Below, in pieces: positions 1 through 64,000 of a DNA stretch of 64,000 nucleotides. The stretch spans positions 1,922,001 through 1,986,000 of the forward strand of contig BLLK01000022.1 of assembly GCA_021927905.1 (NCBI GenBank). The letters are read 5' to 3'. Origin of the DNA: Chaetoceros tenuissimus. Taxonomy: Eukaryota > Bacillariophyta > Thalassiosirophyceae > Chaetocerotales > Chaetocerotaceae. How positions within the stretch are numbered: position 1 is the stretch's first letter; each line of letters starts with the position of its first letter. Below the pieces are notes generated by a model that was given only the letters and a program-made list of their open reading frames with translations, was not told the origin of the DNA and searched no databases. Position numbers and translations under genes: made by a program.

Positions 1-1630
1 AAGACATGGGCAAATGTTTTACAAAATGAAGGATATGCTACAAGCTATATTGGCAAGTGGCATTTGGACGGTGACGAGAAAACTGGACCGACTGAAGACC
101 TAAATTATGATCCATTGTTTTTCCCTGAATCGGGTGATGCAAGTCGAACATTTGGATTCAGTGATAACAAGTATCGCTACAGTCGCGGACATTTCAAAAT
201 AATAAAGGAGACAGGTGATGGTACATTCAAAAAGGGCAATTACATTGTAGATATGGATGAAGGAGATAATATTGAAGAAGTCTACACGACCGACTTTTAT
301 ACAAACAGAGCTATTGAATATATTCAATCAAAGGCTGATAGTGAAGAACCTTTCGCTCTCTTTTTGAGTCTAGCAGATCCTCATGGTACGTATGCTTAAC
401 TATTTCTTGAGGGTATTGAAATGCAAATTTTGACTAATGACATCTCGTTTTCTCATAGGACCGAATCAAGTTAGAAGTCCCTATGATGCCATATACCATG
501 ATTTCTCTTTTACAATGCCAAACACTACGGTCAATTATGTCTACTCTGACCCCCCTCCACCTGGTTTCTATGGCAAAGCTGGTAGAGACTATACAAGAAG
601 GAATGGTATTGTTTATAAACCCAGAGGGCCTGAAGCAAGCCAAAAGTATTTAGAAAAATTTGCGGAGGATAAAGAATTCAAAAATACAATGAGAACCTAT
701 TTTGGAATGGTGAAGCTCATCGATGACAAGATCGGTGATATGTTATCAACTATCAAATCACTTGGCATCGAACAAAACACTATAATTTGCTTTACGTCGG
801 ATCATGGGGACCTCGCATTTGAGCATGGAAGAGAGAACAAAGAAGAGCCATTTATGACATCTGCAGGTGTTCCGATGATCATAAAATATCCAAACCATAT
901 CAAACCAAACAAAGTGATTGAGACAGCATACTCGCAGGTAGACTTTGCACCAAGCATATTGGGAATCATGGGCTTAGCAGACCGAGCTGAAAGAATGAAT
1001 ATGATATTTGATGGGGTGGATGGTAGTAATGAGATTCTCAACCAAGAAGATGTCTCCAATGACAATTCAAAATATATCATTTCATACTTGAGTGATGGTC
1101 GATGGATACTTGCATTAAAGGCAGGTCGAAAGCTGATTCTCAATGGATTGAATAAGGGGGCAACCATGTATGATCTCAAAGTGGACCCCCAAGAACTCAC
1201 AAATTATATTTCTAAGAAGCCATTGGTTGTTACCTCCCTTTATCGCAAGATCCAATCTTGGCTTAGTTCAAGGAACTTTGTTGCCACGGATTCTACAAAG
1301 AGTTTTATCAATTCAGCTTCATATTGTCAAAATTCAGATAAACGCCTTCTCTTCGAAATGAGAAGGAAAAATCAAATAATCAATTGTAACTGGGTTTCTA
1401 AAAAGCCTTTTAAACGATGTATGAAAGGACAGGGTGTATATAAAGGTGCTATTGCAACTGCATGTCCAGAAGCATGCAAAACCGTTATGCCATGTTCTTG
1501 CGAAGATACAAAAATGCAGTTTAAGGTTGGTGAGACGTTCATGACATGTTCCGATATAACTGAATCTCAGTGTCTAGATATTCAAGGAATGAAGGAAACA
1601 TGCAGAAAAACATGCGGACAATGTAACTAA
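1..1630 (+). CDS. Sulfatase with C-terminal ShKT-like cysteine-rich region (5' end outside window)
   Basis: Hydrolase of the type I sulfatase (alkaline-phosphatase superfamily) kind, likely acting on sulfated sugars in the secretory pathway or outside the cell. Frame 1 is open from base 1 and reads GYATSYIGKWHLDG, the family's GKWH motif. Exon 1 runs to 385, an intron with GTACGT...ATAG occupies 386-458, and exon 2 runs 459-1630. Splicing restores DPHGPNQVRSPYD. Later, TSDHGD followed by EHG and VDFAPSILGIMG match the metal-binding and C-terminal core. The last 80 or so residues contain many cysteines (CSDITESQCLDIQ..., CRKTCGQC), like ShKT modules. The CxPSR formylglycine site must lie left of the window. 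A neighbouring acyltransferase gene converges on it, 130 bp away. The family is secure; the substrate is unknown. Confidence 0.9.
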
Positions 1631-1760
1631 TGATGAACTTAAATATGCAATCCATGTATAAATAACAAACGTATATATTATTACAAGATAATTCCTTTAC
1701 TATACATTCTGCAGCTATTCCATGAAAACCTTTACAGAATAGATCCGTGTTGACCCCCAC

Positions 1761-3347
1761 TCAAAGTCTAAAAAAGTATCCAGTAGGCCAAACTAAGAAA
1801 TGCACCAAGACCATAGAGACGGTAAATCCGATTACAAGAGTCTCGCTACCTCCAGTTAGAGGACTGGAAGAAAAGTATGACACATGCCCTTCATCCCATT
1901 TCACTGGATTATCTTTCCCGATGCTATGATTGTAAAGCGTGACAAAAAGTGACGTGGAAGCAATGATAAAGATTGGATGGTATATATAAACTGCGTATGC
2001 AGCACTGGATAGTCTCTTACTCCACTCATTTTCGAAATTCATGTACTCTTGGAAAAATTGCAACAAGGCAATCGACATATCTACACAAAACATTCCTGCC
2101 ACAATCGTTTGGAAGAAGTAAACCAAATATGAACTTTTCTCAGGGGTAATAATCGCGATCGTAACTATTTCAAGTGCAATAGAAAGATACAAATAAGAAA
2201 CTTTAATTCCTAGTTGCGATTTCAAATCTTGCGCCAACCATTTATTCTTCTGAGCTACAATCCCAGCAACAAAAAATAATATGTCATTTGCAAGTGAACC
2301 TTGACAAATAGGCATTCCAGCGAGAAAAGTTGGGTATCCTCCCAACATTGTCATTATAAGAAACATCACTCCTCCACAAATACCAGCACCATAAACAAAT
2401 GTCCGTTTCAATGGTCCGGGTATTGCTTTCCTTTCGTCATCTGATAAAGTGCTTCTATCTTCATTCGCAGTACCAAGCATTTGAGCTTCATCTTGATATT
2501 TGCGTACATTGGCATATGCCAAATTGAAAAAGAGCAACCAGTACAAATACCAGCATTGAAATGAGCTTGGCAAATAAGTATATGGTTTACCCATGTACCA
2601 TTGACAAAAGTAGAAAATAAGTGGAGCTGCGAAAAAGGTGAACAATGTTGCCGGTCTTCCTAATCTTTTCCATTTATCCATCAAGTATCTCCTTGAAGTG
2701 CTGTGTACACTTTGCAATCCTTGAGAAGAAACATCCTGTCTCCTTTTTTCATAACTACTCGGTGCAAAATATCCTGAAATAAAGAAGAAAAGAGACATAA
2801 AATAAGCTTGATTCAGCTGTATAAATTTGCCCATGTAGTGTGTGAATTCATTATCGTATGCTCCAACAGTAAGTGGCCATGCGTTGGTTCCAGCAGCTCC
2901 AAAAGCACATGCTACATGGTGTGTGACTACCAGCCAAGTTAGAAATACTTTGAGATTGTCTAGATAGTATAATCGCATCACTTGTACATCTGGTGCAGGG
3001 ATGGTAGGGGCTATGGCTGTTGAAGCTTCTTCGAAAGTAGTTTCTTCGAAAGTAGTTTCTTCATGTGTACTACCATTCGTTTGTATTGTTTGATCTTGAG
3101 ACTCATCATCTACTACAAGAGGTTCAGCAAGTGTGTACCCATCAATGTACCTCTTCTCTCTGCAACTAATGATTTGGAATGTAAGAATGAGAAGCAATAT
3201 CCATATGATTGTTAATAAGCCCAAGAAAAAGAATGCATAAGAGTAGGAAGGAGTAGTGAATATGATAAAGGTTGCAACCAGCAGCAGTATTGCGAGAACT
3301 GTCGCATATGGAAGAAGCCCTTTCGTTATTGGAGAGCTGCAAGGCAT
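1761..3347 (-). CDS. Acyltransferase 3 family integral membrane protein
   Basis: A 528-residue polytopic protein of the acyltransferase 3 family, which transfers acyl groups to sugars or other acceptors at a membrane. Two hydrophobic segments open the protein (about residues 10-60), followed by an acidic linker with a repeated TTFEE unit. The family core starts at YLDNLKVFLTWLVVTHH (about residue 130). The two histidines after that helix match the conserved catalytic His region, and FFFISGYFAP follows near residue 190. About ten membrane segments can be seen in all. The gene is intronless and convergent with the sulfatase. The acceptor cannot be predicted. OpgC-like glucan modification enzymes and eukaryotic homologues of unknown role share this fold. 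Confidence 0.85.
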   Translation of the reverse strand: MPCSSPITKGLLPYATVLAILLLVATFIIFTTPSYSYAFFFLGLLTIIWILLLILTFQIISCREKRYIDGYTLAEPLVVDDESQDQTIQTNGSTHEETTFEETTFEEASTAIAPTIPAPDVQVMRLYYLDNLKVFLTWLVVTHHVACAFGAAGTNAWPLTVGAYDNEFTHYMGKFIQLNQAYFMSLFFFISGYFAPSSYEKRRQDVSSQGLQSVHSTSRRYLMDKWKRLGRPATLFTFFAAPLIFYFCQWYMGKPYTYLPSSFQCWYLYWLLFFNLAYANVRKYQDEAQMLGTANEDRSTLSDDERKAIPGPLKRTFVYGAGICGGVMFLIMTMLGGYPTFLAGMPICQGSLANDILFFVAGIVAQKNKWLAQDLKSQLGIKVSYLYLSIALEIVTIAIITPEKSSYLVYFFQTIVAGMFCVDMSIALLQFFQEYMNFENEWSKRLSSAAYAVYIYHPIFIIASTSLFVTLYNHSIGKDNPVKWDEGHVSYFSSSPLTGGSETLVIGFTVSMVLVHFLVWPTGYFFRL

Positions 3348-3770
3348 TGCATGTAATTATAGGGCAGATGCGCTGCGAGGGTATTGAAAATAAGGAGATT
3401 AATTCGAGTAACAAAGTTCGCGATGAGAGATGAGAGGTGTGAAATAGTGAAAGCGTGAAAAGCTCGTCGAATTTTCTTGGTGAAATTTCATGTGGCGTTG
3501 CGAATGTCTCCTTAGGACTTTCTCAAGATGGGATTAGATGCTTACGTAGCAGGGAGTTACGGTAATTCATGTTTTTTGATGGAAATTTCTGGTTCTCCAA
3601 AAAAAATATAGAATTTTGTTAGACTTTTTCCGTAGGTTTGTAGGTGCCTTACCATACATTTCGAATAGTGCTTCTTTTTCTTTTTTTGTTTTTTTTTCAG
3701 TAAAACTTCACAAGACTGCATAAAGAAATCGGATCCTACATTGTACGTACATAGTGAAAATGGTCATGTC

Positions 3771-3877
3771 ATGTATACGACGCTATACGATGCGATGAGA
3801 TGCGATGCGATGTGATGCGATGCGATGTGATGCGATGTGATGCGATGTGATGCGATGTGATGCTATGTGATGCTACG
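3771..3877. repeat. Degenerate pentanucleotide array (GATGY/GCGAT type)
   Basis: About 20 imperfect copies of a 5-bp unit such as GATGC, GATGT or TACGA run head to tail. TGCGATGTGA units alternate regularly in the middle. The array is flanked by unique AT-rich DNA and is not coding. Confidence 0.9.
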
Positions 3878-3930
3878 GTTGCATGTCATGATTTTTCTTA
3901 GTATTTTGTATGGAGTGAGGACATTTCTTG

Positions 3931-4025
3931 CAACGCTTTACGATGCCATGCGATGCTATACGACGCGATGCTACGCTATGCGATGCGATGCGATGCTATA
4001 CGATGCTATACGACGCGAAGCTACG
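3931..4025. repeat. Second pentanucleotide array, same unit family
   Basis: It is separated from the first array by about 55 bp of unique sequence and has the same 5-bp rhythm (CGATG, CTATA, CGACG). Two copies of CGATGCTATACGA are recognisable. It looks like part of one array that was interrupted or diverged in the middle. Confidence 0.88.
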
Positions 4026-4642
4026 AATTTGATCATCAAACTCTGTCATGATAAGAAAACGTAGGAGCCGACATATGATATTTTTGAAAGTGGACATTTC
4101 AAAGAAGATTCTTTATACGTACGTATTTTTTGTCTACAAACTAGAACTACGTACGTTTATATGAACTTTGTGACAGTTCCATTTTGTGTGTGGTATTTCC
4201 AATGGAAAAATGGAAAAAACGATAATTACCGTAACCCCCAGGGAGAACATTCATTATATGGCTAGATACTTATCAATCACAATTGAAATTACATAATTCA
4301 AAGCCATTTTATAGAGATACTATACCTTACAATCTACAGTATATATTTATATTTCCCCATCCATATTCCATGTATGTTTTGTATTCTTCAATTGAATAAA
4401 ACAAGTTTTATTTCAAATTGAAATTTTAGAAGAATCCTTTCACTAAAATTGTATGATGAGGCCATTTGAGATGTCTTCCACATATGTGCACCACAGATTT
4501 GTGACGCCAGCAGCATGTTGATGATATCTTCATCTTGATTTCATCGTTATTTCTCTTTCGTTACTCTTCTGTTGTATTTACCATCTACTATCAAACATCA
4601 TACAATCATCAACGATTTAAAAAGCTTCAAAGAAAAAGGAAT

Positions 4643-7273
4643 ATGAAGATAAAAGGAGAGACTTTGTCTGTGGTGGTGATTCTTTCTCTCACTTCTTGTA
4701 GGACAGAAGCATCGTTTGCCTTCACACATCAAGTACCAACGTCTTTTCTCTCATCTGGTACCAATTCCATTCAAAGTGCAGTACAAAGGAGCCATAGGGA
4801 CACACTCCATACATTCAGATTGAATGCTGTAGAAGCCAAAGAAGAAACTGATGAAAAAGACTCGGAAGGTCTCAGTGATTTAGACGCGAGAGTCCTTCAA
4901 TCTCTCCTAGATGATTCAAGTCTAGATTTAAAATCAGAAGAAAATCTCAAGAAAATGCTGGAAACAGGTCGTAAACCTCCCTCTAAAAAGAAACCACAAC
5001 CAAAGAAGGAATCAGAATTCTCATCGACCTTCTTCCAAACATTGACTGATAATGAATTATGGAACAGTTTTACTGTCAAAGCTGAAACATTTGTAGAATC
5101 GGCTAAAATCTTTGTAGTGAATAGGATCGAACGCGATGCACAGCTTTTGGCATCAGTAGGATTATTTGCATGGCAGCGGGCTTTGAAAGACGTTGGTAGG
5201 GCATTGCCTAGTCAAGGACAGAGTGGTGCTGCCATGGCAAAGAAAATGAGAGATTCGTTGTTTCTCTTGACAAATAATAGTTCATTTGTGGAATATATAC
5301 CGGAAGATAACTTCATTTTGCCTCCTTCTAAGTATTCAGAAGGTGTGGAGACTGGGATTCGTGAGGAGTTAAATACTCCAATGGATGAAATCAAGAGTGT
5401 AACAGAAGCTATTAAGGATATCTTGAGTGGTAAAACGGTTGTGACCCAAGATCGAGGATTGCGATCTGTAGCACCAGCTGGTACAGCTAGGAATTCAGAT
5501 AGGATCAAGAAAGCATATGAACGAAGAAAAGAAACTACCTTGAAACGTGAAAAGGAAGGCATTGATAAGAAAGTACTTCGAGCTACGAGTTCTGTTACAG
5601 ATGCAGCTTGGGAGTTGAAACGGGAAATGGATGTAGAGGGCAATACTGCTGGATATCGAGCTAAAAATGCACAGCGTCAACTTGAAGGTACGCTAGAATC
5701 AGTTGGCTTGCTCAAGGGAGAAAGTGGTAAAACATTTAGGGGAATTGGTGAAAGGCTGTTTGGAGCTTCTAAAAAGAGGACTGAAACTAAACAATTGGAA
5801 TCTGCAGCAGCAGTTGAAGCTGTAATGGAAGAATTTTTGTATGATGATATCAAGGTACTTGTGGATGAATTGGAACAACTTGAGAGCATTCAAGATGACT
5901 ATATTGCAACATATAAAGCACTAAATATCGAAGATCTAAATGCTGAAAGAAGACGTGTCATTGCAACCTTGACAGACTGCTTAAATAATCCAGGTCAAAC
6001 GTGGTTAAAACCAGGAACAAAAGTTGCTTCGCCGGAAAGTGAGAAACCAACAGAAAACGAACCTAATGATGTAGATCTACCGTTTTTCGTTAATGGTGAC
6101 GCTTCAAATGTTACTGAAACTGAAGCCAAAAAAGAAGATAAGGAAGAGAAAGCGATATTGCCCGAAATAAATAGTATGAATCAAGATACCTGGGAGACAC
6201 TCATCACAACAATGGTATTAACTAGAAATGATATTGATGCAGAAATGAGTGATGAATCCGAAACTTTTCAAAGTGAAGAAGAAATTTATGCTGTTTTGAG
6301 GGGATTAGAATCGAAATTAAACTTGATTGTTTCTTTAGCGGCAGCTAGTGCAGGAGAAGATGCCTCCCTTTCTATCAGGATGGAGTTATTTGAGTTGGAC
6401 GAGAATAACAATTCCAGATCTCTCCTTTATTCCGTGAATGATATTATCGACGAAAGAGCAACCGAAAAGGCAAATATTGAAGCTGCAATAGAAGCGCAAA
6501 ATATAGCTAGAGAGAAGAGACAGATCCAAATTGAAGAACGCAAGAAGAAAATTGAAGATAGACAAAAACAAATTGAAGAGCGTATGAAAGAGATAGAAGC
6601 GCAGAAATTGGCCGAGGAAGAGGAAAGAAGACAAAAAGAAGAAGAACAATTACGATTTGCTCGTGAAAGAGAAGAAATCGAAGCAATTCGATCAAGCACT
6701 GGAGATGCAATAGGTGCAGAAGTCGTAATAGATGACGATGAAATTGCAACACCTGTGATAATTGACAATGGCGCTGATGAATCATACAGAGATGTTGTAG
6801 TGACAGAAGTCATTTCAAGTGACGCACCAACCAGCTTTTCTGTGAAAAAGGAAAAGAGTCATGAGTACGAGTATGTCGAATTCGATGTTGTTAGCAATAC
6901 AAATCAAGGGACAATGAAGTCTGGACAAGAGAGTAATGAAAACGAGTTTTTCGAAGGAGAGTATGCAAACGTAGAAATTGTCACTGATGTGGATGAAGAC
7001 ATGTTTAGTAAGGAACCCAAAACGATGAATTCCGCAGCATTTCAAGATGAGGAGAAGAAAGAAGTAGAAACACCAATTGCTGTCAAGCTGGCATTGCGAA
7101 CTCTTGATATTGCTATATTCATTACCGAAAAGACGTTTACTGTTGGTATACCATTTATCTTCAACGCGTACGGTCTAGCGAAAGAGAGAACAGAGGAAGT
7201 TAAAAGGGATGGAATGGGTAAAGATGGTTGGGAAGATCTTGCAAATCTGAGCGACCCATCAAAAAGATATTAA
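4643..7273 (+). CDS. Predicted plastid-targeted coiled-coil protein of unknown function
   Basis: I chose the ATG at 4643, not the in-frame one at 4535. From 4643 the protein starts with a signal peptide (MKIKGETLSVVVILSLTS) followed by EASFAFTHQ, an ASAFAP-like motif with the required Phe. This predicts import through the ER into the plastid. The 876-residue protein is mostly charged and helical. A long coiled coil rich in Glu, Lys and Arg sits around residues 610-700, with repeated IEERKKKIE-like heptads, then an acidic stretch. A final moderately hydrophobic segment (LDIAIFITEKTFTVGIPFIFNAYGLA) may associate with a membrane. I recognise no catalytic motif and do not know the family. Confidence 0.8.
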   Translation: MKIKGETLSVVVILSLTSCRTEASFAFTHQVPTSFLSSGTNSIQSAVQRSHRDTLHTFRLNAVEAKEETDEKDSEGLSDLDARVLQSLLDDSSLDLKSEENLKKMLETGRKPPSKKKPQPKKESEFSSTFFQTLTDNELWNSFTVKAETFVESAKIFVVNRIERDAQLLASVGLFAWQRALKDVGRALPSQGQSGAAMAKKMRDSLFLLTNNSSFVEYIPEDNFILPPSKYSEGVETGIREELNTPMDEIKSVTEAIKDILSGKTVVTQDRGLRSVAPAGTARNSDRIKKAYERRKETTLKREKEGIDKKVLRATSSVTDAAWELKREMDVEGNTAGYRAKNAQRQLEGTLESVGLLKGESGKTFRGIGERLFGASKKRTETKQLESAAAVEAVMEEFLYDDIKVLVDELEQLESIQDDYIATYKALNIEDLNAERRRVIATLTDCLNNPGQTWLKPGTKVASPESEKPTENEPNDVDLPFFVNGDASNVTETEAKKEDKEEKAILPEINSMNQDTWETLITTMVLTRNDIDAEMSDESETFQSEEEIYAVLRGLESKLNLIVSLAAASAGEDASLSIRMELFELDENNNSRSLLYSVNDIIDERATEKANIEAAIEAQNIAREKRQIQIEERKKKIEDRQKQIEERMKEIEAQKLAEEEERRQKEEEQLRFAREREEIEAIRSSTGDAIGAEVVIDDDEIATPVIIDNGADESYRDVVVTEVISSDAPTSFSVKKEKSHEYEYVEFDVVSNTNQGTMKSGQESNENEFFEGEYANVEIVTDVDEDMFSKEPKTMNSAAFQDEEKKEVETPIAVKLALRTLDIAIFITEKTFTVGIPFIFNAYGLAKERTEEVKRDGMGKDGWEDLANLSDPSKRY

Positions 7274-7329
7274 GTATACACTAGACTACATATTAGGAAC
7301 ATAGACATCAAATATTAAAGAATAGTCAT

Positions 7330-10300
7330 TTATTGCCAATCAAAATCATTGTCAGATTCAATATCCTCTTCATCACTTGATTCGCTGTCAACATCATCTT
7401 CATCGGAATCACCTACTGACTCACTTGAATCACTGTCGATATCACTGTCACTGTAATCACTGATATTACCTACAGACTCATTACCTTCAGACTCCTGGTC
7501 CATTGTATGGTCCATTTTTACCCGTTTCTCGTTGTTGCTTTGGTCCTGCTCGATTTTCCTCTTCTCTGTACTTTGTAATTGACTTTTAATTTCCTGCTCC
7601 AACAAGTCACGATAATACCATCGACAAATAGTGCCATCTCTAGATAAACTCAACAATGAGTTATTGCAAACCAAGTTGCAAATTATAGAACTTTGTAGCC
7701 CCTGATATGAGTAAACCTGACGCTCTACTTTGTTCAGCTCGGGCTGACTTAATAAATCTTCACTCTTCAAGTTTGTTCCATTTTTTATTGTAGCGATTTT
7801 TACTCCAGATGAACTCCAGGCATTCGTTGTGGCATCGCCCTTCCCTGTTGTCAACAAAATATTTGCATAAGAACTCATTGAAGTGATCTTTGACGAATGA
7901 GCATTGCGTATTGCCCAAGTCTTTGCTAGTTTGTACTGGCGGTCGCTTTTTTTACTTTTCTTCTCATGAATACGCCAAACAAAGATATCTCCTCTTGATG
8001 ATCCCGAGGCTATAGTTTTATCATTGAGAAGGCAAATTTTCTCTACGGAGACTTTGCTAGCAAAAGCCGATGTAACTTTCGAGATTTTCTCAAACTCAAA
8101 GTCAATTCCATCAGCGAAAGAACTCGGATTTTTTGCTCTCCACAAAGCTACTTTTCCATTCTTGTCACCAACAACTAGCAATATTCTATTATCGACAATA
8201 GTTGGAATCAAAGATGTTATGGGCGCATTGTTTTGAATACAAAGCGCGCAGTTGTGCAATTCAAAGTCATATGGATTCGAAGACAATGAGTGGGGATACA
8301 CAAAAGCCTTGCCATCATTACCTGCAGATATTAGCATATCCAAAGCATCGTGTTTCGTTCGAGAAGTAGGTAACAATGACAAACAAGTTACTTCTGTTTC
8401 ATGTGCATGATTCATGGAAACAATTCCGTATTGGTCAACAATACCTTTGTTCTTCACTGGGAAAATAGATGCAATTCCTCCAGCTTCTGTACCCACAATA
8501 AGCACAGGTCTTCGAGGATTATCATTCTGAGAAGAATTTGTAAATGATATTTTAGGGACGGAAAGAGCGCAAGCGACCTTGCCAATTCGCTTCATTCCAA
8601 CTGATTTGAATTCAGGATGAAAATTCCTCATAATGCGAACGCCATTGAAATCTCCAAAAACAGCAAAAAATACATCACTGGCTTTGGATTCACCTTCTTT
8701 TTCCTCAACAGTGAACAATTCCAATCCAGAGTACCCTTTTGACCAACTACCACTCATACCTTTAGGCGTAAGATTGATGTTCTCTGATATCAAAGAGGTG
8801 TATTCATCCTTTCTAGACAAAATACCTAGACCGTCCTCATTTCTCACGTAACTCTCGGAATCAGCACCAATATCGTCAACATTAACTTGTCCGTCATCAA
8901 TATCTCTAAGCAAGTTTAGTGCATCCTCAAATGTTGCCCCTTCACGCAAAATATCCAACCAAGATGATTCATTATAAGTCTTATTTTGAGACATTTTCCA
9001 AACCTGGTCAATTCCGTATGATGATACATAACATTCTCGAAAGAGAGAATCGGAAGATCGAGGAGTTTTCATCATGCATACGAAACGGTTTGAAGTAGAG
9101 AAGAAAGAGATGATAGCATGAATATCATCAACAAGAAAGCCTAATACTCTATATATAAGCTCATCGTCAAGCGTTTCAAATGCTTCCATCCCTTCAGACT
9201 CAAGTTTCGTCTCTTCTATTTTTGTACTACAAGGATTAGTCCAAGAGAATCCAATTTCATTCATTCTCTGAACTTGGCTATCCGTAATAGCTCGACATCC
9301 CAATTTCGTGTATTCTTTGTATCGTTGTCTTTGACGTTTGGTCCAATTGATCAATGTCTGACTTCCTTCGTGTACCAAGCAATGACCATGTTTCTATAAA
9401 TAATGCTTGGATTAGATAACAAATAGATTTAAACCATTAAAAGAAATAAAGCGGCAACAGAAGACACTTACCATTTTATATTCCAGGAGTTCTTGAAATC
9501 TGAGATTCCATGCAGATTCCCTAGATACGAGGCATCTTCCAGTTTCACCACGCTTTGGAAGCACTTTTTCAACCATTTCTTCCAGTGAGTCTTTGGTGAC
9601 ATTGGAATTAGGAAATGTGACGCCAATTTTTACCAGAGCTGCTATCCTTAATTCTGTCAGGGTGCTTGTTTCTCCTTCAACATATTTTCTGTGCTTTGCA
9701 CGTTGAGTCGAAATCCAACAGGCTAAAGAACTTCTTTCAGCCATTTTCGTAACTTGTACATGACCGAACCTTTTTTTGAACTTTATTAATTCTTGAAACC
9801 GTTTGATGAAATGCCGATTTGTGTTATAGCCACTATTTCCAAATGAGCTTGTCTCTCTTTCTATTTTTTCCAGAATCTCGTCGTAGTCACTTTCTTCGCT
9901 ATCATTCGAACCATTTGAACTGTCATCGGATAAAACATTGTCTTCAGAATCAGCTTCATCGTCATATTCGCTACTCCGTGACTGCACTGATTCCTCTTCG
10001 TAGAAATCAGATTCAGGGTTGTCACCTTCAACGTAGAACATGTGAGGTGTTTTTGAGAAGAGAATATGAGAGAGTTTTCTTCCATCTACTATAATTTGAG
10101 GTGCATAGTCCACTGATAAGAGGTCCTTCGAAGCTCTTGACGATCTGTCATGTTCTTGTTTCTCGTCGACTAATTTTAATCCGATGCGATTTTCGTCACT
10201 ACTCTTTGTAATATTTTCTTCGTTACCATTAATATAATTCTGACCATCTTCTTGGTATTGTGGAGAAGTCTCATTTTTGTCTTCGGATATGAAGTTGTCT

Positions 10301-12449
10301 TCATATTCACCTTTGTCGGAATTTCCAATTGAGCTCATTTCTTTCGATTTCCCCTCATTCTTCCATGCAAAACCTATTCTTTCGAGCAATATTATTTTTT
10401 CTTCCGTCATAGGGCTAGGGGTTCCTATCGTATACTTCCTATAAAGTTGCCTCTACAGGGAAAGTGTGAGGATTAGAGCACGTGCCGTAACGAACTTATT
10501 TGAATAAATATAATGATTACACATACCTGATTTCTCACCCAATTTCCAAGAGATTTATCTATTGATGTTGGAACATTACAATGCCCATGTTTTTCTTGAA
10601 AATGTTCTAATTCCTTATACCGCTTTAACCACGAATTTCCTGGAATTTTAGTTTCCACTAATCCTATGTATTCCAACAATTTACATTGATGATTCGTTAG
10701 ACCACATTGCTCATCACATCCCTTAGAATAAAAATTTCTGCATAAATCCTTTTGCTTTTGCACAAATCTACCTAAATTAATTCCTTCAATATGGAAGTCA
10801 GGGGGCACATTGACATGTCCATTCAACATCTTATAACGTGTGAGAAGATGATACTTTTCCTTCCATTCCGTGTTACTTTCATTCTGCTCGTTAACGTGTG
10901 ATTGCTGTAGCGTCTGGTCAGGCAGTGCAGATGCATCATTCTGCTCGTCAACATTTGGCTGATGTAGCATCTGGTCAGGCTGTTCAGATGTATCATTCTG
11001 CTCGTTACCATGTGACTGTTGTAGCAGCGTCTGTTCAGGCAGTCCATATGCATCATTCTGCCCATCATCTGAATTCATCATATTATCGTCTACAGAGTTT
11101 CTTCCTTCATTCATTGCATAAGGGTTGAACGTCTGTTCGGGCAGTGTAGATACATCATTCTGAACATCATGAGAACTCATCATATTATCGTCTCCAGAGT
11201 TTATTCCTGTATCCACTGCATATGGGTTGTATGAAGGTGCCAACGGATTAAAAGAGGGTATCATTATAGATCCAGTCACACCACCATCAAGCTGCCCTCC
11301 TGATTCTCTCAAGACTCCCAAGATTCTAGCCGGATATGGATTCATATTAATGGTAGTAGATGTTCCATTATCACTCATCATCATGTTTCCACTCATAGTG
11401 TACCCTTGCATAGACATGTTACTACTTGCCGGAATCATAATGGAAGCATTTCCCGTCGATAAAGGGATAGTATGCGTTGGGACAGAATTCATTTCATTGT
11501 GAATATTGTTGTTGTTCCGATTCATATCCCAAACACCATTTCCAGATACAATTGTTGGTTGAGCAGGAACGATAAACGTCCTCCCAAGAACTTGATCTCC
11601 ATTGTTGAAATTCCCCATTTGAACAACTTGATTATTCATTACTTGCATTTGTTCTTGATTCATGATCATTTGAGAAAAGGGCATATTCTGTTGTATATTC
11701 TGTAGCATATTCTGCTGCATATTCTGCTGCATATTGTCTTGCATATTCTGTTGCATTTCCTGTTGCATAGTCTCTTGTATATTCTGTTGCATATTCTCAT
11801 CCATCTCTTGTATTTTCTGTTGTATAATCTGTTCATCTGACATTATTTGATTTGCATTGGACGTACTATTTGCATCCTCCTCTTTTAACTCTCTTTGGTA
11901 TAGCATGGCAGCTATATATCTCTCTTTTTGTTCTGGAGTTCCATTCATTTCCAACTCTAGAGGTAGCATTCCTGGAATAAATATATCTTGTGAAGGGTTA
12001 TCTTCTTGTTCATATTCCTTGAAGACATTTTTAGAAGCCTCCTCCTCCTCTTCCTCCTCCATGGGAATATTACCAGTTGAAAATTGCCCCATTTGCACAT
12101 TTTTACCAGTTTGACTAATGAGATCTTGGAATGTTTTTAGGTCTTGTTGCTGCTGTTGAACATTCTGTTTAGCTCTCGAAAATGCTTCTTCTTGCAATTG
12201 GGCTTCTCGCGTTTCATCCATGTTTCCATGATTACTATTCCCATTGTTGTAACTATTGTCGGTCATATTATTTCCATAGCTATTCATCATGCCCATACTA
12301 CTCGACTGCTGTTGCTGCATTGTATTCATATTCATCATGTTACCATTCAACATTGAGTTCATGCCATTCATGGAATTCATAAATCCCTGCGACTGATTAT
12401 TGTTTGGGAAGCCGTGACCACTGCCATTCATGAATTGATTGGGAAACAT
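7330..12449 (-). CDS. Large fusion protein: Q/N/M-rich N-terminus, four HA repeats, F-box-like motif, WD40-like propeller, acidic tail
   Basis: Three open frames join through two introns into one 1655-residue protein. Exon 1 is 12449-10527, intron 10526-10453 (GTATGT...TGTAG, 74 nt), exon 2 10452-9472, intron 9471-9394 (GTAAGT...ATAG, 78 nt), exon 3 9393-7330, all phase 0. Each intron falls inside a helicase-associated (HA) repeat, and splicing completes it: GNWVRNQ joins RQLYRKY, and RFQELLEYKM joins KHGHC. HA repeats lie near residues 526-601, 602-680, 852-923 and 954-1021. An F-box-like helix pair (LDDELIYRVLGFL) is near 1042. A beta-propeller-like region with WD-type strands spans about 1190-1575. 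The tail is Asp/Glu/Ser-rich. The first 500 residues are low complexity with Met-Gln-Asn repeats. HA repeats are thought to bind nucleic acid; F-box plus WD40 suggests an SCF substrate receptor. That role is inference. Confidence 0.82.
10871..11190 (-). repeat. Coding minisatellite in the HA/WD40 gene
   Basis: Imperfect repeats encode units like HVNEQNDASALPDQTLQQS and GRNSVDDNMMNSDDGQND, three or more copies of each, read on the minus strand. They stay in frame. Confidence 0.75.
11690..11825 (-). repeat. Short tandem coding repeat (Gln-Asn-Met units)
   Basis: A 12-15 bp unit containing ATTCTGTTGCAT on the + strand repeats about nine times. It encodes runs of QQNMQ in the low-complexity N-terminal region of the HA/WD40 protein. 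Confidence 0.85.
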
Positions 12450-13181
12450 TTTAGGTGCTATGATATATGATTTTATGTCGAAGATCTTCTGTGGATAACC
12501 TCGTTGTCTATAAAAGAATATTCAATAATTCTAATCTCGATGAATTTCTTCTTCTTGATTTGTGAATGCTTCCTTTTCGCTTTATAGTAACAATAGTTTG
12601 AAGAGGACCAGTGATGAGCTCGTACTAAGTTCTATCTACTATATCAGCATATACTAAGAAAATGATCTCTCTTTGTACTTGACTGTTGTACATGAATGTG
12701 ATGTTTCTTTTCTATTCATTGATTTGATATTTTGTTCATGCATCAAAACGTATCAACTTCAACTGATGTCGATTTTTCCTTCCATACGTACGTACTAGTG
12801 CATACTCTCGTTGCAGCTATTATCTTTTCCATGAAAAGTAAAATAAAGACTCGGCGCTTCTGCTTCAAACTTTCAACAAACGCAACTACATATCGACTTT
12901 CAACAAATCCATTCACCTATTAATTAGTATGGGATCAGATTCTATTCAAATGAAATCGAATTCTATCAGTTGATTCTTTTCATTCCCAAGAAATGCAATA
13001 TTTTTAAGAATCTAATAATGCTATAGTTATTATACCATTAAGATACTAAATCCCTACGCCCAAAATAAAAATAATCCACTCCAAATCACTAAAGAATAAC
13101 TCAGACAAGTAACTTTCAATGTCCATCGCATCCATTTCCCAACCCGGAATCAAATCATTTCATTCCAAAAGAAATATAAAT
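12450..13181. other. Intergenic region, 0.7 kb
   Basis: It should hold the promoter of the HA/WD40 gene and the 3' flank of the QCR6 gene, both on the minus strand. It is AT-rich with no recognisable gene. Short open frames here show no protein-like composition. Confidence 0.5.
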
Positions 13182-13631
13182 CTACTTGGTGTACTTTAAA
13201 ATTTTAGGAGCAACACAATGGTCTACACAGGTGAGCATATCAAAGTACCAAGCTTCACAATCTCCTTCACCCTTTGCTTCAATACGTTTGATACATGCCT
13301 CGTATGCTGCCTTTGGTGCGGGACATTTGGTGAGGCACTCCTTTCTGAGTGTTGGAAGAATATCAACTGGCTCCTCGTCAGACTGTAAAATTAAGAAGAA
13401 GGGTTAGTAAAGTTTCATTAATACATTCACGCAAGTATACAGGTTGAGGAGAGCTTCTTTGGTACTGCATCTGATTCACAATTTCTAGATGGATGTTGCA
13501 TGTAACGGCGGAATAAACGACTTTTTTCCATTCCAGCATAATTTTCAATCCATCCCTTTCGCCCCCCATACTTTCGACGCTCAGAAACATATGCTTGCAG
13601 CTCTTGACATGCCATCATTTTTACATACCAT
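13182..13631 (-). CDS. QCR6: Mitochondrial complex III hinge protein (QCR6/UQCRH type)
   Basis: This small acidic subunit of the cytochrome bc1 complex supports the cytochrome c1 interaction on the intermembrane-space side. Exon 2 (13382-13182) encodes SDEEPVDILPTLRKECLTKC and continues through CEAWYFDMLTCVDHCVAPK to the stop. The cysteine spacing and VDHCVAPKI ending are typical of the hinge protein. Plant homologues begin M-x-DEEPVD, so I place the start at 13631. Exon 1 then contributes only the ATG, followed by a 246-nt intron 13628-13383 (GTATGT...TTACAG). The product is 67 residues. An alternative donor near 13429 would give a longer N-terminus (MQYQRSSPQP). The intron itself contains a 63-codon open frame (see findings). 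Confidence 0.82.
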
Positions 13632-14225
13632 TGTTGTATAGAATTAGTGTGAGATGTTACAGATGCAATTGGATCGTTGCGTTGGCGTTGTGTTTTTCGA
13701 CCTCTCTTTCGCTTCTCTCCTCCAATGAAATGTTCCTTTTTTCTTTGCTTCTCCTTTTTTTCTCATAGTTTGTCTCTAATAAAGGGTAGGGAGTTAAACC
13801 CTAGCCATGGGAGAATAAGGTCGCTCTTCTATGGCCATTCGAACAGGATACGCCTCTTACGTACGCACGACGCACCACCAGTCATTTGAAAATAAAAGTT
13901 GTGTGTATGTTGTTGAAGTTAATTAGTACCATAGTTAAATTGAGTGTTTATTGCTTTGCTCGCTTTGGCCTAGACTTTGCAAAATATAAAGCTCAACTTT
14001 GCATTTTCTAAATATCTATCGTGCCGGTCAAGGTTTAAAATTTGGCTCATTTACATAGTATTGAGGAGGACACTTCTACCTTTTATTACATGTCAAGGTG
14101 AGACGAAAGGAAACTTCTACGCCTTTTGATTCTGTAAAGCATTTACTTTTGTTCGTTGGATCTACACTTGGCATCAATTTCTATTTGAAACTTGTATCTT
14201 ACCTTCCTTTCCAGTTTCTAGAAAT
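13632..14225. other. Divergent promoter region between QCR6 and the TPR gene
   Basis: About 590 bp holding the 5' flanks of two organelle-protein genes. There is a pyrimidine-rich stretch at 13700-13770. No further gene or RNA is recognised. Confidence 0.5.
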
Positions 14226-17118
14226 ATGAAGTTTACATCACCTAGAATATTCAGCATAATACTGCTCAGCTCCATGGGCTACATATCAGCCTTTACACCG
14301 GCTATAAATCACCAACTTGTATCGTCGACTTCTAAAACATACAAATCATCTACAGATTTTAGGATACCACCTTTAGAAGTAGCATCGACATCACCACCCT
14401 CTCAAAAAAAGTCACAAACAAAATACAAAATACGGACCATGTTCAAACAAGCAAAACAAATGGAAAAATCAGGACAGTGGAGATCAGCATGTTTACATTT
14501 CGAAAAAATACTCAAAATTGATCCATATGATTCATATACCCATTTAGCACTGGGAAAATTACAATCTAGACGAGAACAATCGAAACGTATTACTTCTGTG
14601 AATACAATAGAAGGTCCATTAACTACAGATGCAATTGCAAATACCAAACCGTACAGTCGAGCCAGAGCTGCGTTTTACAATGGTGTCAGACGTTGTCCAC
14701 GGTCGATACATATCTGGCAAGCGTGGGCTATGCATGAAGAATCTTTGAATCAAACGGAATATGCGAGATATTTGTTTGAAACTGCTTTAGAGATGGATAC
14801 TACGAATGCATATGTTTGTCATGGTCTAGGTTTGCTGGAACAAAAAGCTGGTAATTTGGAAAAAGCGCAAGAGTTGTGGTCTAGACCTTTGATTAGTAAA
14901 AAGGGAAAAGCGACTGCGGCACTTGTTTGTAGTTTAGGGACATTGATGATTGCACAGAGGAATTTCCAACAGGCTAGAGAGTTGTATATGACTAATGTTG
15001 AAAAGATTACTTCAGAACGTGAAGTGGTTGAAGTATATATGGCTGCAGCATGGCTGGAAGAAAAATATTTTAAAAATATGGATAGGGCTGAGGAATTATT
15101 AAAGTTGGCATTGGCGGTTAATCCTGATAGTAGTCGAGCGGAAGTTGCTTTAGCTAGATTTTTGGGAAGAAAAGTAGATTCTGAACGTCTCAAACAAGAT
15201 GGAAATGAACAAACGGAAATTTCACCTATGCAAGATATGGAAAGTCGACGAAATGATGCAATCAGGGAAGAATTGAAACATGCGTATGAACGATTATTGA
15301 AGAAATCAAACAATGGAAAGAGGCGCAAAAAGTCCGACGTCGAAGATGGTCGTTTGTTCAATGCATGGGCGAAACTGGAAGTACATGAAGGCAATTTTGA
15401 TGAAGCTCGTAATATTTTACAGAAAGGCATGGCGTTATTTCCGGATGATCATTCGGTACGTATATCATCGATGGATACAAATCTCATGACATTTTATGGA
15501 CAGTACCTCTCATCTTAATTGTACATGCACATAGTTACCACAAGCAGCTGGAAAAGTCGAAGAACATTTAGGTAATTTCACTGAAGCAAGAGATTCATAT
15601 AGTGCTAGTTTGCTCATAACTCCATCAGCACCAACATTAGTAGCATATGCATTATTAGAAATCAGTCACCCTGTGGATGGCAAGGAATTCAATCATACAA
15701 TGGTTGCAACATTATTTGATGAAGCCTTGTTGCTCGATCCAAGACATGGGCCAACATACAATGCGTATGGAAATATGGAATTGAAATTAGGCAATACATC
15801 GAGGGCGAGACAAATATTCAAAAATGGTGTCATGGCAAATTGTAGAGATGTTGCATCTGTTTATCATGGACTCGCAATGTTGGAGCTATCTGAGGGTAAC
15901 ATAGACTATTCGCGAACACTTTTGCGGAAAGGATTGCAAGAGTTTAGAATGCATGATAGTGGAATGGATAGTAGTAGGCGACAACGTGCAGCGTTTTTGA
16001 CTCAGTCACTAGGAACAATTGAATTAAATTGCAATCGTCCATTAGAAGCAAAGAAAATATTCGAGTCTGGTATTGAGCAACACGGCAATTCAACACAACT
16101 CCTTCTTGGAGCTGCGTGGTCTGAATTGAAACTTGGAAATGACGATGCAGCCAGAACTTTCTTTGAGCGCTCAGTAAACGTAGATAGATCACATGCTCAG
16201 GCTTGGCAAAGCTGGGGTGTTATGGAAATGAGGGCTGGTAATTACAATACAGCAAAAACTCTTTTTGAATGTGGTATTAAAAACGATCCAAGTCATGGAG
16301 CTCTGTGGCAGGCTTACGGTAAGTTCCATTACATGCATAATATGATGGAGGCATATCAAACTCCTTCCCATCTCACATTTTGTGTTAATCGTGATATAGC
16401 AAATATGGAAAGTCGCCGAGGAAACATTGAAGGTGCACGTCAATTATTTGCAGCTGGGATAACGAAGTGTCCAGATCATGTTCCACTTTATCAGACATGG
16501 GCATGCCTTGAATTACGTAACAAAAATTATGACAAAGCACGAACTCTAATCGGAGAAGCTTTGACTCGCAAAAAGTCACATGGTTTCAGCTGGTTAGTAG
16601 CTGCAAAGATTGAGGAACAATTAGATAATAAAGGACTGGTTGGTTTAATATTACAACGTGGATTGAAACATGCTCCACATAGTGTGAAATTACTGTGTGC
16701 CTTGGCAGAATATGAAGTCTCTCGTGGTAAGATCAATGTAGCCAGGCAGTTACTTGAAAAAGGATTAGAAATTGATCCCTTGCATGCTCCATTATACCAT
16801 AGTCTGGCAGAATTGGAAGCTATGGTTTTCAATATCGAAGGGCTTGCGCAATTAAATAAGAGAGCCGCAAAAGTCTTCAATGCCAATGCCGTGGATCAAA
16901 CACCAATATCTATGAAAATGCTAGGCAACAAATTGAGAAAGAGTAGTGCCAGTGGTGGAAAGATTCCAAATAATATTGCATCACTTGCAAGCATGATTGA
17001 GGTAGAATTCGATTTTGATATAGAGGAAGAAATATTAGAATGTAATCCGGAAGCATTAATAGAAAATATGACAGAGAATGATGGCTTACTTTTGGCTTCT
17101 AGTCAGATAGAAACATGA
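14226..17118 (+). CDS. Plastid-targeted TPR/HAT-repeat protein, Mbb1/HCF107-like
   Basis: Helical-repeat protein of the kind that stabilises and processes plastid mRNAs (Mbb1 and HCF107 act on psbB-psbH transcripts). The N-terminus MKFTSPRIFSIILLSSMGYI then SAFTPA is a signal peptide plus ASAF-like plastid motif. Repeats of the form W..W...E...GN...AR.LFE..L..DP fill the rest. Exon 1 is 14226-15455. Intron 1 is 15456-15534 (GTACGT...CATAG). I predict a second intron at 16319-16399 (GTAAGT...TATAG, 81 nt). It is a multiple of three without a stop, so an ORF finder reads through it. Removing it joins LWQAY to ANMESRRGNIEGARQLF, a perfect repeat. The product is 910 residues. The exact RNA target is unknown. 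Confidence 0.85.
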
Positions 17119-17731
17119 AAAAGTATTCTCCATTAGCCTATAATCCTAGTTTTGTGACTATGATTTCATAATGATACTAACGGTGAGATGAGATCCTAAT
17201 AAACTAAGTTTTCCATCCTCAACTTGATTCAACATCAGCATACTTCTTTATAAGCCTATTCTACAGATGAAATTGTGGTTATATTTTTCAACATGAGCTG
17301 GAGAAGGCAAAAGAAAAATGGCTATTATTCTTTAGCTCAGCTTTAAAAGAGGGATGTGAGAGACTCATCCTTTTCAACACAATGAGGGTATACGAGTGAT
17401 GATCATTATATGTTAATATCGTCAAAGCATATCATTACAGAACACTCCACAATGAAGTGTAATAGCTGAATAAGTTGATTTTAAAAATGGCATCTAAATT
17501 ATTTCATTTTCTATTTGATTCTTTAGCTCAGCTTAAAAGAGGGATGCGAGAGACTCATCCTTTTCAACACAATGAGGGTATACGAGTGATGATCATTATA
17601 TGTTAATATCGTCAAAGCATATCATTACAGAACACTCCACAATGAAGTGTAATAGCTGAATAAGTTGATTTTAAAAATGGCATCTAAATTATTTCATTTT
17701 CTATTTGTCTTTCAAGATATTTCAATTAATT
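17119..17731. other. Intergenic region between convergent genes
   Basis: It holds the 3' flanks of the TPR gene and the minus-strand receptor gene, and most of it is taken up by a tandem duplication (listed separately). Confidence 0.6.
17327..17707. repeat. Tandem direct duplication of about 190 bp, two near-identical copies
   Basis: Copy 1 is 17327-17517 (191 bp) and copy 2 is 17518-17707 (190 bp). They begin at ATTCTTTAGCTCAGC and end at CTATTTG. I see only one single-base length difference (GCTTTAAAAG against GCTTAAAAG) and one substitution (GATGTGAG against GATGCGAG). This is about 99 percent identity, so the duplication is recent. Neither copy is coding. Confidence 0.97.
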
Positions 17732-19261
17732 TCACTCATTTGGATCTTCTTTCTTTTTCCGAGAAAAGAAGCTTTTGAAAGATAAATGATCATCATCTGT
17801 AAAGTTTGTCTCTTGAGCATATGAAATGTCATTATCATCATTTCCAGTATTCGATGCATTTTGTCTCTCCACAGTTGCAGCAGAAGCTAAAACGTTAGGC
17901 TCACTATTCTCATCAACATCATTGTCCAAATTTGTGCTGAATCCAGCTAAAGAGCTGATGTGAGGGGCAGATGGCATTCTTTTTGAAGAATTATCAAAAT
18001 TTCCAATAGATGCAAGATCTACCTCAGCCCTGCGACTGTCACTCTCTTTACCGCTTAACATCACAGAATCATCACTGGGTCCCTCTCGATGCATTTCCAA
18101 TTGTACCATCTTTCGTTTTGTATTCAATGCATAGAAATCTTCCACTACAAGGTTGAAGTTTGAAATTATTTGCGAGTCTTCGTCCAACAAGTCAGGACGA
18201 AAAATTGTAATGGCAAGAGTTTCATAATATGGAATGTCTTCATCGCTCTTGCGCAAATTATGTACCTTGTGGTAAATAAAGATGAGCATGTTGAAAGTTC
18301 CTTGTGATGGTTGAAAAATCATTCGAAGAATAGCCAAAGTGTCTCTCGTAGAATTATTTCCATTGAATATACCTAACTCAAGGAGATATTCAAGAAAGCC
18401 AAACACCCAGACACAATTAAATGCTAATATATACATGAAAGCCTGGATTGTGATTGTACGAGCTGTTTCCTGGGCATGTTTCAAAGTTTCCATCCTATGC
18501 TGAATTTCTTCTGCCGCTTCAGCATTCATTTGCGATCCTCCTTCTTCATCTTCCTTGGTATTCTCGTTAGCTTGCTTCAATTTCCACTTATTCCTGTAAA
18601 AGACAAATGTAATATAAGACATGCAGACCATAAGAGTTATAAATCCAGTGCACAACGTGGCTAGATAAGCTTCATCGTAACTTGCTCGGCCATCCTCATC
18701 ACATTCTTCACTACCATCTTCACAAGGAGGTACATACGATGCGCAGTAAGGGTCGAGTGGTCCTGGATTAATAGTGTTCGACACTTGGGCTGTAGGGATA
18801 CCGATACAGCATGCGATACCAAACAAAAGTAACGGAATCTCTATATATCTTCGTATTTTCTTCTCGCTCATATTGAATCCTAGTGAACACAGGTAATATA
18901 TGTTCAGCATACCATTGAAGCAAAAGACAAATGAATTCCCAATCAAATAAACCATCCCTTGAACCTTGCATGTAGTTTGGTTACCGTAGGATGGCATTTC
19001 AAAAGGATATGGCATATCTTTTGGCATCGGTACAGTCGATAGAGCTATAGATATAGATGTACATATGTCAGCTATACATAACCATGTTATGATACGATGA
19101 TAGGTAGTGCTCAACTGTGACTTGGTTCTGAAAATGATGGAGAGGATGATGAATGAGGATACAGCTGAAATAGAGGCCGTTGAAATTCCTAGCACGATTG
19201 TAGATTTCTTGTAGTAGAAAGAGTAGGGTACATTCATGTCACTGGTAGGCATATTAGGCAT
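17732..19261 (-). CDS. Seven-transmembrane GPCR-like receptor
   Basis: A 509-residue protein with an apparent seven-TM layout. TM1 is about residues 21-43, TM2 55-76, TM3 100-127, TM4 140-158, TM5 198-222, TM6 275-297 and TM7 315-335. Cys98 before TM3 and a cysteine-rich second extracellular loop (CASYVPPC, residues 173-180) fit the GPCR disulfide. A long charged third cytoplasmic loop contains a Glu-rich coiled stretch. The C-terminal tail of about 150 residues is polar and acidic. It resembles the broad cAMP-receptor/secretin-like group of protist receptors, but I cannot name a ligand. It is divergent from a second seven-TM gene 460 bp away. Confidence 0.75.
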   Translation of the reverse strand: MPNMPTSDMNVPYSFYYKKSTIVLGISTASISAVSSFIILSIIFRTKSQLSTTYHRIITWLCIADICTSISIALSTVPMPKDMPYPFEMPSYGNQTTCKVQGMVYLIGNSFVFCFNGMLNIYYLCSLGFNMSEKKIRRYIEIPLLLFGIACCIGIPTAQVSNTINPGPLDPYCASYVPPCEDGSEECDEDGRASYDEAYLATLCTGFITLMVCMSYITFVFYRNKWKLKQANENTKEDEEGGSQMNAEAAEEIQHRMETLKHAQETARTITIQAFMYILAFNCVWVFGFLEYLLELGIFNGNNSTRDTLAILRMIFQPSQGTFNMLIFIYHKVHNLRKSDEDIPYYETLAITIFRPDLLDEDSQIISNFNLVVEDFYALNTKRKMVQLEMHREGPSDDSVMLSGKESDSRRAEVDLASIGNFDNSSKRMPSAPHISSLAGFSTNLDNDVDENSEPNVLASAATVERQNASNTGNDDNDISYAQETNFTDDDHLSFKSFFSRKKKEDPNE

Positions 19262-19721
19262 ATTAATGTTGAAATGAAGTACATTTGATTTGCGATTGGA
19301 GGGACTATGGTACTACTAGTCATGACATGGTGTTGAGCAAGTTGAAAGTGACTCGACTCGAAAAATCGAAAAATCTCTAAGACCCACCCCGGTACGAAAG
19401 GCAAAAGTGTCGTATGTACCCAACCAGTATCAGAAAAGCAGAAAAATAGACTTTTGTCTTTTGTCACTGAGATATTCATACGTACTTGACCAGTATAGCT
19501 TTGTTGTTCTGGACAAAAATGGCATCGACTTACACCTTCTTTCAATCCTAGCTAGGACAGATCAGACAGTCAAAATGGCCTGACGAGAACCATACCTGTG
19601 GTGAGTGAAGAATCTTCTCCCAAACATCTCTTTTTCTGAACTAAATAATAATAGATCAAGAGGAAATAAGAGTATCATTTTTTCTACAGTTTGATTACCC
19701 TCCAATTCTACAACGTGCAAC
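19262..19721. promoter_or_regulatory. Shared divergent promoter region of the two receptor genes
   Basis: This 460-bp spacer lies head to head between two seven-TM genes. No known motif is identified. Both genes could be controlled from it; that is inference from layout. Confidence 0.45.
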
Positions 19722-21215
19722 ATGATCTCAAAAAGTATATACGCAGCGCAGATAGTAAGATGCATCACGGCTTCTATATCACTAGTTGCATCTTCTATTT
19801 TGAGTCTCATGATCATCACTTCTGAAAAGGGTTTCAAATCTCCCTACAGCCGAATCATCTGGGGGCTAAGTCTAGCTGATATACTACAGTCTTTGAATTT
19901 TCTTCTAAGTCCATTCCTCTCTCCAAAAGAAAATCCCGATTCAATCTTCAGCAAAGGATCGGTAGAGTCTTGTGAGGGTACAGGATTCTTTGGAAGTATA
20001 GGAGGAACTGCCATTCCACTGTACACGCTTTTCCTTACATATTATTTCCTCCGTAGAGTGAAATACAAGGTTAAACCAGAGCAATTTGCAAAGTTTGAGG
20101 AGAAATTGATTTGTTCCCTGATTTGGATTTTTTCCATCGGAACAAACATTGTTGCTCTTGCAAAAGGGCAAATCAATGCAACTAAGTATGGTAGCATTTG
20201 CATGATTGCATCTCGACCATACGACTGTGCTACAAATGACACCAAAGAGTGTACGCGAGGAGAAAAGGCAAAGTTATATTCCGTGGTTACTCTAATTGTT
20301 CCAATTGTGATTTCATTCCTATGCCTCTTTGCTGTTTTGGGTGTATTTACCTGTCATGTTTACAGTATTGAGAAACATCTCGTTTCGCGACAAAAAGAAG
20401 CAGAAACTGATAGCGAACAAAAACCGTTGAGAGTAAAGAAAGTGGTTCAAGAGCAACTAGACACTAATAGGGAGGAATTATTAGCCAAATACAAGCAAAA
20501 CAACACTAGCAAATCTCGTATTTCGACAGATGCTTCTCGAGGAAAGAGTAGTAATGACTCTGAAGGAATAGGTCAAAAGTTTAACTTCATATTGCCATCT
20601 TCGTTGGATGATGACAGTCCTACTGCTCTACAGGATGATCATCTACAAAAACTTGAATCAGAAGATGAAAAGAGCAGCAACTCTCAGAAAGACCACCCAC
20701 AGCAACCTCAACCACAAGGGATGGCTCTTACCAAAGCGGCCGGTCTTCAGTCTATACTCTACATTCTTGCATTTATGCTTGTCTATAGCGGACCAGTGAT
20801 TGCGCTCTTTCTGAGATTCTCCAAAAAAGAAAATACTGACGCCAATTTTTGGATCAATTCCTTGTTTCTGCCAATCGGAGGCTTCTTGAATATATTGATT
20901 TATACACGTCCAAAAGTCAAAGCTCTCAGGGAGTTGATACCAGAACTCTCAAATCTCCTTTGCTTTCTAATTGTGATTGCTTTTGGAGGCGAATGTCCTT
21001 CCCTCGTTGATTTGCAATTGTGGAGTTCAGATGATGATCATCCAAATAATGCGCTAGATGATAATGGTAATGATCATGAAGGCAATCATGGTATGACAGC
21101 GTGGATGAAGCGAGTTGGCTGGTATGTGAGCGAAAATGATATTAATATTGATGAGGAAGTGTATAAAATTATGAGAGGAGAAGTTCCTCAACGAAGGGCT
21201 GATGAAGAAATCTAA
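19722..21215 (+). CDS. Second seven-transmembrane GPCR-like receptor
   Basis: A 497-residue polytopic protein with the same plan as its divergent neighbour. TM1 is about residues 10-32, TM2 44-65 (GLSLADILQSLNFLL), TM3 92-110 after Cys84, TM4 127-147 and TM5 188-213. A very long cytoplasmic loop (about 130 residues, rich in Ser, Asp and Gln) follows, then TM6 (LQSILYILAFMLVYSGPVIAL) and TM7 (LFLPIGGFLNILIYTRPKV). The ending NILIYTRPK parallels NMLIFIYHKV in the neighbour, which supports common descent. The tail is acidic with His/Asn/Asp-rich stretches. No introns are evident. Ligand and G-protein coupling are unknown. Confidence 0.75.
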   Translation: MISKSIYAAQIVRCITASISLVASSILSLMIITSEKGFKSPYSRIIWGLSLADILQSLNFLLSPFLSPKENPDSIFSKGSVESCEGTGFFGSIGGTAIPLYTLFLTYYFLRRVKYKVKPEQFAKFEEKLICSLIWIFSIGTNIVALAKGQINATKYGSICMIASRPYDCATNDTKECTRGEKAKLYSVVTLIVPIVISFLCLFAVLGVFTCHVYSIEKHLVSRQKEAETDSEQKPLRVKKVVQEQLDTNREELLAKYKQNNTSKSRISTDASRGKSSNDSEGIGQKFNFILPSSLDDDSPTALQDDHLQKLESEDEKSSNSQKDHPQQPQPQGMALTKAAGLQSILYILAFMLVYSGPVIALFLRFSKKENTDANFWINSLFLPIGGFLNILIYTRPKVKALRELIPELSNLLCFLIVIAFGGECPSLVDLQLWSSDDDHPNNALDDNGNDHEGNHGMTAWMKRVGWYVSENDINIDEEVYKIMRGEVPQRRADEEI

Positions 21216-21653
21216 AGTCCCAATTTAAAATGTTGAGCGTGGCGAATATGAAGAAAATGAGCTTTAGAGTGTGGAGTATGTTCAATCGCTCACAAGAGAA
21301 GAACTTGAATATTTCTGCAAATGACAGAGATGTTTCTTGTATTTTCTGAATGGAGACGTACGTATTCGAATGCATTAGGAGTACGCATAGGCCACTCTAT
21401 TATAATTATAACAGCGACGTTTCAGTCTTTGGGCAAATTACAAAAGATGTTGTGATTATAATCTCCACTGTGGAATCAACATCCCTATTCGAGTGCGACT
21501 CATGAGATATTCCTAGGTTCTTGATAGGTCTGGACATATCAGTCAGCATTGTTCGTAATGATATTATCAGTCCCACGTCATCTTTACCTGTCACAATTTA
21601 AAAAAGTATTTTTGTTTCTCAACACCATATAATAGAGTTTCACATTTTTAAGC
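21216..21653. other. Intergenic region, 0.4 kb
   Basis: It holds the receptor 3' flank and the promoter of the first ankyrin-like paralogue. I see nothing else. Confidence 0.45.
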
Positions 21654-22802
21654 ATGGTTTCTCTTACTCAAGAAATAATCGATCTACAATCCCATCTCCG
21701 ATGCATTCAAGATATCAAGGAAGATTGGAGGGATGACGATTGTCGAAAGAAAATCATGGATGCTATCCAGAATACAAGAAAACTGCTATCCGATGCATTT
21801 GGACAGAGTTTGCACAACTTGGAAGTATTTCGACCTAATGAAAACGCTGTTGAGAAAGTGGTGGAGGAGTTTCCGGAGTCTATTGCCTTTGAAAATGACA
21901 AAGGGAATCTCCCGATTCACAGTACAACTGCAAATGACCATAACATTTCTTCTTTGAAGTACATACCTTTGCTAGCCAGAGAAGGTGTGCGACACAATGT
22001 TGGCGGCGAGGGAAACAGAGGAGGATTACTAGGAGGAAATATTTCCGGTAGTCGCAATTGTTTACAGAATCTAGTTAGTACTGGGCATTTGTTTGTACAA
22101 AACAAGGACGATCAATCTGTGAAGATTCTGAAGAAGTTGAAAGAAGAAGGATTGTTGGTAAAGGACGATATTACTGATCATGATCTTATATATTGGAGTG
22201 GAGGCGAGTGGATGGTGAAGCGATTCAAGTTTTTCTTGCAGTGGGACCCAAATGCAGTAGTGAATTATTCAAAGGATGACCTACCATTAATGCATCATTT
22301 TGCAACGGACCATTTCGATGACTTCAAGGCTGTCCTCGGAGTCATGTTTGAATGCTACCCCAATGAGGCAGGCCATTTATTTCAGAAGGATAATGCAGGG
22401 ATTACAGCGTTCGAGAAAGCATGGAAATCATATGGCGAAGAAAAAGTAATGAAAGCAATCAATTCAATCTTTTCACCACAAACAAGCTTTCCTATCCTAC
22501 ATCACGCTCTAATTCAAGCACCGAAGTACAAGGATGCATTCATGGAGTGGTTCCCATGGGCATTTCATCTCAGAGATCATAACGATAGAACATTGATCCA
22601 AACAATGTTGGCAACGGGAGCTAATTGTGTGAAAGAATACAAAACAGTCTTTGCATCCATGAGTGATGATCAAATTCGAACAAAAGATCCTGTTACGACG
22701 CTATATCCGTTCGCAGCAGTAGCAAGAGGGGAAGAAGGTGACTTGCAAAAGTCTTTTTATTTGTTGCGCCGTCAGCCAGACGTTCTACAGAGACACGGTT
22801 GA
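21654..22802 (+). CDS. Ankyrin-like paralogue 1 of the six-gene family
   Basis: A 382-residue soluble protein; function unknown. The layout shared by all six copies is: an N-terminal helical segment (MVSLTQEIIDLQSHLRCI) with FGQSLH near residue 45; a first ankyrin-like unit (VEEFPESIAFENDKGNLPIH); the signature KYIPLLAREG followed by NVGGEGNRGGLL; further ankyrin-like helices (YPNEAGHLFQKDNAGITAFE, FPILHHAL, LRDHNDRTLIQTMLATG); and the ending MSDDQIRTKDPVTTLYPFAA then FYLLRRQPDVL. It lacks the basic Lys/Arg tail of most siblings and stops soon after the last shared motif, so its C-terminus may be truncated. It has a single exon. Confidence 0.85.
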   Translation: MVSLTQEIIDLQSHLRCIQDIKEDWRDDDCRKKIMDAIQNTRKLLSDAFGQSLHNLEVFRPNENAVEKVVEEFPESIAFENDKGNLPIHSTTANDHNISSLKYIPLLAREGVRHNVGGEGNRGGLLGGNISGSRNCLQNLVSTGHLFVQNKDDQSVKILKKLKEEGLLVKDDITDHDLIYWSGGEWMVKRFKFFLQWDPNAVVNYSKDDLPLMHHFATDHFDDFKAVLGVMFECYPNEAGHLFQKDNAGITAFEKAWKSYGEEKVMKAINSIFSPQTSFPILHHALIQAPKYKDAFMEWFPWAFHLRDHNDRTLIQTMLATGANCVKEYKTVFASMSDDQIRTKDPVTTLYPFAAVARGEEGDLQKSFYLLRRQPDVLQRHG

Positions 22803-22934
22803 GCTTTCGAATTAGAAGTGCAAAACCGTTTTTGTTCCAAGACGATTACAGCTCTACCTGTGTCCAAGTCTATACTTGAATCAAGACTGTAACTATTTTA
22901 TAAGCCCACTGCATATTTATGTGAATCTATATTA

Positions 22935-23798
22935 TTAAGCAATGACAGGTCTAAAATGAGTCTTCTTCACTGTTTTCAAAATGATCTTATCCAAAACGTT
23001 TGCAATCAATCCACGAAGTGGGAGCAGCACTTTGAATTTAAATGGTTGACCCCACTCCCGAGCACCAAGTGCAATTTGTTCAAGCAGCATGGTGCATGCT
23101 TGCTTTACGTCTAAGATGACACCTTCTTTAAATTGTGCGGGAGGAAGGTCTGCTCCAAAATCCATCCTTCCAGCGTTCAAGTTAGTTCCCTTCACCTCAG
23201 GGAAATTGATTAGCTGAACAACTGGTGAATCCTTTCCATACGAATCCAACAATTCAATCCGCAGAGCATTTACAAAACCAGCCATAGCATGTTTCGAAGA
23301 ACAGTAAATGGTACGATATGGTACACCAATAAGCCCAGCAACGCTACTTATGAAAACAATACGAGACGAAGATGATTTCGGCACTATTGGTAGAAGAAAA
23401 TGCAGACAACTAATCACACTCGTCACATTGAGTTTAATCATGTACCCAATGGAATCAACATCTTTGATCTCTTCAAAGTAACATCCTTGCGATCTTCCAG
23501 CATTCAATATGACTACATCAAGTGTACCCATTGTATCTTTGATGGATTCCATAGATTTCTTGATATCTGCTTCATTTGTAAGATCGCAAACAAATATTTC
23601 CGCTCTGGGAGAACCTAGGTTGATACATTCATCTGCAACTTTTGCAAGTGTATCTTTGCTTCGTGCCAAGAGTGCAAGTGATGCCCCTTGTTTCGCGAAT
23701 TGCTTCGCTAGTTCTAATCCTATCCCAGAGCTCGCACCTGTAATCAGAACGTTTTTTCCTTCTGATGTCCATTCATTTTTAGACTGAAATGATCCCAT
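22935..23798 (-). CDS. Short-chain dehydrogenase/reductase (classical SDR)
   Basis: A 287-residue NAD(P)-dependent oxidoreductase. The Rossmann motif TGASSGIG is at residues 20-27, NAG at 99-101, the catalytic Ser is in FISSVAG (150-155), and YxxxK is Tyr165 and Lys169 (YCSSK). The layout resembles DHRS7/11-beta-hydroxysteroid-dehydrogenase-like lipid or steroid reductases. There is no clear signal peptide (MGSFQSKNEW); Gly2 might allow N-myristoylation. The C-terminal hydrophobic stretch could contact a membrane. The gene lies on the opposite strand between paralogues 1 and 2 of the ankyrin-like family and has no visible relation to them. Confidence 0.93.
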   Translation of the reverse strand: MGSFQSKNEWTSEGKNVLITGASSGIGLELAKQFAKQGASLALLARSKDTLAKVADECINLGSPRAEIFVCDLTNEADIKKSMESIKDTMGTLDVVILNAGRSQGCYFEEIKDVDSIGYMIKLNVTSVISCLHFLLPIVPKSSSSRIVFISSVAGLIGVPYRTIYCSSKHAMAGFVNALRIELLDSYGKDSPVVQLINFPEVKGTNLNAGRMDFGADLPPAQFKEGVILDVKQACTMLLEQIALGAREWGQPFKFKVLLPLRGLIANVLDKIILKTVKKTHFRPVIA

Positions 23799-24225
23799 GC
23801 TGTCTTGTTTGTCGTTAGCCTATCTGTAGCTAGCTAGGCCTTATTTTAATTATTAGTGTGCTTTGAAATACGTTTACTACAGGTAGATGAACTTTCTTGA
23901 TAATGATGAGGAGTATCTTCTTCTTGATGTTCAGAGATGGATCTTCTTTTCATCAGTAATAAGTGTTCGGTTCATAAAAAATCTTGTTTGACACCAGTCA
24001 AAATTTGAAATTCATCTCAATTAGCTCTCTTGACTTTCTTGACTTCTGTCTCTCTTTTTTCATTTTAACAATGCGCTCACCATTCACCATCATGTTAACA
24101 TTCGCTTCATCTATCATCATCATCGCCTTCCACATCGTGGCGTCTATTTGAAGTCTATCTAAAGTAGTCTATCTAAAGGTTTTCTTGATATCATATCTCA
24201 ACATCTGATACCAGCAATACACATC
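23799..24225. promoter_or_regulatory. Divergent promoter region of the SDR gene and paralogue 2
   Basis: The stretch around 23990-24050 (CAGTCAAAATTTGAAATTC, then CTCAATTAGCTC, then TTGACTTCTGTC) recurs upstream of paralogue 3 near 25600-25660. The proximal part, with AGTCTATCTA and CATCTGATA and ending AATACACATCATGAC, is also shared. The promoter was therefore duplicated with the gene. Confidence 0.6.
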
Positions 24226-25468
24226 ATGACTTCTCTTGCGCAAGAATTACGAGACCTCAAGTCTCAGCTTCAAATCGTTGAAGAGATTAGGAGCGAGTGG
24301 GAAAAAGACAAAGAATGGGAAGAGGGTATGACAGATCTAGTGAAAGATACTAAAACAAAACTAGTGGAACTTTTTGGGCAGAGTTTGCATAGACTGGAAA
24401 GATTTGACCCTGGTGAGCGAGCAGTCGAGAAGGTAGTAAAAAAGATTCCATCTTGTCTGTCTTTTGTTATTCGTGGAACAAGACTTCCGATACAAAGTGC
24501 TGCTTCCAGCTTCTATGTTTCGTATGAAAATCTTTCTTCCGTGAAGTACATTCCATTACTTGCTAGAGAAGGTGTAAAACACAATGTTGGTGGTGAAGGA
24601 ATGAGAGGAGGTTTACTATGTGGAGATGTTTTGCATGATCTTGTATGCTCATCGCATCCTGAGCATCCAAAAGAAAAGGATAGAATATGCGTGGATGTCT
24701 TTGAACAATTGAAGAAAGAAGGACTGTTAATGAAGGAAGATATTCGTAATCATGATCTTATCTATTTGAGTGGAGGTCCTTCATCGATCAAAAGATTCAA
24801 ATTCTTCGCAGAATGGGATCCAATTATAGTGGAGGATTACTCCTGGAATGGCCAACCATTGATGCATCATTTAAATAGCAATGGATGGACTAGAAAATTT
24901 TGAACCTGTTCTTGAAGTTTTGCTGGAGAAATACCCAAATCAGGCAGGTTATCTCTTTCAAAAGAATAATGCAGGTATCACTGCGTTCGAAGAATTGGAA
25001 GAAAATGCAATAGAAGAAGAGATTATGCAGTCAATCAATTCAATCTTATCACCAAAATGCAGCTTTCCTATCCTTCATCATGCTTTAGTTGCTGTGCCAA
25101 AATATAGAGACTTATTCCAAAACTGGTTTCCGTGGGCTTATAGTCTCAAAGACCACAACGGTAGATCTCTACATCAAGCAGTTTTGGCAGCAGACGGCAA
25201 TTGTGTAAAAGACAACATCTCTATATTTGCATCAATGAGTGACGATCAGATTCGCACAAAGGATCCTGTGAACACACTCTATCCATTCGCAGCAGTAGCG
25301 AGTGGCGAAGAGGGAGATTTGCAAAAGTGCTTTTATTTGTTACGTCGACAACCATGTGTGTTGGATCCTTGGTCAACAGTAGTACGTCACCACGACAATC
25401 CAAGAAACAAAAGAAGAGAAAGAGATCACCTTCGCTATTATCGTAGTATCGCACAATACCAAAAATGA
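24226..25468 (+). pseudogene. Ankyrin-like paralogue 2, frameshifted copy
   Basis: This has the same architecture as paralogues 1 and 3 and is closest to paralogue 3. The reading frame breaks at about 24880. The upstream frame (24226-24903) ends soon after QPLMHHLNS, and the rest continues in another frame (24881-25468) with GLENFEPVLEVLLEKYP. No GT-AG intron explains the switch. A second one-base difference relative to paralogue 3 near 25387 (GTCACC against GTCGACC) moves the C-terminal Lys/Arg tail out of frame. Two independent shifts argue for decay rather than a sequencing error, though the conserved body suggests recent inactivation. A read error at the first site cannot be excluded from one sequence. 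Confidence 0.7.
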
Positions 25469-25814
25469 AAGATTATTCTGTAAATATATAATATAATATA
25501 ATGTAAAAAATTCTACATTTACAACTTTCAATCTACAAATCTTCTCAATTTTATTTTAATCTTATTTTCAGAAGCTTTCGTAGAATGAAGAAGAAATCCT
25601 TCTTTTTGACACGAGTCAAAATTTATATTCGTCTCAATTAGCTCTTTGACTTCTGTCAGGATTTCCAAAACCTTTTGATCCGACGGAGAGAGCAACACCA
25701 CAGCAAAACAGAGAAGAGGCATCACTATTTCTTTTTGAAAAGCAGTCCACTGTCGAGTCTATCTACCCTGTACATATCCCATTATCTGATAGCCAATCAA
25801 TAGAAATACACATC
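25469..25814. promoter_or_regulatory. Promoter region of paralogue 3
   Basis: This 346-bp spacer contains the duplicated block near 25600-25660 (GAGTCAAAATTTATATTCG, CTCAATTAGCTC, TTGACTTCTGTC) also found upstream of paralogue 2. No other gene is seen. Confidence 0.55.
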
Positions 25815-27059
25815 ATGACCTCTCTTGCACAAGAACTACGAGAACTCAAGTCTCAGCTTCAATTTGTTGAAGAAATTAGGAGCGTATGGGAACAAGAAGA
25901 AGAATGGGAACTGGGTATGACGGCTCTCGTAAATGATACTAAAAGTCGACTAGTCGATCTGTTTGGCAAGAGTCTTCATGTTCTTGATACGTTCAATCCT
26001 GACGTATCATCGCTCGAGAAGGTATTGAAAAAGTTCCCTGAATCTCTTGGTGTTGAAAATGAAAAAAGAACTCTTCCAATTCACAGTGTTGCTTCAGAGT
26101 ATAAACTGGCGTGTTCTGTGCTGTATATTCCATTGTTAGCTAGAGAAGGTTCTAAGCATAAAATTGGCGGTGATGGAAGTAGAGGTGGTTTGTTGGGAAG
26201 GAGGAGAGAGGGAAACAGTTTAGATACACGAAATTGTTTGCAGAATCTTTCAAGTATACGTAATGACAGGTATGAAATGTGGAGGGACCCATACTGTGTA
26301 GAGGTTTTTGAAGAGTTGAAAAGAGACAGACTGCTAGTGAAGGAAGATATTTTTGATTATGATCTCATATTCTGGAGTGCAGGCGAGGGGACGATAGATC
26401 GATTCAAGTTCTTTCTAAAATGGGATCCGGATGCAATTGAGAATTATTCCAAAAAGCATGGAACACACTTGATGCATCATTGTGCAATGGGATCGTTTTA
26501 TGACTTTCGAGGTGTATTAGAATTTATGCTGGAGTATAATCCACATGAAGCAGGCTTTCTCTTTCAAAAAGATGAAGAAGGAATAACAGTATTCGAGAAA
26601 TTCTATGATCGATTTAATGAGAAAGATGTGATGTCTCTGATTAATCAAGCCATTTATGAAAGCTTATCACCAAAATGCAGTTTCCCCATTCTTCACCATG
26701 CTCTAGTTGCTGTGCCCAAATATAGAGATTTATTCCAAAAGTGGTTTCCATGGGCATATAACCTCAAAGACCACAACGACAGATCATTGACCCAAGCTAT
26801 CTTGGCAGCTGGCAATGAATGTATAGAAAAGAACATCTCCGTCTTTGCATCAATGAGTGATGATCAGATTCGCACAAAGGACCCAGTCACTACGCTATAT
26901 CCATTTGCAACAGTAGCAAGTGGTGGCGACTTGCAAAAGTGCTTTTACTTGTTACGTCGACATCCCTGTGTATTAGATCCTTGGTCAACAGAAGTACGTC
27001 GACCACGACGATCCACCAAAGGAAAGAAGAGAAAGAGATCACCTTCACCATCGTCATAG
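25815..27059 (+). CDS. Ankyrin-like paralogue 3 of the six-gene family, basic tail
   Basis: This 414-residue copy has all family blocks: MTSLAQELRELKSQLQFVEE, FGKSLHVLDTF, EKRTLPIHS, YIPLLAREG, IGGDGSRGGLL, AGFLFQKDEEGITVFE, FPILHHALVAVPKYRDLFQ, LKDHNDRSLTQAILAAG and DDQIRTKDPVTTLYPFA. It ends with a strongly basic tail (RRPRRSTKGKKRKRSPSPSS) that looks like a nuclear localisation signal. It is the intact sister of frameshifted paralogue 2. It has a single exon. Function is unknown; ankyrin-type helices suggest protein binding. Confidence 0.88.
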   Translation: MTSLAQELRELKSQLQFVEEIRSVWEQEEEWELGMTALVNDTKSRLVDLFGKSLHVLDTFNPDVSSLEKVLKKFPESLGVENEKRTLPIHSVASEYKLACSVLYIPLLAREGSKHKIGGDGSRGGLLGRRREGNSLDTRNCLQNLSSIRNDRYEMWRDPYCVEVFEELKRDRLLVKEDIFDYDLIFWSAGEGTIDRFKFFLKWDPDAIENYSKKHGTHLMHHCAMGSFYDFRGVLEFMLEYNPHEAGFLFQKDEEGITVFEKFYDRFNEKDVMSLINQAIYESLSPKCSFPILHHALVAVPKYRDLFQKWFPWAYNLKDHNDRSLTQAILAAGNECIEKNISVFASMSDDQIRTKDPVTTLYPFATVASGGDLQKCFYLLRRHPCVLDPWSTEVRRPRRSTKGKKRKRSPSPSS

Positions 27060-27730
27060 CTGCATCATTGATATGTGAATATATAAATATGTATGATATT
27101 TTGTATCTAATCAAAATACAATTATTGTTTACAACTGTAAATATATTATAATGTAAAAGTTTCCTAAATTATGCAACTTTCAATACATACAAAGCTACTC
27201 ATCGCAATATGAAACATGAAGCTAGTGATGCTGTAAAAAATATTATCTTTTACTAGCTAGAAGAACTCGCAATGTTCCAACAATAATCTTTCCATACCGA
27301 TTGCACATTCATTTTTCCATTTCAATTTTACATCATTGTTCATTCCATTCTTTCTAAATTATCTCAAATCACTAAAATAGCCCACCCGCCAAAAATTGAA
27401 AAGTTGACACGACTCTTGACAAGATCCAACCAGATCCAACAGACAAGGAAAGGCAGGAGTGTGCACCTCTTTTTTCACTTTATTGCACGTATCACCATTC
27501 ATCTGAGTACACAGTTCCTACTCTATCCATTCAAATACTACCTTATCTTGTTCGAGTGGTAGACATAAGAGACAAAGAAGAGAGAGAGGTGCTCCATCAG
27601 TATTGACAATAAGATTACGATCAAGGCACATAATAGGACATATACATCTAATAGAGACACATCTCGAACATTACATTACAAGAAAGCAGTCGAGTATAGA
27701 TATAACTTCAGTCCAGAAAAGTAATTCATC
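27060..27730. other. Intergenic region, 0.67 kb
   Basis: It holds the 3' flank of paralogue 3 and the promoter of the WW-domain gene. It is AT-rich with a purine-rich stretch at 27565-27590. I see no gene. Confidence 0.45.
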
Positions 27731-30700
27731 ATGGGAAACGAAATCTCAACACAGACTCCAGACATTGACGAACAAAAGCGAAAAGATAAACCAGCCTATG
27801 TAGAATTCTTAGCATCAGCAGGCAAGACCATCGGTCAAGCATCCGGTGCCGTATGTGGTTCACTCAACGATACATTCCAAGAAGAAGAAGAACAAACACG
27901 CAATCGACCATCACATCTCAAACCACAAACTTCGGAATTTATGAATCCTGAAAACGACGACCCACTTCAATCCAACCCCATGTCGCAATTATTCGCACGA
28001 GCATTATTGAATGAAGTCACTGACAACCCATCTACCATGACACCTATGAAAATGGCCGAACGCGAAAAAAGACTCTTACGAGCACAACAACGTGCGAATT
28101 CTACATCACGTCAAGGGATGCGTGCCATTGGCGCCAGGGGAGATTTACGATCGCAAATTGAAGCTACATCACAGCGTATGATACCTTCCAACATTCTTTC
28201 CGAACATAAAGCACAACAAACAGAAATGGAAGAATATTTCGGTAAACATACAGTGACGATTGGATTAATGATGAGTCGAAAGGATGTACATGGTCATCCT
28301 GATACCGTCACTCGACAGACTGCGTTTGACTTTAATGAATTGCAAGATCGGGATTATAATTATGTTTCTTCCACTAGTACAGAAGGATGGAGAGCGGGGG
28401 GAGGTGAAAAAGGTGGTATGTCCGTTATCCAACAACAGAATGATTCCTTGTCGAATTCACATTCGAGTGAACCGGATTTTGATACTCAGAAACCCATGGG
28501 ACAAAAGATTCCACAGCCGGATTTTGTTCATGTCCCAATCATTCATATTGATTGTGAGTCCGAGGCTGCGGTCAATGGTGTCATTGCTGCCTTGGCGAGG
28601 GGGGAAGTCTTTATTCCACACATGAATGTTATGCCAGAAGCTATTGGTGTCAATGGAATCAGTCCACCTGATCTTGTTGTGCGTTTTGGGTGCGAACGGA
28701 ATGAAGATTTTCCACCGGAAGAATGGCCGAATTGGTGTCTTGAATTTATGCATAATCAATTGTATGAATACTTTGAAGATGCTGGTGCGAGATGGATGAA
28801 ACGACCATTTCAAATGACTCTTGCAAAGAAAGTTAGATGGAAGACTGTCAAACATATGAATAAATTCTTTGCACATTCCGAAACTGTCATTAATTCCTGG
28901 AGAGAAAATGGACCGCAATACTTGGATCCTCATCCTGCTCATATTGATGGTGGAGCCACGCCAGAAGAAGTGAATCGTCCACATGGAATTTATTTGTTGA
29001 GAAATGGAAAGCCTACCAATTACTTTGCACCAAACTTTGATCCGCCATATACTACCAAAATGACTAGAAGTTTGTTGCAAAATGTCATTGCAAAGTCTTG
29101 GGATAAAAAGAAGAGGGATTGGAGTACTGCTCCTGTTGCTTCTGTCACTCCAAGTCTTTTGTTTACCACCATGTGTGGTTGTGCGGAACCAAATCAAGGT
29201 GGATTCATCGCGAGAGAAGCAACGAATCACTTTAGTCCTGTTGCAGGTGGGTCTTTCTTTGGAGATAGTACCAATGATTTGGCAATGAATACCAGTATTC
29301 AATCGGAAAGAAAGTTGATGAATGACAAAATTATGCAAAATGAGACCATGAGAAAGCATACCATTGGGAATCAACAGGAACAGAAAAGTTTCAGTGCTGC
29401 ATCTCCAGCTCGTGATAATTCGTCTGTTGGTTCGAGAAGAACCGAATCTTCTGCAGAAGATAGTCATGATTATACTCGAGATATGAGTGGATACTTGCAA
29501 TCACCAATGAAAAATCAATCGCCAATGAGAGAGAGTCCATACAGTGAGTCAAAGTATGGAATGTCCCAAAATGATCAAATGAAATCGCCACTTCAAAAAA
29601 GAAATATGACTAGTGCAACTACGAAAACACCACAAGTGAATAATACACATGCGGGCAATCCAAAGGATCCATATGATATTTTCAATGGTTTGAGCGATGA
29701 CGATCCAAGTCCAGAAAAAGCAATTGCTGAGGTAGATGACTCTCATCATCAAAGAAGTGTCAACAATATTTCACCAGTGGAAGGTGGACAACGTCAACAT
29801 TCTACAAATATGTCTGTGGCAGAATCTCAAACAACCGTTCCTACAATGAATCGTTCTTCCAAGTTAATTGAACAAGAGCGTGAGAGGCGGAAACTTCGTG
29901 AGGTTGAAAGAGAGAAAGAGCGCAAGAAGATTGACGAGCTTGAACTTGCTATTCAAGAAAAGCTTCGACTTCACGAAGCAAGGAAGAAGCAAGACATGGG
30001 TATGGAGCCAGAGCCAGAGTCTCCAATGTTGAGCGATGCTGAAGCAAAGGTACGTCAGACCATCTTTTATTACTTCTCTTAAAATTTGGATTCAACTGAC
30101 TAGATTTCAATAGAAAAAGAAAAAGTTGGAGAAGAAAGCAGCAAAGAAGGAGAAGAAGCGTCTTAAGAAGGAACGCAAGGAGCGTGAACGAAGCAGAAGT
30201 ATTCAAAGAAACAGTGAGGAGGATATTTGGAATTCAATGTCTGGAGCAGTCGGAAAGGAAAATCACGAAAACCAAAGATTGGCGACAGACCCTGTCAACT
30301 CAATGAGTCCTGGTACAAGTGGACATAATGGAAGAAGAACAATTGATGGAAATGTGCATTCTTCTCATGACAGTTCATATTTCCCAGTGAACCTCAATGG
30401 AACTGCATCACCTAAAAAGCGACAGAATGTCTTTGTTCCAAACTCTCCAGCTTCAAGTAATAACATGGAGATATCATCCACACCATCCATGGACTATTCA
30501 CTTGACACTGCATCTCTATTAGGAGATGGTTCTTTGGTCGGTGGTCAGTTTGCAGGAGATGGATCTGTTGTAACAATGGGAACCAATGCTACAGAGGACA
30601 AGAGTTTGTTGAGTTATGTCACTCGTTCAACAGTCCATGATGTCAATAATAGATTTCAGAAAAGGAAGGAGGAAGCAATGAAGCAACCATCTAGCGAGGA

Positions 30701-30899
30701 CGATATCTCTCTATCTTTAATGGCATCAACAAGTACCGGTGGTGGATATGGTGACGAAGAAGTACCATCCGATGAAGACTTATTTGCAATTGGTTGGGCG
30801 AAGGCATTAGATCCATCTTCAAACTGTTACTACTACTTTACATTAGATAGAACAAAGACAGTATGGGAAAATCCATTAGCTGAAACACAAGCAATATAA
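27731..30899 (+). CDS. Large WW-domain protein with N-myristoylation-like start
   Basis: Exon 1 is 27731-30049, the intron 30050-30113 (GTACGT...CAATAG, 64 nt), and exon 2 30114-30899. The product is 1034 residues. MGNEIS at the start fits N-myristoylation. A globular region of about 250 residues (VPIIHIDCESEAAVNGVIAA through PDLVVRFGCERNEDFPPEEW and onward) is compact and well composed but not recognised. A disordered Ser/Asn/Met-rich part follows, then a highly charged coiled coil (ERRKLREVEREKERKKIDEL; KKEKKRLKKERKERE) that spans the intron. A WW domain closes the protein near residues 1000-1028 (GWAKALDP, NCYYYF, KTVWENP). WW domains bind proline motifs. A signalling or scaffolding role at membranes is inference. 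Confidence 0.85.
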
Positions 30900-31322
30900 A
30901 TTGTATGATGTATCAGTAATGCAATATATAATTCACTAATATTATTTAAACACGGAAATTGTTTGAAGTTTGCCCAAGTCTGAACTTTACAGGGGGCTTC
31001 CTCGTCTCATTGAATTTCAATGTTTTTCCAAGCATCAATTGCGACAAAATGGGATAGTCTGAAGAAGGTCCTATTATAATATTGTACCGAGAAGAGCTGG
31101 CTTTGTACCAAGTATTCTCCACAGCATCCAGATGAAGTCTGAGCGACATCCCACAATAATTAGTTTGATTGATGAGAGTTGGCTTTGTCCTATCGAGCAT
31201 GCCAAAAAGAAATGAAGATATCAAAAAGCGCATAGTGGACGATACAATTTAGATTTATAGAATATACATAATGTTTTGATTTCATATTCATAAATAACTT
31301 TAGTAGAACATGTTGAGTTTTT
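30900..31322. other. Intergenic region between convergent genes
   Basis: It holds the 3' flanks of the WW-domain gene and paralogue 4. The part next to paralogue 4 resembles the 3' flank of paralogue 5 (both read AACATGTTGAG or AACATGCTGAG near the stop). A 95-codon minus-strand frame at 30946-31233 is unsupported. Confidence 0.5.
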
Positions 31323-32582
31323 TCAATTACTCTCATTTCTCTTTCTTTTCTTCTTCCCACCTCTCTTTCTTTTCTTCTTCCCATCTGTCTTTGTAACCTG
31401 CTCTGCAATTCTTGGTTGACTTCGATCGAGTACACCAGGCTGTCGACGTAGTAAATAAAAGCTCTTCTCCAAGTCACCATCTTCGCCACTTGCTATCGCT
31501 GCGAAGGGATACAGTGTGGTGATTGGGTCCTTTTCACAGATCTGCTCGTCACTCATTGATGCAAAGACATGCGCATTTTTATGTAATACTGTTGCACCGG
31601 CTGCCAAGATTGCCTGTATCAAGGATCGATTGTTATGGTCTCGTAGGTTATAGGCCCAAGGAAACCATTGCATAAAGAGAGTTTGTGTTTTCGGCGCATG
31701 AACTAGTGCATGATGAAGGATTGGAAATCGCTTTGATGGCGAAATTATCTCATGGAGGGCTGTCATTGTTTCCTTTTCTCCATACTTCCGAATAGCCCTT
31801 TCCACTGCTGTCTGCTGTCTGCTGAGATTCTTCTGGAATAAATATCCAGCTTGTTCTGGGTATAATTCTAGAGTGACTTTCAATATTGCTTTGAAATGAC
31901 ATAGTTTCCGATTATTGACCAAATAATACATGAACATTTTCCCGTCCAACAAAAAACCTGAAACGGATTCAGGGTCTAACTGCAGTAAAAACTTGAATCG
32001 CATGTGACAACCTTTCCATGCACTTTCTCTAATGAGATTGTATTCTGTTACATCTCCTTTCTTGAGAAGGCCGTCCTTCTTCAATGTCTCCAAAACTTTC
32101 ACAATACCTTCATCAAAATCTTTTGATAGATTTCCATCACCATTCATGATAGCAGCAAGCTGCAGCGTATTCAATCTAGCATTATCCCAAGATGGATCTG
32201 AAGTTAAAAGTCCTCCTCTTTTTCCTTCACCGCCAACATTATATTTGAAACCTTCTCTTGCCAACAAAGGAATATATTTTAATGCGTGGTTAGAGGTATA
32301 CCATAGACATGCTTGAATTGGAAGGCGTTTCTTCTCATTCTCGATCTTCATTGCATCTGGAAAGTTCTTCACAACACTCTCCACTGTACTTGTCTTTGGT
32401 TCGGACTCTGCAAGAGCATGAAGACTTTGACCAAATGCATCCACTAGTTGCTTCTTTGTTGACTGGACTGTCTTCATGATATCTTTTAAACATTTCTCGT
32501 CCTTCCAGTCACCAATGATGTCTTCTCTGATACACTTCAGCTGCATTTCGAGGTCAAGAATTTCTTGCGTAAGGGATGTCAT
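31323..32582 (-). CDS. Ankyrin-like paralogue 4 of the six-gene family, basic tail
   Basis: I start at the ATG at 32582, because MTSLTQEILDLEMQLKCI is the conserved family start; the upstream in-frame Met at 32672 is probably leader. The 419-residue protein has VVKNFPDAMKIENEKKRLPI, LKYIPLLAREG, NVGGEGKRGGLL, YPEQAGYLFQ, FPILHHALVHAPK, LRDHNNRSLIQAILAAG and DEQICEKDPITTLYPFAA, then FYLLRRQPGVLDRS. It ends with tandem Lys/Arg blocks (KKKRKRGGKKKRKRNESN). It belongs to the minus-strand subgroup (QICEKDP instead of QIRTKDP). Confidence 0.87.
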   Translation of the reverse strand: MTSLTQEILDLEMQLKCIREDIIGDWKDEKCLKDIMKTVQSTKKQLVDAFGQSLHALAESEPKTSTVESVVKNFPDAMKIENEKKRLPIQACLWYTSNHALKYIPLLAREGFKYNVGGEGKRGGLLTSDPSWDNARLNTLQLAAIMNGDGNLSKDFDEGIVKVLETLKKDGLLKKGDVTEYNLIRESAWKGCHMRFKFLLQLDPESVSGFLLDGKMFMYYLVNNRKLCHFKAILKVTLELYPEQAGYLFQKNLSRQQTAVERAIRKYGEKETMTALHEIISPSKRFPILHHALVHAPKTQTLFMQWFPWAYNLRDHNNRSLIQAILAAGATVLHKNAHVFASMSDEQICEKDPITTLYPFAAIASGEDGDLEKSFYLLRRQPGVLDRSQPRIAEQVTKTDGKKKRKRGGKKKRKRNESN

Positions 32583-32973
32583 TGTAGTATGTTTATATGG
32601 ATGCACTCTTGAACTTACTATGACTGTGGTGAGAAAGGAAAGATGAGAAAACTTTGGCTTTGCAGTTTGCAATACTTTGTGCTATTCGTCATTGTATATC
32701 TCATAGTCATTGACAACTGTCAACGTTTTATATCTTTCAGATTTAATACGTCAAGTACGTACCATGAAGTCGAACGAATTTCAACATCATGTTTTACTTT
32801 GATTTATGACAGTTGACTTTGTAATAACAAAAAAATGACATACAGATACATGCCAAAAACAATTGTAAAATGCGCAACATGGACGAGACAATTTAGATTT
32901 ATAGAATTCATATATTATATATTCATGTTTCTGCATATTACCATTTGACTTTAGTAGAACATGCTGAGTTTGT
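32583..32973. promoter_or_regulatory. Promoter of paralogue 4 and 3' flank of paralogue 5
   Basis: A conserved element reading TTTGTGCTATTCGTCATTG on the + strand sits at 32676-32696, about 95 bp upstream of the start codon. It is repeated at 35909-35929 before paralogue 6. A shorter form is at 34345-34356 before paralogue 5. Confidence 0.6.
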
Positions 32974-34206
32974 TCAATTACTATCACCTCTCTTTCTTTT
33001 CTTCTTCCTGTCCGCCGTTGTAACCTGCTCTACACTTCTAGTTTCACTCCGATCAAGCACACCAGGCTGTCGACGTAGCAGATAAAAGCTCTTTTCCAAG
33101 TCACCATCTTCGCCACTTGCTACCGCTGCGAAGGGATACAATGTAGTGACTGGGTCCTTTTCGCAGATCTGGTCATCGCTCATGAAGGCGAAAGCATTAG
33201 GATTTTCTTTCACTGACTTGCCCCCAGCTGCCAAGATAGCCTGAATGAGAGATCGATTGTTATGGTCTCGTAAGTTAGTAGCCCAAGGAAACCATTGCAT
33301 GAAGAGAGTTTGAGTTTTCGGAGCATGAACAAGTGCATGATGAAGGATGGCGAATTGCTTTGATGGCGAAATTATCTCATGAAGAGCTGTCATTGTTTCC
33401 TTTTCTCCAAAATTTGAAATAGCCATTTCAACTGCTGTCTGGTCATCGGTATGTTTTTGGAACAGATATCCAGCCTCCTCTGGGTATAATTCTAGAGTGA
33501 CTTTCAGTACAACTTTGAAACGATCCAAATCTTTTGCATCAATCAAACAATGCAGGAGGGGTTTTCCACCATATGTATACCCTTTTAGAGCTCCAAGATC
33601 CAATTGTAATAAATACTTGAATCGCAATGGACAGCATTCCTGAGAACCATATATAATGAGATCGTATTCTGTTACATCTTCTTTCTTAAGAAGACTGTCC
33701 CTCTTCAATATCTCTAAAACTTTTACCATACATGCATCTAATGCTGTTGTACCAGTACCAGTACTACTATCCATGGCCAAAACAAGCTGTAGTGTATTAT
33801 ATGTACCATTGTTCCAAGATAGATCTGAAGTCAATAGTCCTCCTCGTTTCTCTTCGCCGCCAACATTATGTTTCATACCTTCTCTTGCCAATAAAGGGAT
33901 ATATTTTGCTCCATATTTAGTTATATTCCACATACATGACTGAATTGGAAGTCTATTCTTATTCCTATTCTTCATTGAAACAGGAAATTTCGTTACTACA
34001 GTCTCCACGATACTCTCCTTTGGCCTGAATTTCCCTAGTCTATGAAGACTCTGTCCAAATGCATCAACTATTTGCTTATTTGCTGACTGGACAGTATTCA
34101 TTAGAGCTTTCAAACATGTCTCATCCTTCCAGTCGCCAATGATGCCTTCTCTTATGCACTTCAGTTGCATCTCGAGGTCAAGAATTTCTTGTGTAAGGGA
34201 TGTCAT
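32974..34206 (-). CDS. Ankyrin-like paralogue 5 of the six-gene family, basic tail
   Basis: This 410-residue copy starts MTSLTQEILDLEMQLKCI. Its blocks match paralogues 4 and 6: FGQSLHRLGKFRP, NRLPIQS, AKYIPLLAREG, NVGGEEKRGGLL, YPEEAGYLFQKH, FAILHHALVHAPK, LRDHNNRSLIQAILAAG and DDQICEKDPVTTLYPFAA, with a short basic tail (KKKRKRGDSN). Single exon, same strand as paralogues 4 and 6, in tandem with about 300-400 bp spacing. Function unknown. Confidence 0.87.
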   Translation of the reverse strand: MTSLTQEILDLEMQLKCIREGIIGDWKDETCLKALMNTVQSANKQIVDAFGQSLHRLGKFRPKESIVETVVTKFPVSMKNRNKNRLPIQSCMWNITKYGAKYIPLLAREGMKHNVGGEEKRGGLLTSDLSWNNGTYNTLQLVLAMDSSTGTGTTALDACMVKVLEILKRDSLLKKEDVTEYDLIIYGSQECCPLRFKYLLQLDLGALKGYTYGGKPLLHCLIDAKDLDRFKVVLKVTLELYPEEAGYLFQKHTDDQTAVEMAISNFGEKETMTALHEIISPSKQFAILHHALVHAPKTQTLFMQWFPWATNLRDHNNRSLIQAILAAGGKSVKENPNAFAFMSDDQICEKDPVTTLYPFAAVASGEDGDLEKSFYLLRRQPGVLDRSETRSVEQVTTADRKKKRKRGDSN

Positions 34207-34483
34207 TGTAGCTTGGCAATAATGGATGTATACTTTCGACTAATTGTGGTAGGATATGGGCTGAAACTGCTTGCTGCAACTCTCATCGGGATGCCTTTGT
34301 TTTTCTACTCGTCTCAAGTCTGTGTTCCGAATGGTTGTGTCAAGATTCGTCATTGTTTCTGTCCACGATGTCATAGACATTCATCATTCTATGGATCATC
34401 CTATACATCAAGTACGTACACATTAGAATGTACATTTATGTAATTTAATTATTTCTACACGTTAGTCTACCATTTGAGTTTGT
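34207..34483. promoter_or_regulatory. Promoter region of paralogue 5
   Basis: The spacer holds ATTCGTCATTGT at 34345-34356, the core of the element shared with paralogues 4 and 6. Nothing else is recognised. Confidence 0.5.
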
Positions 34484-35731
34484 TCAATTACTTTCACCTC
34501 TCTTTCTTTTCTTCTTCCCACCTTTCCTTCTTTTCTTCTTCCCACCTGTCGTTGTAACCTGCTCTGCAATTCTAGTTTCACTCCGATCAAGCACACCAGG
34601 CTGTCGACGAAGCAGGTAAAAGGTTTTCTCCAAGTCGCTATCTTCGCCACTTGCTACTGCTGCGAAGGGATACAGTGTAGTGACTGGATCCTTTTCACAG
34701 ATCTGCTCGTCACTCATGGATGCGAAAACAGTAAGATGCTCATTTACCACTTTCGCACCAGCTGCCAAGATTGCCTGTATCAAGGATCGATTGTTATGGT
34801 CTCGTAGGTTATAGGCCCAAGGAAACCATTTCATGAAAAGAACTTGTTTTTGTGGGGCATGAACAAGCGCATGATGAAGGATAGGGAATCGCTTTGATGG
34901 TGAAATTATCTCATGGAGAGCTGTCATCATTTCCTTTTCCCCATACTTCTGAATTGCCCTTTCCACTGCTGTCTGCTGTCCATCGGTATCCTTCTGGAAT
35001 AAATATCCAGCTTGTTCTGGGTACAATTCTAGAGTGACTTTCAATATTGCTTTGAAATTATCTAATTCTCGGCTGATCACCAATTGCATGAACGTTTTCT
35101 CGTTCTTCACAAAGCTTGAAATGGATTCAGGGTCCAATTGTAATAAATACTTGAATCGCATTGGACAACATTTCCAAGCGCCATAAGAAATGAGATTGTG
35201 TTCTGTTATGTCCTCTCTCTTGAGAAGGTCGCCCTTCTTCAATGACTCTAAAACTTTTACAATACCTGCATCGAATACTATTGTACCGCTTTCACCATTC
35301 ATGTTTACAGCAAGCTGCAGTGTATTCAATCTGGGGTTTGAAGATGGATCTGAAGTCAATAGTCCTCCACGACTCTCTTCGCCGCCAACATTATGTTTCA
35401 TACCTTCTCTTGCCAACATAGGTATGTATTTTAGTGCACTAGATGTATACCATAGACATGACTGAATTGGAAGGCGTTTCTTCTTATTCTGTACCTTCAT
35501 TGCATCTGGGAATATCTTCACTACAGTCTCCACTGTGCTTTCGTTTGGCTTAGACTGTACTAGCCTATGAAGACTCTGTCCAAATGCATCCACTAGTTGC
35601 TTCTTTGTTGACTTGACCATCCTCATCAAATCTTTTAAACAAGCCTCATCCTTCCAGTCACCAATTATGTTTTCTCTGATACACTTCAGCTGCATCTCAA
35701 GGTCAAGAATTTCTTGTGTAAGGGATGTCAT
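34484..35731 (-). CDS. Ankyrin-like paralogue 6 of the six-gene family, basic tail
   Basis: I start at the ATG at 35731 (MTSLTQEILDLEMQLKCI); the in-frame Met at 35755 lies in a leader (HPYKHTT) also present before paralogue 4, which shows that the 5' flank was copied with the gene. The 415-residue protein has the full set of blocks (LKYIPMLAREG, NVGGEESRGGLL, FPILHHALVHAPQ, LRDHNNRSLIQAILAAG, DEQICEKDPVTTLYPFAA) and a double basic tail (KKKRRKGGKKKRKRGESN). It is closest to paralogue 4. Confidence 0.87.
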   Translation of the reverse strand: MTSLTQEILDLEMQLKCIRENIIGDWKDEACLKDLMRMVKSTKKQLVDAFGQSLHRLVQSKPNESTVETVVKIFPDAMKVQNKKKRLPIQSCLWYTSSALKYIPMLAREGMKHNVGGEESRGGLLTSDPSSNPRLNTLQLAVNMNGESGTIVFDAGIVKVLESLKKGDLLKREDITEHNLISYGAWKCCPMRFKYLLQLDPESISSFVKNEKTFMQLVISRELDNFKAILKVTLELYPEQAGYLFQKDTDGQQTAVERAIQKYGEKEMMTALHEIISPSKRFPILHHALVHAPQKQVLFMKWFPWAYNLRDHNNRSLIQAILAAGAKVVNEHLTVFASMSDEQICEKDPVTTLYPFAAVASGEDSDLEKTFYLLRRQPGVLDRSETRIAEQVTTTGGKKKRRKGGKKKRKRGESN

Positions 35732-36172
35732 GGTAGTATGTTTATATGGATGCACTCTGAACCTATATGAATATGGATGTAGATGTGGTGATAAGGAAAG
35801 GTATGGACTGAGATAAAAAAATCTAGAGAGGGTGTGAAAAGGCGTGAAGGCTCTCTCTCTATTATTCTCGCGACTGCCTCTCTCTCGTTCTCTAATTTGT
35901 GCGCCATATTTGTGCTATTCGTCATTGTAAATATCGTGTGCCATTTACGTCTGTCAACAGACTGTATCTTTTTAGAACTATTGGTAAATAAAAGTACGCA
36001 CGTTGTTGACCATTTCTATGCGAACACATCATTCATTCTTCATCAGTCATTTTCATCACACATCTAACAAAAGTAAAGAGAAGGTGATGTAATGATAAAT
36101 GAAATACAGCATCACTAGTATTGTACATATAAGCTTTACATATCAATAAAATATTGATTCAACCTTGACAGT
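35732..36172. promoter_or_regulatory. Divergent promoter region of paralogue 6 and the P450 gene
   Basis: It contains the GCTATTCGTCATTGTA element at 35914-35929 shared with paralogue 4, and a CT-rich tract around 35848-35892. Confidence 0.55.
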
Positions 36173-37750
36173 ATGATGCTTCTTCCTCGTCCATTTAGAA
36201 TAAGGGATACTGCTACCAGCATCACCCTATTCCTTTGTATCTTTGCAGCAGTTTGCATTCTCGAAGCATCTGCATTTTCAACCCGAAGCCAAAGACTGCA
36301 TACTACTCCAAAACTCACTCGTCAAGCAGTTACAGAAGAAAGTACCGAGATTATTTCTGACAAAGACCGCATCGCATCATTGCCTCTACCTCCTCATCGA
36401 TCACCAGGTCCTTTCCGTGGAATAAGAGAAAGTATCTCACACTTGACAGACGGGAAACGTTTTGCAAGAAAAAGAGCCGAAGAACTCGGAGATGTATTTT
36501 TAACCAATGTATTTTTCAAACCTACCGTGATTATCGGGGGTCAAGAAGCCATTACAGAGTTCGTATCGGGCACTGAACTCAAGTCAAAAGTCATTCATGC
36601 AGCATTACCAGATACATTCAAAGAATTGCATACGAAATGGGGTACTCTCAATTTAGACTCAACTGATACGCTTCATAAGGAAGCTAGATCATTATTTAGT
36701 GAGATATTCAGTGTGGATGCACTTGAATCCTATCTTCCCGTGATTGAAGAGAGCTTGGAAATGTATGTGCAATCCATTGTAGAGAGAATCAAGAAGAATC
36801 CACAAGAGGAGATCCAAATCGTTCAGGAGTTGAAAGAATTGTGTTTGCAAATTTTTAGTAAGTTATTCTCTGGTGCAGAGCTTACAAAGGAGCAAGTGCA
36901 AATGTTTGATGATTACAACTCGGCACTTCTTGCATTACCATTTGAAAAGAAAAAGATTGAAAAGGGGAGAGATGCACTCAAAACTCTCAAGAGTGAAATG
37001 CTTTCAAGATACAAAGACTGTCAAGCAGGAACTGCAGATCCAGCGTCGGCATTTTACAGCGAAAAGGTTCAAAAATGGTTTGGTTATGATGAAGATAGAG
37101 TCTGTACTGCAACTGTTTTGTTTATATGGGGCGCATACATTGAATGTGCAGCACTAATGACAAATGCATTGACCATTATCAAAAATGAGAATCCAGATTA
37201 CATTGAAATCATTGCAGAAGAATATCAAACTCAACTAAAGTCAGATTTATCACTTTCAGACTTGGAATTTTGGTCGAATATGCAGCAAACTTTGGGTGTT
37301 TTGAGAGAATCTCTTCGTTTGATCCCACCAGCTGGTGGAGCAACGCGATACAGTGACGAAGACTTTGAATTTCGTGGTTATAGAATTCCAGCGGGTACAG
37401 CAGTAATGATGGATCCTCGGGTAGGCAATACAGATCCAAAGCTCTTTACAGAACCTGACGAGTTCCTACCTTTGCGATGGGTGCCATCAGATAGCTCGAC
37501 TTCGTCATCTTCTGGAGGTTGTCCATTGAAGGGAACTGCTCTCAAGCTTGGATTTGGAAGTTGGTTTCCAGGTGGCTTTGGAGCACATCAATGTCCTGGT
37601 ATTCCTCTGGCTGAGCTCACATCGAAAATCTTTCTTGGTAAGGTAGCGACTGCCTTTGATAATTGGAGTTTCGATGAAGTGAAGTATGTTGAAGTTCCAA
37701 TCAAGATTCCCACCGATAATTTTGCTGTCACATTTTCATTACGCAATTAA
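36173..37750 (+). CDS. Plastid-targeted cytochrome P450, divergent
   Basis: A 525-residue haem-thiolate enzyme. The N-terminus is a signal peptide (ATSITLFLCIFAAVCILE) followed by ASAFSTR, the plastid-import motif. The K-helix ExxR is in LRESLRLIPP (about residue 377). The haem loop is FPGGFGAHQCPGIPLAE with the ligand Cys near residue 473. Its spacing differs slightly from FxxGxxxCxG, with Gly where Phe is usual. The I-helix (FIWGAYIECAALMT, about 317-330) lacks the usual acid-Thr pair, with Cys after Glu. In CYP74 and CYP8 types, loss of that Thr goes with isomerase or lyase chemistry instead of mono-oxygenation. The closest overall look is the CYP120/CYP26-like group. Single exon. The substrate is unknown. 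Confidence 0.85.
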   Translation: MMLLPRPFRIRDTATSITLFLCIFAAVCILEASAFSTRSQRLHTTPKLTRQAVTEESTEIISDKDRIASLPLPPHRSPGPFRGIRESISHLTDGKRFARKRAEELGDVFLTNVFFKPTVIIGGQEAITEFVSGTELKSKVIHAALPDTFKELHTKWGTLNLDSTDTLHKEARSLFSEIFSVDALESYLPVIEESLEMYVQSIVERIKKNPQEEIQIVQELKELCLQIFSKLFSGAELTKEQVQMFDDYNSALLALPFEKKKIEKGRDALKTLKSEMLSRYKDCQAGTADPASAFYSEKVQKWFGYDEDRVCTATVLFIWGAYIECAALMTNALTIIKNENPDYIEIIAEEYQTQLKSDLSLSDLEFWSNMQQTLGVLRESLRLIPPAGGATRYSDEDFEFRGYRIPAGTAVMMDPRVGNTDPKLFTEPDEFLPLRWVPSDSSTSSSSGGCPLKGTALKLGFGSWFPGGFGAHQCPGIPLAELTSKIFLGKVATAFDNWSFDEVKYVEVPIKIPTDNFAVTFSLRN

Positions 37751-38037
37751 TATATTTTAACTTGTACAAATCTCAAAAGGAAGGAGTCATATTATTGTTT
37801 CTAGTAAGGAGGATTTATATTTTAACTTTAAATGCTTTCGCTCTATGATTTTAGTATTATTTTAGTGGGATCGAAAAGCATTGGGCTTCGCGTCTTTCTT
37901 AGAATGAGAAGCTTCTAATAATAATACTTGTCACATCAGGAATCGGAGTCTACAAACTCTTCTTTTTCTCTTGAAAACCTCATTCCTTTTCTACATTCCA
38001 ATATCTTTAGGAACACAAGTCATTCGAATATTAAGTT

Positions 38038-41000
38038 ATGCTACAGAACTCGAAGACAGAGCTAACTTCAGAGGACTCCCAGTCGCAATATCCCGATGTT
38101 ATTGATCTTGGACTGGAGGTCCCTCGAGGTGGAGGCTACAATGTTTTCAAGGGTAGTAAAAAGATGAGCTTTGTAGCAAGAAATCCTCAGCAATATGGTC
38201 GCCAATCGGACGGTGAAGGTCTAGAGATGAATCTTAGTAGAGAGGCTACTACAAAATTCAGTAACACTGTCCAGCGTCCGGATGTTATTGATCTTGGTCT
38301 AGAAGTAAATTTTAGTAGAGAAGAAACTAAAAAGTATAGTAATACCTCGAAGAACAAGAAGACCAACGCAAATCCATATTCTTTATGTTCAGCATATGCT
38401 GGGTATAGGATCTTGCGTCTCTCACTCGAGCTGTTCATAATTGCCCATTCTTTGAAAGCAAACCATTCCATAACTATGGCTGGTACCTTCTTCCTAATTT
38501 ACAGCTTATGCGATGTATCTTCTGGCTCGATCTACCTCTGGTATCCAGACCTCTTTTTTGGATCCTACATGAAATCTGTGATTTTCGTCCAGTAACTGTT
38601 GGGTTTCAGGTTGGAGGATACCTCATATTCTTTTCCACTCACGATGCGATTTGGATGGCGTTTTCGATTGGTTTGTGTGGCATTGGGACGTCGTCTTGGT
38701 TTGTAAACTATCAGTCTATTGTCCAGTTCTCGTGTACTGGAGATGATGAGATCAAGAAAACTGCAAGTGTTAGGCAGATTTTTGAAGCTATTGGGTTCTT
38801 AGTTCCAAGTATCAGCCTTGGAATTATGCACACAATATTTCCAATGAGTGTAGACATATTCTCAACTACAGCATATGTCCTTGGTGTATTTGCTTTTCTA
38901 TTTTATGCTGTTTCTTTTTATGATGTCATAAATTTGGCCGCGAGATCTGGCAGTTTGAGTAATTCAAAAGTTGGAATTTGTGAATCCATGAAATTGCTAT
39001 GGGAATCATCTACACCTCTCTATTTCTCCTTAAACTCTATATTACTTGCGTTGAGTAATATCCTTGGTGGCACTTTGGCTGTGATGACAACTGAATATTT
39101 TGGACTCGAAGAAGATAGCCTTTGGGTTGGGGCCATCGGAATTCCAATCGGAGGTATGTTGTCTGCGGCCAAAGCTTTACTTTTGAAAAAGCCTGCTGAT
39201 GACTTGTTGAAATTTTATTCGTCATCATTTTGGCTCGTTCTTATCAACGCTTTGCTCTTTGCATTTGCTGGAGCAGCATTGGATTTCTTTGAGAATAATT
39301 CTTCATCTGCATACGCCACGATGTTTTTCTTTGGTGCCACTGTCGGTTATTTCTTCTGCGAAATGTGGGCTGTGGCATTTGCATGCTGGTTAAAAGAGTT
39401 GGGAGAGTTCTCCCCCTCTGAAGTTAGCAGGGCAAACTCCTTACACAATATAGGAGTACAAGTCGTTCTTGCTGTTGCATTCCAGCTTCAAACACTGTCA
39501 CTTGATACCATCGAAACTGCAAAAATTGTAGAACTTTCAAAAGCATTTTCCATGGCTGCTGCTCTTTATGGCACACTCATGTTTCTGGTGCTAATTTGTA
39601 TTTATCTATATGGATCGAGGCCTGATCTAATCAATATGTCAAGATTTCATTGGACCAAGGCCTTGCCTTTCAATAAGTTCACGGTCAAGTTCGTCTCATA
39701 TGTCACGAAAACGACAGTAGATACAATGTCGTTTGCAGCATTTTCTAATTTTCGTACAAACTCTCTGATCGATGCACTTTCCGATGATGCTTTGACGGAT
39801 GGTGGAGCATTATCGTCACCTCCATGCACTTTGAATTACTCCAACTTCGTACAGTTCCTCAACGACTTTTATGAAAGGAATAATGGAAACAAATCAGGAG
39901 ATGCTTTCTATGTTAATAGCAACGTGAATCTCAACAACGTCATTTTTAGTAATAGCGAGGCACTTGCGACTAGGATGGATATGATAGAGAATGCTACATC
40001 AAGCATTTTCCTGTTGACATGGTCTATAGATGGAGAAAGTTCCATCGACTTGATAAATGAAATCATTAGAAAGCACCGTGAATTAGGAGTCGATGTAAAA
40101 GTCATGGTGGACGGAGTTAACTTTTACTATCGCTGTCTTCTTTTCAACACAACTGAAGGAGTGGAGAACAGACTAATGGCTATAAAAATGTTAATTGAAG
40201 AAGGCATTGAGGTCAGGTTCATTGTTGAAAATGTTGGAGATGCAAACTATAGATGCGGATCGCATAGCAAGATTCTCTTGGTTGATGATAAGTACATGGT
40301 AGCTGGAGGCAGAAATATGGAGGATTCATATTTGACAGATGAAGGGATATTTCTTGACGCTGATTTAGTTTTGGAAGGAAACTTTACACATTCTGCAAAG
40401 AGAATGTCGGATAAGCTATGGCAAAATGGAACTAATGTTCTTGATATCCTGGAAGACATTGGCCATCTTGATAAGATCTATTCCGAGATGGATGCATTGT
40501 CAGCTTCTATAATCGCTTTTCCGTTATCAGCGTCCATCATTGAAACAAAGAGAGCCCCACTGGATCGATTTGCATTCAACAGTATTATTAGTACTACAAC
40601 TCAAAGTATTGGAACAAATGCCAGCTTGATTTGTCTTCATCATATCACAGGAGGGATAGATGGAATTGATATTATCTATTCATCAATTTTGAAGCTTATC
40701 GAAAGTGCCACAACTGAAATCACATTGGTTTATGGTTATTTTCAACTGTTCCCTCATATGGAGAAAGCGATTTCAGCAGCAATTGAAAGAGGTGTGAGGG
40801 TGAAACTTTTCACTAACTCATCGGAGACAGGTGATATCTTCTTCTTGAATCCAATTTTTACGGAGGCACAAAAAAGACTCTTCGAAATGGGAGCTGAAGT
40901 ATATGTCTTGAATGAAGAGAAAAATGTGATGGGAGATGGTGAAAGTTACCGTTGTGTCCACCATAAATTCATGACAGTGGATGATCGTGCAGTTATTTGC

Positions 41001-41240
41001 GGGAGTTGGAATTGTATGGGAGTATCAGTGTTCTACGATTCGGAATTTGCGATGATTCTGTTTGAAGACGAAGAGAATAACAGTGGGCTTTGCCAGCCTT
41101 TCAAGTCTCAAATCAGATCTTTTTCGGAAAATGGAACGTTCAGAAAGCTGGAAGATACACCACCAATTGCCACCCATAATCCGTTTGTAACATTGTTTAT
41201 GTCCCGTCAAGGTCTCAAGATGACCAAACGTGGTTATTGA
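38038..41240 (+). CDS. Transporter-like membrane region fused to a phospholipase D-type domain with two HKD motifs
   Basis: Two overlapping frames are best joined by an intron at 38515-38609 (GTATCT...TTTCAG, 95 nt, phase 0), giving exons 38038-38514 and 38610-41240 and a 1035-residue protein. The N-terminal 100 residues are polar with a repeated DVIDLGLEV unit. From about residue 115 to 530 there are about eleven hydrophobic segments with an MFS-like look (Gly-rich loops, FYDVINL, GIPIGGMLSAAKALL). The C-terminal half carries two HxKxxxxD motifs, HSKILLVD (about 710) followed by GGRN, and HHKFMTVD (about 943) followed by GSWN, typical of PLD/cardiolipin-synthase enzymes that form a phospho-His intermediate. 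Lipid head-group transfer or hydrolysis at a membrane is expected. The intron choice is a prediction. Confidence 0.78.
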
Positions 41241-41543
41241 TAAGGCAAGATGAATTGCATCGTATTTGGTATTGGTCAGTTTCGATCAATTGTATCTTCA
41301 ATACATGCAATGTTCTGTAATAGTTCGTAAAAAGTAATGAGACATCATCAAGTAATATCAGTCATGCAATACGCTCATAGAAGCTGTAAACGAAGGTAAT
41401 CTACATGAAATAACCAATGCATAAAGCCCGATTGCTAATTAATGACTTCACCAAAATGGGAAGAATCAATAGAGAATATGAAAATCCCTTCCTCTATTAG
41501 TAAAAATTATTGAATATTACAGCTCTCGAGTGGAAAGTTTCAC
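41241..41543. other. Intergenic region between convergent genes
   Basis: It holds the 3' flanks of the PLD-fusion gene and the minus-strand ankyrin-AAA gene. Nothing is recognised. Confidence 0.45.
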
Positions 41544-43289
41544 CTACAATCCATTCATTATCGCATTTTGAACATCTTCCGCATTCACAAGTACTTCTTC
41601 CACACTATTTACTGGTAGCTTTTGTCCCGGTTGCGCCAAGAGCTTTCTCGGACTAACACTCTCCTTGGAAAATGCATCCCCTCCTACCATCTTGTTCTTC
41701 AATTCGATACGTACAGCATTAAGCATTAAATCTGCAATATATCCATTTCTCTCTACTCTCCACTCTTCTTGAGTATTGTTCTCAAGCATTTGTGCAACAT
41801 AGTTAATGGTAAGTCCTTCGGAAGGAACAAATCCCTTCTGAATAAGTTTCGAAAAGAACATTCTGGAAATTTCCTTTGTACTAGGATCTGGAATCTCAAA
41901 TCTAGTCAAGAAATTGCCCTTGAATCCAATATCTGCAGCTAGAACTCTTTGCAAATCAGCAGAATAACCAGCAAGGATAACGAGAGGACTTCCAGATGAC
42001 AAACCGCGAGCTAATTCTCTCAATGCAGCAGGACCATAATCTCTTCCACGAGGTCTTGCAACGGAAGGCAATAGGGTATATGCTTCATCCACAAATAATA
42101 CTCCTCCTCTAGCTCTTTCAAGAACGCGTCTAGTCTTCATGACAGTACGAGCTTCACTCTTGCGGTCAATCAAATCATCTCTCGAAGCAGAATACATGTT
42201 TGAAGTGGGAACAGCTCCAATTTTATGCATAATCTGCATCAATAGGTTCGAAATAAAAGTTTTTCCACAACCTGGATTTCCTACAAGTGCAATATGCTTA
42301 GGCAAAGTGCGACTGCTATTTCCAGCTCCAAACTTTTCCATTTCGATGGTTCTTCTCATACCACGGATTTGATTCTTGAGCGACTCCAAACCAATGATTT
42401 TAGAAAGCATCAACTCTACCTCATCATCTGGTGGCAAAAGTGAATCCTCAATCAATTGCAACTCCTCTTCTTCATCCCTTACGGAATCTGCGCGGTTCAA
42501 AGATGATTCATCCCCATCAACACCACGACGTTCCTCCTCTGCTGCTTTTCTGACTTCTTCCAAGAGACTTTCCATGTCTGTAACTTGTGTAGGATCCATT
42601 CCCGAAGAATAAAGTGCATGAGGATGCCCATGTTTCACTTCCATCAATACAGAAAGCACAGCTTCCAAATCGTCCTGTACATCATCATGACCCTCCATAG
42701 CTCTCTGTAACTCCTTCTCCATTCTCTCACATCTAGCTTTTGCAGAATCATACAATTCATCATCACTAGGAGGGACAGTCTTACCCTGAAGCAAAGCTAC
42801 AACATTTGGAGAGGCCCCATCTGCGATAGCAAGATCAAGGGGTGTATTATTGTCATTATTTTTCTGATGTGCTCCTTCCGGGTAAGCGTTATAAAGAGCT
42901 TCGACAACCTCAAGCGGTGCATTGTAATGAGCAGCATAATGCAATGGCAAGTTTCCATGATTATTTTTTTGTGCTGCTCCTTCTGGGAAGACACGGAGGA
43001 GGAGACGCTCGACATCCATTGGACCCTTTTTCCAAGCAGTAAAGTGGAGTGCAAGGTTACCGTAGTTGTTAGTAATGGCTGCTGCTTCTGGGTATGCTTC
43101 AAGGAGTGCCTCGGTAACTTCAATTGGTGCACGGAAGGATGCAGCAGTATGAAGTGGAAGGTTGCCACGATCATTCTTTATACGTGTTTCATGTCGAGTG
43201 GTTGGATCTGTGGCTCTTGCGATGGCAGCTTTCCATCCCTTGGCAAGTTCGTGCAATTCTACTGCTTGTGCTTTAAGATCTGCGTCCAT
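41544..43289 (-). CDS. Ankyrin-repeat protein with CbbX/SpoVK-type AAA+ ATPase domain
   Basis: A 581-residue protein. About four ankyrin units fill residues 38-168, with the diatom-style consensus NDRGNLPLHTAA...AP.EV.EALLEAYPE. A charged helical linker follows, then the AAA+ module: IIGLESLKNQIRGMRR (about 298), Walker A GNPGCGKT (337-344), Walker B LFVDEAY (398-404), and an arginine-containing segment around FLTRFEIPD. The AAA+ part belongs to the CbbX/SpoVK group; CbbX itself is a red-type Rubisco activase, but it has no ankyrin part. No plastid signal is seen, so a nucleo-cytosolic chaperone role is more likely. The gene is divergent from a spliced paralogue. Confidence 0.9.
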   Translation of the reverse strand: MDADLKAQAVELHELAKGWKAAIARATDPTTRHETRIKNDRGNLPLHTAASFRAPIEVTEALLEAYPEAAAITNNYGNLALHFTAWKKGPMDVERLLLRVFPEGAAQKNNHGNLPLHYAAHYNAPLEVVEALYNAYPEGAHQKNNDNNTPLDLAIADGASPNVVALLQGKTVPPSDDELYDSAKARCERMEKELQRAMEGHDDVQDDLEAVLSVLMEVKHGHPHALYSSGMDPTQVTDMESLLEEVRKAAEEERRGVDGDESSLNRADSVRDEEEELQLIEDSLLPPDDEVELMLSKIIGLESLKNQIRGMRRTIEMEKFGAGNSSRTLPKHIALVGNPGCGKTFISNLLMQIMHKIGAVPTSNMYSASRDDLIDRKSEARTVMKTRRVLERARGGVLFVDEAYTLLPSVARPRGRDYGPAALRELARGLSSGSPLVILAGYSADLQRVLAADIGFKGNFLTRFEIPDPSTKEISRMFFSKLIQKGFVPSEGLTINYVAQMLENNTQEEWRVERNGYIADLMLNAVRIELKNKMVGGDAFSKESVSPRKLLAQPGQKLPVNSVEEVLVNAEDVQNAIMNGL

Positions 43290-43957
43290 TTTTATTTTTC
43301 AAGGATATATATTTTCTATTAGGAATGCACAACTTGGCACAAAAGGTGAAGGACAAATACGTAATATGTATTATGTATATCTCCACGGAGGGTTCGGTTG
43401 TGCTGGTTAGCGCAATTGATGAGAAGATAGAGGTCCATGAAAAACACATCTCGTGTTGGAATCTTTCCACGGTTTATTTTGCATCACCCTCTCATGGATC
43501 GTGGCGGTATGTTAGTCTTATCTTTGGCTAAGTTTCTATCACATGGAGCACCTCGGGCAAGACAGAGATTTTGAGTGTTTGAAAAAAGCTATGAAGTAGT
43601 TGAAAAATACCAATTATGTGTTGAACGCATATAATAAATGTTATGCAATTGATAGGATTACCGCTATTACAGTTATGTTATTTATTTTAATAACATCATT
43701 ATCTCATTGGAAGAATTCATTATTTCAAATTGAAATTTTGAACGGGGTCATTCTTATTATTTCATGGGACTAACACATGTCGCGCACACATCAAAGAGGA
43801 GGAAGAAGATACCGCAAATACAACCTTCACGAGAGTTTGTGTATTGAATAGTAATTGACCAGCCAGCTGCAACAAGCTTACTCTCAAGTATCTATATCAA
43901 TCTTTTCTTTGTTAGAAAGGGACCGGGGACTAGTCTTCAAGGAAAAGTTTTTAGACA
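43290..43957. promoter_or_regulatory. Divergent promoter region of the ankyrin-AAA pair
   Basis: This 668-bp spacer contains TTATTTCAAATTGAAATTTT near 43720-43739, which also occurs near 4410-4430 upstream of the plastid coiled-coil gene. I do not know whether it is regulatory. No gene is seen. Confidence 0.5.
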
Positions 43958-45945
43958 ATGACAGATACAACACTTCATGAGCTTTGTAAAGGCTTTGGAG
44001 CTCTTCTCAGTAGAAGTAAGGTAAGTACTTCGAATGAAATGATTCTTTCTCATCAGTCTACTCCATCTCGCCATCTTGCATCTAGACATGTAACTATTTC
44101 TAACCTCATTGTCATGTCTACCTGACATTCTACTACAGCAACCCATCTTTATTGACGAAGCATCAAAACTAAATGACCGTGGAAATCTTCCACTTCACGC
44201 GGCATGTTCCTTTCAAGCTTCACAAGAAGTAATTGAAGCACTTCTCAAAGCATATCCAGGCGGAGCATCCCAACCAAATAATGTAGGAAATCTACCAATC
44301 CATCAAGCAGCAATGTGGCAGGCACCAGTGGATACTCTCGAAGTACTACTTTCTCGTTATCAAGAAGGAGCAACTGTACGTAATCAATATGGTTCCCTCC
44401 CACTCCACATGGCGGCTAGTAATCAGGCTACACCAGAAGCTATCAAATTGTTAATTGAAGCATATCCTGATGCACTCCATCTTCAAAACGATGATGGAAT
44501 GACACCACTCGATTTGGCACTGGCAGATGAATCAGCTTCAGAAACTGTTGTAGCATTATTGGAAGGGAGACCACCTCCACCTGAGCTTTCTAGAAGACAA
44601 AAGGCGGATAAATTCCTTGAAAGGGCGGATGCACTGGAGAGAAAACTTGGTGGTATGAGAGATGTAGGTGGAAGACAACATAGAGATTTGAGAGAGGCGA
44701 TTCAGGCTGTGAGAAGATTGGCGGATAGATTTCCACATGCGCTTTATTCTGCGGGTATTGATCCAAATGAGTTGGAGATTGCTTTGAGTTCCAACATGGC
44801 GGATGAAGGTATTCCAGGAAGTAAAGGAAGACCGACTGATTCTGAAATGGTGATTTTGGATGCTGTGAAAAAGAGATCAGCTACTAGTAATGTTTCTGGA
44901 TCTAATTCCATGATGATTGAACCAAGTTCTTCCATGTCTGGACCTAGAGATCGTGTCGAGGAATTGTTATCGAGCATTGTTGGGCTTGATCACATCAAGT
45001 CTCAGGTAAGTTTTATTTTCATGGACGGTTGAATCTTCATTTTATATTTTCTGTCCGTCTCAACGCTTTCAATCATTCATTTAGGTTCGTGGACTTCGAA
45101 GATCTACTGAAATTTCGGATCTTCGTGAAAGTTTGATTCCATCCTCTTCCCCTCAAACAAGAATTGCAATCGCTACATCTCTGCTACCACCAGCATTATC
45201 TGATGATGCATCTAGACCAAGATCTTCGCACATGGTCTTTATTGGAAATCCGGGAGCTGGTAAGACCGCTCTTGCAAGACTTTTAGCCAAAACATACCAC
45301 GAGCTCGGTATCCTTCGTAAGCCAAAATTCTTGGAGGTTGAACGTATGGATCTTGTAGGAAGAACTCCTCAACAGACTGTTGCAAAGACTGTCGAAGTTT
45401 TGGAAGAAGCAAGAGGAGGTATTCTCTTCATTGATGAAGCATACACTCTTGGAATGGCAACGAAAAGAACTAATGCTGAAGCTGGAGTGGACGCAATCAA
45501 TGAACTCATTCGTAACATTGATGCAGCTGGTACCACAATGGAAGATGACTCTTTCCCTCTCATTATCATTGCTGGATTCCCACAAGAAATGCAAAACTTT
45601 TTGGCTTCACAGGGACCACTCAGAAAACGTTTCTCGCTATCTTTTGAATTCCCTGATTACACTTGTGAAGAGTTGGCTAGAATTTTCATAGACCTATGCC
45701 ATGCCAAGGGATTTGATTTGGAAGAGAAGCTCACCGTCAAGGTATTGAGTGAACTCTTGGACAGAGAGACCACTCCTGAGTGGAGAGCAGAAAGAAACGG
45801 ACGTGTCTGTGAATTACTCTTGTCTGGGGCAAGAACTGAAGTCAGAAGAAGAATCCGTGCTTCCACCTTTGAAGAAATCGAGGTTGATCCACAACTCATT
45901 CTTACATCTGATGTTGAGAATGTAATGATAGTAGAATTTAAGTAA
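43958..45945 (+). CDS. Ankyrin-repeat CbbX/SpoVK-type AAA+ protein, spliced paralogue
   Basis: Three exons: 43958-44020, 44139-45005 and 45085-45945. Introns are 44021-44138 (GTAAGT...TACAG, 118 nt) and 45006-45084 (GTAAGT...TTTAG, 79 nt), all phase 0. The 21-residue first exon (MTDTTLHELCKGFGALLSRS) matches LHELAKGWKAAIARA in the divergent paralogue, which supports it. The 596-residue protein has ankyrin units (NDRGNLPLHAACSFQASQEV and three more), a linker, IVGLDHIKSQVRGLRR across intron 2, Walker A GNPGAGKT (about 364) and Walker B ILFIDEAYTLG (about 423). The paralogue has no introns at these points, so introns were gained or lost after duplication. Confidence 0.9.
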
Positions 45946-46043
45946 ATAGTCTTGATAAAGGGACCTAATCATTATAATATAGAATTTATTTTCAAAAAGA
46001 AAACTGTTTCATGTACCATTTTTATATTCTTTATAGTTCTAAT

Positions 46044-47282
46044 CTATTTTTTCATTGATGGAATGTTCCGTGACCTAATAATTTCTACCAATTTCATACC
46101 TTGGATTTGGAGCTTGAGATGACGGTCCCGACCATATCTCACAAGAAGAGCAAGAATCTGCTTCAACTCGCTGATCTCATCTTCTGATGAAAGAGAAGGT
46201 TTTAATTCCTCCTTCTGGCATCCTTCAATGGTAATCAAATATCGGAGACATGCGGCTGCAACACAAGCCATATGTGTCTCTACTTCAAAATCAAGTAGAA
46301 ATTTCGTCAAATAAGGAATGATACCAGCCCATCGTCTCAAATCAGCAGTTTTGACCTGAATTCTCTTGTTGGATATGCACCTGAGGATATTCGATATAAC
46401 TCGGATCGCATGATATTGCAAAGGCTTGTCGTTGCATTCCTTGGCTAGGTTGATGAGGTTATCTGTCATGAGTATCTCTTTTCCATTGTGTGGATCAAAA
46501 CACGTCCAGATCATGCAGCAAATACGATTTGAAATACTTTCACTGGTGTGCTTTGGGTCTGTCAATGATCCAAGGATCTTCATACCAGCTGTCTTATCGT
46601 TTGCAGATTTTGAGTTGGAAAGACCCTGAACGGATTGCAAAAGCAGTGAAGTATCTTGATATGATGCAATAGGAGTTTGAGCCGGACAAGCTGAAGACGA
46701 CGTCGAATCATTGTCGCTACAAGATTCAGAGTCGCTTCCAGTTTTCAGGATACTTTCAGGAGGAGTTGCTGTGTTGTATTGAGTTTGCTCTGGACTTATC
46801 TTGATGTAGGTATTTGGGTTTTGCTTTTGTTCTTTTGTTCTTCGTTGGAATTGACCCTTCTTTGCTTGCAACATGGTTCGTAACAGTAGTTTCTTGAGTT
46901 TTTGAGCCCTTACTGCATCGCCTTTCCACCGTCTAACTTCCATCAAATAGCAATCACCTACTTGCTTCACCTCTTCGCCTTCTTCACTCGATGGCACTTT
47001 CCAGAGATGGATATGCAACTCAATATCATCTTCAGAGGAGAACTTAACTACTGCAGGATTATCCTCGGACCAGAATGTGACGAGCGATTTGATGCGAGCG
47101 AATTCAGATATACGACCATAGATCACTGGAGCAGAGAGGTTTTTGATGAGTGCAGAAGTCTTGTCTGGCTTGTAGTAGAAAGGCAACTGAGGAATCTCTT
47201 TTGCCTCTACTCGTAACGGGCGATAACATTGATAGTTCATTTCTTGGTTTGTGGATATAGCTTGACTGTAAACTTTATTCAA
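46044..47282 (-). CDS. ARM/HEAT-like protein, unknown family, copy 1
   Basis: A 412-residue protein with a conserved N-terminal block of about 110 residues (YRPLRVEAKEIPQLPFYYKP, then LSAPVIYGRISEFARIKSLV, then ELHIHLWKV, then EVRRWKGD) and a C-terminal helical region of ARM/HEAT character (NRICCMIWTCFDP, YHAIRVISNILRCISNKR, THMACVAAACLRYLI). A Gln/Thr/Ser-rich linker joins them. The minus-strand gene at 48475 encodes a paralogue. I do not recognise the family. It may be diatom-specific. Helical repeats suggest protein binding. Met15 (MNYQCYRP) is a possible alternative start. Confidence 0.8.
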   Translation of the reverse strand: MNKVYSQAISTNQEMNYQCYRPLRVEAKEIPQLPFYYKPDKTSALIKNLSAPVIYGRISEFARIKSLVTFWSEDNPAVVKFSSEDDIELHIHLWKVPSSEEGEEVKQVGDCYLMEVRRWKGDAVRAQKLKKLLLRTMLQAKKGQFQRRTKEQKQNPNTYIKISPEQTQYNTATPPESILKTGSDSESCSDNDSTSSSACPAQTPIASYQDTSLLLQSVQGLSNSKSANDKTAGMKILGSLTDPKHTSESISNRICCMIWTCFDPHNGKEILMTDNLINLAKECNDKPLQYHAIRVISNILRCISNKRIQVKTADLRRWAGIIPYLTKFLLDFEVETHMACVAAACLRYLITIEGCQKEELKPSLSSEDEISELKQILALLVRYGRDRHLKLQIQGMKLVEIIRSRNIPSMKK

Positions 47283-48474
47283 AATTATGTGCTCTTGTTT
47301 GTGAAGGATAACTTTTTGTGTTTCTATTCACGGCATATTCTATTTTCAAGCTACTGAGTCTCTCGGTGTACAAGGAAGTGTATGCAGTGTGTCTTCTGTC
47401 TTCATCCATAGAAAACCTTTCACTCATCCGCCACGTCAGAGGAATGTTTCACGGCCTTCCTCTTAAGCTAGAAACTACGAGAAACGACTCAAACATGATC
47501 AAAATATGTCTCGCACGATTTCTGAATCAGACATTTAGAGGTTCTGATCACGGATGGCATCGTGAAACGATCCAGAGTATAAAAGGATAAATTTCAACAC
47601 CCTGGTATATCACTAACGGCGAAATAGTTTTTTGACCGAAATTCCATGCGAACCTGTCAAAAAGTGCCTTTTTTACTTTCCGTAGAGGAACGCGACAATG
47701 TATCCCAAAGAAACAAAGAATTGAAGACAGAAAAAGGGAAGAGTATTGATGCGAAGGGGGAATATTTATACTTTGTTTGAACAGAACAGCTGCAGCATGT
47801 CGTTTTGTGATGTTGATCATAATCCCTATAAACGAGGAATGCGAGAATGTATGGATCCCTAAGAAATCATGAATTACAGAATCGAAGAGAAGCAGAAACA
47901 AGGAAGAGGGAAGAGTAGTAGTGATGAAGAAAAGGGGAATATATTCCATTGTTTCAATATCAATAGTAGAACAACACGCGACAATGAGGAACACGACAAT
48001 GCACGCAAAGAAACCATGAATGTATGAATCGAAGAGAACGTATAAGGGAGCAGAAATAGGGAAGAGTACTACTGATGAAGAAGGGGGATATTCTGATGTT
48101 TTCTCTCAATCGTACTTATAGAACATGTTGGATATAATTTTGAATAAATTGTCGTGAATGTTCCTAAAGAATGTTCCTAACAAAACAGAGAATGCAAGAC
48201 TTCAGCGAAGATGGAATATTCTGATCAGAAGCATCCTGTACTTAAAGCTGGACAAAGGAATCGTTGAATGATTGGCAGTTCTTTTTTAATTAATTTTCGT
48301 CCTAGCTTGGTATCATCTGATCTATACGAGTATGAAGTAAGAACAATTGAAAATCTTTGATGGCATGGGTGGAATATATTCTGATCAGAAGCATGTTTAC
48401 TTAAAGCTGGACAAAGGAATCGTTGAATGATTGGCAGTTCTTTTTTAATTTATTTTTGTCCTATCCTAGCTTCT
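47283..48474. other. Repeat-rich intergenic region between the ARM-like paralogues
   Basis: It holds two repeat sets, listed separately: three degenerate copies at about 47680-48124 and a direct duplication at 48211-48496. The first 400 bp hold the promoter of copy 1. The 148-codon minus-strand frame at 47548-47994 lies across the degenerate repeats and is not supported. Confidence 0.6.
47681..48124. repeat. Three degenerate direct copies of a roughly 140-bp unit
   Basis: The copies lie at about 47681-47792, 47813-47976 and 47978-48124. All contain AAAGAAAC or AAGAAATC, a run like GGGAAGAGTA, TGATGAAGAA and GGGGGATATT or close variants, in the same order. Two have CGACAATG in front. Identity is patchy, so the repeats are old. 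Confidence 0.75.
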
Positions 48475-48496
48475 CTAACCTATGCGAGTATGAAAC
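48211..48496. repeat. Direct duplication of about 125 bp reaching into the 3' end of the ARM-like copy 2 gene
   Basis: Copy one is about 48211-48336 and copy two about 48371-48496, a period of 160 bp. Both contain CTGATCAGAAGCAT, then AAAGCTGGACAAAGGAATCG, TTGAATGATTGGCAG, and end at CGAGTATGAA. Copy two includes the stop codon and last codons of the gene at 48475, so copy one is a displaced gene-end fragment. Confidence 0.9.
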
Positions 48497-49695
48497 GACA
48501 GCAGCTTGTAAATTTCGATGCCTTCTTCAAACATTGATTGATAACAATCTCTACCATAGAGAATCATTTGGCCTATCAAATCTTTTGCGTTGGGATACAT
48601 CTCTTCTGATTGCAACCATTTACGTATGGTAGTCCTTTGAGTTTTATTATCATCGTCTTCCACGTTATCTTCAGTACAAATCAAATGTTTGAGACATTGC
48701 ATGGCTGCAGAAGCTACATGAGTGTCTGTCTCGTAGCTACACATGGCACGGCATAGCATTGGAGCAATAGGAGACCACTTATCCATATCTTTTCGGCTCA
48801 ACTTCAGTTTTTTAGAGGTTATGCACATGAACACATTGGACATTATTCTGAGGGCCCAATAGTGCATTGATGCATCTAGATCAGGGTTCTTGATGTAATG
48901 AATAAGGATATCAGTGATTCTCAGTCTAGAATTTATACATGGATCAAATGCAGCCCAAATCATACAACTGACGCTAGATGCAACGTAGGTATGGGTGTGC
49001 AAAGGATCGGTCAGATTATAAAGCATTGCAGCACCATTTTCCAAGTCATATTTTGAAGCAGAAATGAGAAGGCTATGAACCGACTTTAAACGCTGAGAAC
49101 ACAAGTGGAGAGTATCAGATTTAGTTGGAACTTTTCCATTCGCTCGAAACTGCATTCGAAGTAGCTTTGCTTTCTTTTTACTTTCAGAGATTATCTTCGT
49201 CGATCTCAGTTCATCTTTCTGTCCAAGGATGACTCGAAATAGCTTTCTTTTCAGTTTGTTTGCTTGGATTGGGTCACCTGTATACCTTCTTGCTTCAACT
49301 ACCAGGGACCATTCATCACTATTACATTTATTACAACCTCTTTCCATGCACGTTTCATAAGTATTCATTATCGATGGTTTCTTTGGGTCTTCATGGCAGG
49401 GTTCTTTTTCTGGATGTGAATAGTTATCGTTCACTTTCCATAAGTTCACATGAATCTCTACTCCATCTTTTGACATACATTTGATGGTAGCGACTTCTTC
49501 CTCGGAATATGAAGTAACTAGAGACTGAATTCTTGCGTATTCTGCAATTCTCCCACATATAATAGGCGCCGATAAATGTTTCACCAACACATGTGCCTTG
49601 TCGAGGGTATAATAGAACGGTAATTTAGGGACCTCAAAGTTTTCTACTCTGTAGGGTCTGTAATCTGTTTGATTGCCTTTATGTTCTCTCTTCAT
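48475..49695 (-). CDS. ARM/HEAT-like protein, unknown family, copy 2
   Basis: I start at the ATG at 49695 (MKREHKGNQTDYRPYRVENF); the in-frame Met at 49827 adds 44 residues that include a TTIIK duplication and have no counterpart in copy 1. From there the protein has 406 residues. Blocks shared with copy 1 are YRPYRVENFEVPKLPFYY, LSAPIICGRIAEYARIQSLV, EIHVNLWKV, VEARRYTGD, VSCMIWAAFDP, YWALRIMSNVFMCITSKK and THVASAAMQCLKHLI. It has an extra Cys-containing insert (CMERGCNKCNSDEW) absent from copy 1. Function unknown. Confidence 0.8.
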   Translation of the reverse strand: MKREHKGNQTDYRPYRVENFEVPKLPFYYTLDKAHVLVKHLSAPIICGRIAEYARIQSLVTSYSEEEVATIKCMSKDGVEIHVNLWKVNDNYSHPEKEPCHEDPKKPSIMNTYETCMERGCNKCNSDEWSLVVEARRYTGDPIQANKLKRKLFRVILGQKDELRSTKIISESKKKAKLLRMQFRANGKVPTKSDTLHLCSQRLKSVHSLLISASKYDLENGAAMLYNLTDPLHTHTYVASSVSCMIWAAFDPCINSRLRITDILIHYIKNPDLDASMHYWALRIMSNVFMCITSKKLKLSRKDMDKWSPIAPMLCRAMCSYETDTHVASAAMQCLKHLICTEDNVEDDDNKTQRTTIRKWLQSEEMYPNAKDLIGQMILYGRDCYQSMFEEGIEIYKLLSFHTRIG

Positions 49696-50063
49696 TGTCT
49701 TTATTATAGTTGTCTTTATTATAGTTGTATTTTTAATGAGAAAATAACTTGTTTCTTTTCCATTGGACTTCATGTTGAACAATTCAATCGGTTCAATATT
49801 ATGAAGCCTTGAAATACGAGTAGACATGTAGCCATGTAAAGGATTCTTTCCTTCTCCTTGCTATTCTTGACTGTTCTTCGCCCCCCTCGTATGTACTAGT
49901 CTGGTACATTCTTGTACTGAATAAATAACGCATCTGAATGGGAATATGGAAATCCCTTTTTGGTTTCACATCAATCACATCAAATCCAACAACACTTCAT
50001 GGTACTACTCCGAGATATTGCAACTCCAATGAAGACATGCAACAAGACTGGATGGGTTGAAGA
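49696..50063. other. Divergent promoter region
   Basis: Between ARM-like copy 2 and the 2-oxoglutarate oxygenase gene. A 15-bp tandem duplication (TCTTTATTATAGTTG twice) lies at about 49697-49726. Nothing else is recognised. Confidence 0.5.
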
Positions 50064-51059
50064 ATGATTCCTACTGTCAGATTGAACTTATCGCAATCAA
50101 GTTTCAATGCTAGAGACGTCGAACTTCTAAGAAATGCATGTAAATCCTATGGCTTCTTTTATCTTCATGTACAAGATGATGAGTTGAAACGATTGCTTCC
50201 ACGTGTATTTGAGCAATCTGAGAAATTCTTTGCTTTACCTATTGAAATAAAAAAGAAATTCAGTGATGGCATCATGAATAGAGGATACACAGCGATGGAA
50301 GAAGAAACTTTAGACACTGAAAAGCAAAGCAAAGGTGATACCAAGGAGGGATATTACATTGCGGAAGATGTATCCAAGGATGATGCAAGATACAATCCTG
50401 CAAAGTTATCCGGGCCTAATGTCTATCCAACCAATTTGCCTGAAGAAAACCTTGACTGTATAGAGTGGAAACGAACGATGGATTTGTATCATTCCAAAAT
50501 GAAACAAGTAGGAAATAGTCTTGCTAGATTGATTGCACTAGCTCTAGATTTAGAAGAATCATATTTTGACGAGTATTTCCAAAATCCACTGGCAGTACTA
50601 AGGCTACTGCATTATTCAGATGAAAAAAGTGACATTGATAATGGAGTCTATGGTTGTGGTGCACATTCTGATTACGGATTTGTAACCTTACTCGCTACCG
50701 ATGATAATCCTGGCCTTCAGATATACTTGAATGACGAATGGATAGATGTCGCACCGATTGGGTATGCTAATTCAACATTTGTAGTGAATCTAGGGGATAT
50801 GCTGGAACGATGGACGAATGGGTTATTCAAATCTACATTACATAGAGTCATCATCAAGACAAACGAGACCGACGATTTGAATTCAAAAAGGAGGAGGGAT
50901 AGATATTCCATACCTTTTTTCTACGAGCCAGACTTCGATACTTTAGTGGAATGTATATCAACTTGTGAGGGTAAGGGAGGCGCCAAATATTCGCCAATAA
51001 AATCTGGTGAATATTTGTTGAATAAATATCATCAGACACATTCAGATTTCAATTCATAA
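50064..51059 (+). CDS. 2-oxoglutarate/Fe(II)-dependent dioxygenase (isopenicillin N synthase-like fold)
   Basis: A 331-residue soluble oxygenase. The N-terminal DIOX_N-like part (IPTVRLNL, SYGFFYLHV) precedes the catalytic double-stranded beta-helix. Fe(II) ligands are His201, Asp203 (GAHSDYG) and His260 (STLHRV). The 2-oxoglutarate-binding Arg280 and Ser282 are in RYSIPFFYEPD. Length and motifs match the plant/fungal small-molecule 2OG oxygenase family (flavonol synthase, gibberellin oxidase, isopenicillin N synthase). The substrate cannot be predicted. Single exon, no targeting signal. Confidence 0.95.
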   Translation: MIPTVRLNLSQSSFNARDVELLRNACKSYGFFYLHVQDDELKRLLPRVFEQSEKFFALPIEIKKKFSDGIMNRGYTAMEEETLDTEKQSKGDTKEGYYIAEDVSKDDARYNPAKLSGPNVYPTNLPEENLDCIEWKRTMDLYHSKMKQVGNSLARLIALALDLEESYFDEYFQNPLAVLRLLHYSDEKSDIDNGVYGCGAHSDYGFVTLLATDDNPGLQIYLNDEWIDVAPIGYANSTFVVNLGDMLERWTNGLFKSTLHRVIIKTNETDDLNSKRRRDRYSIPFFYEPDFDTLVECISTCEGKGGAKYSPIKSGEYLLNKYHQTHSDFNS

Positions 51060-51178
51060 ACAGAAAAAAGGATTAGGAACAATATATGAAAACAAACATT
51101 ACTTATTAAGACAACAAGGTGGTCCCTCAATTGATACAGAGAAAATCTCAGCACTTGTACAGAACACACATTAAATGA

Positions 51179-52250
51179 TTACTTCAAGCATCCCTTTGCC
51201 TTCTCGGTAGATAATACTCCACATGCATATCTATTTCCTTCACTATCATGGACAACTACTACCTTGCCAGTATTGTCATCAATTGTAGTACCTGCATCAA
51301 GCTCAAACTTCGCCTTTCCTTTACCCTTGCTGTTGGAAGTGTAGATAGCTCCTCCAGCAGTGGTCCATGGATCAGTACTTTCAGTTGGTGTCCAGTAATG
51401 ACCACCCTGAGCAGAAGCATCTTCACAGCTGGTTCCAGTATGGATATGGATTCCGCATGTCTCACAGTCAGCATCAGCGTTCTTGAGGTTTGCTTTGAAC
51501 TTGAGAGCAGATCCACCGTCCTTGTCAAACTTGACCTTTACTCTTCCCTTCACATCAGTGAGCTCTCCAGTGTACGCATCAAAGGTAGACACACAAGCTT
51601 CAAGCTTAGTTGGAGCCTTTCCACAACCTCTTTTTGAACCCTTGCCTTTTGAAAGTACTCCACATCCGATTCTGGTTCCATCAGATGCATGAATCACAAC
51701 AGCATGACCGAGGTTATCTTCATATCCATATCCAGTAACGATCTTGAAGTTTCCTTTCGCTTCTCCGTCTTCGTCAGCGTTGTATACTGCACCAAATGAA
51801 GCAAGCCATTGATCTTCTACAACGCTACTATCCCAGTAGTGACCTCCTACTTCATCAGCAGTAGCACAAGTGGTTCCAGTATGGATATGAAGTCCACAGT
51901 CGGTACATTCTGCTTCGACTCCCTTGAGATCAAAGATAACTTTGAGGGAATCAGTACCCTTGGTCTTGACGACAGCAGTACTTCCAGCTACGTTTAGGGG
52001 TCCGGTGTATCCTGGGTATGTGTCAAAGCATACCGACATGGTTTCATCATCTTTCTTTGCAGATACCTATGGTGAAGAGGGAGTGTCAGGTCTTAGGGTG
52101 GAATAATTGGAATTTGACACATCTATGTTGTATGATTGGAATACAAACTACAAAACAATTTGATTCCAGGTTTTCAATTAGTGTTTCTTGTTTTACCTGT
52201 GATGCTGCTTGGAGAGCAGTGAGTGCTAGGATTGACTTGTAGTATTTCAT
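51179..52250 (-). CDS. Secreted protein with two tandem Cu/Zn-SOD-like domains
   Basis: Exon 1 (52250-52197) encodes the signal peptide (MKYYKSILALTALQAASQ), the intron is 52196-52067 (GTAAAA...CATAG, 130 nt), and exon 2 is 52066-51179. The product is 313 residues. Two similar domains of about 135 residues each contain CGLHIHTGTTC or CGIHIHTGTSC, GGHYW, a W/Y-rich spacer, and HAVVIHASDGTRIGCGVL or VVVVHDSEGNRYACGVL. The HxH, GGH and (A/G)CGVL elements resemble the Cu/Zn superoxide dismutase fold, though the full metal-ligand set is not evident. It could be a cell-wall or extracellular protein instead of an active enzyme. Confidence 0.8.
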
Positions 52251-52736
52251 GTTGTTTATTTCTTATACTTTTTATGACATCTTTCTCCTTCCTAATTTGC
52301 CACTTATTTGTAGACAACCTGTCGTCGGGAAGGTGAGAAAGATATTTCTCAGATTTCAAAGTTCTACTAAATCTTTAAAATGTACTATTGCCCTTTTTTG
52401 TCCAGAAAGGCCATATTACGTCAGTCTCGAGTAATCTTACACGAAAGAAGGTTCTCTGTTAAGATGAGATCCCATGAATTTATTCTATATCTACCTTTTA
52501 TTTGAACCTTCTACCCCAGATAATTTTACTAAAGGGGGGTCAATAGATGGGATTAAGTTTGCATCCACGTGTTGCTGCGACGAGAGCTGATGTGAGCTGA
52601 CGATGAACGAGATAGAGAGAGGAGAGATTATGAGGAATGAAAAAGAAGATGATGAACAAAATGAACACAAAACCAACCTCTATAAGAAATTACGCAAACA
52701 ATGCAAACAAACACTGTCTAATTTCCAATTATAATT
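52251..52736. promoter_or_regulatory. Divergent promoter region
   Basis: It lies between the secreted SOD-like gene and the HSP70-like gene. Nothing specific is recognised. Confidence 0.4.
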
Positions 52737-54541
52737 ATGTGCAAACCAGAGAAAAGTAAAAAGGAAGCGAAAAAGAAAAATCCTATTCCATCAGTTGAAG
52801 CTCCTGAAACATCGACGAACAAAAAGGCACCAAAAGAAAAAGAACATAGTCAAGAAGAAACAGTAATGACAATACGAAGACGAGGAAAACGTACCAAACA
52901 AAAAGATTTACCATTGAAACAGAACGTATCGAAAATATCCCGAGTCAGTTCTTCTTTGAGCAAAAGGCATGCAGGAGATGCAAAATCTGGAGGTATAGAA
53001 GCTATATTACCCTCGTTTGCGATAGTTGTTGTTTTGGCATGTGCTTATTTAGCAAAAAGCGGTTTTAGAGGACGTTCATCTGTTGCTGGAATTGATCTTG
53101 GTACAACCAATAGTGTTATTTGCGTACAGCAACAAGCAGAAGGAGGTAAGTGTCCACATGTACAATGTCTACTTCTTTTCTATTAGCTAGAAGGAGTCCT
53201 CATATTTTCTCTCTTGAAGTTGGGGAAATTGAATGCATTCCAGATCCTTATAATAATTCGCCAATCATACCATCGGTTATTTCATTCATGGATCCTCATC
53301 ATCATTATGTGAAATTGGATAAAGAAGACAAAAGTGGTCTATTTCCACATCCTACATATGTAAAAGTTGGAGCAGAAGCGAAATTACGAATTGATACTCA
53401 TCCTCACCACACATTATATCATGCAAAACGAGTTTTAGGAAAATCATTTGATGATACAGAAGTTAAGGAATTGCAAAAAGAAGTGGAGTTTCAAATTGGT
53501 ACAAATGATACTGATGTGGCATTTCGGGTCCCGTTTCATTTAGATTTGAAAGATGGGACTTCCACCGAGTCTATTTCGTTATCTCCTCATCGCGTAGGAT
53601 CGTATGTTGTCAATCACATGATTCAAATCACCAAACAATATCTTGGACATGATAATGTCAAGTCAGCAGTAATTGCTGTTCCTGCAAAGTTTGATCAACA
53701 TCAAAAAGAATCTACGGTGAAGGCGTTTCAAGATGCGGGAATTAAGGTTGCTAGAATCTTGGAAGAACCTGTTGCTGCTGCATTGGCATATGGTTTGCAA
53801 AAGAAGGAAAATGTTGATTACATTTTAGTCTATGATTTTGGAGGTGGGACTCTGGATGTTAGTATGCTCCAAGTCTTCGATGGAGGATATGTGGAAGTTA
53901 TGGGGAACGACGGTGATAATCATTTAGGTGGAGCTGATTTTGATGCTGCAGTAGCCCATTCTCTTTTGGAAGTTAATGATGGTGTTGGTGGCAAAATTGT
54001 TGAAAGAGTAACAAATGCTTTGACAAAAATTCAAAGTCGTATGGAAGAAAATAGTGAAATGGGGGAAGAGGATATGGAAGAACTCTTGTCGTCTCAATGT
54101 GATCGACTCAATTCTATCCCACTGTGTACTCTATCTTCATTCCATACTCTCGGAGAAAAGATTAAGATCGAGCTTTCTTCGCAGACAAGCGACAAGGAAG
54201 ATGCAATATGTCTAGGCATATCAGAAGAGAACGAGAAACAAATCAAAAATATTGCAGACTTTTGCGATGCATTGGAACCTATGAAGCTAACAATTACGCT
54301 CGAAGAATATGATGCCGCATGTAGCAGCCTTTTTGCAAGAGCATTAAATCCAATAGGACGCCTACTTAAAGATTTAGACTTGGAAGTGGATGAAATTGAT
54401 GAGGTCGTTATGGTTGGTGGAACGACGAGAATGCCTCAAATCAGAGAGTTGGTGCGGAAAGAATTAGGAGTAGAAAGCTTGAATACAAGCATCGATCCTG
54501 ACTTGACTGTGGCTTATGGTGCCGCTTCAGTCATTGATTAA
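52737..54541 (+). CDS. Membrane-anchored HSP70-like ATPase-domain protein (STCH/HSPA13-like)
   Basis: Exon 1 is 52737-53145, the intron 53146-53219 (GTAAGT...TGAAG, 74 nt), exon 2 53220-54541. The product is 576 residues. A basic Lys-rich N-terminus precedes one hydrophobic segment (about residues 88-106). The HSP70 nucleotide-binding domain follows: GIDLGTTNS (118-126), VYDFGGGTLDVSML, and VVMVGGTTRMPQIRELV near the end. The protein stops right after DPDLTVAYGAASV, where the ATPase domain ends, so it lacks the substrate-binding domain and any KDEL-type signal. This matches STCH/HSPA13, a microsome-associated ATPase. The acceptor is pyrimidine-poor, but splicing there restores the conserved VGEIECIPDP frame. 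Confidence 0.88.
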
Positions 54542-54617
54542 ATTAATGCTAGCTTTTCGAAAATACTTATTATTTTTAGAATCTTAATCAAAACCAAACT
54601 TCATCACCGTAATATGT

Positions 54618-56525
54618 TCACATAAATGGTACAGTGTTTGGCTGTCTTGTAGTCGCGAGTACTCTCTCCCAAGTACGTCCATTCGTTCTCATCATACGTG
54701 GAGAAGTTGCTACAAGATTAGGAATAGGCAAAAGAACCATCTTATCCTTGCATAAACCAACAGAGAAACCAGTGAATCCAGCCATAGCTCCATGAACAGC
54801 ATTCTGAGCAAGCTGACTACAGTATAAACTATCAGCAGCATTTGCAGGTACACTACGAACCATATAACTCGGATCAATGTATTTGACGGTTGCTGTTTCA
54901 CCCAACTTCTTGAAATAGTTCTCAGTAGCCTTCTTCATAAATTCTCCAATTGCAGGAAGCTTCTTATTTCCGCTTGCATCAGTCTCAGTCGATTTTCCCA
55001 AAATCTCTTCTCCTGCTCCTTCTGCCACAACAATAACTGCATAACCCTTCTGCTTAACACGTCTGTAAATGTGTGGAAGACATCCAATTTCTCCTTCCAA
55101 AACAGTTGGTACTTCAGGTACAAGACATAAATCAACATCTCCGGAACCAAGAGTAGAAAACGCAGCAATATACCCAGCAGAACGTCCCATCAATTTCACG
55201 ATACCAATTCCATTTGGAAGATTACACGATGCTTCTACCTTTGCACAACGAATAGCATCTTGTGCGGCTTCAACTGCTGATTGAAAGCCAAAACTACGGT
55301 CAATGTAATCAACATCATTATCAATGGTCTTTGGAATACCAGCTACTGCCACATTGAATCCCTGAGAAAGTAAAATGAGTCAGTAAATCTGATGTAAAAG
55401 GTAAGTACGCATATAAATTTCCACATGCAAAACGCACCTTCTCCATACATCCTTCATGGATTCTAAATGCACCACGATGGGTACCATCTCCTCCAATCAC
55501 ATACAACTGCTTAATGTTGTATTTTTCAATGAATCCCAAGATCTTATCCAAATCAAAACCTCCTCTTGAAGAACTCAAAACTGTTCCTCCACGATGATGA
55601 ATATCTTCTACAAGCTCAGGAGTCAATTCAATAGGTGGATAAGCAGGATCATAAAATCCCTTGTATCCTCCACGGATTCCATATACTTTCCCCTTGATAC
55701 CATACATGAAGATGAGAGAGTTTGTAATTTCTCTAATCACGTTATTTAATCCAGCTGCAAATTTGGTACAAGTGAGATTTATACTGAGATATAATAGCCA
55801 AAAATAAAAAAAGATTCAATTTTACTTACGACAAAGACCTCCGCATGTTACAATAGCTGCATTTACAGTTTCAGGATTGAAATGAAGAGACTTTCTTGGC
55901 CTATTTTGCAGCAATGTTCATAATTAGAAACCAAATAAAATACTCACTGAGATACTTCAATAAAGGCTCAATGTATAACTTACCCAGCACGGATAAAAGC
56001 CTTGGTAACTCCTTCTTGACCAGGCTTACGAACAATATCAGCAAGGATACATTCATCCTTTCCAATCAACTTATTGTAAGAAGTACCACCCATCTCATCT
56101 TCATCGTGATTGCTATCCTCGTGCAAACTAAAGGATTGCATAAAAGCTGGTGCAGAAGTAGGCTCCGGAATAGAGTTGTAATCGGTATGCTTCATGATGT
56201 TAATGTATCCCTCTGGAGCCTCAGATGCAAACTTTTTATTCAAATGCTCCACTTCCCAAAGGTACACTTGATCAATTTTGACATCTGTTAAAAGTTTACC
56301 AGCTGGTGTATCGTTCATAAGAGGTACGATTTCATTCTGGGATGAATGTTTATTCTTTTGAAGCTTGTAAAATGCTGCCTCTTTCTCTTTTTTGGCAATT
56401 GCCTTTCTCTTGGCTTCTTTCGCTTGGACGCGAGAGATGAAGGCTGTGAGGCCTACGATGCTTGTAAACAGAGCAATTGCAGTGAGAGATGCTTGCTCTT
56501 GTTTGTTTCCGCAACAGGATCCCAT
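54618..56525 (-). CDS. PFK: ATP-dependent 6-phosphofructokinase, plant type, with N-terminal membrane anchor
   Basis: Glycolytic enzyme that phosphorylates fructose 6-phosphate. Four exons: 56525-55984, 55900-55830, 55754-55438 and 55361-54618, with introns of 83, 75 and 76 nt. The product is 557 residues. After splicing the core reads TCGGLCPGLNNVIREI, IRGGYKGFYD, IGGDGTHRGA, GIPKTIDNDVDYIDRSFGF and LMGRSAGYIA. GGDG, not GGDD, at the nucleotide site favours ATP over pyrophosphate. The N-terminus is unusual: MGSCCGNKQ, then a hydrophobic helix (LTAIALFTSIVGLTAFI). Gly2 and Cys4/Cys5 suit double acylation, or the helix is a signal anchor. It is not an ASAF-type plastid signal. Confidence 0.93.
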
Positions 56526-57028
56526 AGTTCAGTGAATAAAGTATAGGTTTAAGTCTGTTTCTATTCTATTGGATAAGAATAAGAATGAGGTTGAAGATGT
56601 GATGGATGGAGGGGGAAAAGACGCGATTCTTCCTTCCTTCAAATTTGGAGGAAGCTTTGTCTTCTCCTATCGTATGCAAGTACGTACTGGTGAATTGTTC
56701 GGTTGGGAAATGAATGTCAAAATAACGGTACCGGTAGAAAAAGGGTTCGATGATGATGGTTGACTTTCTGTTTTCAACTCATTTTATTTTTTTATTTTGA
56801 AAATGATTCATGATTACCTCCTTCTATAATCTGGTATTTGATTAGCAATCCTGATTGTATTAAAATTCTGGTTATACTCTTACTAGGAAGGCGAATGGAT
56901 TTGAGCAGCTGAAGCACATTTTGCCAAAGAACCAAAGCTTCATCTCGACATGAAAGGGATGTTGAAAATGACAAGTTCAAAGAGGTCACAAAATATCTGA
57001 TGAGAAAGAAAGAATCTAGTAATTATCA
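56526..57028. other. Intergenic region, 0.5 kb
   Basis: It holds the promoter of the PFK gene and the 3' flank of the UIM-protein gene, both minus strand. No gene is recognised. Confidence 0.45.
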
Positions 57029-60000
57029 TTAATTATGCCTATTCTGTTGATAATAAGACGAAGGTGGTTCAGAAGGAAGGCTTGGGATATTACTTAGCAT
57101 AGGGTCTCCGTAACTGCTGGTGTTAGCTGGAGGCTCTCTCACAGGGTCATTGTTTTGTTCATGCTGTTGGGAACCATGTTGGTAGTCGTACTGATAACTA
57201 TTTGGATGCGATTGGTTGTATTGGCTTGTAGAATTATTTCCATAGCTGAACGTGTTGTATTGATAATTTGAGTCGGATTGATGACTGCTATTGAAAGAGT
57301 TGTAATGATGAAGCCTGCTATGGCTTGAATCATACTGTATCTCCTCATATTGGAAAGATGAATCAGTTTTGTGATTAGTAGGAGGGCTCTGATCGGTGGT
57401 TAGATCCAATTGTGGTTCTTCTACTTCTCTACTACGCAAACTCAATAGAGCCTCGGTATTGATTTCTTCCTCAGTCATTTTCTGGCGCGCAATCTCTTCT
57501 TGACGAGCTCTTTCCTCCTCTTCTTGCTGCTTTTTCTTCTTTGCTTTACGCTTTTCTTCTGCTAGCTTCCTCTTTTCTTCCTTGATTCTCTTCTTCTCAG
57601 CTGCAGCCGCATCCTTCTTTTCTCGTTCTGCTCTTGCTATTGCGTCATAATCAATTGGTGCAGCTCTCTTGCCACATGTATGTATTACAAGTCTCCCTTG
57701 ACATGCAGCGCAAAATGTCTTCTCTGGTTGTGACTCTTTTGCTGTAGATTCTTTTCCCGTAGAAGTCTCGTCGGTTATTACTGGTGTTTCCTTTCCTTCC
57801 AAAACCAACTGGCTTCCGGCACCATTGGATCGAGTCATCTTTTCTAGAATCTTGACTGTTAATCTTTTGTTTACTCTTGAATTGATGATGGCATCAATAT
57901 TTCCTTGTTTCTTTCTTGGGACCTTTGGTGGAGGTTCATCGACTGTCGCTCTTGTCTCTTCCAAGAGTATCTTCCTTTCAGCATCTGCACTTTCAATCTT
58001 CTTGCTATGGTCTATTGCAGATTGATAGGACGGTAACATTTTCATCAGATCAAAACCCGTCTTAGCTTCATCTATTCTCATATCATCACTTGCTTCTGTG
58101 TCTTCTTTGCTATCCTTCTTGCTTGCTGATACAACTTTCAGGTGCGGCTCTGGTCGACATGGAGCAATCTCAATAGTAGATTCAAAGGCATCAACATCGC
58201 TATTTCCAAGGATATCTACAGGTTCATCTTGCATACTCATCTGAAGAGCAAATTTCAATTCTTCGTCGTCTGTAGCCTTGTGACCAACAGGCTGACATAT
58301 GTCGTCTTGATTCAATGGACCATCAATAACCTGATCCAATTCATCCTCATCTTCGATATAGGTAATGTTATTATCTATTACGAGGTAACCAGAAGGATAC
58401 ATTTGACCACACCAATCTGACGCCAATGTTGGAGTCATTTCCAAACAATCTCCAGCATGGGTCGAAAGGAAAAATCTACCAGAATTTGAAGTCTTGATAC
58501 TGTCGTCATAAATAAGGGAACAGATTCCTTCGGCCTTTTTTGGTGCCAGGAGCTCGAAGCATGGGAGCTTACTTCCCCCATCAAATTCCACTTTGGAAAC
58601 ATCCCAAAATTGGATATGTTCCCGCATATCTTGAGGCTCACGAAATGCACTTGGAACAGATACTATGTATAATTCATCCAAAGAGTCCTTCTTTTTCTCA
58701 CGAATACCTTCATATTTACGTCTATGCACCAATTCATCTTTTCTCTCCAAGATATTCCCCCATTGTTCTTGACTATCATCATTTGTCAATTGTTTGTTAT
58801 TCATATTTCGGTCGGCATCAAAGCGCGCAAAGAAAACATCCTGCCAAATAATTGTATGTCCATGCAAACTAACTCCTTCCCCATATGCCCCAAGGTAATG
58901 AAGCCCTTCAGTTTTGTAAATTCTAACGCCCCCCTTGGCATTAGCAACGACTGTATAGTCTCCATGTGGACTCTGATTCATAGCTTCAACTGATACTGTC
59001 TTTGGTCCAGACTTTTTGGTTGGAATAGTAGTCCTTTCCACAATCTTTTGCTTAGCATCAAGCACGAATAGCTCTTGTCTCAATTCATTCTTTTCATTTT
59101 TCGTCATGAAAAGTGCAAGAATATTGCCTTCTTGATGCCTATCAAAAATAGCCAAGGCACGATCACCAACTTTACATTCTACCAATTCTCCAGAACTTGT
59201 TTCTTCCATAGGAACCACGTTGGAATATTTACCGGTCTTTGAATCAATCTTGAGTACAGGGGAATGCAAACTAGGTCTAAGATCCTGATCCTTTGGCTGA
59301 TTAGGTTCTACAGCAACTTCGTCATCACCCGAGTCAGCTTCATCATTCGTCTTCTTGTCATCTTTATACGGATAAAAGATATAACTAGCCAGAACAGAAT
59401 CATTCACTTCATTTCCCACCATACGATATGGAATACCTCTCATCATTTTCTCTTCTTCCAGTCCATCCCATGCAAGAAGCTCTTCACACTCTTTTTCATT
59501 TTCTTCTGTAACGTCCTCTTCAAAACATGAATTACTCCATACAATACGATTGTCAAAACTGATACATTCAACTTCTAACCTAGTAGCCACAACGACAGAT
59601 TGGGCTCTAGGCAAAATACATATAGTTTCAATAGCATTGGACCGATCAATCGAACTACCCACTACAGCTTGTGATCTCCCAACCCTCTTTTTCTGAACAA
59701 AAGAAGTACTTTCTACAAATCTGTTGGAAGCGGAAGTAGATAATTTCGTCACGGGTAAAAAGGTCGGTAGGGTAGCGTACAAAGTAACGAACCCTCCTGT
59801 ATCACCCATGGCAACCTGGCCATTATCAGATCGAAATGTATTCAACACTGTAGGACAAGTTGGTCCCATGTTGGTACAGGATTGATATTCGGGATGAACG
59901 GGTAAAGTACGAAAGGTCGGTTCAGGGAGATATTTCATTCGACATCCTGCTGAATGTGGAATGAGGACTTTGCCTTCTCCTTCGGGTGGAGTTGTAATGG

Positions 60001-60481
60001 TTGGCGGCTTCAATCCTAAATTTCGTGCATGATAGAGTGCATAAGGTCTATCTGCAGTGGTGATTTCCATCGACATCTTTTGTGTAGCATTGCTGGCTGC
60101 CTTTTTACTTTTTCTAGAATTGGTTTGGGAAATGGTAGAAGATGCCGTGCTGCCCGTTAGACCGTTATATGTGATGGTAGATTGATTGCTGAGTCCAAAT
60201 TGATGCGAATTGTGCATAAGTTGGAGCTGAGCAATGGTAGGTATGAATGAAGTATGATGTGTAATGGTGTGCATGACATCAATCCTCTTTCGTTGCTTAA
60301 TTTGCTGAGAGGCTGTCTTTCTTCGTTTGTTTCCAGGAGAGGTGCGATTGCCAGGAGACAGTGGCAACCCAATTTGAGGAGACAAAGGAGAACTAGTTAC
60401 ATCGGGAATAGTGTCAGGAGATCGACGTCTGTTTCGTCTCCCTGCTGGTGGCTGTGATGCTTGTCTCTTTTTAGGAGGCAT
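57029..60481 (-). CDS. Large nuclear-type protein with UIM, CxxC...HTCGKR motif and low-complexity tail
   Basis: A 1150-residue single-exon protein. The first 70 residues are basic and Pro/Ser-rich with bipartite nuclear-signal-like clusters (PPKKRQ, GNKRRKT). A long middle part has beta-propeller-like strands (QVAMGDTGGFVTLYATLPTF, QFWDVSKVEF). DDEELKFALQMSMQDE near residue 760 matches the ubiquitin-interacting motif. Near residue 940, FCAACQGRLVIHTCGKRAAP looks like a small zinc-binding element found in stramenopile nuclear proteins, followed by a Lys/Arg/Glu coiled coil. The C-terminal 120 residues are Tyr/Ser/Asn/His-rich, prion-like. I do not recognise the family. A chromatin- or ubiquitin-linked role is inference. 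Confidence 0.8.
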   Translation of the reverse strand: MPPKKRQASQPPAGRRNRRRSPDTIPDVTSSPLSPQIGLPLSPGNRTSPGNKRRKTASQQIKQRKRIDVMHTITHHTSFIPTIAQLQLMHNSHQFGLSNQSTITYNGLTGSTASSTISQTNSRKSKKAASNATQKMSMEITTADRPYALYHARNLGLKPPTITTPPEGEGKVLIPHSAGCRMKYLPEPTFRTLPVHPEYQSCTNMGPTCPTVLNTFRSDNGQVAMGDTGGFVTLYATLPTFLPVTKLSTSASNRFVESTSFVQKKRVGRSQAVVGSSIDRSNAIETICILPRAQSVVVATRLEVECISFDNRIVWSNSCFEEDVTEENEKECEELLAWDGLEEEKMMRGIPYRMVGNEVNDSVLASYIFYPYKDDKKTNDEADSGDDEVAVEPNQPKDQDLRPSLHSPVLKIDSKTGKYSNVVPMEETSSGELVECKVGDRALAIFDRHQEGNILALFMTKNEKNELRQELFVLDAKQKIVERTTIPTKKSGPKTVSVEAMNQSPHGDYTVVANAKGGVRIYKTEGLHYLGAYGEGVSLHGHTIIWQDVFFARFDADRNMNNKQLTNDDSQEQWGNILERKDELVHRRKYEGIREKKKDSLDELYIVSVPSAFREPQDMREHIQFWDVSKVEFDGGSKLPCFELLAPKKAEGICSLIYDDSIKTSNSGRFFLSTHAGDCLEMTPTLASDWCGQMYPSGYLVIDNNITYIEDEDELDQVIDGPLNQDDICQPVGHKATDDEELKFALQMSMQDEPVDILGNSDVDAFESTIEIAPCRPEPHLKVVSASKKDSKEDTEASDDMRIDEAKTGFDLMKMLPSYQSAIDHSKKIESADAERKILLEETRATVDEPPPKVPRKKQGNIDAIINSRVNKRLTVKILEKMTRSNGAGSQLVLEGKETPVITDETSTGKESTAKESQPEKTFCAACQGRLVIHTCGKRAAPIDYDAIARAEREKKDAAAAEKKRIKEEKRKLAEEKRKAKKKKQQEEEERARQEEIARQKMTEEEINTEALLSLRSREVEEPQLDLTTDQSPPTNHKTDSSFQYEEIQYDSSHSRLHHYNSFNSSHQSDSNYQYNTFSYGNNSTSQYNQSHPNSYQYDYQHGSQQHEQNNDPVREPPANTSSYGDPMLSNIPSLPSEPPSSYYQQNRHN

Positions 60482-60970
60482 TGTTGGGAAAATATATATG
60501 TGTTGGCACTGAAAATAATACGTCCGCGACTTCAGTCTCTCTCAAGCCTAGATCGTAGTTCTACTCTCTCCTACTTATAATCCTGGTAGTGGTTGGCAAA
60601 GAGTACTGGGACAGCTACTAAAACTATCTATAGTATCAATGTTACTTTAGTGGAGAGTCAAAGCGGTGGTGGGTCCTGTCAAGCAGCAGATGAAGCAAAG
60701 AGCGAGATGAAGATGAATGAGGAGAGGTGAATTGCCAATCAAGGCGCGCAAAATTCAATCAAGCTATTGACTCCAAATTTGGCCCCTGTCTATATTTGAA
60801 AAGTGTCGCCCAATGACATTTCGTTCATGCGTTGAAGAAGATAAAATGATAAAATTTGCTTGGGAAAAAGAACACATTATTTCTGTTTTACGAGTAGAAA
60901 CAGCCTTCCGACCTTCATCCTTTCTTTCTATTCATAACTTTCATATCCTTTGCATAGAGTACTTTCTACA
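60482..60970. promoter_or_regulatory. Divergent promoter region
   Basis: It lies between the UIM-protein gene and small paralogue A. No specific element is recognised. Confidence 0.4.
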
Positions 60971-61693
60971 ATGCGTATGTTTAAATCTAGGAAGAAACGT
61001 CTAGAGGTCGACAAGTCCAACAGTAATGACTTTACTGTGATGGATTTTTTAAGGGATATTGATGGTCACAAGAAAGATATTCAAGAATGGGGACAATCCT
61101 TGAAAAGTTTCAGTTTCTTTGATGAGCCTGAACTTATCACTGGAGTACACAAAGGTATAAGAAGAGGAAAATCCTTTCAGGAAAATGACAAGGATACTCC
61201 AGAGGTGAAACAATTGCATGAAATGAGAAAGAAATTGCTCAAAAAGCGTAATTTGGAGAGGAAAAAACAGATGCAATCCAAAGTTGAAATTACAAGGTCC
61301 TTGAGCACAATCAGTTCAACACGGAATCAAAGAGAGGGACGTAGAATTGGGGCTTCATCTTTGAATAGGACAAGATCAGATTCTTTCATAGGTGTGCAAA
61401 GGATGAATTCCAATGTGTCTCAGAAGACTATTTTGGAAAGGAGGAATGCAACTAGAACAGAATCGAGAGATTCAAATTCCCTAGGAGATCAGAGGATATG
61501 TGATGAAAGGGACTGTGACTCGGATGTATTGGAAGATCCATGTTACTGTGGTTCTTTGGATGATACTTTTGAGTCATTCGATGCGACGGATGACTTTAGA
61601 AAACCTCAAAAACATAGAGTTATTGTTCAACAGGGGTTAAAGAAACAAAGAACAAAGAACAAGAAAAGCAAGAATAAAGGTTTGAATCCTTGA
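60971..61693 (+). CDS. Small basic protein, unknown family, paralogue A
   Basis: I start at the ATG at 60971 (MRMFKSRKKRLEV), which aligns with the start of the paralogue downstream. The 240-residue protein has an N-terminal block (NDFTVMDFLRDIDGHKKDIQ, ...LITGVHKGIRRGKSFQEN) shared with paralogue B. A basic Ser/Arg-rich middle follows, then a short acidic stretch (CDSDVLEDPCYCGSLDDTFE) and a Lys-rich tail. No known domain. Confidence 0.7.
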   Translation: MRMFKSRKKRLEVDKSNSNDFTVMDFLRDIDGHKKDIQEWGQSLKSFSFFDEPELITGVHKGIRRGKSFQENDKDTPEVKQLHEMRKKLLKKRNLERKKQMQSKVEITRSLSTISSTRNQREGRRIGASSLNRTRSDSFIGVQRMNSNVSQKTILERRNATRTESRDSNSLGDQRICDERDCDSDVLEDPCYCGSLDDTFESFDATDDFRKPQKHRVIVQQGLKKQRTKNKKSKNKGLNP

Positions 61694-62103
61694 AAGGAGT
61701 CATTCCTTTGATAAATGAATTGAGCAGATTGAAACATCTCCTCTTCAAAAACACTAGGTCGTCGCATAGCAATTATAAAATAGCAATGTAGATGTGTATA
61801 AGCATATAGCAGTGCAGTTTGTCGCCACTTGATTACATTTATGTTTGAGAAATATGACAGAAATTCGCACGCATAAGAGAAGAAAAAAATAGACATTAGT
61901 TTGGTAAGACGAATGTATTCTGAAATCCTGTCTGTTGACATGTCAAAATTTAATTTTTTTTTTATTACATACGTTAAGTTCGTCTTTTTTTCTCTCTCTT
62001 TGGCTTCTCATTATGCATAGCATCAAGGTAGTTCTCATTATAATAACAATCGAGTATTAATTATATCCTCATTCATTCAGCGTTGATATACAGTCAGTTT
62101 ACA
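61694..62103. other. Intergenic region, 0.4 kb
   Basis: 3' flank of paralogue A and promoter of paralogue B. A poly-T run lies near 61955-61965. Nothing else is seen. Confidence 0.45.
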
Positions 62104-62547
62104 ATGGGGATTTTCTTGAAGTCTGTACCTGTTAGATCGAGAAAGGAAATACGTGCTCGTAGATACAAAGATGAAGAGTACACAGTTGCTGATTTCGTTG
62201 CAGAACTTGTTGAAGAGGCCGAAGTTCACAAGACAGAAATCAAAAAACGAAGTTACCAATTAGGCGAGCAAGTGATCAAAACATTCTATGAAGTACAAGA
62301 AGGTCTCAACAGAAAACAGTCATTGAGAGAAGAGAGAGAAAAGATTCATTCACAACATGAAGTTTTGAAGTCAAGAGGAAAAAGAAGATATTTTACAAAG
62401 GTGCAATTAGGGCCAAAGTCTAGTACCCGTTCTATCAAATCCTATGAAGATACCCCTGATACAAGTGATGAGGTTTCGGAGAAGGCTTACTACATTCATT
62501 ACTCTCTACTGGATGAGAAACTGCACTTATGGTGTTTCAGAGGATGA
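62104..62547 (+). CDS. Small basic protein, unknown family, paralogue B
   Basis: I start at the ATG at 62104 (MGIFLKSVPVRSRKEI). The block EYTVADFVAELVEEAEVHKT and ITEV-like spacing to VQEGLNRKQSLREE match paralogue A (NDFTVMDFL, GVHKGIRRGKSFQE). The C-terminus is uncertain. The open frame ends at 62547, but a +1 frame just past 62520 encodes a Ser/Asp-rich stretch (YGVSEDDDTF) resembling CGSLDDTFE in paralogue A. An unrecognised intron or a lesion there is possible. From 62104 the visible protein has 147 residues. Function unknown. Confidence 0.65.
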   Translation: MGIFLKSVPVRSRKEIRARRYKDEEYTVADFVAELVEEAEVHKTEIKKRSYQLGEQVIKTFYEVQEGLNRKQSLREEREKIHSQHEVLKSRGKRRYFTKVQLGPKSSTRSIKSYEDTPDTSDEVSEKAYYIHYSLLDEKLHLWCFRG

Positions 62548-63175
62548 TGATACTTTTACCAATCGAACGGAAAAGAAGAGCAGAGGATAGTGAAACAAAA
62601 ACAAGAGGAATAGGTAAGAAAGCTGAGGATTAAATACAGAATACACCTTCACTAGGATAAGACTTTAGATTTCGAGTTCGTTTGGGAACATCTGCAAAAG
62701 TGATAGAGTTAGTCAATTAGAAAATAATAAGTGTATGCATAGAACCAAGAGTATTACTCTTCCATAGATGCTTCAATGATTGCTGCGATAGTATTTTGAT
62801 TATATCTATCTCATTATTCATCACGATATATCAATATTGTTGTTTGACGAGTCCAATAATCTCTTTGCCAAAAACAAAAGAATTCTGGAAAAAGAAAGAT
62901 TTTCTAAAAATAAGGAAAGCTAAATTTGCAGATGAAGATGTCAATGACGTAGAGTAGTCTTGTCATGCTGTTTCAATGATGAGGTATTGAGTGAGTTAGT
63001 GAGTCAGTCTCATTTATCTTTTCATTTTCTATTATTTCAGTACCATCAACCAACAACCATCACACAAAAAGAACGCACAAACCACCTCGAGTATCACTGA
63101 ATTCCTCATATTCTATTCTATTTCGAAAGATGTGTGCTCCAACAATCGCTGACCCAAAAGGAAAGAGACAGACTG
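62548..63175. other. Intergenic region and leader of the reductase gene
   Basis: It holds the 3' flank of paralogue B and the 5' region of the reductase gene, including an out-of-frame ATG at 63130. Confidence 0.45.
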
Positions 63176-64000
63176 ATGAGGGTAAATCTGACTCTTCATG
63201 CGTACGTAACAAATAAGAAATGGATACTTAGAAAACGACCTGAAGGAATGTTCTGTGCTGATACAGATGTTGAATTAAAGACGGAAGAATTAAAACCACA
63301 CTCTCTGAAAAGTAATGAAGTAATGGTAGAGACACATGTTCTAAGTTGTGATGCATTCATTCGTACAATTTTAGATGAAGAGGCCTATCATGGCGTCGTT
63401 GAGATTGATGGTACATTACCTGCGATTGGATATGGAAAAGTCATCGCTGCTGGACCAGAGGCAAACTTAAAAGTAGGAACGATGGTTTCAGGAATGATGG
63501 GGGCACAAACACATACTGTTATCCAAGCAAACCAAGCTTTTAGAATGACGACGTTTCCTTTCATGAGTCCTACATCAAGCCTAGGATTGATGGGTCTTAC
63601 GAGTGGTCTCACGGCATATGTTGGATTGTTTTATGTATGCAAACGTCCAAGAAAAGGAGAAACTGTCGTTGTGACTGGTGCAGCTGGTGCTGTTGGAAGT
63701 ATTGCAGCTCAACTTGCAAAGAGTACAAAAGCCAGGGTCATTGGAGTAGCAGGCGGTGAAAAGAAATGTAATTTTCTCAAGGATGAGCTGGGTTTAGATG
63801 GTGCAATTGACTACAAGAATAAGCAAGCATCACTCGAAGAACAACTGGCGATTAACTGTCCAAATGGAATTGATTATATATACGATAATGTCGGTGGCTC
63901 AATCCTTGATTCATTACTAGATAAAATCAATCCCAAAGGACGTGTTGTCATATGTGGAGCCATTTCGCAGTATTCTGGCAATCTGAATAAAGGAAAGGTT
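63176..64000 (+). CDS. Medium-chain reductase, 2-alkenal/prostaglandin reductase-like (3' end outside window)
   Basis: NADPH-dependent zinc-free MDR enzyme that reduces activated double bonds (YncB/CurA/PTGR group). The N-terminal TNKKWILRKRPEG is the family's KxWxLxxRPEG start. Later landmarks are GYGKVIAAGPE, GLMGLTSGLTAYVGLF, the nucleotide motif TGAAGAVGSIAAQLAK, and DYIYDNVGGSILDSLL. The frame is open to the right edge. The start is unsure: the frame that encodes these motifs has ATG at 63176, while an ATG at 63130 (MCAPTIADPKGK) is in another frame with a possible GT donor at 63182. No acceptor I can find joins them without losing the RPEG region. I annotate the conservative start. Confidence 0.85.
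   Translation, partial: MRVNLTLHAYVTNKKWILRKRPEGMFCADTDVELKTEELKPHSLKSNEVMVETHVLSCDAFIRTILDEEAYHGVVEIDGTLPAIGYGKVIAAGPEANLKVGTMVSGMMGAQTHTVIQANQAFRMTTFPFMSPTSSLGLMGLTSGLTAYVGLFYVCKRPRKGETVVVTGAAGAVGSIAAQLAKSTKARVIGVAGGEKKCNFLKDELGLDGAIDYKNKQASLEEQLAINCPNGIDYIYDNVGGSILDSLLDKINPKGRVVICGAISQYSGNLNKGKV

Follow-up and report, generated by a model that had tools for sequence, protein, structure and literature searches.

Divergent ankyrin-repeat proteins form an expanded family in the diatom Chaetoceros tenuissimus

In this work, we describe a family of divergent ankyrin-repeat proteins, whose expansion in the lineage of Chaetoceros tenuissimus, a diatom of small size from the sea, is well supported by our data. 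Its members share a layout made up of an N-terminal segment predicted to be helical, a centre modelled as an ankyrin fold, a C-terminal region that is constant between copies and, as a rule, a basic tail. We suggest, with a probability of about 0.45, that these proteins are nuclear ankyrin adaptors in which copy-specific binding loops are combined with one common C-terminal partner.

Six copies of the gene lie in the window analysed here, a stretch of 64,000 nucleotides from contig BLLK01000022.1 (GenBank assembly GCA_021927905.1) with a G+C content of about 39%. Five are intact open frames of 382-419 residues and one is frameshifted, all at the places and on the strands indicated by an earlier, sequence-only reading of the window:

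21654..22802, plus strand: copy 1, intact frame, 382 aa, without basic tail
24226..25468, plus strand: copy 2, broken, frames 24226-24903 and 24881-25468
25815..27059, plus strand: copy 3, intact frame of 414 aa with a basic tail
31323..32582, minus strand: copy 4, intact frame, 419 aa counted from the ATG corresponding to that of the other copies
32974..34206, minus strand: copy 5, intact frame, 410 aa
34484..35731, minus strand: copy 6, intact frame of 415 aa, to which residue numbers refer

Judging from the sequence alone, the intact copies can be read without introns, each as a single uninterrupted frame. Copy 2 is interrupted near 24,880-24,903, its remainder continuing in another frame, which bears out the single decaying copy of that reading. 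The five intact proteins can be aligned over their whole length, and copies 1 and 3-5 are 46-78% identical to copy 6, which excludes chance likeness. The layout proposed earlier was found in them, and QIRTKDP on the plus-strand copies and QICEKDP on the minus-strand copies read as it had stated, but the remaining motifs are not exact in every copy: FGQSLH reads FGKSLH in copy 3, FPILHHAL reads FAILHHAL in copy 5, KYIPLLAREG is altered in copies 3 and 6, and NVGGEGxRGGLL is replaced by NVGGEE or KIGGDG variants in three copies. Nor do all copies end in a basic tail, since copy 1 lacks it.

Several other frames of the window were assigned by eye. The adjoining frames 17732-19261 (minus strand) and 19722-21215 (plus strand) look like seven-helix receptor-type membrane proteins, frame 22935-23798 (minus strand, between copies 1 and 2) like a short-chain dehydrogenase, and frame 36173-37750 (plus strand, divergent from copy 6) like a cytochrome P450, while the terminal stretch of frame 30126-30899 (plus strand) looks like a WW domain.

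The family is much larger than the six copies to which it had been thought to be restricted, a size ruled out by searches of the genome (41.03 Mb, 68 contigs). One window protein used as query gave at least 102 matches, and the protein of a distant member on contig C32 (locus L060) at least 113, with 11 at new places and one further match overlapping a window-protein match. Merged, both queries yielded at least 114 matches, corresponding to no fewer than 111 gene-like units distributed over 19 contigs; these counts are lower bounds, because only the best candidates are scored by the search. Contig C13 holds 35 of the 114 matches, C16 and C27 16 each, C43 8, C34 and C42 7 each and C21 4, the other 21 being spread over twelve contigs. 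An in-frame stop within the aligned stretch occurs in 14 of the 102 matches of the window query, in some of them at the tail. Moreover, a genome-wide scan for the pattern DP.T.LYPF gave 69 occurrences, and its reversed control 0; the occurrences at C14:1610773, C21:457208 and C44:436938 are more than 10 kb from any listed match.

The local expansion supposed earlier was confirmed: the 111 units fall into 43 clusters (25 of them single), the biggest array comprises 22 units across 43 kb on C13, and neighbours within arrays are on the same strand in 65 of 68 pairs. For further analysis, 89 distinct family frames were drawn from part of the matched places, and the alignment, the tree and the selection analysis were based on the 69 that span at least 385 residues from stop to stop, the 20 shorter ones being dropped. 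Compared with the 114 matches, the contig tallies of this sample (C13 29, C16 15, C27 9, C42 7, C21 4, C43 3, C34 1, C48 1) show an under-representation of C43, C34 and the small contigs. The nearest tree relative is on the same contig for 64 of the 69 members, against 17 expected. The six window copies do not form a clade of their own. The two intact plus-strand copies are sisters (support 99) and group next with a pair near C16:1,892,000 (100), copies 4 and 6 pair (99), copy 5 pairs with a gene near C16:1,860,000 (100), and copies from C21 and C48 are placed among the minus-strand copies (97-100); the node joining the 20 members of the C16 type has a support of 68. The family has thus grown mainly by head-to-tail tandem duplication, and its expansion stands whether the copies are nuclear adaptors or products of neutral growth.

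Some members deserve separate mention. At locus L044 (C13:745,301-753,560), two nearly identical copies (71-1237 and 4387-5553, dS 0.029) have near-identical upstream DNA and equal adjoining frames of 320 residues, a stretch of about 4.3 kb having been duplicated recently. Of the seven C42 members (L054-L056, C42:156,894-177,900), six make up a distant branch whose N-termini differ, three of the six being without the LLR.P motif, and a cluster at C34:3,672,816-3,683,439 was matched only with the C32 protein as query; both groups are divergent subfamilies. C33 and C32 each carry a single gene that the family profile identifies as a full-length relative (E 6.6e-80 and 3.6e-85, respectively), with LYPF or LLPF at the same place and no basic tail.

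As for the fold, the ankyrin-like centre seen in the sequence-only reading very probably is an ankyrin solenoid, since its predicted model matches ankyrin structures. Homology to undoubted ankyrin proteins is also detectable, as the family profile matches frame 44094-45029 of the window (plus strand; E 2.8e-7, best shuffle 0.32), an ordinary ankyrin-repeat frame with an Ank_2 match above cut-off, whose terminal stretch looks like the beginning of an AAA ATPase domain. This assignment is independent of the choice between adaptors and neutral growth. At the sequence level, no Pfam ankyrin model scored above its curated cut-off in seven window frames, and Ank_2 matched 8 of the 69 members at E up to 1; the best of these matches (E 5.2e-4) probably lies below the 27.3-bit cut-off, because an E of 1e-6 corresponded elsewhere to 29.6 bits. 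The earlier statement that no named family has this combination agrees with the lack of any Pfam or NCBIfam model naming it, eight proteins having given no relevant NCBIfam match. A PDB sequence search with one protein gave no match, and a PDB profile search returned two weak ones, eL20 of the ribosome (E 0.1) and Avo2, an ankyrin protein (E 0.16). None of 9 pattern matches in IMG/VR and none of 203 in GTDB genomes was confirmed, in scans that require two short conserved peptides and so would miss distant relatives.

In the numbering of copy 6, on the minus strand, the protein is organised as follows:

35576..35731, minus strand: N-terminal helices, residues 1-52, from the structure model; pN/pS 0.26, no indel events in 19 pairs
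34808..35599, minus strand: stretch matching ankyrin structures, residues 45-308, from the model, with low confidence from about residue 282 on
35435..35461, minus strand: variable loop 1, residues 91-99, by column entropy; indels counted over 53-125 as a whole
35357..35392, minus strand: conserved VGGE..RGGLL segment, residues 114-125, from the 69-member alignment
35267..35356, minus strand: variable loop 2, residues 126-155, the sole site of nine-codon windows with pN/pS above 1
35057..35131, minus strand: variable loop 3, residues 201-225, by column entropy; top indel density
34586..34921, minus strand: constant C-terminal region, residues 271-382, ending in KDP.TTLYPFAA and LLRR.P.V, by conservation and pN/pS
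34487..34585, minus strand: putative nuclear-signal-like basic tail, residues 383-415, by K/R content

Among the 69 members, R121 and G122 are invariant and G116, G123 and L124 nearly so; in KDP.TTLYPFAA, D348-F356 are in large part invariant or nearly invariant, as are L373-R376, P378 and V380 in LLRR.P.V. Five or more K/R in seven residues were found in 53 of the 65 members with a scorable tail (of 69), against 9 of 6,400 body stretches of equal length. We take such basic runs to resemble classical nuclear import signals, which makes them putative signals of this kind.

The members resemble the ankyrin superfamily (Pfam Ank_2 PF12796, Ank_5 PF13857) in the modelled fold of the centre and in helix pairs with LPIH/ILHH-like and DHNGRSLHQA-like segments, but nearly all of them escape the Ank models, and they have the conserved VGGE..RGGLL insert and the constant KDP.TTLYPFAA...LLRR.P end. 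A C-terminal segment of GLYPF type, D(P).TGLYPF followed by LL..NP after ankyrin-like repeats, is present in two ankyrin genes of the same diatom on C14 and C58 (L062 and L063). L063 matches the profile of the family cap weakly (E 2.6e-4); L062, which is above the Ank_2 cut-off, does so at E 0.032, a level also attained by the top one of 2,000 shuffles (0.031). Nuclear ankyrin regulators such as the IkappaB proteins, Bcl-3, gankyrin and RFXANK are among the closest systems, the basic tails being the only feature here that bears on localisation. The dAnk proteins of silica formation, named in Thalassiosira, are diatom ankyrin proteins as well according to passages of PMC11151724, but the present family is arranged in tandem, exceeds 100 units and is mostly basic-tailed.

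Selection acts unevenly along the gene. In 136 pairs with dS 0.05-1, the median dN/dS was 0.26 and the maximum 0.55, so gene-wide positive selection was not seen. Among 2,346 pairs, 19 that are close (dS up to 0.8) and independent were then examined. In these, pN/pS was 0.26 for residues 1-52, 0.39 for 53-95, 0.51 for 91-270 and 0.18 for 271-382, and it reached 0.63 in the tail (bootstrap 0.44-0.90); in 200 of 200 bootstraps the value of the centre was above that of the C-terminal region. Only 8 of 407 nine-codon windows had pN/pS above 1, all starting at residues 139-146. Column shuffling attained their peak of 1.46 in 2 of 1,000 runs over residues 1-382 and in 1 of 1,000 runs confined to 91-270. 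In the 19 pairs, indel events per 100 residues numbered 0 for residues 1-52, 31.5 for 53-125, 42.9 for 126-160, 7.5 for 161-200, 76 for 201-225, 5.5 for 226-280, 2 for 281-382 and 15.2 for 383-415. Indels and replacements are therefore concentrated in the loops, under overall purifying selection; positive selection in the loops is not claimed as proven, because the loop alignments are uncertain. The fast evolution supposed earlier thus applies to parts of the gene only, residues 271-382 being under strong constraint; the tails vary between copies, as had been noted.

Under the nuclear-adaptor reading, the basic tail, as a putative signal, would take the protein to the nucleus, the variable loops would bind partners differing from copy to copy, and the constant C-terminal region would bind one partner common to all copies; each copy would act in the nucleus as an adaptor for a target of its own, in regulation or recognition. 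The main rival, which we consider a realistic possibility although not a probable one, is the neutral expansion of a maintained, non-diversifying family: a tandem birth and death of dispensable ankyrin genes by unequal crossing-over, with unconstrained loops and no diversifying role. It would explain why gene-wide dN/dS stays below 1 throughout, why the loops tolerate indels, and the existence of broken copies and of one nearly identical duplicate pair; it is less easily reconciled with 69 frames of full length, with a strong C-terminal constraint even between close copies and with the rarely shuffled pN/pS peak in a single loop. The recognition or regulation supposed by the sequence-only reading may be the role of these proteins; the loop hot spots and basic tails agree with it while falling short of proof. 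A bolder version, which we find improbable, would see in the family an intracellular recognition repertoire in which over 100 nuclear ankyrin proteins combine a constant signalling end with three diversifying loops and are read out through a single partner, serving defence or self-recognition, for instance against viruses coexisting with C. tenuissimus.

Two further explanations concern destination and spread. The proteins might be cytosolic or silica-related scaffolds, as proposed for dAnk, with tails binding acidic surfaces or nucleic acid rather than importin. Passages of PMC11151724 name ankyrin-repeat proteins among the frustule-related proteins of diatoms and describe an unusual silicification route for the setae of C. 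tenuissimus; yet neither a signal peptide nor a membrane part was noted in family proteins, in a look that was not systematic, and we hold this to be unlikely. Spread as cargo or remnants of mobile elements would account for copies on 19 contigs in a genome with many reverse-transcriptase genes (according to passages of PMC8613185), but relatives sit together on one strand, which indicates tandem duplication, and no mobile-element domain was present in the seven window frames or among the best 25 of 54 domain families matched by the 69 members, making this explanation very improbable.

The upstream regions offered a lead only, given by an octamer at three places of the window:

32687..32694: CGTCATTG upstream of copy 4, lead only
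34348..34355: CGTCATTG upstream of copy 5, lead only
35920..35927: CGTCATTG in the region separating copy 6 from the divergent gene at 36173, lead only

CAATGACG or CGTCATTG was present within 300 bp upstream of 42 of 65 members and of 10 of 47 other frames of at least 200 residues (Fisher p 7e-6), a control in which at least one gene is counted twice and some frames share an intergenic region with a family gene; in a smaller first control, restricted to window frames, the count was 2 of 26. With one member per group of dS below 1, a mean of 7.8 of 20 carried it (minimum 5), so shared ancestry may explain much of the enrichment. A search of the whole genome for paired CAATGACG...GTCATTG sites gave 35 matches at 27 distinct places (e.g., C34:515035-515053), and the reversed control 3, none of the 35 being within 2 kb of a listed family match; a second arrangement gave 60 against 12, with 14 of the 60 within 2 kb. 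A family-specific promoter element was rejected, as the motif also precedes other frames and its paired form lies away from the family, which points to an element widely used in the genome; the paired form is likely a common regulatory element of C. tenuissimus. TGACGT is given as a known site of diatom bZIP11 and aureochrome in passages of PMC11142338 and PMC4721966.

No description of the family was found in the titles, abstract openings and passages of the open-access literature. According to passages of PMC8613185, genes with an ankyrin repeat-containing domain are commoner in C. tenuissimus than in three compared diatoms, and some genes of the present family may be among them; the main text of a paper on the transcriptome of virus-infected C. 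tenuissimus, as far as its passages go, does not mention ankyrin (PMC12305248). The family is a divergent branch of a known fold, and with more than 100 units mostly missed by standard domain models it represents an overlooked part of the C. tenuissimus genome. Diatoms perform a large share of ocean photosynthesis, and to our knowledge their intracellular recognition of viruses or partners is poorly understood. The combination of a constant end, variable loops and a basic tail makes specific tests possible, namely of the destination of these proteins, of the partner of the constant end and of the loop differences between copies.
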